Assembly (NCBI RefSeq): GCF_003148625.1
Contig: NZ_QGGO01000002.1
Location: 185,475-249,474, forward strand
From: Arcicella aurantiaca
Lineage (GTDB): Bacteria > Bacteroidota > Bacteroidia > Cytophagales > Spirosomataceae
Direction of reading: 5' to 3'
Length of the DNA: 64,000 nt
Shown one piece after another: positions 1-64,000 of the stretch. Every line of letters starts with the position of its first letter. The stretch's first letter is position 1. The position numbers were made by a program, and so were the translations under genes. The notes under the pieces are model-generated. The model saw nothing but the letters and a program-made list of their open reading frames with translations. It ran no database searches and was not told where the DNA came from.

Positions 1-251
1 TTGAAATCTCTTCTCTCTCCTCTATTCTCTGAACGATCGCCGTAAGGTTTACGCTCGCCTGACTTAAACTCTCTTCTTTCTCCTCTATTCTCTGAACGCT
101 CGCCATTAAACTCTCTTCTGTATTCGTCGCCGCCGTAAGTTCTTCTCACAGGAACTTCACGTCCTAATTCACGGTTTAATTCATCTTTTCTTTGACGAGT
201 TTGTTCTCTTCTCTCAAAGTTCAAATCTTCTTTTTCGATTCGCTTTCTCAT
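1..251 (-). CDS. Arg/Glu-rich low-complexity N-terminus of a truncated protein, possibly an S4/pseudouridine synthase
   Basis: The gene runs off the left edge, so only the first 83 codons are seen, from an ATG at 251. The product starts MRKRIEKEDLNFERRE and passes into near-repeats of the form GERSENRGERREF, encoded by visible direct DNA repeats in the first 120 bases. The segment is highly charged, has no signal peptide or membrane segment, and should be disordered and RNA-binding. Bacteroidota RsuA/RluB-type pseudouridine synthases and some RNA helicases carry such extensions; the enzyme domain would lie outside the window, so function is a guess. A consensus promoter lies about 130 bases upstream. 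Confidence 0.55.
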   Translation of the reverse strand, partial: MRKRIEKEDLNFERREQTRQRKDELNRELGREVPVRRTYGGDEYRREFNGERSENRGERREFKSGERKPYGDRSENRGERRDF

Positions 252-695
252 TTTTTTGTTTGTTAAAATATTGCAACATCACTGCTGTAAATAAATACGA
301 TAATAAATCTCTAAAATACGAATTAAAATTAGCTAAAAATCTATATTTCAACGATTTAACCACTCTGTCTTTTTAAATGGCGTGCAAAGGTACAACTATT
401 TTATTAATATGTAACAACTTTTTAAAATACAATTTCAAAAACTACAATTCTACACATTTTCTTGGTGCAAATTACCTTTGCTATTATGAAGAAGCTACTT
501 TAGAAAACAGGTATATAAATGGTGATTTTGTATATTTACTTTATCATTATTTCATCAACGAAAAAAGAGGTTTTTTTCAAGTTGGACAGATGTTCATTTC
601 TCGCAAAATACTAACCTTAATAATCAGAAAAGTTTAGAGCATAATAGCTGTCGAGTGATTCACGCTCCGCAAACTGCTTTTCACGTATATATTCC
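252..695. other. Intergenic region between divergent genes
   Basis: AT-rich region between the minus-strand gene and the TonB receptor. It holds the minus-strand promoter at 385-417 and a plus-strand TACCTTTG at 473-480 that could be the -7 box for the receptor, although no TTG is suitably placed. An 86-codon open frame at 377-637 overlaps the promoter, starts inside it and resembles nothing known; I treat it as chance. Confidence 0.5.
385..417 (-). promoter_or_regulatory. Bacteroidota-type promoter for the minus-strand gene at 1-251
   Basis: On the minus strand TTG (415-417) is followed after 22 bases by TACCTTTG (385-392), matching the TTG-N17-23-TAnnTTTG consensus. Transcription would start near 378, giving a leader of about 125 bases. 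Confidence 0.6.
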
Positions 696-2867
696 ATGAA
701 AAAAATATTTATACTATCATATTTAATGCTTAGTGCTGGATTTGCCTTTGCTCAAGATTCTACAAGCAAAGCTCTTGATGAAGTTATCGTCAGAGAAAAA
801 CGTAAAACTGCTAAAGAAAGAGGCGAATTTAAACGCCATGCACAGACAGTTGAAGCTCTTACAGAAGAGGAACTAAATAGAAATAACCCTGCATTTATCG
901 AACAAAGTTTAGGTACAATGGCGGGTGTTCAAGTAGATAAACGGACGCAATTGGGCGGACAACGCTTGGTAATTCGTGGTTACGGAAACGACCAAAAATT
1001 CAACAACTGGGGCATAAAAGCATACTATAACGGCATTCCGATTACTACCGCAGACGGTGTTACGGTATTGGATGATATAGATTTTGCCTTAGTCAATAAT
1101 ATCGAAGTAATAAAAGGAGCAGCAGCAACCATGTATGGCGGTGGAGTTGGCGGCGTAGCTCGTTTTTACTTAAAATCTTCAGAGGATAAAGGCGTTTCCA
1201 TTACCGAAAAAGCATCAGCAGGTTCTTTTGGTTTGTTTCAGTCGAACACTCGTTTAGATATTGTGGGAGATAGTTCTGCCATTGCTTTAAGTTATGGACA
1301 TTTACAGTCTGACGGATACCGTCCAAGGGGAAATAGTTTAAAAAATTATTTGACATTCTTGGGAGATTTCAAGTTTAATAAGAAACAAATGCTATCCGTT
1401 TATATGAGTCAGAACTATTCTTACGAAGGGGTAACTGGGCAAATTCCGTATGCTGATTATTACGCTGGGATAGACAATGGAAATACTGCTTATGCCAAGA
1501 AAAATGCTCGAAACGAAATATATGCCACTCGTTTTGGGGTAACACATCGTTATAACTTCTCGTCAAATTTCAGTAATTATACTACGGCATTTTATTCCAA
1601 TCAAGACTTTACAAGAGTTGCTGCGGGTGCGTATGAAATGAGCATGAATCCTAATTATGGTGTTCGGTCAATCTTCATTTTAAAATCAAATTTTTCTCCA
1701 ACTATTACTAACGAATTAAACGTTGGAACTGAAATTCAACAATCACGCTCACAGATTTCTAACTACCGTTTTCTTGGAACAGACGATGCCAATCCGTTAA
1801 AAGTACAGGATATTTCTAAAGGCTCGTATTTCAAATATGTAACCAATCAAACCTCATTTTTCGTCCACAATCGTACTACCATAACCCCACTCGACCTATC
1901 ATTAATTTTGGGTTTGAGTGCTAACAATATCAGTTATAGTCGTTTAGATTTATTGGCAAACCCTGGGTTAGTAGCAGGTTATAATAAAGATTTATCATTT
2001 GAGAAAAGCTTTGCAACATCATTCAATCCACACATTGCTTTGCAGAAAAATATCAAAGACCAAATCATCAATTTAAGTTATAGCGAAGGTTATAACGCCC
2101 CAACGGCTTCTACGGCATTCATCGGGACAATCAATAAAGCCAATGATAATTTATTGCCAGAAAAAGCAAAAATGATTGATTTAGGGATTCAAGGATTGTT
2201 ATTTAATAATCACTTAGACTACCAAGTGTCTTTATTCAACATCGACATCACCAATAAATTAACACAGTTATCGGGTGTTATTCCAACAGGTGGTACTTAC
2301 ACTTATTTTGCCAATACAGGCAATCAAAGTAACTCTGGATTAGAACTTAGTTTGGGATATTTATTCATTCCGAGAACGAAGTCGTTTATCAAAAAAATTG
2401 AACCATTCCTCAATTACTCGAACTACAATTTCAAATACAGCGACTTTAAAACACGATTTGGAAGTGATGTTGTAGATTTTTCTAATAAACAAGTGGTAGG
2501 AGTTCCTAAAACTAAATATACACTTGGCTTAGACATTGTAACCAAAGCAGGTTTATACCTCAACAATACCTACAATTTTATGGGGGATGTTTACACAGAC
2601 TTTGCCAATACCAATAACGTAAAAGAATTTGCTTTGTTAAACAGTAAAATTGGCTACAAATACACAGGCAAAAAGGTAGATTTCGATATTTATTTTGCAG
2701 GCAATAACTTAACCAGTCAAGTAAACTACACGTTCTTATTTTTGGGGAACAACATCAACGACTCAGATGCAGGAAGTAACTATCCAACAGGCATTGCAAC
2801 AGACGTAAACCCAGGTCCAAGCAAAGCTTACTATTTTAGTGGAGTGAATGTAAAGTTTAAATTTTAA
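696..2867 (+). CDS. TonB-dependent outer-membrane receptor
   Basis: 723 residues. A signal peptide ends at about residue 19 (cleavage after AFA). A plug domain follows at about 28-160, with the TonB-box-like stretch DEVIVRE at about 28 and plug motifs RLVIRGYG and VIKGAAATMYGGGVGG. The rest is a 22-strand-type barrel ending in the aromatic strand GVNVKFKF. It lacks the carboxypeptidase-like N-terminal domain of SusC proteins, so a siderophore, haem or metal-chelate ligand is more likely than a glycan, but the substrate cannot be read. No SusD partner is adjacent. It ends at a strong bidirectional terminator and appears monocistronic. Confidence 0.93.
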   Translation: MKKIFILSYLMLSAGFAFAQDSTSKALDEVIVREKRKTAKERGEFKRHAQTVEALTEEELNRNNPAFIEQSLGTMAGVQVDKRTQLGGQRLVIRGYGNDQKFNNWGIKAYYNGIPITTADGVTVLDDIDFALVNNIEVIKGAAATMYGGGVGGVARFYLKSSEDKGVSITEKASAGSFGLFQSNTRLDIVGDSSAIALSYGHLQSDGYRPRGNSLKNYLTFLGDFKFNKKQMLSVYMSQNYSYEGVTGQIPYADYYAGIDNGNTAYAKKNARNEIYATRFGVTHRYNFSSNFSNYTTAFYSNQDFTRVAAGAYEMSMNPNYGVRSIFILKSNFSPTITNELNVGTEIQQSRSQISNYRFLGTDDANPLKVQDISKGSYFKYVTNQTSFFVHNRTTITPLDLSLILGLSANNISYSRLDLLANPGLVAGYNKDLSFEKSFATSFNPHIALQKNIKDQIINLSYSEGYNAPTASTAFIGTINKANDNLLPEKAKMIDLGIQGLLFNNHLDYQVSLFNIDITNKLTQLSGVIPTGGTYTYFANTGNQSNSGLELSLGYLFIPRTKSFIKKIEPFLNYSNYNFKYSDFKTRFGSDVVDFSNKQVVGVPKTKYTLGLDIVTKAGLYLNNTYNFMGDVYTDFANTNNVKEFALLNSKIGYKYTGKKVDFDIYFAGNNLTSQVNYTFLFLGNNINDSDAGSNYPTGIATDVNPGPSKAYYFSGVNVKFKF

Positions 2868-2911
2868 AACAAAAAAGCCTTAAATCGTGTGATTTAAGGC
2901 TTTTTTGTTTT
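2866..2911. terminator. Bidirectional intrinsic terminator after the TonB receptor
   Basis: Perfect inverted repeat with arms 2866-2886 and 2891-2911 around a GTGT loop. It contains AGCCTTAAATC/GATTTAAGGCT and has A and T tracts on both sides. The same stem recurs at 21904-21937. Confidence 0.85.
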
Positions 2912-3086
2912 AAAATCAATATTGCTCACAAACTCTCTTTCAGTGCTAAAGGCATTTACCATTTGGCTATTAACTTGGATTGAAAGAAAAGGGATTTCCA
3001 AACCTTAAATCGTTCTATTCCACATTCCCCAACAACAATTCCCTCTTTTTTCCATAAATTGCAACCACAATCATTAATCCTCAAAA

Positions 3087-5828
3087 ATGAATATTACCCA
3101 GATAACCGATAGTTTACAAAACCTACTGAATAACTTTGATAAAGACGAATTTATCTACCAATTGCTCCGTGCTTATAACATCCCGAATGCCTCTATTGCA
3201 CGACTGAAAAAAGGGGGACTTAACCTCTCTAAAAACCCAAATGAAATAGACTGGAAAACTAAACTTTTCTATAAAATTGCTGAACCTACCGAGAATGTCC
3301 ATGAAATCATGGAGGAACTCAAAGCCAATGGAAAGGCTCTTAAAAACTCCCCTCGGTTTATGGTGGTGACGGATTTTACGACGCTTTTGGCTTGGGACGT
3401 GAAAATGGCAGAGGCTTTGGATATTCCCCTGACGCAATTGGTGCAACACTACGACTTCTTTTTGCCTTGGGCGGGCATGGAAAAAGCTACGCATCAATAC
3501 GAAAATCCTGCCGACGTAAAGGCTGCCGAAAAAATGGCAAAGCTTTACGACGAAATCAGTAAGGATAACCGAAACGTAGCAACGCTCACCAAAGAGGATG
3601 TTCATTCGCTCAATGTGTTCCTCAGCCGTTTGTTGTTTTGCTTTTTTGCGGAGGATACGGGCATTTTTGAGAAAAGCCAATTTACCCACGATATTAAAGA
3701 CCATACCCAAGAAGACGGCTCCGATTTACATACCTACCTCGACCGCCTTTTTGAGTTGATGAATACGCCTCTCCGAGACGATTCTTTGCCGAAACACCTC
3801 CGTGATTTTCCGTATGTAAACGGGGGACTTTTTCAACAAAAACACCAAGCACCCACTTTTAGCAGACGTAGCCGTGCAATCTTGATTGAATGTGGGGAAC
3901 TGGATTGGGCTGCTATTAATCCTGATATTTTTGGTTCGATGATTCAGGCGGTTATTACGCCCGAACACCGTGGCGGTATGGGGATGCACTATACTTCTGT
4001 ACCCAATATTATGAAGGTAATTGAACCGCTTTTCTTGGATAATTTGCTCGAAGAATTTGAATCTGCAAAAGGTAATATCAAGAAAATCAATGAATTGCTA
4101 AAACGTATCTGGAGTATCAAAATCTTTGACCCTGCTTGTGGTTCGGGTAACTTTTTGATTATTGCCTACAAAAAAATGCGGGAATTGGAAATGGCTATTT
4201 TCAAGGAAATTGACCGTATTAAAGGTAAACTTGGTTCTGGAATTTTTGATTTTGGAGGAAATTCTTTTTCTGAAATTCGTTTAGATAATTTTTACGGAAT
4301 TGAGTTGGACGATTTTGCCCATGAAATCGCAATTCTGTCTTTGTGGCTTGCCGAACACCAAATGAACCAAGAATTTTTTAAGGAATTTGGCAGAACTCGC
4401 CCCGCTTTACCCCTCAAAGCTACGGGCAATATCGTACACGGAAACGCTACTCGTTTGGACTGGGAAGTGGTTTGCCCTAAAAAAGAACAGGACGAGATTT
4501 ATATTTTGGGAAATCCGCCGTATTTGGGAAGCAGTATGCAATCTGCGGAGCAAAAAGAAGATATGGCTCTGGTTTTCAAAGGAATAAAAGATTATAAAAA
4601 CTTAGATTATATCGCTTGTTGGTTTTTAAAAGGGGCTAAATTTATTCAAAACCAAAACGCTCAATTCGCTTTTGTAAGTACCAATTCTATTTGTCAAGGG
4701 GAACAAGTAGCCCTTTTATGGCCACATATTTTCAATCGTAATCTTGAAATTGGATTTGCTCATACTTCTTTCAAATGGAACAATAATGCTAAAGCTAATG
4801 CAGCGGTAATTGTTGTGATTGTAAGTATCAAACCAACCGCTTTAAACAAAACTAAATTAATTATTAATAGTATTAATAAAATTATAGTCGATAATATTAA
4901 TCCTTATTTAACAAAGGGACGAAGTACTTTTGTTGTTAGAACTACAAAATCTATAAGTTTACTGACTCCCATGGTAAAAGGTAATCAACCAACCGACGGA
5001 GGTCACTTTATTTTAAATAAAGAAGAGCGTTCTGAGTTATTATCATTGAATTCTAATTCGTCTCAATTCATCAAAAAGCTTATTGGGTCAGACGAACTTA
5101 TAAATAGTAAAGAAAGATGGTGTCTTTGGATAAACGATGAAACTCTATCTGAAGCTACTCAAGTGGACATTATTAAGACTCGTATCAATAATGTCAAGTA
5201 TTTCCGTAGCCAAAGTCCTGCCCCATCTACAGTAAATTTTACTGGAGGACATCATAGATTCATTCAAATTCAGCATGAACCTGAAAAAGCACTCGTTATT
5301 CCATCTGTTTCGTCAGAAAATCGCATTTACATCCCAATAGGGTTTGTTGATAATCATACTGTTGTTACAAATCTTGCCTTTGCTATCTATAATCCCGAAA
5401 CTTGGTTATTTGCAGTACTCACTTCACGTATGCACATGACGTGGGTACGTGCAGTAGCAGGAAGATTAAAGTCAGATTATCGTTATTCATCAGCACTTTG
5501 CTACAACACCTTCCCCTTCCCACCCATATCAGACACACAAAAAGACGAGTTAAAGAAGCACGTGTTTCAGATTATTGGAGAGCGGGAACAAGATTCAGAA
5601 AAGACCTTAGCCCAACTCTATGACCCTGAAAAAATGCCCGAGGGGCTACGAGAAGCCCACCGTCAGAACGATTTGGCGGTAGAGCGTTGTTACCGTTCCA
5701 AACCCTTTGAAAGCGACGAAGAGCGTTTAGAATACCTCTTTAAACTCTACGAAAAAATGATTGAAGAAGAGAAGACGAAGGGGACTTTGTTTGCGATGGA
5801 GAGGAAAGGGAAGGGGAAGAAGAAGTAA
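3087..5828 (+). CDS. MmeI-like class I SAM-dependent DNA adenine methyltransferase, nuclease site apparently lost
   Basis: 913 residues. The N-terminal 170 residues resemble the MmeI N-terminal domain (PRFMVVTDFTTLLAWDVK aligns to its central strand). A helical linker follows, then a gamma-class N6-adenine methyltransferase core with motif I DPACGSGNFL at about 347 and motif IV NPPY at about 475. A target-recognition region and a basic C-terminal tail complete it. In MmeI the N-terminus holds D-x9-E-x-K for cutting; the matching stretch here reads WKTKLFYKIAE, with Tyr and Ile where Glu and Lys belong. It should therefore recognise and methylate but not cut. It is the first gene of an operon with Fic, helicase and GIY-YIG nuclease, which would supply translocation and cleavage. 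Confidence 0.9.
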   Translation: MNITQITDSLQNLLNNFDKDEFIYQLLRAYNIPNASIARLKKGGLNLSKNPNEIDWKTKLFYKIAEPTENVHEIMEELKANGKALKNSPRFMVVTDFTTLLAWDVKMAEALDIPLTQLVQHYDFFLPWAGMEKATHQYENPADVKAAEKMAKLYDEISKDNRNVATLTKEDVHSLNVFLSRLLFCFFAEDTGIFEKSQFTHDIKDHTQEDGSDLHTYLDRLFELMNTPLRDDSLPKHLRDFPYVNGGLFQQKHQAPTFSRRSRAILIECGELDWAAINPDIFGSMIQAVITPEHRGGMGMHYTSVPNIMKVIEPLFLDNLLEEFESAKGNIKKINELLKRIWSIKIFDPACGSGNFLIIAYKKMRELEMAIFKEIDRIKGKLGSGIFDFGGNSFSEIRLDNFYGIELDDFAHEIAILSLWLAEHQMNQEFFKEFGRTRPALPLKATGNIVHGNATRLDWEVVCPKKEQDEIYILGNPPYLGSSMQSAEQKEDMALVFKGIKDYKNLDYIACWFLKGAKFIQNQNAQFAFVSTNSICQGEQVALLWPHIFNRNLEIGFAHTSFKWNNNAKANAAVIVVIVSIKPTALNKTKLIINSINKIIVDNINPYLTKGRSTFVVRTTKSISLLTPMVKGNQPTDGGHFILNKEERSELLSLNSNSSQFIKKLIGSDELINSKERWCLWINDETLSEATQVDIIKTRINNVKYFRSQSPAPSTVNFTGGHHRFIQIQHEPEKALVIPSVSSENRIYIPIGFVDNHTVVTNLAFAIYNPETWLFAVLTSRMHMTWVRAVAGRLKSDYRYSSALCYNTFPFPPISDTQKDELKKHVFQIIGEREQDSEKTLAQLYDPEKMPEGLREAHRQNDLAVERCYRSKPFESDEERLEYLFKLYEKMIEEEKTKGTLFAMERKGKGKKK

Positions 5829-5868
5829 AAAGGATTGTATAATTTTGTCGGAATAAATTTAAAACAAT

Positions 5869-6990
5869 ATGAATTATCAGATACCAATGTTGCCTTTGGG
5901 GAACGATGTAGAAACCAAAGCAGTCTTGAAACAAGCTGCTAAGGCTCACAGACGTTTAGCAGAATTGAAAGGTGTAGCATTGACAATACCCAACGAGCAA
6001 ATTCTTATCAGTACCCTCACGTTGCAAGAAGCAAAAGATAGTTCTGCTATTGAAAATATCGTGACGACCCACGATGAAATTTTCAAGGCTGAACTATATA
6101 TTGAAAATCTGAGAAGTCCAGCCGCAAAAGAGGTTCAAAGCTACGCCAATGCTCTACGAAAAGGGTTTGGATTGGTTCGCCAAAATAAGATTTTGAGTAA
6201 TAATTATATTTTACAGATTCAGGAAGAACTTGAACAGAACAAGGCTGGTTTTCGTAAACTACCTGGCACAGCTCTAAAAAATCAACAAACAGGCGAAACT
6301 GTATATACTCCCCCACAAGACTCAGAGGATATTTTGCGATTAATGCAAAATTTAGAAGCCTTCATTAACAATGATGATTTATCAGACCTTGACCCTTTGG
6401 TTAAATTGGCTATTATTCACCATCAATTTGAGAGTATTCACCCTTTTTATGACGGAAATGGACGAACTGGCAGAATTATCAATATCCTTTATTTAGTAAG
6501 CAAAGACTTACTCGACATTCCTGTTTTATATTTAAGTCGTTATGTGATTGAAAATAAAGGAGAATATTATCGTCTCCTTCAATTGGTAAGAGATAAAAAT
6601 CAATGGGAAGATTGGCTGATTTTTATGCTTACGGGCATTGAACAAACAGCTATTCAAACAATAAAACTTATTGAGAACATTAAAGAATTAATGATGGATT
6701 ATAAAAAGCGTATCCGTTCTCAATTTCCCAAAATTTATAGTCAGGAACTACTCAATAGCCTGTTTAGTCATCCATACACTAAAATAGAATTTGTAGAAGA
6801 ATCATTAAGAATCACTCGTAAAACAGCGTCATCTTATCTAAAAGAATTGGTAGAAGCCAATTACTTAGAATTGATAAAAATTGGGAGGAGTAATTTCTAT
6901 TTGAACAAACCTCTTTTTGATTTATTTCTCAATGTTCCAGACCTTTATAAAGCCGACACACCCATTATAGAGTCAGGAAGGATTGGTTAA
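5869..6990 (+). CDS. Fic family protein with N-terminal inhibitory motif and C-terminal winged helix
   Basis: 373 residues, starting 40 bases after the methyltransferase stop. The Fic core has the complete catalytic motif HPFYDGNGRTGR starting at H191, so transfer of AMP (or another nucleotide) from NTP to a protein hydroxyl is expected. The inhibitory motif SxxxEN is present N-terminally (S58, E62, N63), the arrangement of class II autoinhibited Fic proteins. Residues about 285-345 form a winged-helix-like segment (RITRKTASSYLKELVEANYL), suggesting DNA binding and autoregulation. Fic genes recur inside restriction operons of Bacteroidota; whether it modifies the neighbouring enzymes or is a passenger is inference. 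Cytoplasmic; no signal peptide. Confidence 0.93.
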   Translation: MNYQIPMLPLGNDVETKAVLKQAAKAHRRLAELKGVALTIPNEQILISTLTLQEAKDSSAIENIVTTHDEIFKAELYIENLRSPAAKEVQSYANALRKGFGLVRQNKILSNNYILQIQEELEQNKAGFRKLPGTALKNQQTGETVYTPPQDSEDILRLMQNLEAFINNDDLSDLDPLVKLAIIHHQFESIHPFYDGNGRTGRIINILYLVSKDLLDIPVLYLSRYVIENKGEYYRLLQLVRDKNQWEDWLIFMLTGIEQTAIQTIKLIENIKELMMDYKKRIRSQFPKIYSQELLNSLFSHPYTKIEFVEESLRITRKTASSYLKELVEANYLELIKIGRSNFYLNKPLFDLFLNVPDLYKADTPIIESGRIG

Positions 6991-7029
6991 TAATCCTAAA
7001 AAAGCCTCAATCTTTTCCCGAATAATAAA

Positions 7030-7186
7030 TTATATGGGTAAAAAATTGAAAAATTTACCCATATCGAGAATTATATGGGTAAAAAATTGAAAAATTTACC
7101 CATATCGAGAATTATATGGGTAAAAAATCGAAAAATCTTAACACGTTTTTATAATATGTTAAGAAAATCGAAAAATCTTAACATAT
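7030..7186. repeat. Tandem 41-base hairpin repeats with two different stems and a shared loop
   Basis: Two copies of a 41-base unit (7030-7070, 7071-7111) and the start of a third. Each contains ATATGGGTAAA, an A-rich loop with TTGAAAAA, and TTTACCCATAT. A fourth hairpin at 7154-7186 keeps the loop (ATCGAAAAAT) but has the stem ATATGTTAAG/CTTAACATAT. The unit is not a multiple of three and all frames break, so this is not coding. With the pseudogene that follows, it fills the 700-base gap between fic and the helicase. Confidence 0.75.
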
Positions 7187-7206
7187 CGTAAAAAGTAGAC
7201 GATAGT

Positions 7207-7694
7207 TGATTAATGCCATGCAATAATGCTTTAGAGACGCATACAGATTATCTAAGTTATTACAAGAGCTATGCAAAAGTGGATTTCTAACATCTGAAAA
7301 CAGAGGAAGATGGACGACATACCATCTTAATAAAACTTATAATGTTAAACAGAGTAGTTCCAATGAGGGTAGTTCTAATGGGGGTAGTTCTAATGGGGAT
7401 AGTTCTAATGAGGGTAGTTCTAATATGGACAGTCCCAATATGGACAGTTCTAATATGGATAGTTCTAATATGGACAGTTCTAATAAGAGATTATCATTTA
7501 ATGAAATGGCAAAATTAGTAAAAGCCTCTTGCTCAAACGAGTATAAATCGGCAGAAGAAATAGCTGTAGAAATCAACAGAGCTGTTAAATATTTAAAAAA
7601 CTTCATTTTACCCAAATTGATAGAAAACGGAGAGTTAATTAAATTGTTCCCAGATAATAATCCATTTCAAAAGTATAAATCAAATATCAAATAA
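7207..7694 (+). pseudogene. Decayed C-terminal end of an AlbA_2-type ATP-binding regulator
   Basis: A reading frame resuming after a stop near 7225 encodes a winged-helix segment (RLSKLLQELCKSGFLTSENR and GRWTTYHLN). Then come about ten Ser-Ser-Asn-x-x repeats (SSNEG, SSNGG, SSNMD) and a conserved-looking end (SFNEMAKLVKASC, VKYLKNFILPKLIENGEL). This layout is typical of the C-terminus of AlbA_2-domain DNA-binding proteins found beside restriction operons. The N-terminal domain is missing, and upstream the homologous frame (NALETHT) is out of phase, pointing to a frameshift plus deletion. An 89-codon frame from 7425 remains open and could be translated. It ends 6 bases before the helicase. 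Confidence 0.55.
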
Positions 7695-7699
7695 ATCCT

Positions 7700-9823
7700 A
7701 TGCCAGATTTAGTCCATGTTACCTACGCCCAAACGGGACAAAGCTCCAAAACCAATCATTACGGAATGCGAGAAATGCAAGAAAAGGCATACCAAGCCCG
7801 TGATGCTCAATATTTATTATTAAAAGCTCCACCTGCCTCTGGTAAATCAAGGGCTTTGATGTTTATCGCCTTGGATAAATTGGTAAATCAAGGCTTACAA
7901 AAAGTCATTGTAGCCGTTCCCGAAAGGTCTATCGGCGGTTCATTTGGTACAACCCTCTTGAGTAAAAACGGTTTTTATGCCGATTGGAAACCCAATCCAC
8001 TTTATAACCTCTGTACCCCAGGTATGGACGGTAGCAAAAGTAAAGTAGAAGCCTTTAAAAAGTTTTTGGACAACGACGAAAAAATCCTGATTTGTACGCA
8101 CGCTACCTTACGTTTTGCCTGTGATGAGCTGGAAGAAAAGAAGTTTAATAATGTTTTATTGACGATTGATGAATTCCATCACGTTTCAGCCGATGGCGAT
8201 AACCGTTTGGGCGAATTGTTGCGGTTAATCATGGCAAAATCAACGGCACATATTGTAGCCATGACGGGGTCATATTTTCGTGGAGATAGCATTCCAGTCT
8301 TAAAACCCGAAGACGAAGCCAAATTCACTAATGTAACCTACAACTATTACGAGCAACTCAACGGCTACACGTATTTAAAATCTTTAGGAATTGGCTATCA
8401 TTTCTATCAGGGTAGATATACGTCCGCCATTTTAGAGATTTTAGATACCGATAAAAAGACAATTTTACACATTCCAAACGTCAATTCGGGCGAGTCAACC
8501 AAAGATAAACGCCAAGAAGTAGATACCATTTTAGATGCCATTGGTGATATTATTTCAGTGGATGAAGAAACAGGCGTTATTTCCGTGAAAAGACATTCGG
8601 ACGGGAAAATACTAAAAGTAGCCGATTTAGTAAACGATAACCAAAGAGACCGAGACAAAATCCAGAACTATTTGCGTGACCAAATCAAGTCCGCAGACGA
8701 CATGGATTTAATCATTGCTTTAGGCATGGCAAAAGAAGGTTTCGACTGGCCCTATTGCGAACACGCCCTGACGGTAGGTTATAGAGGTTCGTTGACAGAA
8801 ATTATTCAGATTATCGGGCGTTGCACCCGTGATAGTAATAACAAAACTCACGCCCAGTTTACCAACCTCATAGCCCAACCCGATGCTAAAGATGATGAGG
8901 TAAAACTTTCGGTCAATAATATGCTTAAAGCCATAACGGCTTCTTTGTTGATGGAACAAGTCCTTGCTCCTAACTTTAAATTCAAAACAAAAGTAGATGG
9001 TGGCGAACCTCCTAAAAAAGGAGAATTACATATTAGAGGTTTTAAAAAGCCCAGTTCACAACGAGTAAAAAGTATTGTAGAATCTGATTTGAACGACTTA
9101 AAAGCAACGATTTTACAAGACCCTCAAATGCTAAAAGCCATGCCAGGGAATGTGGACGCTGAGGTTATAAACAAGGTACTTATTCCAAAAATTATTGAGA
9201 AAAAATACCCTACTTTATCAGAAGAAGAAATTGAAGAAGTCCGTCAATATGTAGTGTTAGACTCGGTAATCAAAAATACCTTGATGGTCGATGTTGACGT
9301 AATTAAAAAAGCGATTCAAGAAGATAAAGCTGTTCAAAAAGCAACCTCTCAACAAACCATTGATAGTGAATTAGTGCCTAAAATTGTCAAAAAAGTGTAT
9401 CCAGACCTAAGCGATGATGAAGCAAAAGCCTTTAGTAAATTGATGGTTAATATGCCTAAAGGTGAATCCAAAACTGACGAAGCCATGAGTGATAAACGAT
9501 TTATCAGAATGGCAGGACAGTTTATTAACATCGACGACATCCATATTGATTTAATCGACCAAGTAAATCCATTTCAGAGAGCCTTTGAAGTATTGTCAAA
9601 ATCGGTAACTACGCAAGTGCTAAGAATCATTCAAGATGTCATTGAAGCGACGAGAATCACGATGGATTTTGAAGAAGCGAAGATTTTATGGCCTAAAATT
9701 ATTGCCTTCAAACAAACGTATAACAAAGAACCTAATTTACAGTCAAGCGACCCACTGGAACGTAGAATGGCGGAATGTATTATTTATTTGAAAGAAGAAA
9801 AACGAAAAAGAGCCAATGGATAA
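7700..9823 (+). CDS. SF2 DEAD/DEAH-box helicase of a restriction-like system
   Basis: 707 residues. Motif I APPASGKSRA (K49), motif II DEFHH (D157; a DExH variant), motif III TGS at about 190, and motif V/VI AKEGFDWP followed by QIIGRCTRD (370-378). This is the layout of type III Res and type I HsdR motor domains. There is no PD-(D/E)xK nuclease motif that I can see. The C-terminal 300 residues are helical and charged, with internally similar blocks around VINKVLIPKIIEKKYPTLS (about 490) and ELVPKIVKKVYPDLS (about 560), suggesting a duplicated scaffold. Expected to translocate DNA using ATP. Its end overlaps the GIY-YIG gene by 8 bases, implying coupled translation and a complex. Confidence 0.9.
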   Translation: MPDLVHVTYAQTGQSSKTNHYGMREMQEKAYQARDAQYLLLKAPPASGKSRALMFIALDKLVNQGLQKVIVAVPERSIGGSFGTTLLSKNGFYADWKPNPLYNLCTPGMDGSKSKVEAFKKFLDNDEKILICTHATLRFACDELEEKKFNNVLLTIDEFHHVSADGDNRLGELLRLIMAKSTAHIVAMTGSYFRGDSIPVLKPEDEAKFTNVTYNYYEQLNGYTYLKSLGIGYHFYQGRYTSAILEILDTDKKTILHIPNVNSGESTKDKRQEVDTILDAIGDIISVDEETGVISVKRHSDGKILKVADLVNDNQRDRDKIQNYLRDQIKSADDMDLIIALGMAKEGFDWPYCEHALTVGYRGSLTEIIQIIGRCTRDSNNKTHAQFTNLIAQPDAKDDEVKLSVNNMLKAITASLLMEQVLAPNFKFKTKVDGGEPPKKGELHIRGFKKPSSQRVKSIVESDLNDLKATILQDPQMLKAMPGNVDAEVINKVLIPKIIEKKYPTLSEEEIEEVRQYVVLDSVIKNTLMVDVDVIKKAIQEDKAVQKATSQQTIDSELVPKIVKKVYPDLSDDEAKAFSKLMVNMPKGESKTDEAMSDKRFIRMAGQFINIDDIHIDLIDQVNPFQRAFEVLSKSVTTQVLRIIQDVIEATRITMDFEEAKILWPKIIAFKQTYNKEPNLQSSDPLERRMAECIIYLKEEKRKRANG

Positions 9824-11015
9824 GAATCGTATTTTAGATGAAATATTCTCGAATGACCCATTCGAGATGCTGAATATTAAGCCTACTTCATCAGGAACAA
9901 GAAATGACGAAGAGCGGCTGTTCAGCTCGTTTCAACCAATCGTTGACTTTTATCAAAAAAATAATCGAGAGCCTTTACCAGTTAGTGAAGATATACAAGA
10001 GTATCAATTATTCTCAAGGTTGAAATCTATTCGGGAGAATCCTTCCAAAATGGAAATTCTCAAAAAGTATGATACCTACGGATTCTTAACTACCAAGAAT
10101 GTTGAAATCAATTCCATTGATGATATTTTCAACGATGATTCATTTGGACTATTAGAAAATGATAACTTAGGCTTATTTGATTTTAAACATATAAATGCCC
10201 CTGATAAAGACAGAGCTGAAACAGATTTTGTGGCAAGAAGAAAGCCTTGTAAAGACTTTAATAAGTATGAACAACGGTTAAGAGATGTACAAAACGACCT
10301 AAAAATTGGTAAGCGAAAATTAGTAGATTTTAATCAAGGAAATCTGCGTGAAGGTGCTTTTTACATTCACAATGGTGTACTTTTTCTGTTAGAGAAAATC
10401 AATATTTCATTTAAAGAACATTATCGTGAAGATGGCACACGAGTACGAGAAGATGGACGAACTCGATGTATATTTGAAAACGGTACAGAGTCAAATATGC
10501 TCAAACGTTCAGTAGAAAAAATCCTTTATGCAAATGGCAAAGTGGTCACAGAAAATGCCGACGAAGTTGCTGAAAGTTTTGTCAATAAAGTAAATAATAT
10601 CACCGAACAAGACCAAGCCTTTGGCTATATCTATGTCTTAAAATCTAAAAGTAGCAATCAAGAAATTAAGCAGATTAACAACCTTTATAAGATTGGTTAC
10701 TCAAAAATAACCGTCGAAGAAAGAATCAAAAATGCGAAAGAAGAGCCTACTTATTTGATGGCAGATGTATCAATTCTTCAGACATACAAATGCTATAATA
10801 TTAACCCTCAGAAGTTAGAACAACTCTTACATATCTTTTTTGGAAAGGCGTGTTTAGATATTGATATTTTTGATAAAAATGGGAATAGGCATACGCCAAG
10901 AGAATGGTTCATAGCTCCGTTGCACATTATTGAAAGTGCTATTGAAATGATTATATCGGGAGAAATTTTAAAATATAAATATGACATAAAGAATCAAGAA
11001 ATTATTGAGTCTTAA
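9816..11015 (+). CDS. GIY-YIG nuclease, T5orf172 type
   Basis: 399 residues. Residues 1-260 are an unfamiliar, partly helical region probably for partner or DNA contact. A GIY-YIG domain follows: GYIYVLKS (from 270), LYKIGYS (Y291-G294), an Arg in VEERI, and KLEQLLHIFF with the metal-binding Glu335; it ends with PREWF as in T5orf172/Mug113 proteins. These domains cut DNA using one metal ion. Translational overlap with the helicase suggests it is the cleavage subunit for the methyltransferase-helicase pair. It closes the operon; convergent terminator-like structures lie downstream. Confidence 0.88.
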   Translation: MDKNRILDEIFSNDPFEMLNIKPTSSGTRNDEERLFSSFQPIVDFYQKNNREPLPVSEDIQEYQLFSRLKSIRENPSKMEILKKYDTYGFLTTKNVEINSIDDIFNDDSFGLLENDNLGLFDFKHINAPDKDRAETDFVARRKPCKDFNKYEQRLRDVQNDLKIGKRKLVDFNQGNLREGAFYIHNGVLFLLEKINISFKEHYREDGTRVREDGRTRCIFENGTESNMLKRSVEKILYANGKVVTENADEVAESFVNKVNNITEQDQAFGYIYVLKSKSSNQEIKQINNLYKIGYSKITVEERIKNAKEEPTYLMADVSILQTYKCYNINPQKLEQLLHIFFGKACLDIDIFDKNGNRHTPREWFIAPLHIIESAIEMIISGEILKYKYDIKNQEIIES

Positions 11016-11040
11016 CAAGTGGAATAAAATAGGAGTTTTT

Positions 11041-11133
11041 GTAATGCCGTAATACAATCTTCGTATTACGACATTACAGGAAAGTGGCAAACGCTTGATA
11101 ATCAACTGTATTACATTGTAATACGTAGGTTTA
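11041..11133. promoter_or_regulatory. Operator-like block with GTAATAC/GTATTAC palindromes, copy 1
   Basis: Holds GTAATAC (11049-11055), GTATTAC (11063-11069), a TTGATAATCAA-like core near 11095, and the spaced palindrome GTATTAC-ATT-GTAATAC (11108-11124). The same order of sites recurs at 18079-18165 directly upstream of the ribbon-helix-helix gene. Here it lies between convergent gene ends, so it controls nothing obvious. Confidence 0.55.
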
Positions 11134-11154
11134 AACTGGTTCAGTTAGATATTG

Positions 11155-11204
11155 TTCACAAAAAATGCTTGTTCACGAAAACGTGAACAAGCATTTTTTG
11201 TGAA
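11155..11204. terminator. Bidirectional terminator between convergent genes
   Basis: Long perfect hairpin: TTCACAAAAAATGCTTGTTC with its complement around a GAAAAC-containing loop, A and T tracts on both sides. It serves both the restriction operon and the minus-strand adhesin-like gene. Confidence 0.85.
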
Positions 11205-11235
11205 TAATGTTGAAGATGGATTAACCCATAAGTAC

Positions 11236-13056
11236 CTATTTTTCTGAAACCTTTTTTGCGGATATTTTTTCTCTTTCGGGCAATAGTAAAGCCTTTAGCT
11301 CTTCCATTTCTAATTTCAAAATGGAGATTTCAGCGTTTGATTTTTCCAATAATACTAATCGTTTTTTCAATAATTCATTTTCAGCTTGTAAATCACTGGT
11401 TCTTTTTTCTAAAGCTTTAATGGCGGTGAAATTGACACCATCAAAATCAGCGGATGCAATGGTAGTATCGTTACCAACAACACCTAATTTATCACGACCA
11501 AAAGCACTAAAAAACTCTTGAGCCATTGGGCCATAATGTCGGAATAGTTTCGGGTCTTGTCCTTTATAATTCCAAGTAACTGTTCTCATATTGGCTATTT
11601 TCTTTAAAACATTTTCACCATCAATGGGTTGGAAGTTTTCTTTTTTGGTGCTGTCGGATATTGACGACCAACTATTACTACCTCCGTAAAGAATAGCACC
11701 CGTTCCCAAAGTTGCACTGGTATAGAGATAGTAACCATTTCTAAACCTTGCAGAAAAAGTATTTGGATTAAAGCTATACAGATAACTACTGCTATTTGGG
11801 GAATCTCCGATGACAAAAGAACCTTCGTAATAGGCATTTACATTACTACCTATTGCGGTTGAGTTGTTACCATTTGCTATCGTATTGTATCCCATAGCAG
11901 TTGAAGCAAAGCCAGAAGCAACCGTTCCTGTCCCCATTGCAGTAGCTATATATCCCGATGCGTTGGTATTGTTTCCAAGAGCTGTTGAAACATAACCAGA
12001 GGCATTAGAATTATAACCCATTGAAGTAGAAGCATAACCACTCGATATTGTTTGAGAACCTGATGCGAAACTGGCGGTTGATGATGCAGTGGTATAATAT
12101 CCCATGGCTGTACCATAATAAGCATTTGAAGTTGCGTTTGTATTATAACCTGTTGCTAATGAGGCATAACCAGAAGCGTATGTACTATATCCCATTGTAG
12201 TTGAAACATATCCAGAAGCATTTGTGTAAGCCCCTATCGCTGTAGAGTAATCTCCAGATGCTCTTGTTGAGTAACCCATTGATGTGGCAGTATTTGCAGT
12301 AGCGTTTGAATAAGCACCCATTACAGTAGAGTAATCTCCAGATGCGGTTCCGTAATAACCTAATGCAGTCGATGCTTGTCCTAAAGATTTTAAGAATGAC
12401 CCCAAAGCAGTTGAGGTATAACCTCTACATTCTGTTGCAAATCCCAACGCAACAGTATAGTAATTACTGGCTGTTACGTTTGAGCCTATAGCAGTTGAAT
12501 AAGGTCCTGATGCTAATGTCTGCGTTCCCATGGAGATAGAACTAAATCCTTGAGCGTGATTATTATAGCCTATTCCAATAGAGTATTTTCCTATAATTTC
12601 ACTCTGATTTGCTGATGTAACTGTACGGCCACTTCTAAATGCACCTTTTGTAGAATCAAAAAATAAAGCATTCCCTACCGCTTCTGTAATGGGTGTAGAT
12701 GTAATGTCTTGCTCTATCATATACCATCTTATTTTAAACCCTTGTCCGACAACAGAATTTCCATTCGTTTTAAACTTAATTCCTATATAGGAGCCATCAT
12801 ACAATAAATCAGGAGGCAAATTATTCCCTGAGTATTTAGCAATCACTTTACTTCCATTATCTAATATTATAACTGAATCTCCATTGGCCTCAGTATCAAA
12901 TGTCTCAAAGACCAATTTGATACTTACTATACTGGGTAAAGAATTATAAATAGTTGTTGTTGTATTTATACTCCCACTTGGATATGGAGCATTAGGGCCA
13001 CTTGGGTCATATAATATACCAGCAGCATCCGTGTACGTGGTATTACTAAGGGGCAT
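11236..13056 (-). CDS. Trimeric-adhesin-like head repeats with S74 chaperone domain (C-terminal part of a split gene)
   Basis: 606 residues from an ATG that is probably not the original start. Residues about 10-110 look like a CUB-type beta domain (ILYDPSGPNAPYPSG, VIILDNGSKVIAKYSG). Residues about 150-420 are YadA-head-type repeats every 14 residues (STALGYYGTASGDYSTVMGA and variants). The end carries a Peptidase_S74 intramolecular chaperone domain (SDSTKKENFQPID, YGPMAQEF) and a coiled coil. Such proteins trimerise and are exposed on the surface or form fibres. No signal peptide here; it lies in the same frame just upstream, separated by one TAG codon. See 13063-13503. Confidence 0.85.
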   Translation of the reverse strand: MPLSNTTYTDAAGILYDPSGPNAPYPSGSINTTTTIYNSLPSIVSIKLVFETFDTEANGDSVIILDNGSKVIAKYSGNNLPPDLLYDGSYIGIKFKTNGNSVVGQGFKIRWYMIEQDITSTPITEAVGNALFFDSTKGAFRSGRTVTSANQSEIIGKYSIGIGYNNHAQGFSSISMGTQTLASGPYSTAIGSNVTASNYYTVALGFATECRGYTSTALGSFLKSLGQASTALGYYGTASGDYSTVMGAYSNATANTATSMGYSTRASGDYSTAIGAYTNASGYVSTTMGYSTYASGYASLATGYNTNATSNAYYGTAMGYYTTASSTASFASGSQTISSGYASTSMGYNSNASGYVSTALGNNTNASGYIATAMGTGTVASGFASTAMGYNTIANGNNSTAIGSNVNAYYEGSFVIGDSPNSSSYLYSFNPNTFSARFRNGYYLYTSATLGTGAILYGGSNSWSSISDSTKKENFQPIDGENVLKKIANMRTVTWNYKGQDPKLFRHYGPMAQEFFSAFGRDKLGVVGNDTTIASADFDGVNFTAIKALEKRTSDLQAENELLKKRLVLLEKSNAEISILKLEMEELKALLLPEREKISAKKVSEK

Positions 13057-13062
13057 ATTATA

Positions 13063-13503
13063 CTAATGCAAATTAGGGTCTTCCGTAGTCAATTTCGTTT
13101 TCTGTGAAATTAAAAAACCATCCCCTTTAATATCAAGCGTAGTTTGAGGAGTTGCAGTATTTATCCCAACATTATTATTATTGGTATAAACATTCGTTCC
13201 ATTCTGTAACCATGCCCCATTAGTTCCGCCATTGCCCATATCTGTCCAAGTGGTTCCATTGTAATACCAAAAAGTATTGGTTGTTGTATTGAAAACAATT
13301 AAACCCGTAGCGGGCGAGGTAATTACGGTGTGGTCAGTTACCCGTGGCATTAAAAACCCTTTTGCGTTTGTAGTGGCTGATGCTTTAATATCCAGCATCG
13401 CTGATTGGTGAGGAGCAGTACCATCTTTATTAATACCCATTTGGGCTTTTATTTGAAATAGGGTAAACATCAACATAGATGTTAGGAAATAGATTTTTCT
13501 CAT
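13063..13503 (-). CDS. N-terminal part of the split S74/adhesin-like protein, with signal peptide
   Basis: Start chosen at 13503 (MRKIYFLTSML), giving a good signal peptide cleaved after KAQ; the frame extends 13 codons further upstream but those residues precede the hydrophobic core. The mature part has the usual opening of Bacteroidota S74 proteins: MGINKDGTAPHQSAMLDI, GFLMPRVT, GLIVFNTTTNTFWYYNGTTW, NNNVGINTATPQTTLDIKG. The frame ends at TAG (13063-13065) and after two sense codons continues in phase into the 606-residue frame. I infer one protein of about 755 residues interrupted by a CAG-to-TAG type change, or by a sequencing error. Confidence 0.8.
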   Translation of the reverse strand: MRKIYFLTSMLMFTLFQIKAQMGINKDGTAPHQSAMLDIKASATTNAKGFLMPRVTDHTVITSPATGLIVFNTTTNTFWYYNGTTWTDMGNGGTNGAWLQNGTNVYTNNNNVGINTATPQTTLDIKGDGFLISQKTKLTTEDPNLH

Positions 13504-13563
13504 GATATTGATAAATTTAAGGTTGAAACAATCATTATACACTATTGATATTGAACTGATTAA

Positions 13564-15717
13564 TTACTGAAAATACTCCGCAGGACTCCGCCCGTTTCTG
13601 ACAGCTTCCCGATGCTGGCGAGTAGTGTTGACATCCATTCCATTACCGAATAGGCATAAATATCGAAATACTTGGTCGGCACTCTGTTTTAAATCCCCCG
13701 TTACATAAGCCGCCATTGCCCATTCAAAATAAATTTGTTTGGTATATTGATACGAAAGTTTTGCGGTCTGCTTTTCTCTTCGATTAAACTCCTGTACCAA
13801 ACCCTGTAAGTTGTTATGCTTACCGTAGATAAAGCGAATCATTTCTATTTTTTGGATAAAATTCTTATTATCAACCTTTTGCAACTCCTTCCAAATGTTT
13901 AGCGTGTCATTCTTTTCGCTGTAAATCATGGATTTGAATATAAAAACCTCACCATGTCCATTGATTTTATAAATATCATCGTAAAGTTTTAGAGCCTTTT
14001 CTGTTTGTTGGTTTCGGGTGTAAACGCCCGCTAATTGCATCAAATTGATATGGCGTTTAGGTGCGAGTGCTTGTACTTTTTCAAAACCTGTTATGGCTTC
14101 ATTGAATGCCCCACGGTCGGCATTAATGGAAGATTGAATGGATAATAAACGTGGATGTTCGGGGTGTTTTTCTGCTTCTTTCTTTAAAATATCTGATACC
14201 GCTTGATAATAGCCACCTTTCATTTCGTTAGCAATTTCACTTTTACCCACTTTTTCGGATAAGAAAGAAACTTGCTCGGCAAAATCGCTCGTACCTGTAC
14301 CGATGGCGTTTGAATAACCCAATTGAATTTGCTGAATAGTTTGTTGTAAATCAGGCTCTTGCATTATTTTTACGATTTGCTTACTCGTTCGCAAGGGTTG
14401 TAAATAACCGTAATAAAAACCAACAGAAGACAATAGAACACAAATAAAAACTCCCCAAATTGTTAGCTTAGGGAAGATATGAGCTTTATCAGATTGCGTT
14501 TCAAATTGCCAGTAAGCCAATACCATAAAAACCGTTATTGTACCCGTTAAACTATCAAAACCAAAGAAATTATTGACAAAGTAGGCAACGATAAAACCGA
14601 TAAATAATCCTTTTTGAATATTAGAAAATTTACCCGAACGCATAGTAAACCAAAACATTAAACCAAATGGAGCGAGAAAAGATAAAAGCCCAAGAATTCC
14701 GCCCGAGACAAGCCAATCTAAAAGGAAATTATGCGAACGGTCGTACCACGGAGCATCATTATACATTTCGGGTAAAAAATGTTTGGCAAAAACGTATTGA
14801 TAATTCTCCTGTCCCCAACCTAAAATGGGCTTTTCCTTAAAGCCTTCGTAAGCAATTTTCCAGTTATTGAGTCGAGAAACACCCGTAGTTTTTGACTTTG
14901 CTACCGAAACAACCCGTGATAACAATGCAGACTGTTTTACCAATTTAGAATCATCAGCACTGAATAAAACCGCAATGGATAATATTGAAATACTCACAAA
15001 ACAACCGATACTCCATCGGATTTTAGCAGATATTTTAGCAGAAAACAGTACAAAACCCATCAAAACTAACCCGCCCAAAAATAAGCCTAAAAACGCACTT
15101 CTACTTTGCGTTAAAATGACTCCAATCAAGAGAATGGGAATAAACAAAAGGGAGATTTTTCTAATGTTACCCGAAGCATTTGTCAAAATAAATCCCACTA
15201 AAAACAAGTGTAGAATCAAATAAAGACCCAAATACGTAGGGTTTCCCAAACTTGAAAAAAGCCTTTCGCCAGTTTTAAGCATTTCAAGTTCTTTGAATAT
15301 TCCTATCAGCACGACCACGCAAGCCACACTACAGGAAATCAGAAAGAGAAGATGCCATTGCTCTATTTTTTTGAATGAATTACTCAGTACAAAGAAGAAA
15401 ATTAAGGAATAAAAAAGCCCAACGGCTCCCTCCATACGTTCTAAACCAGACCAAAAGCTACTGTGGAAATCATGCCCGAAAAGAGCCGTCAAAAAAGTTA
15501 CGATTCCCAAACCTAATAAAGCAATATTCAAAGGCGTTTTGCGTGGTAAATATTCTGCATCTCGAAAGGCAATAATCGCCCAAACAATCAACAAAATATC
15601 CACTAATAATCGAAAATAAAGTGTTTTTTCAGTGACAAACGGAAATGGTAATTTCTCGAAAAGAACTAACGGAGTAAGCGTAATGAGTAGAATTAGGATG
15701 AATAGAAGTTTTTTCAT
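13564..15717 (-). CDS. O-antigen ligase / polymerase family membrane protein with C-terminal TPR repeats
   Basis: 717 residues. About twelve membrane segments lie between residues 5 and 430. The Wzy_C/WaaL signature loop is present around 290-340 (SRLNNWKIAYEGFKEKPILG, YDRSHNFLLDWLVSGGILG). After the last segment (about 410-428) a soluble region of roughly 290 residues holds TPR-like helical pairs (AITGFEKVQALAPKRHINLM, EKALKLYDDIYKINGHGEV). Family members join or polymerise lipid-linked glycans on the periplasmic side of the inner membrane, or glycosylate proteins. It is not next to the polysaccharide operon at 34 kb. The gene may be cotranscribed with the S74 protein 60 bases downstream. 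Confidence 0.85.
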   Translation of the reverse strand: MKKLLFILILLITLTPLVLFEKLPFPFVTEKTLYFRLLVDILLIVWAIIAFRDAEYLPRKTPLNIALLGLGIVTFLTALFGHDFHSSFWSGLERMEGAVGLFYSLIFFFVLSNSFKKIEQWHLLFLISCSVACVVVLIGIFKELEMLKTGERLFSSLGNPTYLGLYLILHLFLVGFILTNASGNIRKISLLFIPILLIGVILTQSRSAFLGLFLGGLVLMGFVLFSAKISAKIRWSIGCFVSISILSIAVLFSADDSKLVKQSALLSRVVSVAKSKTTGVSRLNNWKIAYEGFKEKPILGWGQENYQYVFAKHFLPEMYNDAPWYDRSHNFLLDWLVSGGILGLLSFLAPFGLMFWFTMRSGKFSNIQKGLFIGFIVAYFVNNFFGFDSLTGTITVFMVLAYWQFETQSDKAHIFPKLTIWGVFICVLLSSVGFYYGYLQPLRTSKQIVKIMQEPDLQQTIQQIQLGYSNAIGTGTSDFAEQVSFLSEKVGKSEIANEMKGGYYQAVSDILKKEAEKHPEHPRLLSIQSSINADRGAFNEAITGFEKVQALAPKRHINLMQLAGVYTRNQQTEKALKLYDDIYKINGHGEVFIFKSMIYSEKNDTLNIWKELQKVDNKNFIQKIEMIRFIYGKHNNLQGLVQEFNRREKQTAKLSYQYTKQIYFEWAMAAYVTGDLKQSADQVFRYLCLFGNGMDVNTTRQHREAVRNGRSPAEYFQ

Positions 15718-15734
15718 GATTTGTGTTAAAGTAT

Positions 15735-15846
15735 GGCACGCTGATAAGACTTGCCGTCCGCCTTGATGCCTATCGGCAACGCAGATTTAATAGATTTTTT
15801 CAATCTGCAAAAATCTGCGTTGGGACATCTGCGTTATCTGCGTGCC
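15735..15846. repeat. MITE-like palindromic element
   Basis: 112 bases with terminal inverted repeats GGCACGC and GCGTGCC. Inside are several ACGCAGAT/ATCTGCGT motifs in opposite orientations. Related to elements at 45651-45806 and 50961-51067. No coding capacity. Confidence 0.65.
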
Positions 15847-15851
15847 AATAG

Positions 15852-17891
15852 TTAAATACCTAAACCAACTTTCCCTTTGATAGTTGGTGAGAAGTTTTGA
15901 AAGTTTAGATTTCCTCTGATAATGATATTTTTTGCCTTAGCATCGTTTATTGGCACATTTACCGTGTGACCTGCTTGGATAGTTACGGTTTGGCAATTGA
16001 GGGGAACGAGATTACTCGACCAAAGCGTAGCATCTTGCCAATTACCTGTTTTGGTGGATTGAACGTTGGGGTTTAAGGCAATTATCCTGACGGGTGGGGC
16101 GTAACCCTTATTACAGAAATAATTATTACAATTCACGAAAAAATCTCTCGTACTGGAAGCAGTCAAATAACGAATGGATGACGTTGAGCCGTCATTCCAT
16201 AAAGTATTCATCCCCGATTGGCAACCCGCAGAAAGCATCACTGGAGAACCCTCGCAGGTAGCAAGTCTGAAATCGGTCAAAGCACCATTTGATGATGCCG
16301 TGAGTGAAGGTGTGGGTTCATAAAATCTTAGATAAATCGAGTTTGAACTTCGGTAAACATTTCCACATTTCATCATATTTAAGGTATAAGTTCCCGTTGA
16401 TGAGGCGTTAAAGTAACTACTTGTTGAAGATGCCGTAATATTTTGTCCATCCTTCGTCCACCAATAAGTATCATAACCGCTTTCGTTTACATTTAAACCG
16501 ATATTATTCCCTGCACAAGTTGAAGTAGCGTTGTAATTTGTGGATGTAGCATTTGAATATTGAGAGTATATTGGGCTGCCTGTGGGAGTGTTATTTGCTC
16601 CATTGATGTAAAGCGTAATAGTTGTCATAGCATCAGGAGAAGCATACGAATTATATATTCTCAAATCGTAATATCCTGCTGTAATGTTTGAAGGTATCGT
16701 AATGGTTTTCAGACCAGCAGAAACATTACCCAAGTCATAATAACTGCCACTACTATTATAAAGTCTGGCTGTCGAAGAAGCATTGACAAAATTAGGCTCT
16801 CCATATAAATTATACTCAAAAGAGAATGAACCTCCTGCACAAAGTAAGCGATTGGAACTAAAAGGACGTATTACCACTCTTCTTTGACCATCGAGGTAGT
16901 AGCGTTGAGAAAAAGTTGGATTTGGATTTAAAACTCTAAAATCGTAGCCTGAAGCTATTCGTTGATATTGTTCGTAAGTAAATCCTAAATTATCTAAACA
17001 ATCTCTTGTCCAGTAACTCATTTGGTTATTGATTGGAGGTGTATAACTTTGATTATTGGAGTCAATATAATTACATCCATAAGTAGAACCACCCCAAAAG
17101 CAATTACCAGTGAAAATATTCAACCTTTTACAATTATCCATACCGCTATTTCTTATGTATGGGTCCGCATCTGTATCACATAATTGGTCAGCTACTGAAT
17201 AACAATTTCTCCCAGACCCTCTTGTAACAAGTTCAAACGGCTCTAACCCATCTTCTCTAAAAGTATGAAATAAACTAAAATAATGTCCAAATTCATGAGG
17301 TACAACATATTTTGAGATGAAATCTAAACTACTATTTTTACCTATAAAAATTCTATTATCTTCTTTTCTACTTGTATTGCCATCACAAAAAGTTGGGAAC
17401 TTAGCAAAACCACTCGCATCTGTTATAGAACCTACAAAATAGATATTTATTGCATTTGTATAATCTCTCGTTGAGCAAAGACTTGCTTCTTTTGAGCTAC
17501 CACAAGAAGTAACATCACCATAATTATAGAAATAATCACTTTGAATAAAGTCTGTAAAATAAGGTCTATAAAATTGAATGCCAACACTACTATATTTACT
17601 ATTTAATATTGTAAATATGGTCGTTAAATCAGATGAACTAATCTTTCCTGTGCCATCCAGTTTGTATATATCATGAACAATCACAGGAACATATACGATA
17701 TTAGTTGGGGATGGAGAAAGGGCGGTCTTTGTACGAGACTGATAATCTTGATATGCCTTTAACAGATTTTTTGAAACTTCATGTGTTTGTGGCTTAGTAC
17801 CACAATCTAAGTTTGTAGAACTTTGCCCAACCCCATCAAAAAAAACAAACAACAATAAACAAACAAACCAAATTCGTAGAAAATGTTTCAT
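15852..17891 (-). CDS. Secreted M43 (pappalysin-like) zinc metalloprotease
   Basis: 679 residues. Signal peptide at 1-22 ending GVGQ. The zinc motif HEFGHYFSLFH starts at about residue 199, giving the HExxHxxxxxH of metzincins, and a Met-turn candidate NNQMSYW lies near 290. C-terminal to the catalytic domain are Ig-like/beta modules (about 330-600) and a final G8-like beta-helix segment (GNWQDATLWSSNLVPL, IIIRGNLNF). The frame ends KGKVGLGI with no recognisable type IX sorting domain, unlike the subtilase at 48 kb, so export route is unclear. Acts outside the cell or on the surface; substrate unknown. Confidence 0.88.
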   Translation of the reverse strand: MKHFLRIWFVCLLLFVFFDGVGQSSTNLDCGTKPQTHEVSKNLLKAYQDYQSRTKTALSPSPTNIVYVPVIVHDIYKLDGTGKISSSDLTTIFTILNSKYSSVGIQFYRPYFTDFIQSDYFYNYGDVTSCGSSKEASLCSTRDYTNAINIYFVGSITDASGFAKFPTFCDGNTSRKEDNRIFIGKNSSLDFISKYVVPHEFGHYFSLFHTFREDGLEPFELVTRGSGRNCYSVADQLCDTDADPYIRNSGMDNCKRLNIFTGNCFWGGSTYGCNYIDSNNQSYTPPINNQMSYWTRDCLDNLGFTYEQYQRIASGYDFRVLNPNPTFSQRYYLDGQRRVVIRPFSSNRLLCAGGSFSFEYNLYGEPNFVNASSTARLYNSSGSYYDLGNVSAGLKTITIPSNITAGYYDLRIYNSYASPDAMTTITLYINGANNTPTGSPIYSQYSNATSTNYNATSTCAGNNIGLNVNESGYDTYWWTKDGQNITASSTSSYFNASSTGTYTLNMMKCGNVYRSSNSIYLRFYEPTPSLTASSNGALTDFRLATCEGSPVMLSAGCQSGMNTLWNDGSTSSIRYLTASSTRDFFVNCNNYFCNKGYAPPVRIIALNPNVQSTKTGNWQDATLWSSNLVPLNCQTVTIQAGHTVNVPINDAKAKNIIIRGNLNFQNFSPTIKGKVGLGI

Positions 17892-18078
17892 ATAGAAATT
17901 ATAGAGTTAAAATGTAAAATATTAATTCCTACAAAGAAACGTAGAATTACGTATTGGTTTTAGCGTAGAATTACCTAATGTCAACAACTACCCCTTAATA
18001 TCTTCTCAATACTCCTCTTTTTTCCCCTTCCCTCAAGTCTATAATTACCAACTTGCCATCGTTTTACAAAGTCTGTAA

Positions 18079-18165
18079 AGCCGTAATACAATGACGTTTT
18101 ACCGTATTACGAAAAATGCAATCAATTGATAATCAAACGTATTACAACGTAATACATCGTAACAC
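18079..18165. promoter_or_regulatory. Operator-like block with GTAATAC/GTATTAC palindromes, copy 2, upstream of the RHH gene
   Basis: GTAATAC (18083-18089), GTATTAC (18104-18110), TTGATAATCAA (about 18125-18135), and the spaced palindrome GTATTAC-AAC-GTAATAC (18139-18155), ending 13 bases before the RHH start codon. The order and wording match 11041-11133. The position suits autoregulation by the RHH protein. The rest of 17892-18078 is AT-rich with no other clear signal. Confidence 0.6.
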
Positions 18166-18168
18166 AAC

Positions 18169-18738
18169 ATGAGCGAATTATCCCAAACAATTAATATCCG
18201 TACAACCTTCGATATGAAGAAACGGATATTAGACCATGCCGACAAAAAAGGTATGAACCAGTCTGAGTTTATTATTTATGCTGTTGAGAGTTTTCTGAAC
18301 GGTGGAAATAATCAGAATCCTGTTGAATCTAAATTGGATATTGACAATTCTTTTGTCCAACAACTTCAAGAACAGTTAGCGACCACAACTAACCAATTAA
18401 GGCTAATACAAGAAACTATGACTTCTGAAAGGAAAAGTATTTTACAAGAAGCGGTTGAGTTAGCTCAAAGAATGGCAACTGAAAAAATTCAGCAAGTACA
18501 AAACCAAGCCATTAGGGTTCATCAAGAAAGAACTCGAAACGATTTTGATGGGACTAATCAACAAATTAAAGTCTTACAAGAACGCTTATATGCTTACGAA
18601 ACACCATTATTAAAAGAAGTATTTATGATGGTATCTCAAAATCCTCAAATTAGAGACTATCCTGATGTCGTTTATTTTTTAGTTCATTGTTACTCTCAAC
18701 AATTTAAACAAACAACTCAATATGCAATTGGACAATAA
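18169..18738 (+). CDS. Ribbon-helix-helix DNA-binding protein with coiled coil
   Basis: 189 residues. Residues about 6-45 form a ribbon-helix-helix fold (QTINIRTTFDMKKRILDHA, NQSEFIIYAVESFLNGG). A long coiled coil follows (about 60-145), then a short globular end (VSQNPQIRDYPDVVYFLV). The layout recalls plasmid and phage partition or repressor proteins. Palindromes immediately upstream are likely binding sites. The last 17 bases overlap the next gene, so the pair is probably translated together. The RHH protein at 28635-29027 is of the same general type. Confidence 0.75.
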   Translation: MSELSQTINIRTTFDMKKRILDHADKKGMNQSEFIIYAVESFLNGGNNQNPVESKLDIDNSFVQQLQEQLATTTNQLRLIQETMTSERKSILQEAVELAQRMATEKIQQVQNQAIRVHQERTRNDFDGTNQQIKVLQERLYAYETPLLKEVFMMVSQNPQIRDYPDVVYFLVHCYSQQFKQTTQYAIGQ

Positions 18739-19141
18739 ATTTAGGTTTTCTTATGACCCTTTTGGTCTGGTTGATTTTAATAGTAAAAATGGTCGCTATG
18801 TACCTAAACCTCCTAAATCAAATTGGGGATGGGTTCTTTGGATTGTACTCTTGCTAATATTAGGACTTGGCATATTATTCCGAGAAACCATTTATAAGTT
18901 CTTCTTTCCCAAAACTGATGACGTAGATGATAAACCCGAAAAAGTAGAACCCAATGATGAAGTTTTAAAACAGCTCCCAGCGGTAACAGCTCAATCATTT
19001 AAGTTACAACCTGAACACAAAATAATTATACGACTCGACTTAGCAGATGAAGCTAAATGGGATTTAGAACTTTTGGAAGCAAAGAAAAAAGAGGGAAAAG
19101 CAGAGTTTGTAAAGGGCAAAGGTTGGCTATTATATGAGTAA
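18722..19141 (+). CDS. Small single-pass membrane protein paired with the RHH protein
   Basis: 139 residues, unrecognised family. A short N-terminal region (FRFSYDPFGLVDF) precedes one membrane helix at about 39-58 (WIVLLLILGLGILF). An acidic linker (DDVDDKPEKVEPNDE) and a soluble end with LDLADEAKWDLELLEAKKK follow. Starts inside the RHH gene and ends at a GTAATAC site and hairpin. A membrane protein also follows the RHH gene in the right-hand element (29484-29804), so the RHH-plus-membrane pairing may be a module; sequence similarity between the two membrane proteins is not obvious. Confidence 0.6.
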   Translation: MQLDNKFRFSYDPFGLVDFNSKNGRYVPKPPKSNWGWVLWIVLLLILGLGILFRETIYKFFFPKTDDVDDKPEKVEPNDEVLKQLPAVTAQSFKLQPEHKIIIRLDLADEAKWDLELLEAKKKEGKAEFVKGKGWLLYE

Positions 19142-19150
19142 TACAATGTA

Positions 19151-19191
19151 AAACCCTGTAAAACACGCAATTTTACGGTATTACAGGGTTT
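19151..19191. terminator. Hairpin after the RHH/membrane protein pair
   Basis: Arms AAACCCTGTAA (19151-19161) and TTACAGGGTTT (19181-19191) with a smaller inner stem. T-tract is weak. Also carries GTAATAC (19139-19145) and GTATTAC (19178-19184), so it may be a third operator copy rather than, or as well as, a terminator. Confidence 0.5.
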
Positions 19192-19195
19192 CATT

Positions 19196-19543
19196 CTATT
19201 CAAATTTGTATGTTGCATAGTTACTGATTGTACCCATTACTTGGAACGGATTTCGAGCCATTGAAGAAACGATAGAGCCAACTTCTGAAAAAGATTCTAA
19301 ATAACTATCTAATGGACTTGCCGCCTGTGGCGGATTTTTCTTCTTCCATTCTTCCCATTCCGTCTGCTCGTTGTCAGTAGCCAACCCTTGTTCTAATATA
19401 GTTTTCACCCACGGGTCTTTATAATATTCAGCCAAGAGTTTTTCAAAATTCGCCTGAGTTACTACTGTCTCATCTCTTTTGAAAAGATATATTATTGAAA
19501 ATATTAAGAGTTTTTTGAAAGTTGAATTTAAGGGGCAAAACAT
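19196..19543 (-). CDS. Hypothetical protein, probably truncated at its N-terminus
   Basis: 115 codons open. The first 26 or so residues (to about 19470) run antisense to the truncated integrase and look like chance; from VVTQANFEKLLAEYYKDPWV onward the sequence looks like a real protein tail (DSYLESFSEVGSIVSSMARN, PFQVMGTISNYATY). No ATG lies at that junction, so the original start was probably removed by the same rearrangement that cut the integrase. Family not recognised. Confidence 0.4.
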   Translation of the reverse strand: MFCPLNSTFKKLLIFSIIYLFKRDETVVTQANFEKLLAEYYKDPWVKTILEQGLATDNEQTEWEEWKKKNPPQAASPLDSYLESFSEVGSIVSSMARNPFQVMGTISNYATYKFE

Positions 19544-20303
19544 TCAATTGGAAGAAGTTGAGCCAATTGTAGCAGACAACCTAATTAACTACCTCAAAAA
19601 TGTACGTGGCAACCAACAAGACCATGCTGTAAGACATGCCAAAACATTAAAATCTGTTTTCGCTTTTGCTCAAGATAATGGCTGGATACCTTATAGTAAG
19701 TTTGCTAATAAATCTTACAAAAGAGGCGTGAAAAAGGAGATACATTTTTTAAATGAAAAAGAGATTCGACAAATTGTAGAATTGAAACTTTATAGTCCAA
19801 ACCTACAACTGGTAAAAGACCTCTATATATTCTCGTGCTATACAGGATTGAGCTTTGCAGATGTAATGAACCTAAAGGCTTCAGATATTCAGAGATACGA
19901 AGAAGACTTTGATTATATTTCTAAAGCAAGACAAAAAGGAGCCGAAAATAGCAATTTTAAGAAGAAAGTATTCTTTACTCCTGTTCTTCCTGAGGCAGAA
20001 AACATATTAAAGAAGTATGAAGAAATTGCTCAACTAAGTCCAGAGGGATTCTACTTCCCACGTATTACAAACCAGCAAATTAATAGAACCATCAAAGATA
20101 TTGCAGCCCTGGCTAAAATTGAAAATCCTGAAAAGGTCACTTACCATAGCTCACGAAGAACCTGTGCAAGTCTTTTGTATAATTATGGCGTTCCTATTTC
20201 AATCGTTGCGAAAGTTTTAGGACATTCATCAGAATTAGTAACACTCACACTCAACCCAAAAGTAGCAATTTGCCTCAAAATACCAATGATAGCAAACCAT
20301 TGA
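19479..20303 (+). pseudogene. Tyrosine recombinase (integrase) truncated at both ends
   Basis: The frame enters in the middle of the SAM-like core-binding domain (NIKSFLKVEF) and proceeds through the catalytic domain: FSCYTGLSFADVMNLK (first Arg replaced by Ser, as known for IntDOT-type enzymes), HSSRRTCASLLYNYG (H-x-x-R box) and VLGHSSELVTL. The reading frame then runs out of phase into the VapE gene, so the tyrosine nucleophile and C-terminus are missing. The N-terminal arm-binding domain is also absent. A full-length relative of 405 residues sits at 23340-24557. I regard it as inactive. Confidence 0.8.
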
Positions 20304-21469
20304 AGGTAAGTAATACAGAACTGGTCAGGCAATATTTTAAAGCAAATTATAAGTTTAGGTATAATACCATTACTGATACACCAGAATGGAGGACAATAAC
20401 AGATACAAGATTTAAGCCTCTGGATGATTACAAACTCAATAGTTTGTCTTTTGAGTTAGAAAGTAAAGGTTCAAATGTATCAACGGAGAAAATTTTCAAG
20501 TTATTAAAATCTGATTTTGTTGAGCTTGTAAATCCTATAAAAGAATATTTTGAAGGCTTAGAGTTTGAAGAGGAAGTAACAGGTAGTATCAAAAAACTCA
20601 CGCAAACTGTAAAAGTTGAAAACCCCACATTATTTGAAAACCACTTTACAAAATGGATAGTCGGAGTAATTGCCAATAGCTTAACTCGTGAAGGTTGTCA
20701 AAACCATACCTGTTTAGTGTTGACAGGTGACCAAGGTGCATATAAAACGACATGGCTAACCAACCTATGCCCACCCTCTTTAAAAGAATATATTTTCACG
20801 GGTAAAATAGACGTAGATAAAAATGATACTCAAAGTATGCTATCAGAGTTTCTAATAATCAATATCGACGACCAACTCCGAAATCTTAACCGTAAAGATG
20901 AAAATGCACTAAAGACGCTTATCACACTTGAATCTGTCAAAGTCAGGAAACCCTATGACCGAATGATTACCAAAAGACCGAGAATTGCATCATTCTGTGG
21001 AAGCGTCAACGGCAATGATTTTTTAACTGACCCTTCAGGCTCACGCAGGTTTTTACCATTTGAGGTAAAGAGTATTGATTTAGAAGAGTTTCAGAAAATA
21101 GACATAGATGCAGTCTGGACAGAAGCATTACAATTATTTCACAGTGGTTTTAGGTACTGGTTTACGAAAGAAGAAATTGCTGAAATAAATAACCACAATC
21201 AGGAGTTTGAAGTTACTGATACCGAAACAGAACTTCTCTTAGAATTATATGAAGCCGTGCCACGAAATAGTCCAGAATCAGAGGAATTAACATCAAGTAT
21301 CATTCTACATAATATTGAAAGTCATTTCAATACAAAGCTTAGTAGTAAAAAATTGGGCGATGCCCTAAGCAAACTCAAATTTATTCGTTTTGGGAAAAAA
21401 ATCAATGGGTCAGTCAGGTATCTATTTGTAGTCAAACCGAAAGATTTACAGAAAAGCAATCGGTTGTAA
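20270..21469 (+). CDS. VapE/DUF3874-type replicative helicase of the left element
   Basis: 399 residues from a TTG at 20270; the frame stays open upstream into the deletion joint, so the native start may be lost. P-loop GDQGAYKTTWL at about 162, Walker B-like FLIINIDDQ, and the SF3/VapE landmarks ASFCGSVNGNDFLTDPSGSRRFLPF, here given in two parts as seen around 245-265. The end carries a small winged-helix-like segment (KKLGDALSKLKFIRFG). These proteins act as initiator helicases for phage satellites and plasmids. Its last codons overlap the first of three GGTTGTAAGA iterons. Paralogous in kind to 25136-26425 but clearly divergent. Confidence 0.8.
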   Translation: MPQNTNDSKPLKVSNTELVRQYFKANYKFRYNTITDTPEWRTITDTRFKPLDDYKLNSLSFELESKGSNVSTEKIFKLLKSDFVELVNPIKEYFEGLEFEEEVTGSIKKLTQTVKVENPTLFENHFTKWIVGVIANSLTREGCQNHTCLVLTGDQGAYKTTWLTNLCPPSLKEYIFTGKIDVDKNDTQSMLSEFLIINIDDQLRNLNRKDENALKTLITLESVKVRKPYDRMITKRPRIASFCGSVNGNDFLTDPSGSRRFLPFEVKSIDLEEFQKIDIDAVWTEALQLFHSGFRYWFTKEEIAEINNHNQEFEVTDTETELLLELYEAVPRNSPESEELTSSIILHNIESHFNTKLSSKKLGDALSKLKFIRFGKKINGSVRYLFVVKPKDLQKSNRL

Positions 21470-21570
21470 GATAGATAGTCAATAGGTTGTAAGAACTTCT
21501 CTAAATCCACACAACAATCAAAACTTTGAATACCAAACTATTAATCTCAAAAAAAGTACGGTTGTAAGAT
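21459..21570. repeat. Three iterons downstream of the left VapE gene (putative origin)
   Basis: CGGTTGTAAGAT at 21459-21470 and 21559-21570, and AGGTTGTAAGAA at 21484-21495, all in the same orientation. Start-to-start spacings are 25 and 75 bases. The position immediately 3' of the helicase gene matches the place of the iteron array in the right-hand element. Confidence 0.6.
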
Positions 21571-21593
21571 AATAACTAAAAAAAGTATAAAAC

Positions 21594-21800
21594 ATGAAAA
21601 GATTAAGAATTCACACAGACGAAGTAATGTCCACAATGGGCTGGTCGAAAAAGCACACCTATAAGGTAATGCGTCTAATTAAAGACTGCTACCCTGATTC
21701 CAAAAAATATGTAATGGTCAAGGATTTTGCTAAACATATCGGTGCATCTGAAGACTACGTTCAAGATGCTATCAAGCAAACAAAAAACGAAGCCCCTTGA
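21594..21800 (+). CDS. Small HTH protein of the left element
   Basis: 68 residues: HTDEVMSTMGWSKKHTYKVM, then AKHIGASEDYVQDAI. The fold appears to be two helix-turn-helix-like units, resembling excisionase/MerR-type adaptors. It shares length, layout and several positions with the 77-residue protein at 27691-27924 (K.. Y..MR.. .. YPD), which holds the same place in the right-hand element. Probably a DNA-binding regulator or excision factor; unproven. Confidence 0.6.
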   Translation: MKRLRIHTDEVMSTMGWSKKHTYKVMRLIKDCYPDSKKYVMVKDFAKHIGASEDYVQDAIKQTKNEAP

Positions 21801-21903
21801 AAGGCTTTGTTTTTTGTTGTATATCATCACAAATCAAGAAGATTATATTAGTTTGAAAAAGCGTTTTGGAAAAGAATCACTTATTCTGGAAAAAAATTCA
21901 ACA

Positions 21904-21937
21904 AAAAAGCCTTAAATCGAATGATTTAAGGCTTTTT
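21904..21937. terminator. Terminator at the junction of the two elements
   Basis: Arms AAAAAGCCTTAAATC (21904-21918) and GATTTAAGGCTTTTT (21923-21937). The stem is the same as that of the terminator at 2866-2911 although loops differ. Ends directly at attL. The remaining gap to 22177 has a TTGATTATCAA near 21975 and a hairpin AACTTTA/TAAAGTT (22147-22162), otherwise nothing clear. Confidence 0.75.
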
Positions 21938-21947
21938 GCTCCCTCTC
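21936..21947. repeat. attL: 12-base direct repeat of the tRNA-Asn end
   Basis: TTGCTCCCTCTC, identical to 30636-30647. Nine of these bases (CTCCCTCTC) belong to the 3' end of the tRNA-Asn gene at the other junction. This marks the left boundary of the integrated element. Confidence 0.7.
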
Positions 21948-22177
21948 AAATAGTGGAAAGCAACCGAATAACATCTTGATTATCAAGGAATAAAATAACT
22001 TTATATAAAGAATGAACCTAATTTTGTTCAACCGAATCATCACCATTGAAAGAACAAAGTTACACTTAAATACAGTTAAACGCTATTTTGGTGTTCCAAA
22101 ATGATTTTCTGTTGCTCCTGACTTCGTTCCAATTATTAGTAACTAAAACTTTATCTAAAGTTACATGAAACTGCTAT

Positions 22178-22879
22178 TTAAAAACGATTTTCATTTTCTT
22201 TAAGGTTCGCTTGATATTTAACAAGAAAATCGTAATATTCTTTTCTGAATAAAGTAATATTAATTTCTCCAATAATAGCCTTTAACCGTTTTGTATTTTC
22301 CACTATCGTATTAAAAATAGAACTCTTTATCGTAAATCGGGTTTCGTCCCCATCAAGCACATTGCTAATTTCAATTTCTCTGGCTTCGTTAAAACTGCGT
22401 CGAAATTTCCTAAATATATCACTTGATAAGTCTGATGAATTTGAGCTATTTTCTTGATTTAACATATATTTTTTGCTCAGAAATTCCATTACATTTTCAA
22501 TTTCTTGCATTGCAATATTATAGGCAAGTAATATCGTAGGGTTTGCATTTGAATACTCATAGTCATCTAACTCTTTCTTCAGCCGTCTTTTATCATCCTC
22601 CAAATCCGTAATCCTGAGTTTCAATTCTTCATTCTCTTTCAAAAGCCTTTTCATCTCATCAGAATTGATGTTGGTATTAGAAATATCAACACCTATAAGC
22701 TCTGTAACCGATACGCCTAAGGCATTAGCTATTAATTCAATTTGCTCTAAGCTCAGTTTCTTTCCACGTTTTTCAAGTTTTGCGTATTGTGAGTTGTCCA
22801 TATTTAAGGCATCAGCAATCTCTATTTGCTTTATCCTTTTGGATTCTCTAATCTGCTTTATTCTATTTTCAATATTCAT
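22178..22879 (-). CDS. XRE-family repressor with coiled coil
   Basis: 233 residues. N-terminal helix-turn-helix of the XRE type at about 5-60 (QIEIADALNMDNSQYAKLE, LSLEQIELIANALGVSVTEL). A leucine-rich coiled coil follows (about 75-108), then an unfamiliar helical C-terminal domain likely for oligomerisation or signal sensing. It is divergent from the Cro-like gene and the integrase, the arrangement of CI/Cro or SaPI Stl/Str switches. A minus-strand TAACTTTG box sits only four bases before its start codon, so the mRNA may be leaderless. Confidence 0.82.
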   Translation of the reverse strand: MNIENRIKQIRESKRIKQIEIADALNMDNSQYAKLEKRGKKLSLEQIELIANALGVSVTELIGVDISNTNINSDEMKRLLKENEELKLRITDLEDDKRRLKKELDDYEYSNANPTILLAYNIAMQEIENVMEFLSKKYMLNQENSSNSSDLSSDIFRKFRRSFNEAREIEISNVLDGDETRFTIKSSIFNTIVENTKRLKAIIGEINITLFRKEYYDFLVKYQANLKENENRF

Positions 22880-22883
22880 AATT

Positions 22884-22976
22884 CAAAGTTATGTCATTAT
22901 TTGACAACAATAATATACAAATTTATCCAAAATCATTTGGATAAATGGACGAAATTATCCAATTTTGAGGACAAAT
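22884..22976. promoter_or_regulatory. Control region between divergent repressor and Cro-like genes
   Basis: Minus strand: TTG and then TAACTTTG (22884-22891), 16 bases apart, for the repressor. A perfect inverted repeat ATTTATCCAAA (22921-22931) and TTTGGATAAAT (22936-22946) around ATCA is the best operator candidate. A half-site ATTATCCAATTTT follows at about 22954-22966. Location and symmetry suggest competition between the repressor and the Cro-like protein. Confidence 0.6.
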
Positions 22977-23007
22977 AATTCCATTTTGTGTCAAAATAGA
23001 TAGAGAA

Positions 23008-23220
23008 ATGAATACAAACCCAATAATTACGGCTAAAAACGCCTATGAAGCACGTTTAGGAGTCAATTTTTCTCCTAATGAAGAAACTCTAACTCGCTTA
23101 GGGTTTAAGAAAAAAAGACTGACAAGAATATTATCAGGCAAAACAACCAAACCGCTAACCGCAACAGAAGCTAAAGGACTGGCAGAGATGCTCAATGTTC
23201 CTGTTTCTCAAATTATTTAA
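23008..23220 (+). CDS. Cro-like small HTH protein
   Basis: 70 residues: RLGFKKKRLTRILSGKTTKP followed by TATEAKGLAEMLNVPVSQII, a compact XRE-like helix-turn-helix. Divergent from the repressor at 22178-22879 and upstream of the integrase, so it is most likely the opposing regulator of the element's switch. Assignment rests on size, fold pattern and position. Confidence 0.65.
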   Translation: MNTNPIITAKNAYEARLGVNFSPNEETLTRLGFKKKRLTRILSGKTTKPLTATEAKGLAEMLNVPVSQII

Positions 23221-23251
23221 GTCTAAAAGTATGAGAAAGTCTAAAAAAAAA

Positions 23252-23276
23252 TCCCTAACGATTTAACCGTTAGGGA
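23252..23276 (-). terminator. Hairpin with U-tract on the minus strand
   Basis: Arms TCCCTAACG (23252-23260) and CGTTAGGGA (23268-23276). Nine A bases precede it, so the good U-tract is on minus-strand transcripts; the plus-strand tail (CTTACTATTTT) is weaker. It lies between the Cro-like gene and the integrase. Confidence 0.6.
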
Positions 23277-23339
23277 CTTACTATTTTAATTTAACTGATT
23301 GCAACAGTTTGCCGACAATGCAACCAAAAAATGTAAACA

Positions 23340-24557
23340 ATGGCAAAAATACAAAAAAAACAGAACAACTCCGAAAGGGTGCTGAGAATCCCCGATGTTG
23401 CCTTTTCCAATAGGCAAGGTAAAGTACAAATAAGGTTTAAGCACGGAGGAGAAGACCGTAAATTATCTTTGAACCAGACCATTGGAAAACGAAAAATTGA
23501 TTCAAAGACTGGCTACATAGAAAATGACCCAATAGCTACTCAATTGCTTTTAGAATATCGTAACCGATTTCGAGAGACTTACAAAAACTTTATCCTGAGA
23601 GGAGCAGAACCGTCAATAGAGGATATTAAAGATGGTATATTTTTTAGGACAACTTCTACTCCTATACCTTCTCTAAAAGTAGCAATGCAAGATTATTTCG
23701 ACCAAGATTATGGAAAAGACAGCAAAAAGGACGAGAAAACCATAGAGAAGAACGGCTACATGATGCGGTATGTATTAGAATGGCTTAATGATATTGGCAA
23801 AAGCGATATTTCAGTAAAATCAATCAATGCTAATCATGCAGAACAACTTCTGAACTGGGTAATGGCAAACCGAAGCGTTGAGAAGGAGCATAGCCGTAGA
23901 AGCGTTGGTTTCTTGGAGAGAGCTTTAAAATTTAGTGTTAATAATGGTTGGATTGCTCGCAATCCATTTGAATATGTTTTGATGGAGAAGAAATTTAAAC
24001 GCCAAAGTAAGCCAATTACCAAATTCCTAACGCCAAACGAAGTGAAAGCCATTGAGCAACTGGACAACTTACAACCAGAGTTAGCATTGATTCGTGATTA
24101 CTTCCTTTTTTCATGCTATACTGGCATGGATGAAATTACACTAAGAGTCGCAAAAAAGGAATGGCTAAAAGACAAAAACGGTCAAGCCTATATCGAAGGA
24201 TTTAGAGGTAAACCAGACGGAGACATACATCATCAGTTTGTAGTACCTATTTGTCCTAAAGCGGAAAAGCTAATTGAGAAATTTACCGCTATGAGCGAAG
24301 GAGATTCATTATTACCAATTATGACGTACAATCAGCAAATAAACATCATGCTAAAGTGTATAGCCAAAATGGCAGGAGTAAATAAACCTGTTTCGTTTGG
24401 GTTTGGTCGCAAAACATTTGCCACTACAAAAATCAATGATGGAGTGAGAATAGAAATTATCCAATTAATGATGGGGCATACCTCCATAAAAACAACCATA
24501 GGGTATTACGCCCACATTGACATAAACACCGTGCTAAAGGAGGGCTTAACAAAATGA
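23340..24557 (+). CDS. Tyrosine recombinase, integrase of the tRNA-Asn element
   Basis: 405 residues, full Bacteroidota phage-integrase length. Arm-binding domain about 20-100, SAM-like core-binding domain about 110-215, catalytic domain from about 225. Nucleophile region LMMGHTSIKTTIGYYAHI keeps His and the tyrosine. However the first catalytic Arg position reads YTGMDEITL and the H-x-x-R box reads FGFGRKT, so the box I Arg and box II His are both absent. Integrases lacking the box I Arg are known (IntDOT); loss of both is unusual. The start is an ATG just after a hairpin. It overlaps the next gene by four bases (ATGA). Expected to recombine the 12-base repeat at tRNA-Asn. Confidence 0.9.
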   Translation: MAKIQKKQNNSERVLRIPDVAFSNRQGKVQIRFKHGGEDRKLSLNQTIGKRKIDSKTGYIENDPIATQLLLEYRNRFRETYKNFILRGAEPSIEDIKDGIFFRTTSTPIPSLKVAMQDYFDQDYGKDSKKDEKTIEKNGYMMRYVLEWLNDIGKSDISVKSINANHAEQLLNWVMANRSVEKEHSRRSVGFLERALKFSVNNGWIARNPFEYVLMEKKFKRQSKPITKFLTPNEVKAIEQLDNLQPELALIRDYFLFSCYTGMDEITLRVAKKEWLKDKNGQAYIEGFRGKPDGDIHHQFVVPICPKAEKLIEKFTAMSEGDSLLPIMTYNQQINIMLKCIAKMAGVNKPVSFGFGRKTFATTKINDGVRIEIIQLMMGHTSIKTTIGYYAHIDINTVLKEGLTK

Positions 24558-24820
24558 GAAATTATCAATTACTATGTTTTCAATTGATGGAAAAATATGG
24601 CAAAAAAGCCAAAATACAGGGTGAACAGATGCTAAAAAGCAAAGGGAAACAACGCCAAAAAAGTAAGATTTTATACTTTTTCTATTTAGAAAATGGTCAA
24701 TACTGGCAATACAGAATGAAGGAGGATATAATGGAAAATGGGCTTAAATTAGGTACAGGACAAAAACTAAACAGCCTTTTATTTAACTCTTTTTCTGCCA
24801 ATAACGGATTTTTCAATTAA
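24554..24820 (+). CDS. Small hypothetical protein coupled to the integrase
   Basis: 88 residues, basic: LMEKYGKKAKIQGEQMLKSK, then LYFFYLENGQYWQYRMKEDI. The start codon overlaps the integrase stop (ATGA), indicating translational coupling. No family recognised. Candidate directionality factor or helper of the integrase by position only. Confidence 0.5.
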   Translation: MRNYQLLCFQLMEKYGKKAKIQGEQMLKSKGKQRQKSKILYFFYLENGQYWQYRMKEDIMENGLKLGTGQKLNSLLFNSFSANNGFFN

Positions 24821-24839
24821 TAACTAAAACAACAAAAAA

Positions 24840-25031
24840 ATGAAAAACTTAGAAGTAACCAACACAGTAGCAGAAGGATTAGACTTAGACAGAATGAACG
24901 CCACATTAGAACGACTATTTGAAGGTTATTCAAGCTCGCAAATGGCAGAAAACGACGACCACGAGCAACGAATGGTACTAACGGAGGATTTCTTCAACTT
25001 TAAACGACTACTAAAGAGCCTTAAAGACTAA
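24840..25031 (+). CDS. Small acidic hypothetical protein
   Basis: 63 residues: LDLDRMNATLERLFEGYSSS, then LTEDFFNFKRLLKSLKD. Net acidic and helical. Follows the previous gene by 19 bases and ends just before a hairpin, so it closes the integrase transcript. Family not recognised. Confidence 0.5.
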   Translation: MKNLEVTNTVAEGLDLDRMNATLERLFEGYSSSQMAENDDHEQRMVLTEDFFNFKRLLKSLKD

Positions 25032-25039
25032 ACAAAAAA

Positions 25040-25066
25040 GCCCGAACAATTAAAGATTGTTCGGGC
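25040..25066. terminator. GC-rich hairpin between integrase and replication genes
   Basis: Arms GCCCGAACAAT (25040-25050) and ATTGTTCGGGC (25056-25066), loop TAAAG. The A-tract on the left gives a strong U-tract on the minus strand; on the plus strand the tail is AATTGATTTT. Confidence 0.65.
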
Positions 25067-25135
25067 AATTGATTTTAAGGCATAAGAAGTCCAGAAACGA
25101 AAACGCCTCATTAAAATCTTAAAAAACTAAAGACA

Positions 25136-26425
25136 ATGACGAAGTTAGTTAAAAAAGGTGAAATCCAAGGAGTTACACCCGAAAAAGGCAGAGAAAAGTC
25201 TGCACAAAAAAATGAAACTAATCATACTAATCCTGTTATAGCAACAAATCCAAACCCTGATAACAAGCCCAATCAACCATTAATTCTAAGATTAGAAGAT
25301 TATATTTTCAATAAATATGACCTGAGAATGAATATAGTTTCTAATGAATTAGAAGGCAAATTAAAGAAAGATTCTGAATATGGTTTATTTAGCGAAGACC
25401 AATTGACTTATGACCTTTTTGTAAAAGGATTTAACAAATTCAACACTCAACTATCCGTGTTAATTTCCACAAAAGTACCTAAATATGACCCATTAAAAGA
25501 GTATTTCGAGAATCTTCCCAAGTGGGATAATTCACAACCAGACTATATCAAAAGACTGTCAGATTTTGTAGTTACTGACAGTGGTGATTGGTGGGAACTA
25601 ATGTTTAAAAAGCATCTTGTCAGAATGGTTGCTCAAGCCATTCTAAAAATACCTTTTAATAAGCAGTGTCTAACTCTTATAGGCAAACAAAATGACGGAA
25701 AAACATCTTTCTTAGAATTTCTTGTTCCCCCTAAACTATCAAAATACTACCGAAAAGGTTTTGACTTTGGAGGTAACAAAGACGGTAAAATTTCCTTATG
25801 CCAAAACTTTGTAATCAATTTGGACGAATTGGCAAGTTTTGACAAGAAGGAACTAAACAACGATTTCAAGACAATTTTAACTGAATCAATAGTAAAATTT
25901 AGAGGTCTATTTGCTAAAAGTGAAACCACTCATAGCAGAAGAGCAAACTTCGTGGCGAGTACAAACCAATACGAGTTCTTGACTGACGAAACAGGCAACG
26001 TTAGATGGTTGCCTTTTGTAGTGAAGGAGATTAACCACGATAACGGAAAATCAAAAGGTTATCAAGCCAATATAGATATAAATTTAGTATGGTCACAAGC
26101 GTATAGTTTATTGATTAGCGGAAATTTTGATTTTATTTTATCGAAAGATGAAATACAAACACAAGAAAAAAGAAATCAGCGATTTATGAAAGTTAGTGCC
26201 GAGATGGAAGCAATCCAGAAGTATTTTATCTCAGGAAACGAAGATGATAGAAATAGCAAATTTTTAACCGCAACCGATATTCAACTGAAATTAGTATTAA
26301 AAGGAATTAAACTAAGCCATATTTCAATTGGGAAAGCCTTAAAAACATTACAATTCCAAGTTTCAGAAAAATATTATAAAGAATGTAAATATAGTATAAA
26401 AGGGTATTATATCAAAGAATTGTAA
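25136..26425 (+). CDS. VapE-type replicative helicase of the tRNA-Asn element
   Basis: 429 residues. A polar N-terminal 50 residues, then a domain with P-loop IGKQNDGKTSFLEFL at about 184-198, Walker B-like FVINLDELASFDKKELN, a sensor-like VASTNQYEFL and arginine-rich ETTHSRRANF, and ETGNVRWLPF. The C-terminal segment (LKGIKLSHISIGKALKTLQF) looks like a winged helix for origin binding. VapE proteins are SF3-like initiator helicases common in satellites. Located directly before the iteron array and the primase. Related in layout to the left-element protein, which has diverged in sequence and in the iterons beside it. Confidence 0.85.
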   Translation: MTKLVKKGEIQGVTPEKGREKSAQKNETNHTNPVIATNPNPDNKPNQPLILRLEDYIFNKYDLRMNIVSNELEGKLKKDSEYGLFSEDQLTYDLFVKGFNKFNTQLSVLISTKVPKYDPLKEYFENLPKWDNSQPDYIKRLSDFVVTDSGDWWELMFKKHLVRMVAQAILKIPFNKQCLTLIGKQNDGKTSFLEFLVPPKLSKYYRKGFDFGGNKDGKISLCQNFVINLDELASFDKKELNNDFKTILTESIVKFRGLFAKSETTHSRRANFVASTNQYEFLTDETGNVRWLPFVVKEINHDNGKSKGYQANIDINLVWSQAYSLLISGNFDFILSKDEIQTQEKRNQRFMKVSAEMEAIQKYFISGNEDDRNSKFLTATDIQLKLVLKGIKLSHISIGKALKTLQFQVSEKYYKECKYSIKGYYIKEL

Positions 26426-26431
26426 AAACAA

Positions 26432-26725
26432 CTTACTCTCTTACTCGAATGATTATAATATATTGAATATCAATCACTTAAATATATTTTTTCGAGTAAG
26501 ATATAATATTTAATCTTACTCGAAAAAAATATAAATTACTAAAAACCAATACATTATATATATATTATCGAGTAAGATTATGTTATTCCAAAAAGTATCT
26601 TACTCGAAAAACGGAGTAGTTTTCGAGTAAGATAGTAAGATAGAGAATACTATCCTACTCGAAAAAAATAACCATAAATAACTGACAATCAATTAATTGA
26701 AATTATTCGAGTAAGAGAGTAAGAA
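26432..26725. repeat. Iteron array, putative replication origin
   Basis: Fills the 367-base gap between helicase and primase. Eight copies of TCGAGTAAGAT or close variants: 26440 (minus), 26492 (plus), 26513 (minus), 26568 (plus), 26597 (minus), 26623 (plus), 26652 (minus), 26707 (plus). Orientation alternates strictly, and partial copies (GTAAGA) flank the outer and third pairs. The surrounding bases are almost pure A/T, as in a melting region. Confidence 0.8.
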
Positions 26726-26792
26726 TAAATCAAATTTTCAAAAGTCTGCTACTCAAAATAAAATTGAAATTGTACTTTAACAATAATATAAA

Positions 26793-27680
26793 ATGAAAAC
26801 CCACGAACAAATAAACCAACTAAAACAAATATCCATCATAGATTATCTAAGTGGAAAAGGCATAAGTCCAGTCTCAAGAAATGGCAGTAATTTCCTGTAT
26901 CATTCTCCGCTCCGTCAGGACAGTACACCGTCTTTTTCAGTAAGTCCAACCCTCAACGTTTTTAACGACTTCGGTAACGATGCCGATAAAGGAAGCATAA
27001 TTGACTTAGTAATGAAGTTAGAGAAAATCGGATTTGTAGATGCTTGTAGCTTATTAGAGAGAATGGACGACAAAAGAGAAAGAGACGGCTCCCAAACTCT
27101 TTCTCTCTCTTGTCGTCCAATCTCTCAGGAAGACCCCGAAGGCTATACCATCAAATCGGTTGCTAACTTACAACACCCTGCTTTAATGCGATATGTAAAA
27201 AATCGTGGAATCAACCTAAATACTGCATTCAATTACCTCCAAGAAATTCACTATACAAATTCAAAAGGGCAATTTTTTGGAGTGGGATACAAAACTGATA
27301 ACGGAGGGTATGTTTTAAGGAGCGAAATCATGCAGAAACCTATAAATTTGGGTAAATCTGGCATTAAAACTTTTACATTCCCTAATAGTAATACCATATC
27401 AGTATTTGAGGGAATGTTTGATTTTCTATCAGCCATAGAATACTACAAGCGTCCGCCACGATGTACGGCTATCATACTAAATTCTGTAACGAACCTAAGT
27501 AAAGCAATACCACAATTAACGGAAGCAACCACGATTTACAGTTATATGGACAATGACGAAGCAGGACGAAAAGCAACGCAAAAAATGAGAGATGCAGGGT
27601 TAAACGTTCAAGATTGTTCAAGTATGTATTCAGACAAAGATTTTAAAGACTTCAATGAGTTTTTAGCCAGTACAATTTAA
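26793..27680 (+). CDS. Toprim-domain primase of the element
   Basis: 295 residues. N-terminal CHC2-like segment (YHSPLRQDSTPSFSVSPT, FNDFGNDADKGSIIDLVM) in which the zinc-binding cysteines are not seen. A linker follows, then a Toprim domain with the acidic positions in SVFEGMFDFLSAIEYY (about 208) and YSYMDNDEAGRKATQ (about 250). Such short primases accompany VapE helicases in Bacteroidota mobile elements and lay RNA primers for their replication. The iteron array is directly upstream. It may be cotranscribed with the HTH gene 10 bases downstream. Confidence 0.85.
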   Translation: MKTHEQINQLKQISIIDYLSGKGISPVSRNGSNFLYHSPLRQDSTPSFSVSPTLNVFNDFGNDADKGSIIDLVMKLEKIGFVDACSLLERMDDKRERDGSQTLSLSCRPISQEDPEGYTIKSVANLQHPALMRYVKNRGINLNTAFNYLQEIHYTNSKGQFFGVGYKTDNGGYVLRSEIMQKPINLGKSGIKTFTFPNSNTISVFEGMFDFLSAIEYYKRPPRCTAIILNSVTNLSKAIPQLTEATTIYSYMDNDEAGRKATQKMRDAGLNVQDCSSMYSDKDFKDFNEFLASTI

Positions 27681-27690
27681 GACTTTAAAC

Positions 27691-27924
27691 ATGGAGAAAA
27701 ATATAACTTTCAAATGTCCGCTTTACTTGACTGTCGATGACATTAAAATTTTGCTCAGAAGAGAAAAGTCTTTTTGCTACGATTACATGAAAACATTAAG
27801 AATACTATACCCTGATAGATGCAAGAATGGAAAAAATATACCATCAAATGTATTCTCTGAATATACAGGTAATTCATTAGAAGATATAGCCGAAATACTC
27901 GAAGCATCCAAGCGAAAAATTTAG
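27691..27924 (+). CDS. Small HTH protein of the tRNA-Asn element
   Basis: 77 residues: LTVDDIKILLRREKSFCYDY, then VFSEYTGNSLEDIAEILE. Two helix-turn-helix-like halves. Same layout as the 68-residue protein at 21594-21800. Starts 10 bases after the primase. Possible excisionase or regulator. Confidence 0.6.
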   Translation: MEKNITFKCPLYLTVDDIKILLRREKSFCYDYMKTLRILYPDRCKNGKNIPSNVFSEYTGNSLEDIAEILEASKRKI

Positions 27925-27988
27925 TTCCATTGTTTCCACACTTTCCATGCTTTCCACCCTTGTTAATTCATTTCTTCAATATTTGTAA

Positions 27989-28023
27989 CCTCTGATAAGT
28001 AAGAATTATCGGAGGGTTTTTTA
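27989..28023 (+). terminator. Intrinsic terminator after the replication genes
   Basis: Arms CCTCTGATAA (27989-27998) and TTATCGGAGG (28006-28015) with one wobble pair, followed by GTTTTTTATT. Confidence 0.75.
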
Positions 28024-28039
28024 TTAAAAATCAAAGAAC

Positions 28040-28630
28040 ATGAACAACCCAATTACAATATTTCCCGACGAGGAAATGGCAGAAAAATTTAAACAAAAAA
28101 GAGAATCTTTAGGCATGACCGAAGAAGAGTATTTCGCCCATTTAATGGAATTATCGGACGAGGACGAATATGCCGAAATAGAGGACGAAGAACCAGACGA
28201 AGAGGACGAAGAAACCGAAATAGAGGACGAAGAAACCGAAATAGAGGACGAAGAATTTGACGAGGAATTGACAGGTATTACGGACATATCTGACAATGAT
28301 TCTATCATTAAAGAATTAAAGCTCCAAGTAAAAGCTCGTGAAGATGAACTCATCCATGTTAACGAAGAATTAAACGGCATCATCAACTATCCAAGAATCA
28401 ATCTATTATTTGACCTTGTCAGAGGGCATACGCTAAAGATTAACAATACAGATATTGAGATGGTCATCAGAACAAAAAAGGACTTCATTCAATGCCTTGT
28501 TAAGAATTTCCATGCTAACATAGATTCTGAAGACTTTGGAATTGATAGTGATGAATTTGAAGAAATGGAGAACGAAGCATTTAAAGATTACGAAGAAGAG
28601 GACGAAAACGACGACGAAGATGACGAATAG
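28040..28630 (+). CDS. Highly acidic protein with repeated Glu/Asp tract
   Basis: 196 residues. A short N-terminal domain (EKFKQKRESLGMTEEEYFAH) precedes an almost uninterrupted acidic tract (about 38-78) built from repeats of EDEETEI. A coiled coil (about 92-118), a small globular part (LLFDLVRGHTLKINN) and a second acidic tail (KDYEEEDENDDEDDE) follow. No family recognised. The extreme negative charge could mimic DNA or bind basic proteins; that is speculation. It begins right after a terminator, so it heads its own unit with the RHH gene, which starts 4 bases after its stop. Confidence 0.65.
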   Translation: MNNPITIFPDEEMAEKFKQKRESLGMTEEEYFAHLMELSDEDEYAEIEDEEPDEEDEETEIEDEETEIEDEEFDEELTGITDISDNDSIIKELKLQVKAREDELIHVNEELNGIINYPRINLLFDLVRGHTLKINNTDIEMVIRTKKDFIQCLVKNFHANIDSEDFGIDSDEFEEMENEAFKDYEEEDENDDEDDE

Positions 28631-28634
28631 AAAC

Positions 28635-29027
28635 ATGGAAAAGACCAGTAAAATATCATTCAGATTGTCCGATGAGTTAAAGACATTTCTATCTGACAAC
28701 GCTAATCGTGGCGAATTATCCATGACAGACTTCTGTATTTGGATTTTAACGTCCTACAAAAATGGAGAAGACATTACGGGCAACATTGAGAATTACGGAG
28801 TTAAAGAGGATGCAAGATTAAACGAAATTTTAGCGGAATTTGAAACATATAAACGAAGAGCATTCAACGAAATTGAAGCTCTTAAAAAGGATAAATCCAA
28901 TCTTATAACAAAATATAACGAATTACAATCTAAGATTATTCAAGAGTGCAAGGGTGTAATTAAAAATGAGGTGGAGAAAGCCTATAAAAGAGGATTTGCC
29001 GAAGCAGAAAAAACAAATAATAAATAA
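28635..29027 (+). CDS. Ribbon-helix-helix protein with coiled coil
   Basis: 130 residues from the ATG at 28635, chosen because earlier in-frame codons lie inside the preceding acidic gene and read as basic noise. RHH at about 4-45 (KISFRLSDELKTFLSDNA, SMTDFCIWILTSYKNG), coiled coil at about 65-115. Similar in layout to the RHH protein at 18169-18738. It is encoded 1 kb before two phased iteron arrays, and RHH proteins of the ParR type bind such arrays, so a partition or origin-handling role is possible. Confidence 0.7.
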   Translation: MEKTSKISFRLSDELKTFLSDNANRGELSMTDFCIWILTSYKNGEDITGNIENYGVKEDARLNEILAEFETYKRRAFNEIEALKKDKSNLITKYNELQSKIIQECKGVIKNEVEKAYKRGFAEAEKTNNK

Positions 29028-29040
29028 CTCAAAAAAGAAT

Positions 29041-29451
29041 ATGGCACAATTTAATAAAAACGATAAAGTATATGCTGGAAATAGTGGTGTCTCAATGTTT
29101 GAAAATGCTGAAAAAAGAGGTGTATTCTCTAAAGCAAGTCCAGATGTTTTGAATCCATGTATTACTCACTACCGAAAATATTTAGGTGAACAACAGGAAA
29201 GTCAAGAGCCATACAAAAGTTTAACATTCCTTCCTTATGTTAATTCTCCAATTATTAAAAGAATTTGGCTTCCTGAGTCTTACATTGGCATAGCTACTTG
29301 AGAAAGATACTCACTTGGTGGAGTATCTTACATTCAAGTCCAATATGATGCCAATAAAATCACATTTAATAATCAAGAATTGGCAGCCTATACAACAATA
29401 CAACGTTTAGCATGGGTTAAAGAAGTTTCCATTTCTGATACTGGCTATTAA
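29041..29451 (+). pseudogene. Hypothetical protein interrupted by an in-frame TGA
   Basis: ATG at 29041, in-frame TGA at 29299-29301, then the same frame stays open to TAA at 29449-29451. Before the stop: VYAGNSGVSMFENAEKRGVF, LTFLPYVNSPIIKRIWLPES. After it: YSLGGVSYIQVQYDANKI, AYTTIQRLAWVKEVSIS. The second part looks like a genuine protein end, so I infer one protein of about 136 residues broken by a nonsense mutation (or misread base). Family not recognised. The first 86 residues may still be made. Confidence 0.6.
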
Positions 29452-29483
29452 TTAATGAAAACACATTCTAATCAAAAATAAAT

Positions 29484-29804
29484 ATGTGGGAAGACGAAGA
29501 ACAACCCAAAACAAACCCACTCTTTGACTTAATAGGTAGTGGACTTAACACAGTAGGGCAAACCATAGGAACAGTTGTAACAAGTGATAATGCCCGTAAA
29601 ATAGCACAAACAAAGGCAGAACAAGAGAAGGAATTAGCCATCATTGCGGCAAAGAAAGCAAAAACAGACGGCTTTTTTTTTGTTGGGGGCATTGCAATAT
29701 TTTTTCTATTCATAGGTATAATTATATGGGCAAAAAAGCCTAAATATTACCAAGTAGGGCAATCATACGCATTAAGTGGTATTCACGTACCCAAAGTTGT
29801 TTAA
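29484..29804 (+). CDS. Small membrane protein of the element
   Basis: 106 residues. Soluble N-terminus (NPLFDLIGSGLNTVGQTIGT), an Ala/Lys/Glu helix, one membrane segment at about 66-85 (FFFVGGIAIFFLFIGIIIW), then a short tail ending SGIHVPKVV. No signal peptide. Resembles coat-like or holin-like small phage membrane proteins in size only; function unknown. Confidence 0.6.
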   Translation: MWEDEEQPKTNPLFDLIGSGLNTVGQTIGTVVTSDNARKIAQTKAEQEKELAIIAAKKAKTDGFFFVGGIAIFFLFIGIIIWAKKPKYYQVGQSYALSGIHVPKVV

Positions 29805-29897
29805 AGGAAACCCTATCATTCATTTTCATTCCTTTTGCTCAATAAATTTCCTTCAAATGGCGTAAATTTATTGACAAAGCAAAAAGCGAAACAACTA

Positions 29898-29929
29898 AAA
29901 TCCTGACGATAAACCGTTGGGATTTTTTG
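29898..29929 (+). terminator. Terminator after the last gene of the element
   Basis: Arms AAATCCTGACG (29898-29908) and CGTTGGGATTT (29915-29925) pair with two wobble pairs, followed by TTTTTGTTTTT. Confidence 0.7.
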
Positions 29930-30039
29930 TTTTTAACCATTCTCAATTTTTCAATGGTGAAAAACCTGCACCATTAGAACAGTTTACGAAGAACTTAATT
30001 AGCGTTAATTAAACGAGAATTAAAAATAGATATATTTAG

Positions 30040-30176
30040 TCAGTTCAACTCCAAAACACCAAAGTTTAACTCCAAACTACCAAAGTTTAACTCTAAACAC
30101 CTAAAGTTTAACTCCAAACTACCAAAGTTTAACTCCAAACTACCAAAGTTTAACTCCAAACTACCAAAGTTTAACT
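30040..30176. repeat. Six tandem repeats with a 21-base period
   Basis: AAAGTTTAACTCCAAACTACC-type units begin at 30061, 30082, 30103, 30124, 30145 and 30166, exactly 21 bases apart, with a partial seventh at about 30040. Twenty-one bases equals two helical turns. No gene covers this 834-base stretch (29805-30638). Confidence 0.85.
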
Positions 30177-30219
30177 ATTAATGAATATTGTCTTACAACT
30201 TTTATAATGAGTTGAATGA

Positions 30220-30458
30220 CTGTCCGACAACGTAAGACAATCATTTAATAGAAATTACAACCTGTCCGACAAAGTAAGACGCACTATTAATCAATAATAC
30301 AACCTGTCCGACAAAGTAAGACACACTATTAATCAATAATACAACCTGTCCGACAAAGTAAGACACACTTTTAAACGATAATACAACCTGTCCGACAAAG
30401 TAAAACACACTTTTAAACGATAATACAACCTGTCCGACAAAGTAAGACACACTTTTTA
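30220..30458. repeat. Six tandem repeats with a 42-base period
   Basis: CTGTCCGACAAAGTAAGACA or near copies begin at 30220, 30262, 30304, 30346, 30388 and 30430, exactly 42 bases apart (four helical turns). Each core contains the palindrome TGTCCGACA followed by GTAAGACA; an inverted TGTCTTAC lies at 30189. An 83-codon frame on the minus strand is a by-product of the period being a multiple of three. Confidence 0.88.
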
Positions 30459-30548
30459 AACGACTACTGTATAAGTTTAAAACAACAAACATCTTGTTTT
30501 AAACCTTGTTTCACGACTGAAATAGTCCCAAAAACACGCAAAAAAAGC

Positions 30549-30628
30549 ACTGTTCCAAACGCTTGGAACAGTAAATAAAAATTGTTCCAACAAAAAAGCC
30601 TTCATACGTAACGTATGAAGGCTTTTTG
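30549..30628. terminator. Two hairpins inside the right end of the element
   Basis: First: ACTGTTCCAA (30549-30558) and TTGGAACAGT (30563-30572), with a third TGTTCCAA at 30583-30590, which looks more like a protein site than a terminator. Second: AAAAGCCTTCATACG and its complement (30591-30628), A/T flanked, a bidirectional terminator protecting tRNA-Asn. Could also be integrase arm sites. Confidence 0.6.
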
Positions 30629-30635
30629 TGATTAA

Positions 30636-30647
30636 TTGCTCCCTCTC
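30636..30647. repeat. attR: 12-base direct repeat overlapping tRNA-Asn
   Basis: TTGCTCCCTCTC, identical to 21936-21947. It covers the last nine bases of the tRNA gene, the classical target of tyrosine integrases. Confidence 0.7.
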
Positions 30648-30712
30648 CTGGGCTCGAACCAGGGACCCCATGATTAACAGTCATGTGCTCTAACCGGCTG
30701 AGCTAAGAAGGA
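30639..30712 (-). tRNA. tRNA-Asn (anticodon GUU)
   Basis: 74 bases without encoded CCA. Acceptor TCCTTCT pairs with AGAGGGA (one G-U), discriminator G. D-loop AGCTCAGCCGGTTAGAGC, anticodon loop CTGTTAATC with GTT, T-arm CCTGGTTCGAGCCCAGG. The 3' end is the integration site of the element to its left. Confidence 0.93.
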
Positions 30713-30730
30713 TTGTTGTTAATCGTGATG

Positions 30731-30761
30731 CAAAATTAGTTGGTTTCTGGTTATTCTGCAA
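30731..30761 (-). promoter_or_regulatory. Promoter of tRNA-Asn
   Basis: On the minus strand TTG (30759-30761), 20 bases, TAATTTTG (30731-30738), ending 18 bases before the tRNA 5' end. Good match to the Bacteroidota consensus. Confidence 0.7.
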
Positions 30762-30843
30762 GTGTTTTGGAGGAAAAATTTGCAAAAAAAATTCTAATTT
30801 ACCTTTATCGTTTGATTATCAGTTTTTTAGGTTTGAAAAAAAA

Positions 30844-31476
30844 TTACTTCATTGGTACATGAACTACCATTTTTGTCTCAAAAAACTCCTCTTCATAGAA
30901 ATTTGATAGTTCATAGACTTTCGTTTTCTTGCCAAATTCTTTTAATTCTTCTTTTAAGTCTCCTCCTTTTAGATATAAAATTCCATTTTGAAGTTTATTA
31001 TAGTTATTAATATTGATTTTATTTTTTACCCAACCATAAAATGGAAGCAAACGAGTTACAGCTCTACTTACAATAAAATCATATTCTCCTTCCACTTGTT
31101 CTGCTCTTATTTGTTCTGCTTTTACATTGGTTAATCCTAAAGCTTGAGCTACTTCATTGACTACTTTTATTTTCTTGCCGATGCTATCAATTAAATGAAA
31201 TTGACAGTTTGGAAATAAAATCGCCAAAGGAATTCCGGGAAAACCTCCGCCTGTACCTACATCTAAAATTTCGGTAAAATCTTTGAAATCGACAATTTTA
31301 GCAATTCCCAAAGAATGTAAAATGTGTTTTTCATAAAGATTGTCTATATCGGTTCTTGAAATAACATTGATTTGTGCATTCCAAGTAGCATACAAATCGC
31401 CTAATTGAGCAAATTGTTGCTTCTGTTTTTCTGAAAGTTGCGGAAAGTATTTTTCTATAATTTTTGAATCGTTCAT
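30844..31476 (-). CDS. rsmG: 16S rRNA (guanine527-N7)-methyltransferase RsmG
   Basis: 210 residues, normal for the family. SAM-binding motif DVGTGGGFPGIPLAI at about 70-85, preceded by the family hallmarks FAQLGDLYATWNAQINVISR and YEKHILHSLGIAK. FIVSRAV at about 130 is the conserved post-motif strand. It methylates G527 of 16S rRNA in the decoding region, cytoplasmic. No signs of damage. It stands alone on the minus strand between tRNA-Asn and the glycosyltransferase, 144 bases from the latter; the gap shows no clear terminator. Confidence 0.95.
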   Translation of the reverse strand: MNDSKIIEKYFPQLSEKQKQQFAQLGDLYATWNAQINVISRTDIDNLYEKHILHSLGIAKIVDFKDFTEILDVGTGGGFPGIPLAILFPNCQFHLIDSIGKKIKVVNEVAQALGLTNVKAEQIRAEQVEGEYDFIVSRAVTRLLPFYGWVKNKININNYNKLQNGILYLKGGDLKEELKEFGKKTKVYELSNFYEEEFFETKMVVHVPMK

Positions 31477-31620
31477 TACTTTAATTTAAAAATTTTGGAT
31501 TATTGAATAAGCTCACCGATAAATTGTTTTCAAGCGGAGCTTTTCTAATCTGTTGAATAAAATATAAAATTGAGTTCGAGATAAAATCTAATTTATGCTA
31601 ACAAATTGCTAACTCATTTA

Positions 31621-32781
31621 TTATCTCCATCTCATTTTTCGTTTTCTCGGAATAAAATTATTGATACCCATTATTAAGATATATAGAGCGTAAACTCCAT
31701 CCCAAAAAGGAAATGTAAATATTTCAAGTGTATTGTCAAACCTTTTATTTGCTTTAGAAAAAACAACCCATTGACTTATTAATCTGAGAAGAAAAACGCC
31801 TAATATCCAGAAAATAAGCGGATTGTGACTAAAAATAGGAGCTAATATTAGAAAAGAAATCCATGATAAAATTTGAGTTGATGCCAATCCTCCTAACAAA
31901 GCTTTGTTCTTAAATTGATAATATTTTCCAACCGACAAGTGTCTTCTTTTTTGTCTATACCAAGCTTCCCAAGTTGTTTTAGGGAATGAATACATAAAGG
32001 TATCTGGATTTAGGCAAACTGCTGTATTTTTTTCATTAGCAACATCATTCATGAATAAATCATCGTCCCCACCCAAAATATTTGTATGCTTTGCAAACCC
32101 TTTGTTATGGAGAAATAATGATTTTTTATACATTAAATTTCTCCCAACACCCATGTAAGGTACGCCTGTAATGGCAAATGAAAAGTATTGAATAGCTGTA
32201 ATAAAGGTCTCGTATCTTATTAAATTATTGAGAAATCCCTTCTCTTTAAAATAGGGAGAAAATCCTAAAACTATTTCTTTGTCTGGGGTTAAACACTCTG
32301 CCATTCCTGTTATCCAGTTGGTACTTTGTGGGCGACAATCTGCATCTGTTAAAAGAACTGTATCATATTTTGCAGATTTTATTCCTAAAGTCAAAGCATA
32401 TTTTTTGGAAGATAAATGCTCTGGCGTTTGTTCAAGTCTAATAAAGCGAACTTTCTGAAATTCAGCACATTCAGTCAAGAGATAATCAAATGTTCCATCC
32501 CAAGAGCGGTCATCAACAATAATCACTTCAAAAGTTGGATATACTTGACTATTTAATAAGGGTAATAATTCTTTAAGATTAGCCAATTCGTTCCATGCAC
32601 ATACAATCACAGATACACCCTGAGATTTTCCTATGGGAATTATCGGAGCGTTGTGCTGAATAACTTTAGCAAAAACAAAAAGAATAAAATATAACTGAAA
32701 TGCAACAGATATAATAAATATGCCGAATAGAAGTGGTATCAAAGCCGTCAATATCAATGAGTTAGTAAAATCGGAGTGCAA
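31621..32781 (-). CDS. Membrane-bound family 2 glycosyltransferase
   Basis: 386 residues. Membrane helix at about 8-35, then a GT-A domain: VSVIVCAWNELANLKELLPL at about 53, VIIVDDRSWDGTFDYL, TDADCRP (DxD region, about 147) and the acceptor-side motif RQKRRHLS (Q/RxxRW-like) near 278. C-terminal membrane helices at about 300-375. This resembles processive or lipid-directed transferases. The TTG at 32781 overlaps a -7 box TATCTTTG (32779-32786), so translation probably begins at one of the in-frame TTG codons at 32757, 32751 or 32742. Donor and acceptor unknown. Confidence 0.85.
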   Translation of the reverse strand: MHSDFTNSLILTALIPLLFGIFIISVAFQLYFILFVFAKVIQHNAPIIPIGKSQGVSVIVCAWNELANLKELLPLLNSQVYPTFEVIIVDDRSWDGTFDYLLTECAEFQKVRFIRLEQTPEHLSSKKYALTLGIKSAKYDTVLLTDADCRPQSTNWITGMAECLTPDKEIVLGFSPYFKEKGFLNNLIRYETFITAIQYFSFAITGVPYMGVGRNLMYKKSLFLHNKGFAKHTNILGGDDDLFMNDVANEKNTAVCLNPDTFMYSFPKTTWEAWYRQKRRHLSVGKYYQFKNKALLGGLASTQILSWISFLILAPIFSHNPLIFWILGVFLLRLISQWVVFSKANKRFDNTLEIFTFPFWDGVYALYILIMGINNFIPRKRKMRWR

Positions 32782-32862
32782 AGATAGCTGATTACAGATT
32801 AGAGATTGGAGATTAGAGGGTAGTTTTTGTGAATATGTTGTAATTTTGTGAATATAAGGATG

Positions 32863-32970
32863 GTTATTAGTTACTGGTCAATTAGTTATTGGGGCTGATA
32901 AATGATATTGCGTAGATGTAAACGTTTACTTTTCCAACAACCAATAACTGATAACCAATAACTAATAACC
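32863..32970. repeat. Imperfect inverted repeat upstream of tgt
   Basis: TTATTAGTTACTGG and CAATTAGTTATTGG on the left are mirrored by CCAATAACTGATAA and CCAATAACTAATAA on the right. Arms of about 28 bases, spacer about 50. Non-coding, palindrome-type element between divergent genes. Confidence 0.5.
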
Positions 32971-32975
32971 GAAAT

Positions 32976-34109
32976 ATGACTTTCGATATACAAACTACCG
33001 ACCCTAATTCTAAAGCAAGAGCAGGTGTCATCACTACCGACCACGGACAAATCCAAACGCCTATTTTTATGCCTGTTGGTACAGCAGGTTCAGTAAAAGC
33101 GGTTCATCAGAGAGAACTAAAAGAAGACATTAAGGCTCAAATTATTTTAGGGAATACTTACCATTTATATCTCCGTCCAACATTAGATATTATTGAAAAA
33201 GCAGGCGGTTTACATAAATTTAATGGTTGGGATAAACCTATTTTGACAGATTCAGGAGGGTATCAGGTTTATTCATTGGCGGGAACAGGTAGAAAAATCA
33301 AAGAAGAAGGAGTAACTTTCAAATCTCACATCGACGGCTCAACACACTTCTTTACTCCAGAAGGCGTAATGGATATTCAACGAACCATCGGAGCAGATAT
33401 AATGATGGCTTTTGACGAATGTACGCCCTACCCTTGCGAGTATGGCTACGCTCGTGAGTCAATGGAAATGACGCATCGTTGGCTAAAACGTTGTTGCGAC
33501 CATTTTGATAAAACGGAGCCTAAATATGGATACAGCCAAACGCTTTTTCCAATTGTACAAGGCAGCGTTTATAAAGATTTACGAGTAAAGTCAGCCGAAG
33601 TAATTGCCAGTTTTGAGCGTGAAGGAAATGCTATTGGAGGATTATCAGTAGGCGAACCTGCCGAAATGATGTATGAAATGACTGATATGGTTACAGATAT
33701 TTTACCAAAAGATAAACCACGTTATTTGATGGGCGTTGGTACTCCTGCTAATATCTTGGAAGGAATTGCCTTAGGTATTGATATGTTTGACTGTGTGATG
33801 CCAACCCGTAATGCTCGTAACGGAATGTTGTTTACCACAGAAGGCACAATCAATATGAAAAACGAAAAATGGAAAGACGATTTTTCTCCTTTAGACTCAG
33901 GTTTAAATAGCTATGCCAGTAATTTTTATACAAAAGCTTATGTAAGACATTTATTAAAAGCTGATGAAATGTTAGGTGCAATGATTTGTAGCGTTCATAA
34001 TTTAACTTTTTATCTATGGTTGGTTGGGCAAGCAAGAGAGCAAATTATTGCAGGAACTTTCAAAACTTGGAAAGATAGCATGGTTGTAAAGTTAATGCAA
34101 CGTCTATAA
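32976..34109 (+). CDS. tgt: tRNA-guanine transglycosylase (queuine tRNA-ribosyltransferase)
   Basis: 377 residues. Substrate and catalytic motifs are intact: LTDSGGYQ (catalytic Asp near 90), GGLSVGEP, MFDCVMPTRNARNG (nucleophile Asp near 270). It swaps guanine 34 for preQ1 in tRNAs with GUN anticodons. The usual zinc site CxCxxC is replaced by LNSYAS (about 310-316), leaving only the His of SVHNLTFYL, so the zinc ion is probably absent; I recall the same in other Bacteroidota. Full length. The capsule promoter follows directly. tRNA-Asn, a Tgt substrate, lies 2.3 kb away. Confidence 0.95.
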   Translation: MTFDIQTTDPNSKARAGVITTDHGQIQTPIFMPVGTAGSVKAVHQRELKEDIKAQIILGNTYHLYLRPTLDIIEKAGGLHKFNGWDKPILTDSGGYQVYSLAGTGRKIKEEGVTFKSHIDGSTHFFTPEGVMDIQRTIGADIMMAFDECTPYPCEYGYARESMEMTHRWLKRCCDHFDKTEPKYGYSQTLFPIVQGSVYKDLRVKSAEVIASFEREGNAIGGLSVGEPAEMMYEMTDMVTDILPKDKPRYLMGVGTPANILEGIALGIDMFDCVMPTRNARNGMLFTTEGTINMKNEKWKDDFSPLDSGLNSYASNFYTKAYVRHLLKADEMLGAMICSVHNLTFYLWLVGQAREQIIAGTFKTWKDSMVVKLMQRL

Positions 34110-34127
34110 CCGCTTGATAATTCAATA

Positions 34128-34159
34128 TTGTATAAAACCAAGATTTATGCCTACTTTTG
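34128..34159 (+). promoter_or_regulatory. Promoter of the polysaccharide operon
   Basis: TTG (34128-34130), 21 bases, TACTTTTG (34152-34159). Transcription would begin near 34166, about 40 bases before the SLBB gene. Near-perfect Bacteroidota consensus. Confidence 0.7.
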
Positions 34160-34206
34160 CATATAATTTTTAACAAACTCAATCATTCAGAAAATTAAAC
34201 CTGAAA

Positions 34207-36573
34207 ATGACCCGTTTCAAAAAAAATACTTCGAAGATATTTGTATCTCTTCCCCAATTAGCTTTCTTCCTATTATTGTTATTATCTACAATAAATGCTT
34301 TCTCACAGAAGACCAAAGTTGGCGATTTAACTGACGAACAAGTTGCTGCCTTTTTACAAAAGGCAAAAGATAGCGGCATGAGCGAAGCCCAAATCGAAAA
34401 AGCGGCAATTATGCAAGGATACACTCCTGCAGATGTGGCAAAAATGAGAGAAAGGCTTAACGCTTTAGTTAGTAAGAAAGGTAAAACAACCAACGAATCT
34501 GATATTACGGTTGCTCGTAAAGCTATTAAGACAAAATCAAATTCAGATAGTACAGATACAGACAGTTTAAAAGTCATTCGCAAACCATCAAAAGTTTTCG
34601 GGATGTCAATGTTTGCCTCTGGTAGTTTATCATTTGAGCCAGATTTAAGAATTGCAACGCCACGCAACTATCAGTTAGGACCAGATGATGAATTAAATAT
34701 TGACATTTTTGGTAATGCTTTAGATAATTATAAAGTTAAAGTTAGTCCAGAAGGAACAGTCAGAATTTTAAATTTAAGTCCTATCTACGTTAATGGCTTA
34801 ACAATTGAGTCAGCATCTGAAAGAATTGTAGGAAGACTTCGCCAACTTTATCAAGGTATCAATATGCCTGGAAGTGGCGTCTCTGCTCAAATTACATTAG
34901 GAAATGTTAGAAGTATTAAAGTGACTATTACAGGCGAAGTCGTTAAACCTGGAACCTATACAGTTTCTTCGTTAGCAACAGTATTCAATGCACTTTATGC
35001 TGCAGGAGGCCCATCAGAAAATGGTTCTTTTCGTAATATTAAAGTAATTAGAGATAATAAAATTGTAAGAGTTTTAGACTTGTATGATTTTCTTTTGCGT
35101 GCTGACCAAAAAGATAATATCCGTCTTCAAGACCAAGATGTAATCAGAATTGCAGACTATGAAACTCGTGTAGAAATTATAGGAGAAGTTAAACGTCCAA
35201 TGATTTTCGAAGTTGAAAAAACTGAAACCTTAAAAGACGTTTTACGTTTTGCAGGAGGCTTTACCGATAAAGCTTATACCTACACAATTGGTTTGAGAAG
35301 AAATACTGCCAAAGAATTGAAATTATTAAATATTACTCAAGATGAGGTTTCAACATTTATTCCACAAAGAGGTGATAAATATACCGTTGGTGAAATTTTA
35401 GAAAGATTTGAAAATAGAGTACAAATTAATGGAGCTGTTTTTAGAAGTGGAGAATATGCCTTAGAAGCAGGAGTAAGTACAGTAAAAGAACTTATCAAGA
35501 AAGCTGAAGGTTTAAAGGAAGACGCATTTTTGAATCGTGCAACAATTAATCGTCAAAAAGGAGATAGTGACCCACTCATCATTGCCTTCGATTTAGGAAA
35601 GCTTATGAAAGGTGAAATTGACGATATTCCTTTAAAAAGAGAAGATATCATTTTCATTAAGAGTATAAAAAACCTACGTGAAAAGCGACTAATTTCTATC
35701 AGTGGAGAAGTTAACAAAGAAGGGAAATTCGATTATGTTGATGGATTAACGCTTGCCGATGTAATTGTTTTAGCGAACGGATTTAGTGAAAGTGCGAGTT
35801 ATGCCAAAATAGAATTAGCTCGTAGAGTAAAAGATGACACAACAGGGCTTGAACCTAATCAAGATGTAATTATCAAGTCGTTTGACATTGATAAAGACCT
35901 TAAAATTAGTGCTTTAGATGCCCAAATAACTATTCAGCCTTTCGACAAAATCTATGTTAGAAAAGCTCCAAGATATGTACAGCAAAAAACAGTCGTTATC
36001 GAAGGAGAAGTTAAATTTCCAGGGGCATTTACCATCAAAGATAAAAAACAAAGAATTACAGACTTAATTGAATTATCGGGTGGTTTGAAAGACGGGGCAT
36101 TTGCCAAAGGAGCAAGTTTTAGCAGAGATAGTACCAAAATTGCTATCGACCTATCTTTAATATTGAAAAATCCTGACGTCAAAGAAAATTTGTTATTAAT
36201 ACAAGGAGACAGACTATTTATTCCAAGAGAGTTGGAAACAATAAAACTTACAGGTGAATTATTAAATCCTATTTCTGTTCCCTACCGTCCTAATCTAAGT
36301 ATTAGAGATTATATATCACAAGCGGGAGGTTTTACAGAAAAAGCAGCCAAAAGAAGAGTGTTTGTAAAATATGCCAATGGGTTTTCAGATAGAACAAAAA
36401 CATTTTTATTTTTCACTACTTATCCAAAAGTAGAACAAGGTGCTGAAATTATAGTTCCTGCTGTTGATAATGATAATAGTAGTAAACTATCTACCGCAGA
36501 AAAAGTTGCTATCTTAGGAGCTGTATCATCTATTTCGCTAATAGCTATCAATATTATTAATGCTTTAAAATAA
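34207..36573 (+). CDS. SLBB-domain polysaccharide export protein (Wza-like)
   Basis: 788 residues. Signal peptide to about residue 34 (cleavage near AFSQ). A Poly_export domain starts at about 155 (LGPDDELNIDIFGNALDNYK). Six SLBB-type repeats follow, each starting like ITGEVVKPGTY, IIGEVKRPMIF, INGAVFRSGEY, ISGEVNKEGKF, IEGEVKFPGAF, LTGELLNPISV. A hydrophobic helix closes the chain (VAILGAVSSISLIAI). This forms the periplasm-to-outer-membrane channel for capsule or exopolysaccharide. First gene of the operon, 11 bases before the Wzz-like gene. Longer than Wza because of the extra SLBB repeats, normal for Bacteroidota. Confidence 0.92.
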   Translation: MTRFKKNTSKIFVSLPQLAFFLLLLLSTINAFSQKTKVGDLTDEQVAAFLQKAKDSGMSEAQIEKAAIMQGYTPADVAKMRERLNALVSKKGKTTNESDITVARKAIKTKSNSDSTDTDSLKVIRKPSKVFGMSMFASGSLSFEPDLRIATPRNYQLGPDDELNIDIFGNALDNYKVKVSPEGTVRILNLSPIYVNGLTIESASERIVGRLRQLYQGINMPGSGVSAQITLGNVRSIKVTITGEVVKPGTYTVSSLATVFNALYAAGGPSENGSFRNIKVIRDNKIVRVLDLYDFLLRADQKDNIRLQDQDVIRIADYETRVEIIGEVKRPMIFEVEKTETLKDVLRFAGGFTDKAYTYTIGLRRNTAKELKLLNITQDEVSTFIPQRGDKYTVGEILERFENRVQINGAVFRSGEYALEAGVSTVKELIKKAEGLKEDAFLNRATINRQKGDSDPLIIAFDLGKLMKGEIDDIPLKREDIIFIKSIKNLREKRLISISGEVNKEGKFDYVDGLTLADVIVLANGFSESASYAKIELARRVKDDTTGLEPNQDVIIKSFDIDKDLKISALDAQITIQPFDKIYVRKAPRYVQQKTVVIEGEVKFPGAFTIKDKKQRITDLIELSGGLKDGAFAKGASFSRDSTKIAIDLSLILKNPDVKENLLLIQGDRLFIPRELETIKLTGELLNPISVPYRPNLSIRDYISQAGGFTEKAAKRRVFVKYANGFSDRTKTFLFFTTYPKVEQGAEIIVPAVDNDNSSKLSTAEKVAILGAVSSISLIAINIINALK

Positions 36574-36584
36574 TTACTAATCAA

Positions 36585-37658
36585 TTGGAAACGAATCAAC
36601 TACAAAATACTGACGCTGAAATGACCATTGATATTAGTAAAATATTCAAGGTCATAGCAAGGAAAAAATGGGCAATATTAATTGTAACAATTATATCCGC
36701 ATTACTCGGGATTTTTATTGCTATTAATATTCCAAACGAATATTCTTCGCAAGTACAAATACTGCCAGAATTGGAATCAAAAGATGGTGCTGGTGGACTT
36801 AGTAAGTTTAAATCTTTAGCTGGTTTAGCAGGCGTGGATTTAGGGAGTTTAAGTTCAACAGAAGCTGTTCGTCCAGATTTATACCCAAATATTATCCAAA
36901 GTACGCCTTTTCTGATGGATGTATTAAATCTTGAGGTTTTCGTTTCAAAATATAAACGAAAAATGACGATGAACGCATTTTTAGAAGAAAATAAGAAACA
37001 AGAGTTGGCAACTAAAATCTTGGGGGAATCTGACGATAGCGATAAAGATATGCCTGTGATTAATTCAAAAAATATTCCTCTCGAAACAATTCATCTTAAT
37101 AAAAAACAAGATAATCTTATCAAGGAATTACAGAAGCGTGTTGGGGCTACTTTAGATAAAAAAACAGGCGTAATTAGTATTTCTGCTAAAATGCAAGACC
37201 CTGTAATTGCTGCAACGATTGTTCGTTATTGCCAAGATTATTTAACACAATATGTTGTAAAATATCGTACTGAGAAAACCTTAAAAGACATTAAATTCTT
37301 GGAGGAGAGGTTAAGCGAGGCTAAAAGAAGATACGATAATGCATTATTTGCATATTCAAGTTATCAAGACCGTAATAAAAGTTTGTTTTTGAATATTGCT
37401 AAGGACGAAGGGAAAAAACTTCAGTACGAAGTAGATTTATCTTACAATCTTTATTCAGAATTGGCAAAACAATTGGAAGAAGCAAAAATTAAAGTTCATA
37501 GAGAAACGCCAATTTTCAAAGTGCTTGAACCTGCTCAGATTCCAGTGAAAAAGAGTGAACCAAAGCGTTCTGTCATGGTTTTAGGATTTGCCTTCTTAGG
37601 ATTAATTCTTTCAACTTTTGTTGTATTAGGGATAAATTATAAAGAATTAGGCTTTTAG
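36585..37658 (+). CDS. Wzz-type chain-length / co-polymerase protein
   Basis: 357 residues from a TTG start 11 bases after the previous stop; the next Met is 12 residues in (36621). Two membrane helices at about 30-50 (AILIVTIISALLGIFIAI) and 330-352, a periplasmic part with a coiled coil (TLKDIKFLEERLSEAKRRYD) and a Pro-rich element before the second helix (EPAQIPVKKSEPKR). This is the Wzz/PCP fold that sets polymer length, without a fused tyrosine kinase. Located in the inner membrane with Wzx and Wzy encoded downstream. Confidence 0.88.
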   Translation: METNQLQNTDAEMTIDISKIFKVIARKKWAILIVTIISALLGIFIAINIPNEYSSQVQILPELESKDGAGGLSKFKSLAGLAGVDLGSLSSTEAVRPDLYPNIIQSTPFLMDVLNLEVFVSKYKRKMTMNAFLEENKKQELATKILGESDDSDKDMPVINSKNIPLETIHLNKKQDNLIKELQKRVGATLDKKTGVISISAKMQDPVIAATIVRYCQDYLTQYVVKYRTEKTLKDIKFLEERLSEAKRRYDNALFAYSSYQDRNKSLFLNIAKDEGKKLQYEVDLSYNLYSELAKQLEEAKIKVHRETPIFKVLEPAQIPVKKSEPKRSVMVLGFAFLGLILSTFVVLGINYKELGF

Positions 37659-38959
37659 TGAAAGCTAAGAGTATTATACAAAATATTGGAGCCAACCTTC
37701 TGATTGCTATATTCGGACTGGTTGGCTCTATTATTTTGGCTCGTTGGTTGGGACCAAGTCAACGAGGAGTATTTGCCACTATCATTATTATTCCATCAAC
37801 ATTACAGTATTTTGTTAATTTCGGACTTTCGTCTGCTACCGTCTATTTCTCGGCAAAACCCAATGTCAATAAACATAGTATTTGGCATAATCTCCTCGTT
37901 ATTGCTTCAATTCAGAGCTTAATCGGCATATTATTAGGCTGGGCTATTACTAACTTATATCTACAAAAATACGATGAAAATGTTACGCACTTAGGGCATC
38001 TATATTTACTGACTATTCCCTTAGGGCTTTTCGGAATGTACGCCAATTATATGTTGCAAGGAGCATCATTTTTTAAGACCACTAATATGTTGAAATGTGT
38101 TGTTCCAATAGGGTATTGTACAGGTATTATCATTTTAAAAATTACTAATATTCTCTCCATTACAAATTTGGTATATCTCCAAATTTTACTACAATCATGC
38201 TATTTAATCGTTGCTATTTTCTTTTTGTACCGATTAATTTTACACTATTTTTCCTTCCAATATGATTTTCAATACACCCGAAAGCTATTGAATTACGGAG
38301 TAAAAGTGTGGTTTGGCGACGTTGCTCAATTGGCAAATTCCAGAATAGACCAATTCTTAATTGGCGGATTTCTCAGCAGTCATGATTTAGGAATTTATAC
38401 CGTAGCCGTAAGTATAGCGGGTTTTACAGGAATATTTGCCAACGCTGTCAGAACAATTATCGTTCCTTCGGTTACTGAAAAAGACCATTTACAAGCACAA
38501 ATCAAAAGCACGATTTTACTATTCAAATCATATTGGATTTTTAGTATTATTTTTCACATTTTATTTGCTTTCAGTCTGAGTTTTTTGATTCCTTTTGTAT
38601 TTGGTTCTGCTTATTCTGAATCAATTAAAATTTGCCAATTATTAGTCATTGGAAGCTTTTTCATTAATGCCAAAACCGTTTTAGCAGGAGGTATTCAAGG
38701 AATGGGATTTCCAGAAGCCATTAGTTTTGCCGAATTTTCAGGCATGATTCTCTCTCTAATCTTAACCTATTTTTTAATCAATTCAATGGGATTAATAGGT
38801 GTCTCAATCGCTATCTCATTGGCGTATTTTAGTCAATTTATAGGCATTGTTTTTTTCGCTAATAAAAAGGGAATTATTTACAAAAATTTGTTATTTGCTT
38901 CTCAAAAGGAAATAAATTATTATCTTAGAAGATTCAAAAAGAATATTCTACGGAAATAA
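37658..38959 (+). CDS. Wzx-type polysaccharide flippase
   Basis: 433 residues starting at a GTG that overlaps the previous stop (TAGTG). About twelve to fourteen membrane helices with the MOP-superfamily start (IIQNIGANLLIAIFGLVGSI, ARWLGPSQRG) and conserved middle part (NSRIDQFLIGGFLSSHDLGI). It would move lipid-linked repeat units across the inner membrane. Ends in an overlapping TAATG with the next gene. Tight packing with Wzz and Wzy supports a Wzx/Wzy-dependent pathway. Confidence 0.88.
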   Translation: MKAKSIIQNIGANLLIAIFGLVGSIILARWLGPSQRGVFATIIIIPSTLQYFVNFGLSSATVYFSAKPNVNKHSIWHNLLVIASIQSLIGILLGWAITNLYLQKYDENVTHLGHLYLLTIPLGLFGMYANYMLQGASFFKTTNMLKCVVPIGYCTGIIILKITNILSITNLVYLQILLQSCYLIVAIFFLYRLILHYFSFQYDFQYTRKLLNYGVKVWFGDVAQLANSRIDQFLIGGFLSSHDLGIYTVAVSIAGFTGIFANAVRTIIVPSVTEKDHLQAQIKSTILLFKSYWIFSIIFHILFAFSLSFLIPFVFGSAYSESIKICQLLVIGSFFINAKTVLAGGIQGMGFPEAISFAEFSGMILSLILTYFLINSMGLIGVSIAISLAYFSQFIGIVFFANKKGIIYKNLLFASQKEINYYLRRFKKNILRK

Positions 38960-40155
38960 TGAAAACTTTGCTTTTAGCTCGCCCAGACCATTCTATTAAT
39001 TTATATCGTCACCTCAGTCAAGAAACTGAAGTCGATGTAAAATTTCATACATTTGGCGTTTTTAAGGAAAAATCTTTATTAAGTGCATGGAAACCTTATG
39101 TAAAAACGGTTAACTCCCAAGCTGATATTTCATACCAGTTCACGGCTTTTCATAGACTGTTGTATTTTCTTCAAAAACACTTTTCATTCGATTATTATAA
39201 AACAGAAAATCAAATTTCGGAATATTATTTCAATAGATTTATCCAAAAGTCAATTGATGATTTAGATGTACTACATTATTGGCCTGTTTACTGTTACAAG
39301 GCTGTTGAAACTTTTAAAAAGTTAAATCCTCAAGTAAAATTATTAGCCGATGTGTATGCGGCTCACCCAACCTACACGCAACAACTCCTCGAACCAGAAT
39401 TTGAAAAATCAGGTATTCCTTTTGCCAAATCTCATTTTTATAGAAGTAAAGAAAGAGAAATAGCTTCTCTCGAAAATGCCGAAAATATAGTCGTTCCCTC
39501 TGAATATATGGCTCATATTTATAGGCAATATTTACCTCAAGCAAATATTTTTACGGCAAGTTTTGGACTTCAAATTACTCCTCAAACAAAAAAAAGAAAA
39601 GGACATTATAGGACATTTGGCGAACGGCTAAAACTTATTTTTACAGGAAAAGTATCTATTGAAAAGGGTTGTATATACCTTTTTGAAGCAATGAAACAAT
39701 TACCTTCAGATAAGTTTGTATTAGATGTAATTGGCGAAATAGAACCTTCTCAAACTTCCGTTTTCAAGCAATATCGGCACATTCCAAATATCCGTTTCTT
39801 GGGAAAAATGCCTAATTCAGAACTATTATCCATTTTGCCAAGCTACCACGTTTTCGTAATGCCAAGCCTTAGCGATGCTTATTCATTGGCAGTGTCAGAA
39901 GCATTAACGAGTAATATTCCTGTGATTGTTACAGAAAACGTTGGCAATAAAGATGATATTCGGAAATATAAAGTTGGAGAAGTTTGTAAAGCACAATGTG
40001 TAGAATCTCTTTTAAAATCCATCATTTCAATGTGTTATGAAGAGTACAGGCAATTATTAAAGTCAAATATTGACAATTTCATTAAAGAAGAGGAAACGAA
40101 TAACCACGCATCAAAAGTCTTGAATATTTACCAAACACTTATTTCAAGTAAGTAA
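38959..40155 (+). CDS. Family 4 glycosyltransferase
   Basis: 398 residues. Two Rossmann-like halves (GT-B). The C-terminal half has LKLIFTGKVSIEKGCIYLFE, FLGKMPNSELLSILPSYHVF, and the donor-binding acidic motif SLSDAYSLAVSEALTSNIPV (EX7E-like). Soluble or membrane-associated cytoplasmic enzyme adding a sugar to the lipid-linked unit. Starts in the TAATG overlap with the flippase. Donor sugar unknown. Confidence 0.85.
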   Translation: MKTLLLARPDHSINLYRHLSQETEVDVKFHTFGVFKEKSLLSAWKPYVKTVNSQADISYQFTAFHRLLYFLQKHFSFDYYKTENQISEYYFNRFIQKSIDDLDVLHYWPVYCYKAVETFKKLNPQVKLLADVYAAHPTYTQQLLEPEFEKSGIPFAKSHFYRSKEREIASLENAENIVVPSEYMAHIYRQYLPQANIFTASFGLQITPQTKKRKGHYRTFGERLKLIFTGKVSIEKGCIYLFEAMKQLPSDKFVLDVIGEIEPSQTSVFKQYRHIPNIRFLGKMPNSELLSILPSYHVFVMPSLSDAYSLAVSEALTSNIPVIVTENVGNKDDIRKYKVGEVCKAQCVESLLKSIISMCYEEYRQLLKSNIDNFIKEEETNNHASKVLNIYQTLISSK

Positions 40156-40253
40156 ATTTTGACCTAAAAATCAACGTTTTAGTTCTCAATGGCAATTATT
40201 AATTTTTCTAAATAATTGCATTTTAAAAGTTACCACTGCACAATTAACCACTG

Positions 40254-41552
40254 ATGAAAGAAAGTTTATTTTTTGCTTTTAGCATAGATACAACCGTACT
40301 TTTGATATGCTCATTTTTGCTATTTCGATATGCAAAATTGTCGATATATCACCCTGCTCCTACTTATTTGTGCTTTCATTTCTTTACTTTTTCTACTCGA
40401 CTTTTCTTTCTAATTAATGGTGCAAATGTATTTTTAGGCGAACAAAGCGACTACTTTTCAGCCATAGAAAATCAGGAAATTGTTCGTGCAACTTTATTAG
40501 CAGATATTGGTTTTGTGTCTATGACTGTCGCTTGGATTTTAGAAGCCAATCGTATATCACAAGGTTTTTCTGAGAAATCTGTCATTTTAATAGATAAACT
40601 TGCCTTAAAAACTATACTTATTTTTACCATTCCAATAGGTATTTGGGGGATTTTCTCCCAACTCTATATCCCATTTTTAGGCAAAGCTCAATTAGATTTT
40701 GGGCTTTGGCAAGACTCTTCTTACATAGCAAATACGCAAAATTGGGTAATTTTAAGTTGTTTGATTTTAGTGTTTTATTACGGTTTTCAGAAGTCATTTT
40801 TGTACATAATTGGCATTTGTTTATTTATTCTTGCTTTCCAAGGTCAGCATCGTTATCGAATTTTAACACCTTGTATTTTTCTCCTTTTTTTGTACTTATA
40901 TCATCAAAAACGAAATTGGATTTCTCTAAGATTCGCCATTTTGATTTTAGTTGGAATCGTCATTTTTTTACCTCTCAAATACGTTGGAAAACTCATTCAA
41001 CAAGGAGCAAATGTGAATGATTTAATAGAATTTTCTATTGAATATCAGGAAAGTTTTGGCATTGGAGCAAATGCTGATTTTTCGTTTTTAGATATGTACT
41101 CGTCTATTCTAACCTTGATAGACCAGCACGACAGTTTTTATTATGGCTCAACCTATTTTACCCTATTATTAGCTCCCATTCCACGACCATTTTGGGAAGA
41201 CAAACCGTCTTTAATGCAATGGATGACAGATATTTCTACGCCTTCCAGAAATCTTCGAAAATTAGGAGCAGTCGCCACTATTTACGGTGAATCTTACGCA
41301 AATTTTGGGTATTTAGGTGTTTTGGTCATTCCTTTTTTATTCGCCAAATATTCTGCTCGCTGGTACAATAGCATTAAAGATGCACACCCAAAATCAGTTA
41401 GTTTATTTCTCTATTTATATTTCATGGCAATTTTAGTTCAAGTTTATCGAGACGGAATAAACGCCATTTTCATGTTTTTATCAGTCTATAATATGCCCGG
41501 TTTTTTTGTTTGTGCTTTAAGTTATGCCAAAAAATTTTCCATAACCACCTAA
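40254..41552 (+). CDS. Wzy-type O-antigen/exopolysaccharide polymerase
   Basis: 432 residues, about ten to twelve membrane helices and a large periplasmic loop near 240-330 (YGSTYFTLLLAPIPRPFWED, ESYANFGYLGVLVIPF), as in oligosaccharide repeat-unit polymerases. Extreme sequence drift is normal for Wzy, so assignment rests on topology, the PRPFWEDKP loop and the neighbours (Wzx, Wzz, glycosyltransferases). Acts at the periplasmic side of the inner membrane. Confidence 0.78.
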   Translation: MKESLFFAFSIDTTVLLICSFLLFRYAKLSIYHPAPTYLCFHFFTFSTRLFFLINGANVFLGEQSDYFSAIENQEIVRATLLADIGFVSMTVAWILEANRISQGFSEKSVILIDKLALKTILIFTIPIGIWGIFSQLYIPFLGKAQLDFGLWQDSSYIANTQNWVILSCLILVFYYGFQKSFLYIIGICLFILAFQGQHRYRILTPCIFLLFLYLYHQKRNWISLRFAILILVGIVIFLPLKYVGKLIQQGANVNDLIEFSIEYQESFGIGANADFSFLDMYSSILTLIDQHDSFYYGSTYFTLLLAPIPRPFWEDKPSLMQWMTDISTPSRNLRKLGAVATIYGESYANFGYLGVLVIPFLFAKYSARWYNSIKDAHPKSVSLFLYLYFMAILVQVYRDGINAIFMFLSVYNMPGFFVCALSYAKKFSITT

Positions 41553-41595
41553 TCATTAAACAACCACTACTATCAAAACGTCTCTACATATTTGG

Positions 41596-42708
41596 ATGAA
41601 TATGCCAAGCCATTATCAAAATGATTTATTCACTGAGCTTTCAAAATACTATGATGAATTTGAGGTTATTTACGCTCATACACACGATGATGCACGCAAA
41701 AGTCTCGGTTGGAATTTTGAAAATGCACATAATTTTAACTCAAAAACGATTGGACGAGATTTAACTATTTGGAAAATAATCCCATATTTATTTAAAAATC
41801 GTAAATCAACCCATATCGTAAATGGCATTTGGGCAGAAAGCATTTTTTTCTTTGTTATTATCCTTCTAAATCTGTTTCAAATCAATTTTTTGATATATTC
41901 CGAAGCCTCAAATCCTTTCAAAAATCGCAGTTTTTTGAAGAAAATAATTTTGCGTTTTGTGTCTGTATCAATAGCTAAACTTCTGATTATCAAAGCAAAG
42001 GGAGTTTTAGCCATTTCCATTTTTGCCTCAAATTATTTTAAAGACTTAGGCATCAACGACCGAAGAATATATCGCTTTGGATATTTTCAGAAAGAGAAGA
42101 TACACTTAAAATTAACCACTAAAAAGTCCTGTATTTCATTACTTTTTGTAGGACAATTAATTGAAAGAAAAGGTATTTTCACTTTGTTAGAAGCCATTGA
42201 AAAACTTTTTGAAAAATATCAATCTTTTCACCTTTCAATAATTGGGAGTGGTATTTTGAAAGACAATATTCAGCATTTCATCAAGACACAAAACTTACAA
42301 AATGAAGTTGAACTTTTAGGCGTAATTGACTCCCAAAATGTGTCAAACTACATTGCTCAAGCCGATTTATTGGTACTCCCTTCGGTTTTTGACGGTTGGG
42401 GAATTGTGGTAAATGAAGCATTACAAAACGGAATTTCAGTCTTAATTTCCGACCAATGTGGTGCAAAAGAATTAATACGAGAAGGGAAAAATGGGTTCAT
42501 TTTCAAAGCAAATAATGTGAATGACATCACTGAAAAATTGACAAATTTTATTGAATTATCACCTCACGAAAAGCTTGAAATGATGAAAGAAATACGAAAA
42601 ATGAATCAAAATATTGACATTCAAATCGTCACGAAATATTTAGTTGCCTGTGTTGCTCATTCTTTAAATCAAATTTCTATAAAACCTACTGCACCTTGGC
42701 TCAAATGA
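41596..42708 (+). CDS. Family 4 glycosyltransferase, start codon uncertain
   Basis: 370 residues from ATG 41596. GT-B fold; C-terminal half has SLLFVGQLIERKGIFTLLEA and the nucleotide-sugar motif LPSVFDGWGIVVNEALQNGI. The frame upstream reads IKTSLHIW before the first ATG, which would supply the missing first beta strand of the fold; it begins at ATC 41572. So the native start may be that unusual codon, or an ATG was lost. Ends with an ATGA overlap to the next gene. Confidence 0.83.
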   Translation: MNMPSHYQNDLFTELSKYYDEFEVIYAHTHDDARKSLGWNFENAHNFNSKTIGRDLTIWKIIPYLFKNRKSTHIVNGIWAESIFFFVIILLNLFQINFLIYSEASNPFKNRSFLKKIILRFVSVSIAKLLIIKAKGVLAISIFASNYFKDLGINDRRIYRFGYFQKEKIHLKLTTKKSCISLLFVGQLIERKGIFTLLEAIEKLFEKYQSFHLSIIGSGILKDNIQHFIKTQNLQNEVELLGVIDSQNVSNYIAQADLLVLPSVFDGWGIVVNEALQNGISVLISDQCGAKELIREGKNGFIFKANNVNDITEKLTNFIELSPHEKLEMMKEIRKMNQNIDIQIVTKYLVACVAHSLNQISIKPTAPWLK

Positions 42709-44540
42709 AACATAGAGAAATTTTATTAATTGGCATACTTCCGCCACCTATCAACGGACAAACTATTGCTTTTCACAGCCTTAGCAAAGAATTGTCTTGT
42801 GAAATTTTAACATTAAGTGGCCAAAGACATGAAAATCTATCAGGTTTTTTGGGTAAATCTTGGACTTATCTTAGCGTTTTAGTAACCTTATTTTTCAAAC
42901 TCATTCGTAAAAAATATGTGATTTATCATACCATTTCACAATCGAAGGAAGGATTTTTGAGAGATTTTCCAATCGTGATTTTAGCAAAATTTTTCGGCAG
43001 TAAAATCATTCTACACATTCATGGCGGGAATTATGATAACTTTTACGCAACACAAAATGACATTTTACAGAAGTTGATTTTGAAAATGTTGACTTCTGCC
43101 AATTCGATTATTGTTTTGTCGGAAGGACTCAAAAAAATGCTTGATTTTGCTCCAACATTAAATCCTAAAATTAAGGTTGTGAATAATGGTTTAGCATGGA
43201 GTGCGAGCAGTAAGTATCAAAAAATCAAACGATTACCTTCTAATTTGCAAATACCAATTAACATTTTATTCTTATCAAATCTTATAGAATCTAAAGGATA
43301 TTGGAGCGTTTTAGAAGCCATCGAAATATTAGTAAATCAATTCAAAATCAACATTCAGGCTGATTTTTGTGGTGAATTTATCCATTATGACGATGCCATT
43401 CGCTTTGAAAATGCAAGCGATGCTGAACGTCATTTTTTTGAGTTTATTTCAAAACATCAACTAAGCAATCATGTAAAATATCATGGTATTATAGATGAAC
43501 AAACCAAAATAGAATTACTACAAAAAGCTCATTTTTTCATTCTTCCCACCCAATATAAAAACGAAGGGCAGCCTATTTCTATCATTGAAGCGATGGCATA
43601 TAGTTGTGTGGTTTTAACGACCAATTTTAGAGGAATTTCTGAAATGATTGAACACCATAAATCTGGCATTTTTGTGGAATATAATAACCCAAATTCTATC
43701 GTAAAACAGTTCATTCATCTAATTGAAAATCCACAAATATTTGAGAAAATATCCCAAAATTCTTTACAAAAATTTCAAGAAAAATACACTAAAGAACTTC
43801 ATTTAAAGCAACTTGTAGAAGTGATAAAATCTCATACAAAACCTCAAAATGCCATTGATTTTCATTCAGAGATAGCTTTTCAATTCCAAGAAAAATACAA
43901 AAAATCAAAACAGTTTAAAGAGCGTTATTTCGTTTGGACAAGCCTAATTGACAAGTATATTTATCCCGATATGAGCGTATTAGATGTGGGTTGTGGCTCA
44001 GGGATTTTTAGTCATTATTTAGCTACAAAAAAATGTAAAGTAACAGGAATTGACGGCTCAGAAAAAATGATTGAATTATGCCAAAATAATTACGCTCAAG
44101 AGAATGTTACGCTTTCGTTTCTTCAAGATGATTTACCTTTTCAAAACCATTTAAAATATGCTAAAAAAGAGGCAATTATTTGTTCGAGTGTATTAGAATA
44201 TTTACCTGATTATAAGAAAATTACTATTCAAATTTCGCAAATATTAAACGCAAATGGAATCTTGATTGTATCCATGCCAAATCAAGATTGTTGGTATCGA
44301 AAAATTGAAAAATATATCTTCCAAATTACGGGAAAACCAGATTATTTCCCACATCTCAAACAGGTTGTTAAAGCAGAGGCTTTCTCAAAAGAATTATCTG
44401 ATTTAGGCTTTGAATTAAAAGAATTACAATACTATCCAAACACTCACTTTTATACCAAACTCTTCCATTATATAGGCATACACAAAAAATATACGCACAC
44501 TATTTTTGTGGGAGTATATCAATTAAACTCAAACCACTAA
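42705..44540 (+). CDS. Fusion of family 4 glycosyltransferase and SAM-dependent methyltransferase
   Basis: 611 residues from the ATG at 42705, which overlaps the previous stop (ATGA); a TTG nine bases upstream is less likely. Residues 1-380: glycosyltransferase with ILLIGILPPPINGQTIAFHS, LHIHGGNYDNF and the donor motif LPTQYKNEGQPISIIEAMAY. Residues about 395-611: class I methyltransferase with SVLDVGCGSGIFSHYLA and VTGIDGSEKMIELCQ, plus ICSSVLEYLPDYKKI. One chain could add a sugar and methylate it (or a neighbouring sugar). No stop or frameshift between the parts, and the linker is short. Confidence 0.88.
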   Translation: MKHREILLIGILPPPINGQTIAFHSLSKELSCEILTLSGQRHENLSGFLGKSWTYLSVLVTLFFKLIRKKYVIYHTISQSKEGFLRDFPIVILAKFFGSKIILHIHGGNYDNFYATQNDILQKLILKMLTSANSIIVLSEGLKKMLDFAPTLNPKIKVVNNGLAWSASSKYQKIKRLPSNLQIPINILFLSNLIESKGYWSVLEAIEILVNQFKINIQADFCGEFIHYDDAIRFENASDAERHFFEFISKHQLSNHVKYHGIIDEQTKIELLQKAHFFILPTQYKNEGQPISIIEAMAYSCVVLTTNFRGISEMIEHHKSGIFVEYNNPNSIVKQFIHLIENPQIFEKISQNSLQKFQEKYTKELHLKQLVEVIKSHTKPQNAIDFHSEIAFQFQEKYKKSKQFKERYFVWTSLIDKYIYPDMSVLDVGCGSGIFSHYLATKKCKVTGIDGSEKMIELCQNNYAQENVTLSFLQDDLPFQNHLKYAKKEAIICSSVLEYLPDYKKITIQISQILNANGILIVSMPNQDCWYRKIEKYIFQITGKPDYFPHLKQVVKAEAFSKELSDLGFELKELQYYPNTHFYTKLFHYIGIHKKYTHTIFVGVYQLNSNH

Positions 44541-44541
44541 T

Positions 44542-45645
44542 ATGATAAAAATCCTAAATATCGTTGGCGTTAGACCAAACTTCATGAAAGTTGCTCCGCT
44601 ACATCGTGCTTTTGAAAATTATCCCAAAATAACCTCCAAAATCGTCCACACGGGTCAGCATTATGATAACAACATGAGTGATGTCTTTTTTGAACAATTA
44701 CAAATTCCTAAACCCGACTATTATTTGGGCATTGGTGGGGGTTCACACACGGAAGTTACAGCCAAAACTATGCTCGAATTTGAAAAGGTAATTTTAAGCG
44801 AAAACCCTGATTTAGTGATAGTTGTGGGCGATGTGAGTGCAACGCTTGCGTGTGCGTTGGTGGCAAAAAAATTACACATTCCAGTTGCCCATGTTGAAGC
44901 AGGTTTACGTAGTGGCGACCATTCAATGCCTGAGGAAGTTAATAGAATGGTGGTGGATAAAATAGCTGATTATTTGTTTGTTACTGAGAAATCGGGGCTT
45001 GAAAACCTAAAACGTGATGGAGTTTGTGAAAAGAAAGTATTTTTTGTAGGTAATGTTATGATTGATTCTCTAAAATATTATCTCAAAAAAGCCCCTCAAA
45101 CCTCCATTTTGAAAGATTTAGAAATTCAGCGAAACAATTTCGTAATCGTAACTATGCACCGCCCCGCCAATGTAGATTCTGAAAAAGGACTAAGCACTAT
45201 TTTGACAATCCTTGAAAATACGGTAAAACATCAAAAAGTCGTTTTCCCGATTCATCCACGAACGGCTAAAAATATTAAAAATTTTGGACTCGAAAAGCGA
45301 CTAAATGTTATCAAAAACCTCATTTTAACCAAACCACAAGGATATTTAGAGTTTTTACAATTGATGAAAAATGCTTCGTTAATCATCACAGATTCGGGCG
45401 GAATTCAAGAAGAAACCACTTTTTTGCAAGTACCGTGCTTGACTTTTAGAACTACAACAGAACGCCCTGTAACCGTAGAAATAGGGACAAATCAGCTTTT
45501 AGACGACCTAAATCCGCAGACGGTTCATGAAAAATTGATGGAAGTTTTGGAGGGGAAAACCTCAAAGGGACAAATTCCACCATTTTGGGACGGCAAAACG
45601 GCTGAACGAATCGCTGAGATTTTAGTATCGAAATTTACAAAATAA
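44542..45645 (+). CDS. wecB: UDP-N-acetylglucosamine 2-epimerase (non-hydrolysing)
   Basis: 367 residues. Family motifs: VGVRPNFMKVAPL at the N-terminus, HTGQHYDNNMSDVFFEQL, VVGDVSATLACALVAKKL, HVEAGLRSGDHSMPEEVNR, TMHRPANVD, and ITDSGGIQEETTFLQVPCLT (UDP-binding). It interconverts UDP-GlcNAc and UDP-ManNAc in the cytoplasm, providing a ManNAc-type precursor for the polymer. One base after the preceding stop. No WecC dehydrogenase is encoded nearby, so ManNAc itself may be used. Confidence 0.93.
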   Translation: MIKILNIVGVRPNFMKVAPLHRAFENYPKITSKIVHTGQHYDNNMSDVFFEQLQIPKPDYYLGIGGGSHTEVTAKTMLEFEKVILSENPDLVIVVGDVSATLACALVAKKLHIPVAHVEAGLRSGDHSMPEEVNRMVVDKIADYLFVTEKSGLENLKRDGVCEKKVFFVGNVMIDSLKYYLKKAPQTSILKDLEIQRNNFVIVTMHRPANVDSEKGLSTILTILENTVKHQKVVFPIHPRTAKNIKNFGLEKRLNVIKNLILTKPQGYLEFLQLMKNASLIITDSGGIQEETTFLQVPCLTFRTTTERPVTVEIGTNQLLDDLNPQTVHEKLMEVLEGKTSKGQIPPFWDGKTAERIAEILVSKFTK

Positions 45646-45650
45646 TAATT

Positions 45651-45806
45651 GGCACGCAGATGTCGCAGACAAAATTAGCCCACAGATTTAACGGATTTTA
45701 CCGATTTACACAGATAAAATTAAAGAAAATCGTAACTCCGTTAGGGGTATTAATATTAATCTGTTAAAATCTGCGTTGCCGAAGGCATCTGCGTCATCTG
45801 CGTGCT
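45651..45806. repeat. MITE-like palindromic element
   Basis: 156 bases with terminal GGCACGCAGATG and ATCTGCGTGC. The centre carries ACTCCGTTAGGGG, which also appears as ACTCCGTTACGGG in the element at 50961-51067. It separates wecB from the oxidoreductase and may interrupt an older operon. Confidence 0.65.
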
Positions 45807-45834
45807 ATCATCTTCCACTAATCAAATTATAAAA

Positions 45835-47952
45835 ATGAAACAGCTTATCCAAAACCTAAAAACTGGCGAAACAAGTTTGGAAGAAATACCGATTCCGCAA
45901 GTAAAAAAAGGGTGTGTATTGATAAAAACGCATCGAAGTTTGGTTTCGTTAGGGACTGAAAAAATGCTCGTGGAGTTTGGAAAGGCAAATTTTATCGAAA
46001 AAGCTCGACAACAACCTGAAAAAGTAAAACAGGTTTTTGATAAGATAAAAACTGACGGATTACGACCAACCACAGAGGCAATTTTCAGAAAATTATCCGA
46101 ACCTTTACCTTTGGGATATTGCAATGTTGGCGAAATTATTGCCCTTGGCGAAGGCGTAAATGAATTCAAAATTGGCGACCGTGTGACTTCAAACGGACAT
46201 CATGCGGAAGTGGTTTGTGTACCTAAAAATTTGGTGGCAAAAATCCCCGATAATGTTACGGACGACGAAGCCGTTTTTACCGTTGTCGGGGCAATTGCTT
46301 TACAAGGAATTCGGCTCATTAACCCAACTTTTGGGGAAACTGTTGCCGTCATTGGCTTAGGATTAATCGGGCAACTCACCGCCGAATTATTGCAAGCCAA
46401 TGGTTGCGAGGTCATTGCGTTTGATATTGACAAGACAAAAGTAGAAATGGCAACCGCCAGAGGAATAAAAGCATTTACGGTTTCGGACGGAATGGATTCG
46501 GTGAAAATTGCCCAAGAGATTACGCAAAATATAGAGGTTGATGCCGTCATTATTACTGCCTCAACTTCATCTAATGAGCTTATTTCTCGGGCTGCCCAAA
46601 TGTCTCGGAAGCGTGGACGAATTGTATTGGTAGGCGTGGTTGGCTTAAATATTCAACGAGCAGATTTTTACGAAAAAGAGCTTTCTTTTCAAGTTTCATG
46701 CTCGTATGGAGCGGGACGTTATGATGAAAATTATGAGCAAAACGGACAGGATTACCCAATCGGTTTTGTGCGTTGGACGGTAAAACGGAATTTTGAAGCC
46801 GTGTTAAATGCCATTTCATCAGGACGTTTAAATGTGAAGTCTTTAATTACAGAAGTAATTGATTTTCAAGACTATAAACAAATTTATAATAATATTGGCA
46901 AGTCAAAAACTATTGCTTCAATCTTGAAATATCCCGATAATATTGACCTTTCACAAACCAGTATTTCTTTACAAAATCACACATTTCAAGCTACCGAAAA
47001 CGTATTGGGAATTATTGGTTCGGGAAATTTTACAAAGGCGACAATTCTTCCAAATTTGACGAAACTCAAAGCCAATATCAAGTATTTGTCTTCCGCTTCG
47101 GGCTTGTCGGGAACGTTGTTGGCGAAGAAATTTGGCGTTCATTATTCCACAACTAATAACGAAGATATTTTAAAGGATTCAGACGTTTCTGCCGTCATTA
47201 TTGCCACTCGCCACGATACTCACGCTCGTTTGTGTATTGAGGCTCTACAAGCAGGAAAACACGTTTTTGTTGAGAAACCTTTGGCTTTGCATCACACAGA
47301 ATTGGAAGAAATTATTGAGGTTTATCAAAAATCTAACAAGACTTTAACGGTTGGCTTTAATCGTAGATTTTCACCATTTTCTCTGGATTTAAAGAAACAA
47401 TTAGGCAGTTCTAATATACCCATAAATGTGATTATTACGGTGAATGCAGGAGAAATTCCTCAAAATCATTGGACACAAAATATGAATATTGGAGGTGGGA
47501 GAATCATTGGAGAAGCCTGTCATTTCATTGATTTAATTACTTATTTTTCAGACAGTTTAGTGGAAAGCGTAACGATGAATTCAATGGGACAAAATCCTAA
47601 AGAAAATACAGATAACGCAACCATTTTGTTGAAATATCAAAACGGGTCAATGGGCGTAATTAACTATTTTTCCAACGGAAATAAAGCCTATTCCAAAGAA
47701 AGAATTGAAGTTTATTCACAAGGGCGAACGATGATAATTGATAATTTTCGGAAGTCAGAATATTTCGGAACAAAGGCTTCGGGAATGTCTCGAAGTCAGG
47801 ACAAAGGTCATTTTAGACAATTTGAACTGTTTTTGGAACGTCTCAAAAATGGTGGAAAAGCCATTATTCCTATCGAAGAAATTATCAATACAACCCAAGC
47901 GAGTTTGGCGGCAATAGAGTCTCTCAAACTTGGAACATGGCTGAAAATTTAA
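45835..47952 (+). CDS. Two-domain oxidoreductase: zinc-type alcohol dehydrogenase plus Gfo/Idh/MocA domain
   Basis: 705 residues from the ATG at 45835; the earlier codon at 45802 lies in the repeat element and is unlikely. Residues about 1-370: medium-chain dehydrogenase with LGYCNVGEIIALGEGVNEFK, VAVIGLGLIGQLTAELLQAN (NAD-binding). Residues about 385-705: GNFTKATILPNLTKLKANIK Rossmann strand, IIATRHDTHARLCIEALQAG, KHVFVEKPLA (catalytic Lys) and IGEACHFIDL. Bacteroidota polysaccharide loci often hold this bi-domain protein; it probably oxidises or rearranges a nucleotide or bound sugar. The substrate is not known. Confidence 0.88.
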   Translation: MKQLIQNLKTGETSLEEIPIPQVKKGCVLIKTHRSLVSLGTEKMLVEFGKANFIEKARQQPEKVKQVFDKIKTDGLRPTTEAIFRKLSEPLPLGYCNVGEIIALGEGVNEFKIGDRVTSNGHHAEVVCVPKNLVAKIPDNVTDDEAVFTVVGAIALQGIRLINPTFGETVAVIGLGLIGQLTAELLQANGCEVIAFDIDKTKVEMATARGIKAFTVSDGMDSVKIAQEITQNIEVDAVIITASTSSNELISRAAQMSRKRGRIVLVGVVGLNIQRADFYEKELSFQVSCSYGAGRYDENYEQNGQDYPIGFVRWTVKRNFEAVLNAISSGRLNVKSLITEVIDFQDYKQIYNNIGKSKTIASILKYPDNIDLSQTSISLQNHTFQATENVLGIIGSGNFTKATILPNLTKLKANIKYLSSASGLSGTLLAKKFGVHYSTTNNEDILKDSDVSAVIIATRHDTHARLCIEALQAGKHVFVEKPLALHHTELEEIIEVYQKSNKTLTVGFNRRFSPFSLDLKKQLGSSNIPINVIITVNAGEIPQNHWTQNMNIGGGRIIGEACHFIDLITYFSDSLVESVTMNSMGQNPKENTDNATILLKYQNGSMGVINYFSNGNKAYSKERIEVYSQGRTMIIDNFRKSEYFGTKASGMSRSQDKGHFRQFELFLERLKNGGKAIIPIEEIINTTQASLAAIESLKLGTWLKI

Positions 47953-48059
47953 TTTTTGATAAATACCATTCACACAATAAACTCTTCAAAATAAGCTACT
48001 AAGGCACATTTTTTGCTACAATAACAACACACAGTTTTTAAAATCTAAATCAAAACGAA

Positions 48060-50945
48060 ATGAATATCTTTCCGCCAGAGGATTGTTCATGGATTAAAGA
48101 TTCTTTTAGAGGAAAAGTCGTTATTTTAGCTTCTTTTTTAGTGCTAATCAATCTTTTTAACCTTGTAGCTCAATCATCAGATGAAATTAATTCGTCTGAA
48201 AAATCGGCTATTGTTTCTTCTGAAAAAAATTCTGAAAAGGCTCTCCGAAAATTGACAAAAGTCCTCAAATCTGATGCCAAAAGTAATTTCAAAAAAACTT
48301 TACAGTTAGCCAACATAAATAATTGGACTCTACAAAAAACGCTTCCTGATGGTAGAACAATGGCTTTGCAAGGCATTGACGAAACCGAAAACCCCATTTA
48401 TTACATCACGCATGGGCAAGTTTCACCCTCCGCTTGTACACGTACCAATTCGCTTTATGCAGGCGGAAGTTTAGGTGTAAGTTTGAGTGGTGCAAGTTCA
48501 GTTGTGAGGAATAAATTAGGACTTTGGGACGGCGGATTGGTCAGAAGCACTCATCAAGAATTGGGCGTTAGTAGAATCACGCAAATTGATGCTCCACCCT
48601 ATTTAAATGAACACGCCACGCACCTTGCAGGCATACTTATTGGAACGGGCGTAAACAAACAAGCACGGGGAATGGCTTATGGTGGTAGTTTGAAAGTCTG
48701 GGATTTTGGCGATGATGTTTCTGAAATGGCTTTTGCTGCCAAAAGTTTATTGGTTTCAAATCATTCTTATGGTGTTTTGGCAGGTTGGGTTTTTAATCCC
48801 GACCGAAGCGGAATTATTTTTAGAGATGATAATCTAAAATGGGAGTGGTGGGGAGATACAACTATCTCAAAAACAGAAGATTATCGTTTTGGATTTTATG
48901 ACAAAAAATCAAGCGACATTGATAAAATTGCGTACAATGCTCCCTATTATCTCATCGTAAAATCGGCAGATAATAAACGAACAGAAACGGGACCTCCCGC
49001 AGGAACGCCCTATTATTTCAGAAATACAAATACGAAAAGTACCATTTCAAGAAGTAGGAATGACAGTTTTGATACCATTCCGATGGATGGGAATGCTAAA
49101 AATATCATTACCGTTGGAGCGATTGACGGCGGAGACGTTGTACCAACCAAACCAAGCGACATCAAAATGTCTGCATATAGTAGTTGGGGACCCACCGACG
49201 ATGGACGCATAAAACCTGATATTGTGGGTACAGGCGACGGTATTTTATCAGCCTCCTCTAATGGCGACGATGCCTATACAACACTCAGCGGAACGTCGGT
49301 AGCAGCACCCAATATTGCAGGTTCATTATTGCTTTTACAGGAATTTTATGCTCGTAAAAACTACGGATTTACGATGCGTTCTTCAACGTTAAAAGGCTTG
49401 GTTTTACACACTGCCAACGAAGCAGGAACAACACAAGGGCCTGATTATCAATTTGGTTGGGGGCTTCTCAATACTGAAAGAGCGGCTCAGGTGATTGACA
49501 ATAAAGACCAAAATCATTTCATTTCAGAAAGTCTTTTATACCAAAATTCTATCAATACCATTCAAGTAGTTGCATCTGGCAAAAGCCCAATTACAGCAAC
49601 TATCTGTTGGACAGACCCCGAAGCTACGCCAACCGAAGCAAAAGCCGAAAACTTAAATAGCCGTAAACCTAAGTTAATCAACGATTTAGACATCAGAATT
49701 AGTGATGGAACAAACACCTATTATCCTTGGGTTCTGAATCCCGATGCACCAAGTCAGGGAGCAACGCAAGGCGATAATTTCAGAGATAACATTGAACAAA
49801 TCTATATCGAAAAACCTGTTTATGGCAAAACTTACACAATTACAGTTCGTCATAAAGGTTCTGTATTGAAAGGCGACATTCAATATTATGCCATGATTGT
49901 GAGCGGTGTTAGTAGCACTCCATGCCAACTTTCAGCTTCAATTGCCTCCGCAGGTAATACTTCCTTATGTAAAGGTGCGGTGAAATTATTAACCAATTCT
50001 GGGACAAATCTATCTTACGTTTGGAGTTGGAATGGGCAACAAATTCCCTTATCAAATGCCAATTCTTATCATGTAAAATTCGCAGGAAATTATACCGTAA
50101 CCGTTACGCAAGGCAAATGTTCTTCAACCTCTCCGATTATCACGGTAGAAAATGCCCAAACGCCAACTGTTTCGTCAGATAATGGCTCAAATATTTGTGC
50201 TGGCAATGTCAATTTGAGCGTTAAAAACCTTACGGGAACAGGTATTACTTATCAATGGTTGAAAGACAATAGCAATATTTCTAAAGCTACCAATTCAACA
50301 TTAGCAGTTACGGCAACAGGTAATTATTCTGTAAAAACAACGCAAAATGGCTGTTCGGCAACGTCACTACCATTCGTCATTACGAGTATGGGAAATAGTA
50401 TTTCAACCAAACCTTCAACTGGAAAATACTTGCTGATAAACGGGCGTTCGACCACTATTCAAACGGTCTTAACGGATAATTTGCCTTATACTTTTCAATG
50501 GTTTAAAGATGGCGTGAAAATTCAGAATGCAACCCAATCAAGTATTTCCATTAATCAGGCAGGCAAATACACCGTTCAAATGACTTTGGGTAAATGTACA
50601 TCGACTTCGGGGGTCGTGGAGTTTGTAAAAGTGAGTAATGCACGAGTAATGAGTTTTGATGATTTCATGCAAGATGTCGAGCCAGAAACTTTAATCATTT
50701 CGCCAAATCCAACGAATGAATGGCTAAAAATTCAGTATTTATCGAAGCAAAATATCCCGACTGAACCTTCGGTAGAAATCATTAACGCATTGGGATTAAA
50801 TGTTTTATCAGATAAATTAGAGAAATTACAAGACAATACTTTCACGAAAGAAATTAACGTAAAAAGTCTATCCACAGGAATGTATTTTGTGAGAATTATT
50901 GATGGAGAACAGGTACTTGTGAAGAAGTTTATTCGGGGGGAGTAA
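48060..50945 (+). CDS. Secreted subtilisin-like (S8) protease with type IX sorting domain
   Basis: 961 residues. Long N-terminal signal (hydrophobic core about 21-38, VVILASFLVLINLFNLV). Catalytic triad: Asp near 157 (LGLWDGGLVR), His near 187 (HATHLAG), Ser near 413 (GTSVAAP). An S8-associated beta-barrel follows (about 480-620), then three Ig-like modules each with paired Cys (for example CAGNVNLSVKN). The end is a type IX secretion CTD: ISPNPTNEWLKIQYLS, GMYFVRIIDGEQVLVKKF. Exported through the Por/T9SS route to the surface or medium. A MITE-like element follows its stop. Confidence 0.93.
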   Translation: MNIFPPEDCSWIKDSFRGKVVILASFLVLINLFNLVAQSSDEINSSEKSAIVSSEKNSEKALRKLTKVLKSDAKSNFKKTLQLANINNWTLQKTLPDGRTMALQGIDETENPIYYITHGQVSPSACTRTNSLYAGGSLGVSLSGASSVVRNKLGLWDGGLVRSTHQELGVSRITQIDAPPYLNEHATHLAGILIGTGVNKQARGMAYGGSLKVWDFGDDVSEMAFAAKSLLVSNHSYGVLAGWVFNPDRSGIIFRDDNLKWEWWGDTTISKTEDYRFGFYDKKSSDIDKIAYNAPYYLIVKSADNKRTETGPPAGTPYYFRNTNTKSTISRSRNDSFDTIPMDGNAKNIITVGAIDGGDVVPTKPSDIKMSAYSSWGPTDDGRIKPDIVGTGDGILSASSNGDDAYTTLSGTSVAAPNIAGSLLLLQEFYARKNYGFTMRSSTLKGLVLHTANEAGTTQGPDYQFGWGLLNTERAAQVIDNKDQNHFISESLLYQNSINTIQVVASGKSPITATICWTDPEATPTEAKAENLNSRKPKLINDLDIRISDGTNTYYPWVLNPDAPSQGATQGDNFRDNIEQIYIEKPVYGKTYTITVRHKGSVLKGDIQYYAMIVSGVSSTPCQLSASIASAGNTSLCKGAVKLLTNSGTNLSYVWSWNGQQIPLSNANSYHVKFAGNYTVTVTQGKCSSTSPIITVENAQTPTVSSDNGSNICAGNVNLSVKNLTGTGITYQWLKDNSNISKATNSTLAVTATGNYSVKTTQNGCSATSLPFVITSMGNSISTKPSTGKYLLINGRSTTIQTVLTDNLPYTFQWFKDGVKIQNATQSSISINQAGKYTVQMTLGKCTSTSGVVEFVKVSNARVMSFDDFMQDVEPETLIISPNPTNEWLKIQYLSKQNIPTEPSVEIINALGLNVLSDKLEKLQDNTFTKEINVKSLSTGMYFVRIIDGEQVLVKKFIRGE

Positions 50946-50960
50946 ATACGATATAAAATT

Positions 50961-51067
50961 AGACCACAGATTATATAGATTTGACTGATTTACACAGAGT
51001 CGCACCAATAGAGAAATTAAACTCCGTTACGGGCAAAAATCTGTTATATCTGTACAATCTGTGGTCT
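50961..51067. repeat. MITE-like palindromic element
   Basis: 107 bases with terminal inverted repeats AGACCACAGATT and AATCTGTGGTCT. Central ACTCCGTTACGGG. Lies between convergent genes (subtilase and ettA). Confidence 0.65.
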
Positions 51068-51114
51068 ATTGTTGTCTTGCGACAAACATTCGATAGTTTT
51101 GTTTTATATTATTC

Positions 51115-52785
51115 CTAATCTCCCAATTTCTTATAACGAATACGCTTCGGCGTGGCATCGTTACCCAAACGTTTTTTACGGTTATCTTCATAATCAGAGA
51201 AGTTTCCTTCAAACCAATAAACCTGCGAATCCCCTTCAAATGCTAAAATATGCGTGGCAATTCTATCCAAGAACCATCTATCATGGGAAATTACAACGGC
51301 ACAACCACCAAAGTTTTCTAAGGCTTCTTCCAAAGCACGAAGCGTATTTACGTCCAAGTCGTTGGTAGGTTCATCTAAAAGCAAAAGGTTTGCCCCTTCT
51401 TTCAACATCATCGCCAAATGCACACGGTTTCTTTCTCCACCCGAAAGATTACCAATTTTCTTTTCTTGGTCAGCTCCGTTGAAGTTAAACTTACTCACAT
51501 ACGCACGAGCATTCACTTGTTTTCCACCTAAAAGCGTCATTTCTGTACCACCCGAAACCGTTTCAAACACCGATTTTTCTGCTTTTAGTTGGTTATGTTC
51601 TTGGTCAACGTAAGCCATTTGTACGGTATCTCCTACTTCAAAACTTCCCGAATCTGGTACTTCTTGACCCGTAATTAATCTGAATAAGGTCGATTTACCA
51701 GCACCATTTGGACCAATAATTCCCACAATTCCCGCAGGAGGTAATGAGAAGGTAAGGTTTTCAAATAATAATTTATCACCATAAGCTTTAGTAACACCTT
51801 GAACTTCAATTACTTTATTGCCAAGACGTGGACCTGCTGGGATAAATAATTCTAATTTTTCTTCTTTCTGACGGTTTTCTTCCGACATCAATTTATCATA
51901 AGCATCTAAACGAGCTTTAGATTTCGACTGACGAGCTTTTGGAGACATTCGTACCCATTCCAATTCTCGTTGTAAAGTTTTCTGACGACGAGATTCTGTT
52001 TTCTCTTCCATCGCCAAACGATTTTGTTTCTGCTCTAACCATGAAGAGTAATTTCCTTTCCACGGAATACCTTCGCCTCTGTCTAATTCCAAAATCCAAC
52101 CCGCTACGTTATCCAAGAAATAACGGTCGTGCGTTACGGCAATCACCGTTCCTTTGTATTGGCGTAAGTGTTCCTCTAACCAAAGTACCGACTCAGCATC
52201 TAAGTGGTTGGTAGGTTCATCTAATAAAAGTACATCTGGTTCTTGCAACAATAAACGACAAAGAGCCACACGACGTTTTTCACCTCCCGAAAGATTAGCC
52301 ACATTGGCATCTGATGGCGGGCAGCGTAAAGCGTCCATCGCACGTTCCAAACGAGTATCTAATTCCCAAGCGTTGAAATGGTCAAGTTTTTCTTGTACTT
52401 CGCCTTGGCGTTCTAATAATTTGTCAAAATCAGCGTCTGGGTCGCCAAAAGCTTCATTGATTTCGTCAAATTCTTTCAACAAGCCTACAATTTCAGATAC
52501 GCCTTCTTCTACAATTTCCTTAACAGTTTTAGTTGGGTCAAGCTCTGGTTCTTGTTCCAACATTCCCACAGAATAACCTTGCGAGAATACAATATCGCCC
52601 GTATAGCTTTTATCTTTTCCTGCAATAATTCTTAACAAAGAAGATTTCCCCGAACCGTTCAAACCCAACACACCAATTTTTGCTCCGTAGAAGAAAGAGA
52701 GGTAAATATTTTTTAAGATTTGTTTCTGAGGTGGAACGGTTTTAGAAACTCGCTCCATTGAAAATATTATGGTTTCTTGACTCAT
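51115..52785 (-). CDS. ettA: Energy-dependent translational throttle protein EttA (ABC-F)
   Basis: 556 residues. Two ABC ATPase domains in one chain: Walker A GLNGSGKSS (about 38) and GPNGAGKST (about 355); signatures LSGGEKRRV and LSGGERNRV; Walker B LLLDEPTNHLD and LLLDEPTNDLD. The linker PtIM-like region lies at about 240-310 (KARLDAYDKLMSEE). No membrane domains. It binds the ribosomal E site and couples the first peptide bond to the ATP/ADP ratio. A consensus promoter lies just upstream. Confidence 0.94.
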   Translation of the reverse strand: MSQETIIFSMERVSKTVPPQKQILKNIYLSFFYGAKIGVLGLNGSGKSSLLRIIAGKDKSYTGDIVFSQGYSVGMLEQEPELDPTKTVKEIVEEGVSEIVGLLKEFDEINEAFGDPDADFDKLLERQGEVQEKLDHFNAWELDTRLERAMDALRCPPSDANVANLSGGEKRRVALCRLLLQEPDVLLLDEPTNHLDAESVLWLEEHLRQYKGTVIAVTHDRYFLDNVAGWILELDRGEGIPWKGNYSSWLEQKQNRLAMEEKTESRRQKTLQRELEWVRMSPKARQSKSKARLDAYDKLMSEENRQKEEKLELFIPAGPRLGNKVIEVQGVTKAYGDKLLFENLTFSLPPAGIVGIIGPNGAGKSTLFRLITGQEVPDSGSFEVGDTVQMAYVDQEHNQLKAEKSVFETVSGGTEMTLLGGKQVNARAYVSKFNFNGADQEKKIGNLSGGERNRVHLAMMLKEGANLLLLDEPTNDLDVNTLRALEEALENFGGCAVVISHDRWFLDRIATHILAFEGDSQVYWFEGNFSDYEDNRKKRLGNDATPKRIRYKKLGD

Positions 52786-52809
52786 TTGATTTTAAATATT
52801 TGTATTGTT

Positions 52810-52840
52810 CAAAGATAGTACAAACATTAATGTACCCCAA
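52810..52840 (-). promoter_or_regulatory. Promoter of ettA
   Basis: Minus strand TTG (52838-52840), 20 bases, TATCTTTG (52810-52817), 25 bases before the ettA start codon. Confidence 0.7.
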
Positions 52841-52999
52841 ATTTTGGAAGGAATCTAAGTCTGTAAAATCTTCATAAATAGATATTTTAAAATGAATAAA
52901 AAGCACAAAACGGTTATTATTAACATCAAAAATTTAGGACTTCATACTTAATACTTCGTACAATCCTCTATATTTAAGATACTTCACCGTTTCTTTCCG

Positions 53000-53007
53000 T
53001 ACCTTTG
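53000..53007 (+). promoter_or_regulatory. -7 box upstream of the DEAD-box helicase
   Basis: TACCTTTG, 26 bases before the start codon at 53033. At the -33 position the best match is TTC rather than TTG. Confidence 0.5.
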
Positions 53008-53032
53008 TGGTTAAATTAAGCGAATAAAATTT

Positions 53033-54442
53033 ATGACTTTCGAGGATTTTGAACTCAACAGACAATTACTAAACGCCATTGAAGAAGCTGGTTATCAATC
53101 ACCTACGCCAATTCAAGAACAAGCCATTCCATTAGTTTTGGGTGGACACGACGTTTTGGGTATTGCACAAACAGGAACAGGTAAAACAGCGGCGTATGTA
53201 TTGCCTATTTTAATGAAAGTCAAATACGCACAAGGAACGGATATGCGTGTGCTGATTCTGGCACCAACCCGTGAATTAGTGATGCAAATTGACGAAGCTA
53301 TCAAACAATTAGCTAAATATACAGATGTTCGCCATGTAGCTTTGTATGGAGGATTAGGTCCAAAAACACAGATTGAAACACTCCAAAAAGGTATTGACAT
53401 TATTGTGGCAACTCCTGGGCGATTCATGGATATTTATTTGAAAGGTGAAATTGGCGTTAAAGAACTAAAAACGCTCGTTTTGGATGAAGCCGATAAAATG
53501 ATGGATATGGGTTTTATGCCTCAAATTCGGAAGATTTTGGAGGTAATTCCTTCAAAAAAACGTCAGAACTTACTGTTTTCGGCAACTTTTCCGCCACGTG
53601 TTGAAAACCTTTCGCATGAGTTTTTAGAGTTTCCGCATAAAGTTGAAGTATCGCCACAAGCTACAACGGCGAGTATGGTTACCCAAAAATTGTATCAAGT
53701 ACCCAATTTCATGACCAAAATTAACCTTTTGGGAATGCTCATGCGTGACCACGAGACGTTTAAAAGAACAATCATTTTTTGCAGAAGTAAAGAATACGCA
53801 GATAATATTTTTAAGTTTTTGGGTAGGAAAGTCGTTGGTGAAAACAAGATTCGGGTAATTCATGCAAACAAAGGACAAAATACTCGTATCAACTCGATGG
53901 AGGATTTCAAAGAAGGAAATATTCAAGTGTTAGTTGCTACTGATGTTGCCGCCAGAGGCATTGATATTCAAATGGTTAGCCATGTTGTAAATTTCGATGT
54001 ACCCCTTATTTATGAAGATTATGTTCATAGAATTGGGCGTACAGGACGAGCAAACCAAACGGGGGAAGCCATCACTTTTATGACTGAAGCGGAAGAGTAT
54101 CACATTGGGAAAATTGAAAAATTGATAAAAATGAGCATTCCCCGTGAGCCACTTCCTGCGGAATTAGATGTTTTAGATACGCCATTTGTTGAAAAACAAA
54201 TCATGCTTCGTGAAATAGACGAACAACGCAAGCGTGAAGACCCAACTTTTAAAGGTGCTTTCCACGAGAAAAAGGATTTCAAAGTAAAAGCCAAAGAGAA
54301 AGAGGTAAAAAATAAAAAACAGATTATTGCAGGCGGAAAAGAATCTCGAAAAGGGAATTTTGGAAAATCATCAAGCAGTAGCGGAGAAAGGAAAAACAGA
54401 GGGGCAAAAAAGGGTGGAAATAGTAGAAAGGGACGGCAATAA
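53033..54442 (+). CDS. DEAD-box RNA helicase, RhlE-like
   Basis: 469 residues. Q motif near 17-24 (YQSPTPIQEQAIP), motif I AQTGTGKTA, Ia PTRELVMQ, II LDEADKM, III SAT, IV IIFCRSK, V TDVAARGIDI, VI HRIGRTGRA. A lysine/glycine-rich tail from about 400 (KEKEVKNKKQIIAGGK, then serine/arginine/glycine-rich) contacts RNA. It unwinds RNA duplexes with ATP, for ribosome assembly or mRNA turnover, in the cytoplasm. Monocistronic, with its own -7 box. Confidence 0.93.
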   Translation: MTFEDFELNRQLLNAIEEAGYQSPTPIQEQAIPLVLGGHDVLGIAQTGTGKTAAYVLPILMKVKYAQGTDMRVLILAPTRELVMQIDEAIKQLAKYTDVRHVALYGGLGPKTQIETLQKGIDIIVATPGRFMDIYLKGEIGVKELKTLVLDEADKMMDMGFMPQIRKILEVIPSKKRQNLLFSATFPPRVENLSHEFLEFPHKVEVSPQATTASMVTQKLYQVPNFMTKINLLGMLMRDHETFKRTIIFCRSKEYADNIFKFLGRKVVGENKIRVIHANKGQNTRINSMEDFKEGNIQVLVATDVAARGIDIQMVSHVVNFDVPLIYEDYVHRIGRTGRANQTGEAITFMTEAEEYHIGKIEKLIKMSIPREPLPAELDVLDTPFVEKQIMLREIDEQRKREDPTFKGAFHEKKDFKVKAKEKEVKNKKQIIAGGKESRKGNFGKSSSSSGERKNRGAKKGGNSRKGRQ

Positions 54443-54468
54443 GTTTAGTGGTGATTTAGTTAATTTAT

Positions 54469-54532
54469 TGTAGTGGCTAATAGCATTAGCCCAATCACGA
54501 ATTAAAACAGGCTAATACTATTAGCCACTACA
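54469..54532. repeat. REP-like inverted repeat abutting a start codon
   Basis: 23-base arms TGTAGTGGCTAATAGCATTA (54469 on) and the complement ending at 54532, one mismatch, spacer 18 bases. GGCTAATA motifs repeat within each arm. The next gene's ATG begins at 54534. Confidence 0.7.
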
Positions 54533-54533
54533 A

Positions 54534-55385
54534 ATGCTCATGACTTTAAAAAACATATTCCTTTTCATCTGCTTATTTCCAAGCATGATTTTTGCCCAAG
54601 ATGCAAAGCAAAAAGATGCTTTACAAGAAGTCATAAAAACGGAAAAAGCCTTCGCCCAAACGTCAATTGACAAAGGAACGAAAAAAGCTTTTGGTGAATT
54701 TTTATCGAAAGAATCTATTGTTTTTAATAAAAATATGCCTGTTGATGGACTTGATTATTGGCAAAAAAATGATTTTAAAGGCGTTATTACTTGGCAACCA
54801 ACCTTAGCAGAAATTTCGGGTTCGATGGATTTGGCTTATACCGTTGGCAATTGGCAATTTCATACTGAATTGGCAACAGATAAACCTGTCACTTTCGGCA
54901 GTTTTATTACGCTTTGGAAAAAACAGACTGATAATTCATGGAAAGTTGCCCTTGACGCAGGTATTTCACATCCAGAAACGATTGCTGAAAATATCGCAGA
55001 ACTTTATCCAACATTCAAGCCAATGGAACTCAAAAATCAATTGGTTTTAGCAGAAAGAATGGTTTTTATGAACGATCATTTTTATTGGAAAAATGCCAAA
55101 TCATCACTCAATCCATTTGAACCACATCTTGCTCAAAACGTAAGAATTTACCGTAAAAATCAGAAGCCAATTATCGGGAAAGAATTAGGCAAAGCATTTC
55201 TGAAAAAAACTTACGATAAAAATATTGTTTATACAGGCTTGAAAGCAATTGCCTCAAATGCAGGCGATTTAGTATGTGTTTACGGGGTAATTTCAGGAGC
55301 AGGAAAATCTGGAAACTATGTAAGAATTTGGAAGCAGGAAGCGAAGGATTCTTGGAAAATTGTAGTGGAAATGGTGGATATGTGA
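54534..55385 (+). CDS. Secreted NTF2-like / SnoaL-like protein
   Basis: 283 residues. Signal peptide at about 3-22 (FLFICLFPSMIFAQ). Two NTF2-like cone folds appear in tandem: DALQEVIKTEKAFAQTSIDK with YTVGNWQFHTE (about 25-155), and RIYRKNQKPIIGKELGKAFL with VCVYGVISG (about 190-283). DUF4440-type proteins of this kind are periplasmic and bind small molecules or have no known activity. ATG choice between 54534 and 54540 is open; both lie directly beside an inverted repeat with no room for a normal leader, so expression may depend on that repeat. Confidence 0.75.
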   Translation: MLMTLKNIFLFICLFPSMIFAQDAKQKDALQEVIKTEKAFAQTSIDKGTKKAFGEFLSKESIVFNKNMPVDGLDYWQKNDFKGVITWQPTLAEISGSMDLAYTVGNWQFHTELATDKPVTFGSFITLWKKQTDNSWKVALDAGISHPETIAENIAELYPTFKPMELKNQLVLAERMVFMNDHFYWKNAKSSLNPFEPHLAQNVRIYRKNQKPIIGKELGKAFLKKTYDKNIVYTGLKAIASNAGDLVCVYGVISGAGKSGNYVRIWKQEAKDSWKIVVEMVDM

Positions 55386-55412
55386 TGTTTGTCTGGACTA
55401 TGATTTTTTTAA

Positions 55413-55546
55413 ATCAGCACTAAGATTTCTTAGATTAATAGATTTCAAGACAAAAGATTACATCCTAAAATCCATCAATCCAAAAAATCTTAGTACAGAT
55501 ACATTTATCAATCCTAAAATCCATCAATCTAAAGAATCTTAGTTTA
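55413..55546. repeat. MITE-like element with CTAAGATT ends
   Basis: CACTAAGATTTCTTAGATT at the left and AATCTAAAGAATCTTAGT at the right, with an internal direct repeat AATCCTAAAATCCATCAATC-like segment (about 55450 and 55510). Occupies most of the 316-base gap 55386-55701. Confidence 0.5.
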
Positions 55547-55550
55547 AAAG

Positions 55551-55592
55551 AAAATGGGGTAAAAAGTATCAAAACTTTTTACCCCATTTTTT
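55551..55592. terminator. Bidirectional terminator
   Basis: Arms AAAATGGGGTAAAAAGT (55551-55567) and ACTTTTTACCCCATTTT (55574-55590), A and T flanked. A second palindrome, ACTTCTCGAAAG/CTTTCGAGAAGT, follows at 55595-55627. Serves the convergent genes on both sides. Confidence 0.85.
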
Positions 55593-55701
55593 ATACTTCT
55601 CGAAAGTTCTTTCTACTTTCGAGAAGTTCTGTATTTCAAACCTGTTTTTTATTTATGAGCTTACAATTCACAACTCACTCATTCACAAATCACTAAATAA
55701 A

Positions 55702-56361
55702 CTAAACTAATTCTGCAATAACGGTTTCTCCGCCCACAGGTCTATCTTCAAGATTTACTAAAATTTTTGCATCTAAAGGCAAGAAAATATCAATTCTTGA
55801 GCCAAATTTGATAAAACCAAACTCTTTTCCTTGTTCAACGGCTTGTCCTTCTTTCACATACCAACAAATTCTACGAGCCAAAGCACCTGCAATTTGACGA
55901 AAAAGAACTTCTGTTCCATTGGCGTGTTTTGTCACGATGGTTGTTCTTTCATTATCTGTACTCGATTTTGGATGCCAAGCTACCAAGAATTTCCCTGGGT
56001 GATATTTAAAATAAGAAACAATTCCAGAAATTGGATTAAAATTAATATGCACGTTAATTGGCGACATAAAAATTGACACCTGACGACGTGGACCTTTGAA
56101 GTATTCAGTTTCTACAACTTCTTCAATTACAACCACTTTACCATCAGCAGGTGCGATGATATGCTTAGGATTTTGAACCGTAGTACGTTTTGGAACACGA
56201 AAAAATTGAAGCACAATTATGGCTAAAATAACACTAAGAACTACGAAAATTTTACGTATTGTGTCATTATCAGGGAAAAAATAAGCAATTGCACTATTCA
56301 AAATGATAATAAAAATAGTGGCTACCAAAATAGTTCCTTTGCTTTCTCTGTGGATTGTCAT
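55702..56361 (-). CDS. psd: Phosphatidylserine decarboxylase proenzyme (short type)
   Basis: 219 residues from the ATG at 56361, chosen over the longer frame to 56523 because a TAACTTTG -7 box (56385-56392) lies between. Two N-terminal membrane helices (about 8-45, TILVATIFIIILNSAIAYFF), then the catalytic domain with APADGKVVVIEEV, SIFMSPINVHINFNPI and the self-cleavage site FGSR, where Ser188 becomes the pyruvoyl group. It makes phosphatidylethanolamine from phosphatidylserine on the inner membrane. The short, single-gene form is typical of this phylum. Confidence 0.92.
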   Translation of the reverse strand: MTIHRESKGTILVATIFIIILNSAIAYFFPDNDTIRKIFVVLSVILAIIVLQFFRVPKRTTVQNPKHIIAPADGKVVVIEEVVETEYFKGPRRQVSIFMSPINVHINFNPISGIVSYFKYHPGKFLVAWHPKSSTDNERTTIVTKHANGTEVLFRQIAGALARRICWYVKEGQAVEQGKEFGFIKFGSRIDIFLPLDAKILVNLEDRPVGGETVIAELV

Positions 56362-56384
56362 TGTTTTAGGGAATGTTTGATTTA

Positions 56385-56392
56385 CAAAGTTA
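56385..56392 (-). promoter_or_regulatory. -7 box for psd
   Basis: TAACTTTG on the minus strand, 23 bases before ATG 56361. No TTG at -33 is evident. It decides the start codon of psd. Confidence 0.5.
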
Positions 56393-56614
56393 CAGAAAAT
56401 CTCTGGATTTTGAGAATTAGCCAGCGGATTCAGTATTAGGCATAATCTAAAATATAATTCAGATGGATTTGGTTTTGGGAAATTCATCTTATAAAACATT
56501 ATTTTTGTTTTTTTTAGAAACAACGCAACTCAATAAATTAAACGTTCGTACTTATAAAATACATTGATAGCTTTAACGTTTGAGAAATATTTTTTTCGCA
56601 GCAATGCCGTCAAA

Positions 56615-57163
56615 ATGCCCATTACCATAGACCGAAGCCATACACTCAAAGACCTGCTTGACGGATGCCTAATTGGTAATCCTAAGTGTCAGGAATTGCT
56701 CTATAAGCAGTTCTATGGCTATGCTATGAGCGTTTGTTTGCGTTATACTCGTACTCACGACGAAGCTATTGAGATTGTAAATGATGGATTTATAAAGATT
56801 TTTAACAACGCTGATAAAGTCGATTTATCAAAATCTTTTAAAAATTGGCTTAGGAAAATCATGGTAAATACGGCGTTGGATTATTATCGCCACAATCACA
56901 AACATTATAATCACGAAGATATACAAGAAGGTGAATATCATTTGACTGACAATACCGATGCTTCATCTGATGTATCCTATGAAGAACTTTTGGGTCTAAT
57001 ACAAAAACTCTCGCCAGCCTACCGAACGGTTTTTAGTTTGTTTGTAATTGATGGATATTCACATGAAGAAATTGCAGAGATGTTAGAAATTTCAATTGGA
57101 ACATCAAAATCCAATTTAGCGAGAGCCAGAATTAATTTAAGAGAAATGTTGAGCAAAATGTAA
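56615..57163 (+). CDS. ECF-type RNA polymerase sigma factor
   Basis: 182 residues from ATG 56615; a TTG 51 bases upstream also opens the frame but precedes the conserved part. Region 2 has YAMSVCLRYTRTHDEAIEIV and VDLSKSFKNWLRKIMVNTAL; region 4 has LSPAYRTVFSLFVIDGYSHE and LEISIGTSKSNLARARINLR. It recruits RNA polymerase to alternative promoters. The transmembrane protein encoded 64 bases downstream is probably its regulator. Confidence 0.9.
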   Translation: MPITIDRSHTLKDLLDGCLIGNPKCQELLYKQFYGYAMSVCLRYTRTHDEAIEIVNDGFIKIFNNADKVDLSKSFKNWLRKIMVNTALDYYRHNHKHYNHEDIQEGEYHLTDNTDASSDVSYEELLGLIQKLSPAYRTVFSLFVIDGYSHEEIAEMLEISIGTSKSNLARARINLREMLSKM

Positions 57164-57227
57164 AAATATTTCTTCTGAAAATCGAATATAACAACTATTT
57201 AAAATTGTCAAAAGACAATTATCAAAA

Positions 57228-58802
57228 ATGTCAGATAAGTGGTGGGATATGCCTGATGATGAACTGGATGACCTTTTCAGAGAAGCCTCTGATAAGGTAG
57301 AAATCCCGTTTGATTCGTCGGCATTCGACAAACTCAGACATAAAATTGACAATCAACCCGAAGTCGTCGCTCCCAAAAGTGTCAAGAAAAGGTGGTTGTT
57401 GCCGCTTGCCCTTCTACTTTTAGTTGGGGTGGGAATGGTATATTATTTCGTGAATAAAAAACCTGAAATAAGCACGCCTAACCATACGATTACAAGCAAT
57501 TCTAACAATCAATCAAATAAATTATCGGCTGAATCTTCTGAAAAAAATAAAGTGGATAATAAAAATCTATCTTCAGCAACTACCGATAATAAAAGTATTG
57601 ATGTAGCTAAAAATATTGAGTCCTCAAAAAATAGCAAGGCTTCAAACTTAAAAGAAGGTAATGATAGGAATACGCTGTCGCCTCAAACGAAAGTGAATAA
57701 TAATGGTGATTTGTTAGCAAAGAATTTAGCAATAAAAGAAAGATTTACGACTCAAAATGATAAGCAGCAATCGTTAAAAATTATAGAAAATAAGAATACC
57801 GAAAAAATCATTCCTTCGTCAGCAACGGAATCTGTAAAAACAGTAAAAGAAGAAAATGCGTCAGCGAATAGTCTAATCAACAGTCCAGAGTTCTCTTCAA
57901 AATCAATCGAAAGCTCTTTTGAAACTGAAAAAGTAAAAAGTAATTTTAATAATCAATGGAAAGTTAAAAACAAGAAAGTATCATCTCATAAAAATCAGTT
58001 TCATAGATTAACTCTCTCAAATAAAAGTGAAAATATTGGTTTTGAAACCATTAGTATAATTCCTCAAAAAACTGAAAAAGAAGAAATTGTAAATAGAACA
58101 AATTTCTTTGGAATTGATAATTTAACAAGCAAGAAAACTAAATCTCTTTTAACGAATTTGGAAGTTGATTTACCACCTTTTGTTGATAGTCTGCCAAGAC
58201 CAAAATCAAAACCAAAAATGTCTCGATTTGGTGTAAGATTAGCCTTATCACCTGATATTAATTCGATTGAGAAATTACAAACCTCAGCTTTAAGTAGTTC
58301 TTTGGGACTTTTATTTGAATATGGACTTAGTAAAAAATGGATTTTACAAACAGGGTTGACGTATTCAAACAAAAAATATGGAGGAGAATTTGACTATTAT
58401 CATAGTTGGGCAGATACTTGGCAAAAGTATCATCCATCTAAACCCGTAGAAGTTGATGGCGGTTGTAAAGTTATTGACATTCCGCTGAATTTACGTTTTA
58501 ATGCCTTCCAGAAACCCAGACAAACGTGGTTTGTAAGTGCTGGAATTTCATCGTATTTGATGCTCAACGAATCTTACACCTACAACTATGCGTGGGGAAC
58601 GCCCAAAACTGTTAACTGGCAAGATAAAACCTCGTATTATTGGAGTACCTTAAATCTATCCATTGGTTTAGAAAAACAGCTTACCAAACATTTAACTATT
58701 CAAGCAGAACCTTATTTAAAAACGCCACTTGTTGGGGTCGGGCGTGGTTCTGTCAATTTGTACAGTAGCGGTATTTTATTTTCTACAAAATTCAATTTCT
58801 AA
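57228..58802 (+). CDS. Transmembrane anti-sigma-like protein with C-terminal outer-membrane-barrel domain
   Basis: 524 residues. Residues 1-50 are cytoplasmic and acidic (WWDMPDDELDDLFREASDKV), a plausible sigma-binding segment. One membrane helix follows at about 58-75 (LLPLALLLLVGVGMVYYFV). A long, low-complexity Ser/Asn/Lys stretch (about 80-320) would cross the periplasm. The last 190 residues look like a PorT/OmpW-type beta barrel (RFGVRLALSPDINSIEKL, YGLSKKWILQTGLTYSNKKY, NLYSSGILFSTKFNF). One chain could thus link outer membrane to sigma factor. Downstream of the sigma gene, same strand. Confidence 0.78.
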   Translation: MSDKWWDMPDDELDDLFREASDKVEIPFDSSAFDKLRHKIDNQPEVVAPKSVKKRWLLPLALLLLVGVGMVYYFVNKKPEISTPNHTITSNSNNQSNKLSAESSEKNKVDNKNLSSATTDNKSIDVAKNIESSKNSKASNLKEGNDRNTLSPQTKVNNNGDLLAKNLAIKERFTTQNDKQQSLKIIENKNTEKIIPSSATESVKTVKEENASANSLINSPEFSSKSIESSFETEKVKSNFNNQWKVKNKKVSSHKNQFHRLTLSNKSENIGFETISIIPQKTEKEEIVNRTNFFGIDNLTSKKTKSLLTNLEVDLPPFVDSLPRPKSKPKMSRFGVRLALSPDINSIEKLQTSALSSSLGLLFEYGLSKKWILQTGLTYSNKKYGGEFDYYHSWADTWQKYHPSKPVEVDGGCKVIDIPLNLRFNAFQKPRQTWFVSAGISSYLMLNESYTYNYAWGTPKTVNWQDKTSYYWSTLNLSIGLEKQLTKHLTIQAEPYLKTPLVGVGRGSVNLYSSGILFSTKFNF

Positions 58803-59881
58803 TTCACTCTCAAAATCATAGATTCTAAAGTTAAACCCGGACCAAAAGCACCACTCAAAATGTTTTTACCTTTGTCGGCTTCTGTTGTATTTTTCAAGAT
58901 TTCGTTCAAAACAAAAAGTACCGTACAAGACGACATATTTCCGTAATCTCGTAAAACTTGATACGCATATCTATTGTCTTCTTTGGTAATTTCCAAAGCT
59001 GTTTCAATGGCTTCTAAAATCGCCTTTCCTCCTGGGTGCATGGCATACAAATCAATTGCCGAATTAGCGATTCCTGAATTCATTAATAATCTATCAATGA
59101 GCGACTTAATCCCTAATTTTACTAATTTAGGAATATAAGAAGTCAGGGTCATTTCAAAACCAAAATCTGCTACTTTCCAAGCCATATCTTGCTTGCCTTC
59201 AAAATATAAATCACAGAAAAAAGAGTGTAATTCAAGACTTTTTTCTTGACCTTTACTTTCAACCAAAACAGCAGCGGCTCCGTCTGCAAAAAGAGCATTT
59301 GAAAGCAAGAAATCTTCTTCCATTTTCTTTTGGAAATGAAGCGTACACAACTCAACACAAACTACTAAAACCTTCGCATTGGGGTTCGCCTTGCAAATGG
59401 TATCAGCCATTTTTAAACCATTAAAAGCACCGTAACAACCCATAAAATTGATGGCGGTCCGCTGAATGGTTGTATCTAAATTCAAAGCAGAAATAATCTC
59501 AATATCTAATCCGGGAGCATACATTCCCGTGCAACTAACCGTTACAATATGGGTAATTCCTTTTGTATCAATATTGAGATTTTCAATTGCCTTCAAACAT
59601 AGCGGTAAAGCAAATTTTTGGTAGGCAATCATCCGCTGAGAAATAGTTGGAAATGGCTCTAAATCTGGACTTTGGGGATAAAATTGATATGCTGAATAAG
59701 GTTTACCATAATCTGCTAAAACCGAATGCCGTTGAGCAATTTTTGTGGTTTTATACAAAGCTTTGAGTTTTCGTTGGTCATATTCGTCCATTTGCAAAGC
59801 AGAAGCCATAAATTCCGCAATTTGCATTTGAGGAAAACAATTTTCTGGAACAGCCGTACCGATAGACGTGATAAAACTCAT
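58799..59881 (-). CDS. Type III polyketide synthase (chalcone/stilbene synthase family)
   Basis: 360 residues. Thiolase fold with the catalytic triad visible: Cys117 (TVSCTGMYAPG), His282 (AMHPGGKA), Asn315 (YGNMSSCT). GCYGAFNGLKMADTI and LFADGAAAVLVE are conserved family stretches. It condenses malonyl-CoA on an acyl-CoA starter to give pyrones or resorcinols; bacterial relatives include those making alkylresorcinol-type lipids. Alone here: no methyltransferase or dialkylresorcinol genes adjoin, so the product is unknown. Its end overlaps the convergent barrel gene by four bases. Confidence 0.92.
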   Translation of the reverse strand: MSFITSIGTAVPENCFPQMQIAEFMASALQMDEYDQRKLKALYKTTKIAQRHSVLADYGKPYSAYQFYPQSPDLEPFPTISQRMIAYQKFALPLCLKAIENLNIDTKGITHIVTVSCTGMYAPGLDIEIISALNLDTTIQRTAINFMGCYGAFNGLKMADTICKANPNAKVLVVCVELCTLHFQKKMEEDFLLSNALFADGAAAVLVESKGQEKSLELHSFFCDLYFEGKQDMAWKVADFGFEMTLTSYIPKLVKLGIKSLIDRLLMNSGIANSAIDLYAMHPGGKAILEAIETALEITKEDNRYAYQVLRDYGNMSSCTVLFVLNEILKNTTEADKGKNILSGAFGPGLTLESMILRVN

Positions 59882-60093
59882 TTTAGCTTTGGATTGGGTG
59901 GAGTGATTAGGAAATGTAGATGATAACTAAAAACCTAACAACATTTAATATACGAAGTAACAACGACTATTGTTTGAATACTGTCAGTTAAATGTCAAAT
60001 ATTGATATTTTTTTAGAGGTTTGTCAATGCTATAAAACATAAGAATCTGATAATAAACTCCTTACCAATGAACCATTTTCTAATTACCAATAA

Positions 60094-60867
60094 CTAATTA
60101 CCTTTCCCTAAATATCCTAAAGTTTTATCAACCAATCGTCCGTGAGTAGCTTCTAAAGTGACAAACTTAGAAGGTTTTATAAGTTTAGTTAATGGGAGAA
60201 CTTTCTGAATGGGCATTACTTTATCGTATTTTCCCATAAAAACCTGCACATCTATTTGTTGTTGATTGATTAAATCTGCGATTTTTTTGATGTCAAATCT
60301 TAATTGATAAAAACCTACCCAAGCCTGATAAAGCTGCTTCTGCTTTTGGGGAGTATCCACCATCATTTTAGCAAATTTCAGCACACTTTTATGTACCAAA
60401 CCTACTTTCACTAATATTTCTGCGGGTGCATAAAGTTTATGATTGTGTTTTAGCACTGAGTAAAAAATCTTGCGAGAAAAGCCAAAGCGAGTAGCTAAAG
60501 TATAAACGGGGTCTTCCGTAACACCGTCGGGAGCTAATAAGAAAAGTTGCTCAATTCTTTCATAAAAAGCCTCAACAGTCGCCAAAGCAAAGCGTCCACC
60601 CATACTGAATGCGATAATTGAAAAAGAATTAATTTGATTTTTTTGAAGGAAATCGGTCATGAAGTTTTTCCAAACCTCCTTCGTAATCATGCTATTTTCA
60701 GCACCTTCATTTTTACCATGAAAAGGCAAATCAAATAAATAGGTAGTATATTGATTTTCAAAGGTTTGGGCAAATTGCTGAAAACACGAAAAATCCTGCC
60801 CCATTCCATGAAAGGCGAGCAGGATTTTTGTACCATTTCCTATTTTTTGATAGTGTAAGTTCATCAT
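60094..60867 (-). CDS. Alpha/beta hydrolase
   Basis: 257 residues. Fold signatures: ILLAFHGMGQDFSCFQQFAQ (oxyanion region), nucleophile elbow IIAFSMGGRFAL (F-S-M-G-G, Ser near 97), acid in VFMGKYDKVMP (Asp near 213) and His in ATHGRLVDK (near 239). Cytoplasmic; no signal peptide. Substrate unknown; MenH-like and esterase members share this size. Two ATGs (60867 and 60864) sit directly at the end of an inverted repeat, so no normal leader exists unless the repeat is transcribed. Confidence 0.83.
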   Translation of the reverse strand: MMNLHYQKIGNGTKILLAFHGMGQDFSCFQQFAQTFENQYTTYLFDLPFHGKNEGAENSMITKEVWKNFMTDFLQKNQINSFSIIAFSMGGRFALATVEAFYERIEQLFLLAPDGVTEDPVYTLATRFGFSRKIFYSVLKHNHKLYAPAEILVKVGLVHKSVLKFAKMMVDTPQKQKQLYQAWVGFYQLRFDIKKIADLINQQQIDVQVFMGKYDKVMPIQKVLPLTKLIKPSKFVTLEATHGRLVDKTLGYLGKGN

Positions 60868-60928
60868 GTAGCCCGATGTTTCACATCGGGCTGGTAATAT
60901 TTTATTCCGATGTAAAACATCGGGCTAC
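60868..60928. repeat. REP-like nested palindrome upstream of the hydrolase
   Basis: GTAGCCCGATGTTTCACATC on the left and its near complement ending ACATCGGGCTAC on the right. Each half also folds alone (CCGATGT/ACATCGG). It fills the entire 64-base gap between the transporter and the hydrolase. Confidence 0.75.
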
Positions 60929-60931
60929 ATT

Positions 60932-62533
60932 TTAATGTCCTGATTTTCCACCAGTAACTACTTCTTTATCAAAGTCAATTCCTTGTTTGCGAAGAACACC
61001 TTGTACGATAATTCCGAAAATAAATAAATACGCAAAACAAGCTGCTGCTAATAAATATGACGTTTGGATTCCGAATGAATCAGCAATTTTTCCTTGAACA
61101 ACAGGAATAATTGAACCTCCCAAAATCATCATGATTAAAAATGCAGCACCTTGGTTGGTAAATTTACCTAAACCAGCCGTTCCCAATGAGAAAATACTTG
61201 GCCATAAAACCGAACAGAATAATCCACCAGAAATTAAAGAAAATAAAGCAACAGGTCCTTCTGTCATTACACCAATGATGGTCATAATTGCACCTAAAGC
61301 CGTGAAAAGCAACAACAAACGAACAGGTTTTTCATTACTTGCGAAGTAAGCGATAATCATCACCAAAATACAAACTGCATACGGTAATAAATCCGTTACA
61401 TCACCACTATAAAGGGCATTTACAAATAATACAATGGCAAAAGCTACGAAAGGAACAACAAAAGTTAAAATCTTTTTCATTGAAGCAGAAGGATTAAAAT
61501 TACTGATAGAAGCCGTCCAACGACCCACCATCATACTTCCCCAGAACAATGAAATATATTTTGAAATTTGAGAAGAATCTAAGTTTTGAGTATGCTTCAA
61601 ATATTCTCCTAAGTTCGACCCAATCGTTACCTCCACACCTACATAAACAAAGATGGCAGTCATACCCAAAATCGCTTGTGGATATTGTAAAACAGAACCT
61701 GCATTTTGAATTTCACCCGATTTAGTTACAAGGGCATAAGCCAAGTAACCAATCATTAAAACAACCATTAAAATAAAGGTGAAAATGATAGCTGTTTCAA
61801 TTGAAAAAGCAACGGCAACTCCTACGCAAATTACCAAAAATGCCATTGGTAAACCAATCACCACATTACTTACCTGCACATCTTCGTCATTCTTGATACG
61901 TGGTAAATTTGAACGCCAAAAGAATAAAGCCATCAAAGCAAATAATGCTCCCAAACACAAATAAGGTAATTTTACATCTTCAATTGAAGCATTGGCTGCG
62001 GCATCTTTAGAGATTGAACCAAAGATTGCATAAGAAACTAAAGCAGGTCCAATTGTTCCTCCTAAGTTATTAACTGCACCACCTAAATTGATACGTTGAG
62101 CACCCGTTTCTGGAGGTCCTAAAGCAATCATAAATGGCTGTGTTGCCGTTTGTTGTAATGAGAATCCAAGTCCAACAATAAACAAACCTGCAAGCAATAA
62201 AGGATAAGAAGCCGTTTGAGCCGCAGGATAAAACAATAATGTTCCAATTGCCGAAATCAAAAGACCAATGACAATTCCGTTTTTGTAACCAATTTTATTC
62301 AGAATATCCCCTCCCATAATACGTGAGAAAATTAAATAAAGCACAGAACCAATAAAATATGCCGCATAAAAAGCAAAGTCAACCAATTGAGCTTGGGTCT
62401 GACTTAAAGCAAATTTTTCTTTGAATAAAGGTATTAATATTCCATTTGATGCTGCCACAAAACTCCAAAAAAACCAAACGGTCATTAAGGTGTACAGGGC
62501 TGATTGATTACTTTTTGTTGATTGTTGTGTCAT
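60932..62533 (-). CDS. FucP/GluP-type sugar:proton symporter (major facilitator)
   Basis: 533 residues from ATG 62533 (MTQQSTKSNQS); an upstream frame to 62575 adds 14 residues of no clear function. Twelve or more membrane helices. Family signs: WFFWSFVAASNGILIPLFKE, FYAAYFIGSVLYLIFSRIMG, LFIVGLGFSLQQTATQPFMI and NLGGAVNNLGGTIGPA. It imports a sugar such as fucose, glucose or galactose with protons. It is divergent from mannonate dehydratase, suggesting a shared role in sugar-acid or hexose use. Confidence 0.9.
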   Translation of the reverse strand: MTQQSTKSNQSALYTLMTVWFFWSFVAASNGILIPLFKEKFALSQTQAQLVDFAFYAAYFIGSVLYLIFSRIMGGDILNKIGYKNGIVIGLLISAIGTLLFYPAAQTASYPLLLAGLFIVGLGFSLQQTATQPFMIALGPPETGAQRINLGGAVNNLGGTIGPALVSYAIFGSISKDAAANASIEDVKLPYLCLGALFALMALFFWRSNLPRIKNDEDVQVSNVVIGLPMAFLVICVGVAVAFSIETAIIFTFILMVVLMIGYLAYALVTKSGEIQNAGSVLQYPQAILGMTAIFVYVGVEVTIGSNLGEYLKHTQNLDSSQISKYISLFWGSMMVGRWTASISNFNPSASMKKILTFVVPFVAFAIVLFVNALYSGDVTDLLPYAVCILVMIIAYFASNEKPVRLLLLFTALGAIMTIIGVMTEGPVALFSLISGGLFCSVLWPSIFSLGTAGLGKFTNQGAAFLIMMILGGSIIPVVQGKIADSFGIQTSYLLAAACFAYLFIFGIIVQGVLRKQGIDFDKEVVTGGKSGH

Positions 62534-62702
62534 GAAATTTAAAGTTTTGGGATAATTGATTAGAATTGAATCCAAATCTACTATTTTTCAAAGTAAAATT
62601 TGTGCTTCTTTGCATCTATAATGAATATATTTTTAGGTTTTTGGGTAAAAACCAAAGAAAATTCTCTTTTATAATCATAAAACAAGTAATAAATTACATA
62701 TT

Positions 62703-63893
62703 ATGCCCTTAGAACAAACTTTTCGTTGGTTTGGGACGAAAGACCCAGTACCATTAGCTCATATTCGTCAGGCAGGAGCAACAGGAATTGTAACCGCCCT
62801 TCACCACCTTCCCAACGGTGTTATTTGGGGTATTGATGAGATACAAAATCGTAAAGCTGAAATCGAAGCAGCAGGTTTAAATTTTTCGGTTGTAGAAAGC
62901 GTACCTGTACACGAAGACATTAAAAAGCGTTCGGGGAATTATCGTCAGTATATTGAAAATTACAAACAATCACTTATCAATTTAGGAAAAGCGGGTATTG
63001 ATACGGTTTGTTATAATTTCATGCCCGTTCTCGATTGGACTCGTACTGATTTGGACTATGCTTTACCAGACGGTTCAACAGCACTGCGTTTTGATGCTAC
63101 CGAATTTGCGGCTTTTGAAGTTCATATCTTGAAAAGACCAAATGCTGAAGCTAATTATACAGAAGCACAATTAGCAAAAGCGGGCGAATGGTTTGCTAAA
63201 GCCTCACAAGCACAAAAAGATAAATTGATTCGTAATATTATTGCAGGATTACCGGGAAGTGAAGAAAGTTTTACGGTAGAAGAATTTGCTCAAGTTTTGA
63301 AAACTTATGATGAAGTTGGCGATAAAGAACTGAGAAATAACTTGTACGATTTCCTTCGTGAAATTACGCCTGTTGCCGAAGAAGCAGGTATCAATTTAGC
63401 CATTCACCCAGACGACCCTCCTTTCCCGATTTTAGGTCTTCCACGTGTAGTAAGTACAGAAGCTGATGCACAACAAATTTTACAAGCCTACGAAAGTGCA
63501 AATAACGGATTGTGTTTCTGTACAGGAAGCTACGGCGTGCGTCCAGATAATGATTTAGTAGGAATGGTTGAACGCATGGGAAGCCGAATCAACTTTGTGC
63601 ATTTAAGAGCTACCAAAAGAGATATTGAAGGCAATTTCCACGAAGCCGACCACTTAGACGGCGATGTAGATATGTATGGCGTAATGAGAGCTTTGGTTTT
63701 GGAACAAAAAAGCAGAATTGAAGCAGGTAGAAAAGATTATCGTTTGCCATTCCGTCCTGACCACGGACACAGAATGTTGGACGACCTTAATCCAGAAAAA
63801 CGTACAAATCCGGGTTATACAGCCATTGGTCGCTTACGTGGTTTAGCAGAATTAAGAGGTTTGGAATTGGGGATTTTGAGAGGTTTGGAATAA
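62703..63893 (+). CDS. uxuA: D-mannonate dehydratase
   Basis: 396 residues. TIM-barrel enzyme with [20 protein letters not shown] at the N-terminus, [59 protein letters not shown] and [12 protein letters not shown]. The Cys/His/Asp ligands bind Mn or Fe. It converts D-mannonate to 2-keto-3-deoxygluconate in glucuronate breakdown. Complete; followed by a repeat-like stretch and a terminator. Confidence 0.94.
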
Positions 63894-63949
63894 AACGCTG
63901 ATGACGCTGATACTTCGTAACGCAGATTTAGAGGATTTTATCATTTCAG

Positions 63950-63983
63950 AGATTAGCCAACTTTTCAAAAAGTTGGCTAATCT
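63950..63983. terminator. Terminator after uxuA
   Basis: Arms AGATTAGCCAACTTTT (63950-63965) and AAAAGTTGGCTAATCT (63968-63983). Preceded at 63893-63945 by GCTGATGACGCTGAT and ACGCAGATTTAGAGGATTTT, resembling the MITE-like family elsewhere. Confidence 0.8.
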
Positions 63984-64000
63984 TATTTACTCAATGTTGG

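Follow-up and report, generated by a model that had tools for sequence, protein, structure and literature searches.

The 8.7-kb segment E2 (21936-30647), bounded by a 12-bp repeat, is a real integrated mobile element, placed by site-specific recombination in the 3′ end of a tRNA-Asn gene; we conclude this because the exact repeat, the tRNA end and the gene content could all be confirmed. It lies in a window of 64,000 nucleotides (G000:C2:185475-249474), the whole stretch analysed, from the 5.93-Mb draft genome of Arcicella aurantiaca. The host is an Arcicella-group bacterium of the Cytophagales. E2 belongs to a coherent family of small tRNA-integrated elements, and the term satellite-like is justified by anatomy and cargo. 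Judged from sequence, the chances that E2 is itself a phage satellite are about even.

Boundaries and gene content of E2

The initial annotation had placed E2 between two copies of a 12-base direct repeat, the right one in the tRNA-Asn 3′ end, and this proved correct. TTGCTCCCTCTC occurs as two exact copies in the window, an attL core at 21936-21947 and an attR core at 30636-30647, the latter covering the 3′ end of the integration target, tRNA-Asn(gtt) (30638-30712, minus strand; Rfam). The chance expectation is about 0.0002 (15 kb, one strand), and in none of 100 shuffled sequences did the motif match twice, even when one mismatch was tolerated. The three further copies of TTGCTCCCTCTC found genome-wide look coding, and ARAGORN places no tRNA at any of them. 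Excised E2 would be expected to carry the attP junction ...GATTAATTGCTCCCTCTCAAATAGTGG....

A conserved hairpin, GCCTTCATACGTAACGTATGAAGGC (30593-30635), adjoins the tRNA end and recurs where elements end in A. rosea, G040 and G045. Near-identical stretches of hairpin plus ATTAATTGCTCCCTCTC occupy 30593-30647 of the window and 4680-4740 and 10600-10660 of the A. rosea locus L075. The two elements with these common ends have integrases that are merely 29% identical, and the shared stretch suggests a common attP arm or terminator.

The contents listed in the initial annotation (repressor/Cro pair, integrase, VapE, iterons, primase and small genes) were all recovered, Cro weakly by profile. The cI/Stl-like repressor (22178-22879, minus strand) has an HTH_3 N-terminus (PF01381, 3.5e-11) and a coiled coil. 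Since a domain profile search gave no Peptidase_S24 match in it, SOS self-cleavage is unlikely. The Stl repressor of SaPI is controlled by a partner protein, and control of this kind is, by analogy, the better guess for E2. No AlpA match was obtained with Pfam; the candidate for a master regulator is the Stl-like HTH repressor. The remaining genes are on the plus strand. Divergent from cI is a Cro-like gene (23008-23220) with a weak HTH (E 0.08) and syntenic, alignable homologues in relatives, followed by a tyrosine integrase (23340-24557; PF00589, 6.4e-12) and two small ORFs, one of 88 aa with no assigned function (24554-24820) and one of 63 aa (24840-25031) with a homologue in locus L074 after a 45%-identical integrase. 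A VapE-like helicase of superfamily 3 type (25136-26425; PF05272, 2.8e-30) and a CHC2 zinc finger and TOPRIM primase (26793-27680; CHC2 4.2e-10, Toprim 3.7e-13) flank an AT-rich, putatively origin-like region (26439-26716) with eight copies of TCGAGTAAGA in both orientations. Behind the primase is a small predicted DNA-binding protein (27691-27924), possibly an excisionase or regulator, with a weak BLASTP match (2e-4) to a gene of the neighbouring element E1 (21594-21800).

In agreement with the initial annotation, Pfam and PHROGs scans of the E2 proteins detected no gene for virion structure or packaging and none for a relaxase or conjugation. We identified no TerS, packaging signal, capsid-size or hijacking gene in E2, and the P4 markers alpha, Psu, Delta and Sid are not named in the Pfam/PHROGs results, which come from general profiles. 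Measured against the general definition of a phage satellite (PMC11389934), E2 is an integrated element with defined ends, an integrase and att repeats, and not itself a phage, no virion or packaging genes having been detected; the element's own relaxase that would define an NBU-like integrative mobilizable element (IME) was not found. Neither the host genome nor IMG/VR yielded a helper phage, the sole large-terminase signal in A. aurantiaca being a weak, unconvincing profile match. IMG/VR gave no close VapE or iteron match and no iteron-sharing helper, an absence that carries little weight because collections based on viral hallmarks are expected to exclude satellites. One record of the same length as E2 (L010) was set aside, because it is part of a phage whose genes are unrelated to those of E2. 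Defence cargo was not recognisable in E2, for which PADLOC returned generic HTH, ATPase and coiled-coil matches.

The tRNA-Asn locus in Arcicella

In all eight genomes of the genus tRNA-Asn is followed by rsmG. A comparison of these loci, proposed with the initial annotation, turned up an empty tRNA-Asn/rsmG site in one member (G043), where tRNA-Asn lies 0.18 kb from ruvB with nothing inserted. Five others are occupied: A. rosea (G039, NZ_JACHKT010000036.1) by a 5.9-kb relative of E2 with a 20-bp repeat, G040 by an E1-type VapE/HTH end, G041 and G044 by a different element with its integrase adjoining tRNA-Asn, and G045 by a third element type. The contig of G042 stops at tRNA-Asn. The locus is an accretion hotspot.

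In the window a decayed second element, E1 (17997-21935, plus strand), occupies about 4 kb to the left of E2. Its fuller homologue in G045 (L074, 500-6615; 67-72% DNA identity) terminates with a hairpin and TTGCTCCCCCTC. The recognisable parts of E1 are a ribbon-helix-helix (RHH) gene (18169-18738), a transmembrane (TM) gene (18722-19141), remnants of a repressor (19196-19543, minus strand) and of an integrase (19479-20303), VapE (20270-21469) and an HTH gene (21594-21800); cro and the 5′ part of the integrase are gone, and no left att copy was found for E1. As E1 adjoins the left edge of E2, position 21936 is an element-element junction. The two are distant lineages in the VapE tree. The A. 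rosea locus is, from its sequence, probably tandem too, because the attL side of its element bears the hairpin that also marks the tRNA-side end.

Two side observations were made around these loci. Positions 17958-17979 are an exact 22-bp match to L074:10375-10396, in both species upstream of unrelated predicted secreted-protein genes, and may be a common operator or promoter. ORFs resembling TnpB/Cas12-type nucleases were seen by eye in or beside Bacteroidota IME-like elements (L104:844-2241 and L174:15097-16194), L104 also sitting at the tRNA-Asn locus.

A family with a conserved core and variable cargo

Of 222 genomes of the host's family, 113 contain a match to the E2 primase (E 1e-10), a count that includes IME-like elements, and the order cI (minus strand), cro, int, VapE, primase recurs at many loci. 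By matching tRNA 3′-end repeats we delimited 19 Cytophagales elements including E2, of 5.9-13.3 kb (median 10.0 kb), with tRNA-Asn, Val, Arg, Ser, Asp and Glu genes as targets. Their layout is cI-(cro)-int-(VapE)-primase with no relaxase detected; four have no VapE match (L077, L087, L092 and L093), and the minimal member, that of A. rosea, has nothing beyond the five genes of this layout except a small predicted DNA-binding protein. The VapE tree places E2 and A. rosea together in a clade of cI elements with 21 rows (support 100/100). Of the seven loci with a relaxase, six group in a separate clade (100/90), which also holds one unlabelled row. For the whole cI group the tree is compatible with a single origin at weak support (46/8). 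In many family members (L136, L137, L139 and others), though not in E2, the region directly 3′ of the primase holds iterons of 11/22 bp and a small Cys-rich gene with the consensus YCxxxFEARRVDTxFCxxxCQKAHLR.

The relatives carry variable genes between primase and tRNA and also between attL and cI. Among the 25 commonest of the 79 Pfam families found in 64 cargo genes are HD-CE, C5 methylases, HindVP and SinI restriction enzymes, GmrSD, TIR, STAND, a Schlafen helicase and ApeA; no capsid or terminase family is among these 25, from which single rare ones could escape. PADLOC recognised PycC (Pycsar), DRT8, a type II restriction enzyme, a HEC-05-like system, a caspase and an ApeA-like protein. 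Cargo is exchanged on a conserved core. Two Larkinella elements have a 4.7-kb core that is 89% identical and different cargo, the primase-to-tRNA interval being alignable solely along its two margins (286 bp and 110 bp), and two tandem elements in G203 carry VapE genes 98.8% identical, again with different cargo. The same pattern is found in the P4/P2 hotspots (PMC9122126).

The suggestion of a possible new family was borne out in part. The family is coherent, has the fully supported VapE clade, and we found no description of a cI-int-VapE-primase tRNA family in the open-access full-text literature, where almost nothing on Bacteroidota satellites was found and outside which an earlier mention is possible; its satellite nature is partly supported.

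Candidate routes of transfer

The replication module of E2 is shared with elements that move by conjugation, so a family without relaxase needs another route, either a helper phage or a foreign relaxase. Flavobacteriia and Sphingobacteriia usually have an RHH/MobC gene and a relaxase after VapE-primase, and in L173 and L174 a small TM protein also follows. An iterative relaxase profile matched only the NBU-like plasmid L113 and the Flavobacteriales/Sphingobacteriales loci L173, L174, L176 and L178-L180, and none of the cI elements; L175 has an additional mobilization-type gene by eye. Gut "phage" records with an E2-type primase, considered as evidence of packaging, were rejected, as they look conjugative or NBU-type: L110 and L112 have conjugative-transfer-like ORFs, L111 ParA/ParB and single-strand-binding-type genes, and plasmid L113 a relaxase-type ORF.

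The right end of E2 bears on the choice of route. It encodes, all on the plus strand, an acidic protein with an RHH-like N-terminus by eye (28040-28630), which has no homologue in phage records; an RHH and coiled-coil protein (28635-29027) with weak resemblance to NikA/MobC and to the RHH proteins that putative tailless phages encode beside a packaging-like ATPase; an orphan gene of 136 codons (29041-29451); and an orphan single-TM protein (29484-29804). Repeat detection placed 6.4 copies of a 21-bp iteron at 30042-30176 and 5.8 copies of a 42-bp iteron at 30220-30463. The orphan gene at 29041, for which no homologue was found, is open except for an in-frame TGA (29299-29301) within a 68-nt imperfect palindrome (29280-29360 region; −25.6 kcal/mol, z −5.6 against shuffles), and the TGA could be a nonsense mutation, a readthrough signal or a DNA site such as a nick site. 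E2 orphan genes have no homologues in phage records, the TM protein none in IMG/VR; its sole relative from the family search (L009) overlaps methionine synthase and is spurious, and order-level matches are weak and embedded in far longer ORFs. The RHH/coiled-coil and TM genes are present alike in E2, E1 and the G045 element, the 42-bp iterons in E2 and the G045 element.

These genes would fit a relaxase-less IME of the iOriT type that a conjugative element in the same cell mobilizes in trans, with the RHH protein as MobC-like oriT-binding accessory, the TM protein as membrane partner and iterons or palindrome as oriT. The RHH and TM genes of E2 would correspond to those of the relaxase-bearing loci and the orphan gene stands at the relaxase's expected place; the closest primases to that of E2 (59-72%) belong to IME-like elements, and the RHH protein has its weak NikA-like match. 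We nevertheless consider this explanation possible but doubtful, as the E2 VapE falls in the clade of relaxase-less cI elements, no delimited cI element has a relaxase, most family members are without RHH and TM genes, and divergent cI/cro control with defence cargo is more typical of phage-linked elements.

The same RHH protein may also point towards phages. Putative tailless phages encode RHH proteins to which it is linked by a weak reciprocal match (E 0.004; reverse 0.06 among 7,151 ORFs). In L115 and in four proviruses the genes of these proteins sit directly 5′ of a packaging-like ATPase. By its sequence, the E2 protein could be packaging-linked or, equally, a MobC relic. In these phages (L115, IMGVR_UViG_3300028178_000030, and proviruses L206-L209 of related genera) gene order is conserved: RHH-coil, small helical, acidic/TM, packaging-like ATPase, several small TM, metalloprotease and lysozyme genes. 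It is conceivable, though we give it little chance, that the family is a new Bacteroidota satellite family of which some members, E2 among them, would exploit tailless and probably membrane-containing phages, with RHH, TM and iterons forming a module for recognition in packaging, akin to the RHH, helical and acidic/TM genes before the ATPase (L115; proviruses in G181, G202, G111 and G112). That E2 is itself a tiny virus, with virion proteins of an undescribed membrane-containing type encoded by the 3′ cluster (acidic, RHH, 29041 and TM), is very improbable. Its RHH resembles proteins beside packaging-like ATPases and its TM protein weakly matches one of L115, which has a related VapE, but neither an ATPase nor a capsid candidate is seen in E2, the TGA interrupts gene 29041, and the E1 type has RHH and TM with nothing capsid-like. 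A structure prediction for 29041 with TGA read as Trp was uninformative (pLDDT 37) and was discarded.

E2 might finally be a defence island and integrative replicon that excises and replicates but lacks a transfer route of its own, its spread depending wholly on generalized transduction or natural transformation. Every function detected is one of integration or replication, the small genes are orphans, and natural competence is reported to move satellites (PMC13376191). That the family recurs widely, at many tRNAs and across many genera, its integrase and replication genes intact, argues for efficient transfer, however, and makes this account unlikely.

For the satellite reading, the proposed layout is upheld in that E2 is compact, bounded, tRNA-integrated and free of virion and transfer genes, with an empty site in the genus, a family bearing defence cargo, and a VapE clade of relaxase-less cI elements apart from the main relaxase clade. 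Against it, the VapE-primase pair is not specific to satellites, being found also in relaxase-bearing elements, and E2 has no recognisable defence cargo. As a satellite, E2 would be kept silent by cI, and release would probably need a protein of an incoming phage, as for SaPI Stl, because no self-cleaving peptidase domain was detected in cI. The integrase would excise E2, VapE and primase would replicate the circle, and the DNA would leave in particles of a helper most likely virulent or otherwise absent; RHH protein, TM protein and iterons would probably mark E2 DNA for segregation or packaging.

Known systems resemble the family in part. P4-like satellites (PMC9122126) share tRNA integration, small size, their own replication genes and variable anti-phage cargo on a conserved chassis, and differ in the morphogenesis genes Sid, Delta and Psu, not seen in E2, in phylum (here Bacteroidota) and in the helper, none being found here. 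PICI/SaPI have int, a divergent Stl-like repressor, primase-type replication, a repeat-bearing origin and no full virion gene set; in E2, however, int lies in a rightward operon behind cro, and neither AlpA nor TerS nor a gene for capsid remodelling was found. PICMI (PMC10803314), which are minimalist satellites that exploit virulent phages and adjoin fis in Vibrionaceae, have similarly reduced gene content, no capsid-remodelling genes and protection cargo, whereas the present family sits at Cytophagales tRNA genes, not at fis, and has cI/cro and VapE. NBU-type and other Bacteroidota IMEs share the tyrosine integrase with VapE and/or the CHC2-Toprim primase, but carry MobC and relaxase, the latter absent from the cI family.

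Well-studied satellites are mostly from Proteobacteria and Firmicutes. The members of the present family are good candidates for parasites of bacterial viruses, and cI-cro-int-VapE-primase provides a marker in the hunt for helpers. The question is raised whether VapE-primase elements are phage-moved in Cytophagales and conjugation-moved in Flavobacteriia. A widespread family of 6-13-kb islands at tRNA genes, in which the replication chassis stays the same and the defence systems are exchanged, would explain how such systems move among Cytophagales.

Follow-up and report, generated by a model that had tools for sequence, protein, structure and literature searches.

Close to its right end, an integrative element of 8.7 kb (21936-30647), hereafter called E2, carries the repeats considered here. 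E2 occupies the 3' end of a tRNA-Asn gene in the window, that is, the whole 64-kb stretch of DNA that was analysed (table 1). E2 shares with PICIs an integrase, a C1-type repressor, a primase/helicase module and a specific att site, together with what appears from its sequence to be an AT-rich, iteron-bearing putative origin 3' of the helicase gene; it is probably a small, satellite-like integrative element that replicates itself. Immediately to its left, and at the same tRNA site, lies a second element, E1 (~18169-21935), which encodes an RHH-like/coil protein, a TM protein, an integrase, VapE and a small HTH protein, and for which no left att copy was found at up to two mismatches. E2 DNA gave no match in plasmids and phages. 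Two further repeat arrays are present outside the element, at 7028-7136 (2.7 copies of 41 bp) and 7355-7485 (8.7 copies of 15 bp), and within E2 four TTTCCA-type repeats with a spacing of ~9 bp (27925-27961) follow o77 just before a terminator-like hairpin. The in-frame TGA of o29 is its codon 87, which code 4 would read as W, and may reflect a disrupted gene or an assembly error.

Table 1. Features of E2 and of its integration site, with positions in the window.
Feature	Position	Strand	Remarks
att repeat TTGCTCCCTCTC	21936-21947	none	left end of E2, equal to the right end of the tandem element E1
C1-type repressor	22178-22879	-	
Tyrosine integrase	23340-24557	+	
VapE-like helicase	25136-26425	+	PF05272, E 2.8e-30
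Likely replication origin	26425-26792	none	eight TACTCGA iterons in strictly alternating orientation, 78% AT
DnaG-type primase	26793-27680	+	CHC2 zinc finger and Toprim
o77, small protein	27691-27924	+	HTH-like by inspection; no family match
Acidic repeat-containing protein	28040-28630	+	first gene of the RHH operon
P0001, RHH-like and coiled coil, 130 aa	28635-29027	+	candidate array-binding protein
o29, protein without homologue	29041-29451	+	one in-frame TGA at 29299-29301
Small protein, single hydrophobic segment that probably spans the membrane	29484-29804	+	last gene before the arrays
Intrinsic terminator	29897-29926	+	ends the RHH-TM operon ahead of the arrays
21-bp array	30042-30182	none	six full AGTTTAACTCCAAACTACCAA units (30042-30167) and a seventh begun at 30168
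Gap between the arrays	30183-30219	none	37 bp, 76% AT, single reversed half site GTCTTAC at 30190
42-bp array	30220-30459	none	six units of near-invariant CTGTCCGACAAAGTAAGAC and ~23 nt of variable spacer
Hairpin, 11-bp stem	30475-30504	none	immediately right of the 42-bp array
GTTCCAA boxes, likely integrase arm sites	30552, 30563 (reversed), 30584; span 30552-30590		partners at 22093 and 22126
att repeat TTGCTCCCTCTC	30636-30647	none	right end of E2, at the 3' end of tRNA-Asn
tRNA-Asn	30638-30712	-	integration target

Tandem repeat analysis with TRF resolved the first array into 6.4 copies of 21 bp (92% match, score 226, 30042-30176) and the second into 5.6 copies of 42 bp (91% match, score 369, 30220-30456), and the steps between successive units are exactly 21 bp (five times) and exactly 42 bp (five times), which bears out the original prediction of six units at each of these periods. 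The AGTTTAACT sites of the 21-bp array start between 30063 and 30168, one per 21 bp, the first unit having the form AGTTCAACT, whereas GTCCGAC recurs once per 42 bp in the second array, with starts from 30222 to 30432. About 19 nt of the 42-bp unit (GTCCGAC-AAA-GTAAGAC and its flank) are near-invariant and partly palindromic; the remaining ~23 nt vary in sequence while keeping a constant length, and these spacers drift gradually from unit to unit. Lag autocorrelation gave z values of 12.9 at 21 bp and 18.8 at 42 bp, the 42-bp array being the strongest 140-bp repeat piece of the entire window by this measure.

The phase coherence of the two arrays is maximal (R 1.00 at T 10.50 bp), in line with the earlier proposal that the motifs lie on the same face of the helix; however, exact tandem duplication by itself would return the same value, and the spacing taken alone is therefore little proof of phasing, for which the independent evidence comes from related elements. 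The possibility that the arrays are non-functional duplications, with their exact spacing as a by-product, agrees with the gradual change of the spacers along the 42-bp array, as successive duplication predicts, and with the array being known from a single genome. We nevertheless regard it as improbable, given that two different motifs lie back to back, each with a period that is a multiple of 10.5 bp, that a near-invariant 19-nt core sits beside variable spacers, and that phased arrays with unrelated motifs recur by the replication modules of relatives.

An ORF of 83 amino acids spans the 42-bp array on the minus strand, which follows from 42 being divisible by 3. Its variable columns are evenly distributed over the codon positions (8/7/6) and coding repeats were thus rejected, so that the earlier statement that nothing is encoded at the arrays is very probably right. 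Structured RNA was also rejected, since no Rfam match reached the gathering score between 26300 and 30800 except for the tRNA. No sigma-70-like promoters were found between 29700 and 30720, versus a mean of 3.4 in shuffled sequences, and the arrays are flanked by a terminator on one side and a hairpin on the other, without any promoter-like site, which makes a role as operator unlikely.

To place the arrays in an evolutionary context, we examined 80 stretches around relatives of VapE, which were found in 47 of 149 genomes, and around relatives of the primase, which are widespread, many of the weak matches being probably chromosomal primases. Fifty-nine distinct primase genes with enough sequence downstream, including that of the window, were scored for phased direct repeats with z of at least 4.5 after the primase stop. 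Such arrays were found at 20 of the 59 loci with unrounded z values (22/59 when z is rounded to one decimal), compared with 4 of 303 random pieces, mostly coding, and with 14 of 332 matched 3'-intergenic pieces that follow other genes of these loci. The latter control is conservative because arrays belonging to the elements themselves (L049, L064 and L129) are counted in it; some of the scored loci are closely related, so that the counts lack independence. Among the 20 arrays the lags are 11 (nine loci), 12 (four), 22 (four), 31, 46 and 48, and none of the 14 control arrays has a lag of 11, 12 or 22. The primase of the window is not itself directly followed by an array (z 3.0). Four relatives (L032, L033, L038 and L127) carry two back-to-back arrays with different core motifs, as in the window. 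A further repeat region, at 7812-8193 of L049, lies between the VapE and serine resolvase genes and is made up of GGTATTACC-type repeats whose period is close to 44 bp.

Analogous arrays are thus present in related elements, as the original prediction expected, but identical ones are absent: the array, P0001 and o29 were found in this genome only, and one other genome contains one stray single array site. The double 42-bp motif was not found in IMG/VR or in GTDB contigs, and no second replicon with the array motif of E2 was found in the host assembly. The expectation of a conserved phase held in part, since two loci considered below (L064 and L167) keep a 10.5-bp grid, but strict helical phasing in all relatives was rejected, since four of the 20 post-primase arrays have a 12-bp period, which is not helical, and the two linked to parA fit 11.7-11.8 bp.

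The recurrence of repeats directly after the primase gene in 20 of 59 related loci raises the possibility that the arrays are replication iterons, forming an accessory or second origin or a copy-control site for VapE/primase or for an unrecognised initiator. According to the account in PMC6092414, the origin of PICIs lies immediately 3' of the initiator gene and contains two sets of iterons; moreover, the semi-palindromic 42-bp site with its central AAA resembles RepA_N-type iterons reported for the PLE satellite. Yet E2 has a better candidate in the gap between vapE and primase, which fits the rule just cited and which, on the basis of its sequence, is likely to be a satellite-type origin. 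The ACTCGA motif is found in the same gap in 10 of 22 related loci, distant relatives included, and the TACTCGA iterons are not helically phased (R 0.60, with 1533 of 3000 random placements as good). The arrays lie 3.6 kb past vapE and 2.4 kb from the primase gene and have a lower AT content (65-69%) than the vapE-primase gap, and no RepA_N-type protein was seen in the family search of E2. The arrays were therefore rejected as the origin of E2, a function that the original prediction had listed together with those of centromere and packaging site. Overall, replication iterons are the main remaining rival to a centromere-like site, albeit an unlikely one.

With a distance of 177-594 bp to the att core, close to the right end of E2, the arrays might belong to the attachment site, as arm sites or accessory sites of the integrase or of an excisionase that assembles the recombination complex. 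The GTTCCAA boxes are better placed for this function: five of them flank the att core on both sides within 429 bp, where 0.11 would be expected (Poisson P 1e-7), whereas the array motifs are confined to its right side. In three relatives whose integration tRNA is in view (L035, L036 and L136) similar arrays adjoin the primase gene, up to ~3 kb from the integration tRNA. The arrays were consequently rejected as integrase arms, and any wider part in the attachment site appears improbable.

In two other genomes of the genus (L064 and L167), such an array stands immediately before a gene whose product has, by inspection, an N-terminus of RHH-like type and an extended coiled coil; array and gene lie after a primase-like DUF6371 gene. 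These arrays (4432-4680 in L064 and 1240-1500 in L167) contain 13 and 14 GTTTAC/GTTTTC boxes, respectively, in both orientations and with varied spacers. The boxes fall on a grid of 10.52 and 10.46 bp, with R values of 0.98 and 0.97 that none of 3000 random placements attained; simple tandem duplication cannot explain a grid formed by boxes of both orientations and variable spacing. Boxes and grid are conserved between the two genomes, and the proteins are 51-52% identical, that of L064 having no Pfam match. In E1 and in the two relatives of its type that were checked (L068 and L069), GTATTAC boxes immediately precede the RHH-like/coil gene, but their phasing is weak (R 0.83-0.88 with an optimum near 10.9 bp; matched by 49-190 of 3000 random placements).

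In three other related elements (L108, L110 and L157), an array of TGTAGGCACAA lies directly upstream of a gene for a ParA ATPase (AAA_31, E 4e-32). The steps of the L108 array alternate between 22 and 24-27 bp; of the L157 array only the last two copies are visible, at the edge of its contig. This combination of parA and TGTAGGCACAA array is possibly a new par variant in integrative elements. The partner gene that accompanies parA in L108 and L157 (153 and 184 aa) has no match in Pfam or NCBIfam.

For the majority of the 20 array loci, the stretch examined shows no parA and no RHH-like gene, and no RHH family was present among the 25 listed of the 49 Pfam families that 74 ORFs matched (72 of 96 from the array loci, plus two from L157). 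The arrays of most relatives would thus need another binder or represent a different type of site. A gene for a small Zn-finger protein follows the primase-side array at 13 of these 20 loci, as against 7 of the 39 others (Fisher 5e-4, ignoring kinship). This conserved gene (NGLRNYxFExV..., e.g. 11799-12053 in L035) is a candidate binder of the 11-bp arrays; it was rejected as binder of the E2 arrays, because none was found in E2. Cargo genes also recur after the array (4636-6875 in L051, 12159-14654 in L054 and 3812-5751 in L131), and include that of a membrane-anchored LEA_2-like protein; their products are possibly structural or surface proteins.

The RHH protein that the original prediction had placed 1 kb upstream of the arrays is indeed encoded there, as P0001, but its assignment to the RHH class derives from a sequence signature and from profile matches below cut-off, to NikA-like proteins (E 0.015) and MbpA (E 0.001), which weakly suggest this fold. 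No PDB entry matched P0001 below E 0.2, and its AlphaFold model (pLDDT 52) has no beta strand; this model and that of o29 (pLDDT 37) are poor and thus unfit for a fold search. P0001 has no significant similarity to the RHH-like protein of L064 (BLASTP E 0.44) and no homologue in 222 genomes of the family, in plasmids or, by scans with peptide patterns, in IMG/VR or GTDB. Homologues of o29 were likewise absent from phages, IMG/VR and the 222 family genomes, and for the TM protein encoded at 29484-29804 there were none in IMG/VR and one weak match of 43 aa in the family genomes.

The families matched weakly by these RHH-like proteins, NikA-like for both P0001 and its E1 counterpart and MbpA for P0001, are involved in mobilisation. 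The arrays could then be oriT-like, or an accessory site of the relaxosome, through which a helper mobilises the element in trans, with the RHH/coil protein of E2 as an accessory factor of the NikA, MbpA or possibly TraM kind. This seems very improbable, since the family search of E2 proteins yielded no relaxase and all the matches in question are below curated cut-offs. A further alternative is a pac-like packaging site recognised by the small terminase of a helper phage or by a protein of E2: the gene content of E2, with integrase, repressor, helicase, primase and no recognised structural gene, resembles that of a phage satellite, but it also lacks any recognisable terminase, capsid or other packaging gene, no phage record matches its right part and no helper is known. 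We give this alternative, too, very little probability.

We put the chances at about even that the arrays are a maintenance site of centromere-like type which has no ParA or ParM of its own and to which the RHH/coiled-coil protein binds. Both arrays would then form a single cis-acting, non-transcribed DNA site. After excision and circularisation of E2, this site would be coated by a DNA-binding protein as a regular nucleoprotein fibre, in which one pair of protomers sits at each second or fourth helical turn, always on the same face of the helix, and the coated site would spread or anchor the copies of the E2 circle much as a centromere does. P0001 would be the likeliest binder, possibly assisted by the neighbouring membrane protein or by a partner from the host or a helper, such partners being proposed because E2 is without a partition ATPase. 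In this scheme we infer the RHH fold, the binding to the arrays, the segregation function and the anchoring partner.

A centromere-like site would explain the same-face spacing of the motifs, their position away from any operator, the existence of separate sites for origin and integrase arms, and the fact that phased arrays of sister elements are paired with RHH-like or parA genes. The evidence against it is the absence of a motor, since the family search of E2 proteins found no partition NTPase (ParA, ParM or TubZ) and the ParA of L108 gave no tblastn match in the window, together with the lack of homologues of P0001, the separation of 1 kb between its gene and the arrays, and the absence of the motif from the RHH promoter, no copies being present upstream of 28040. 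The centromere proposed originally thus gains from the RHH-like pairing in L064 and L167 and from the three pairings with parA, but loses from the missing ParA/ParM and from the isolation of P0001. We do not class the E2 array as a par locus, because two defining features, an NTPase and adjacency to the operon, are lacking: the arrays are downstream of the RHH operon, past its terminator, and have no copies at the promoter. That the array works like a centromere is a separate claim from membership of the par loci, and it remains a likely one.

A wider generalisation, which we regard as rather doubtful, is that the tRNA-integrating, satellite-like elements of this bacterial family carry a module for segregation or anchoring that has no motor. 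The module would consist of an RHH/coil protein and an array on a 10.5-bp grid, the motif switching between elements, thereby avoiding incompatibility, while the grid is kept, and the membrane protein of E2 and E1 would be a possible tether. The usual assumption is that integration and replication functions suffice for satellites and small integrative elements of other kinds. Recurrent, helically phased arrays by the replication modules of many such elements, in some cases with parA and in others with an RHH-like/coil gene and no motor, would mean that dedicated maintenance sites are carried as well, and the turnover of motifs on a fixed helical grid would provide a natural test of how centromere fibres are built and of segregation without an ATPase. 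With the terms used, no prior description of such arrays in these elements was found in the open-access literature searched.

Among known systems, a close parallel is offered by the centromeres of type Ib and type II plasmid loci (parH, parS and parC, with ParG, omega and ParR), in which RHH proteins bind tandem direct repeats to form a regular fibre (PMC5016525). The 21- and 42-bp spacing of E2 suits a fibre of this kind, and three elements related to E2 pair their array with parA; unlike such par loci, E2 has no NTPase and its array is not upstream of a par-like operon. The RHH of P0001 would be N-terminal and its coil C-terminal, whereas the adaptors of type Ib are described as having a C-terminal RHH (PMC5016525). 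A motor-less precedent may be plasmid R388, whose stbDRs, as described in PMC3098194, comprise two sets of direct repeats, five to a set, each repeat being 9 bp long and separated from the next by 2 nt (11-bp period). They stabilise the plasmid via StbA, and the authors discuss segregation without a motor. E2 also has two consecutive sets of repeats and several of its relatives have the 11-bp period, but its own periods are 21 and 42 bp, the general family search of its proteins identified no StbA homologue, and the stbDRs, by the same account, surround the stb promoter.

SGI1 is an integrative element with parS sites which, according to PMC10954446, owes its stability to the ParAB of its helper; its sites differ from those of E2 in being two single inverted-repeat sites that match the helper's own. 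Direct repeats that precede parAB on chromosome II and on the megaplasmid of Deinococcus are reported to help replicon maintenance (PMC7671480), and these iterons beside par genes resemble arrays of the E2 type in that respect, although, in the same report, they have a length of 18 bp, are accompanied by DnaA boxes and ParB, and combine origin and centromere functions. Finally, E2 resembles PICIs and other phage satellites in its integrase, repressor, primase/helicase and AT-rich iterons 3' of the helicase gene (cf. PMC6092414), and the description of the PICI origin given there fits the region 26425-26792, so that the arrays stand out as an additional site near the right end of the element.
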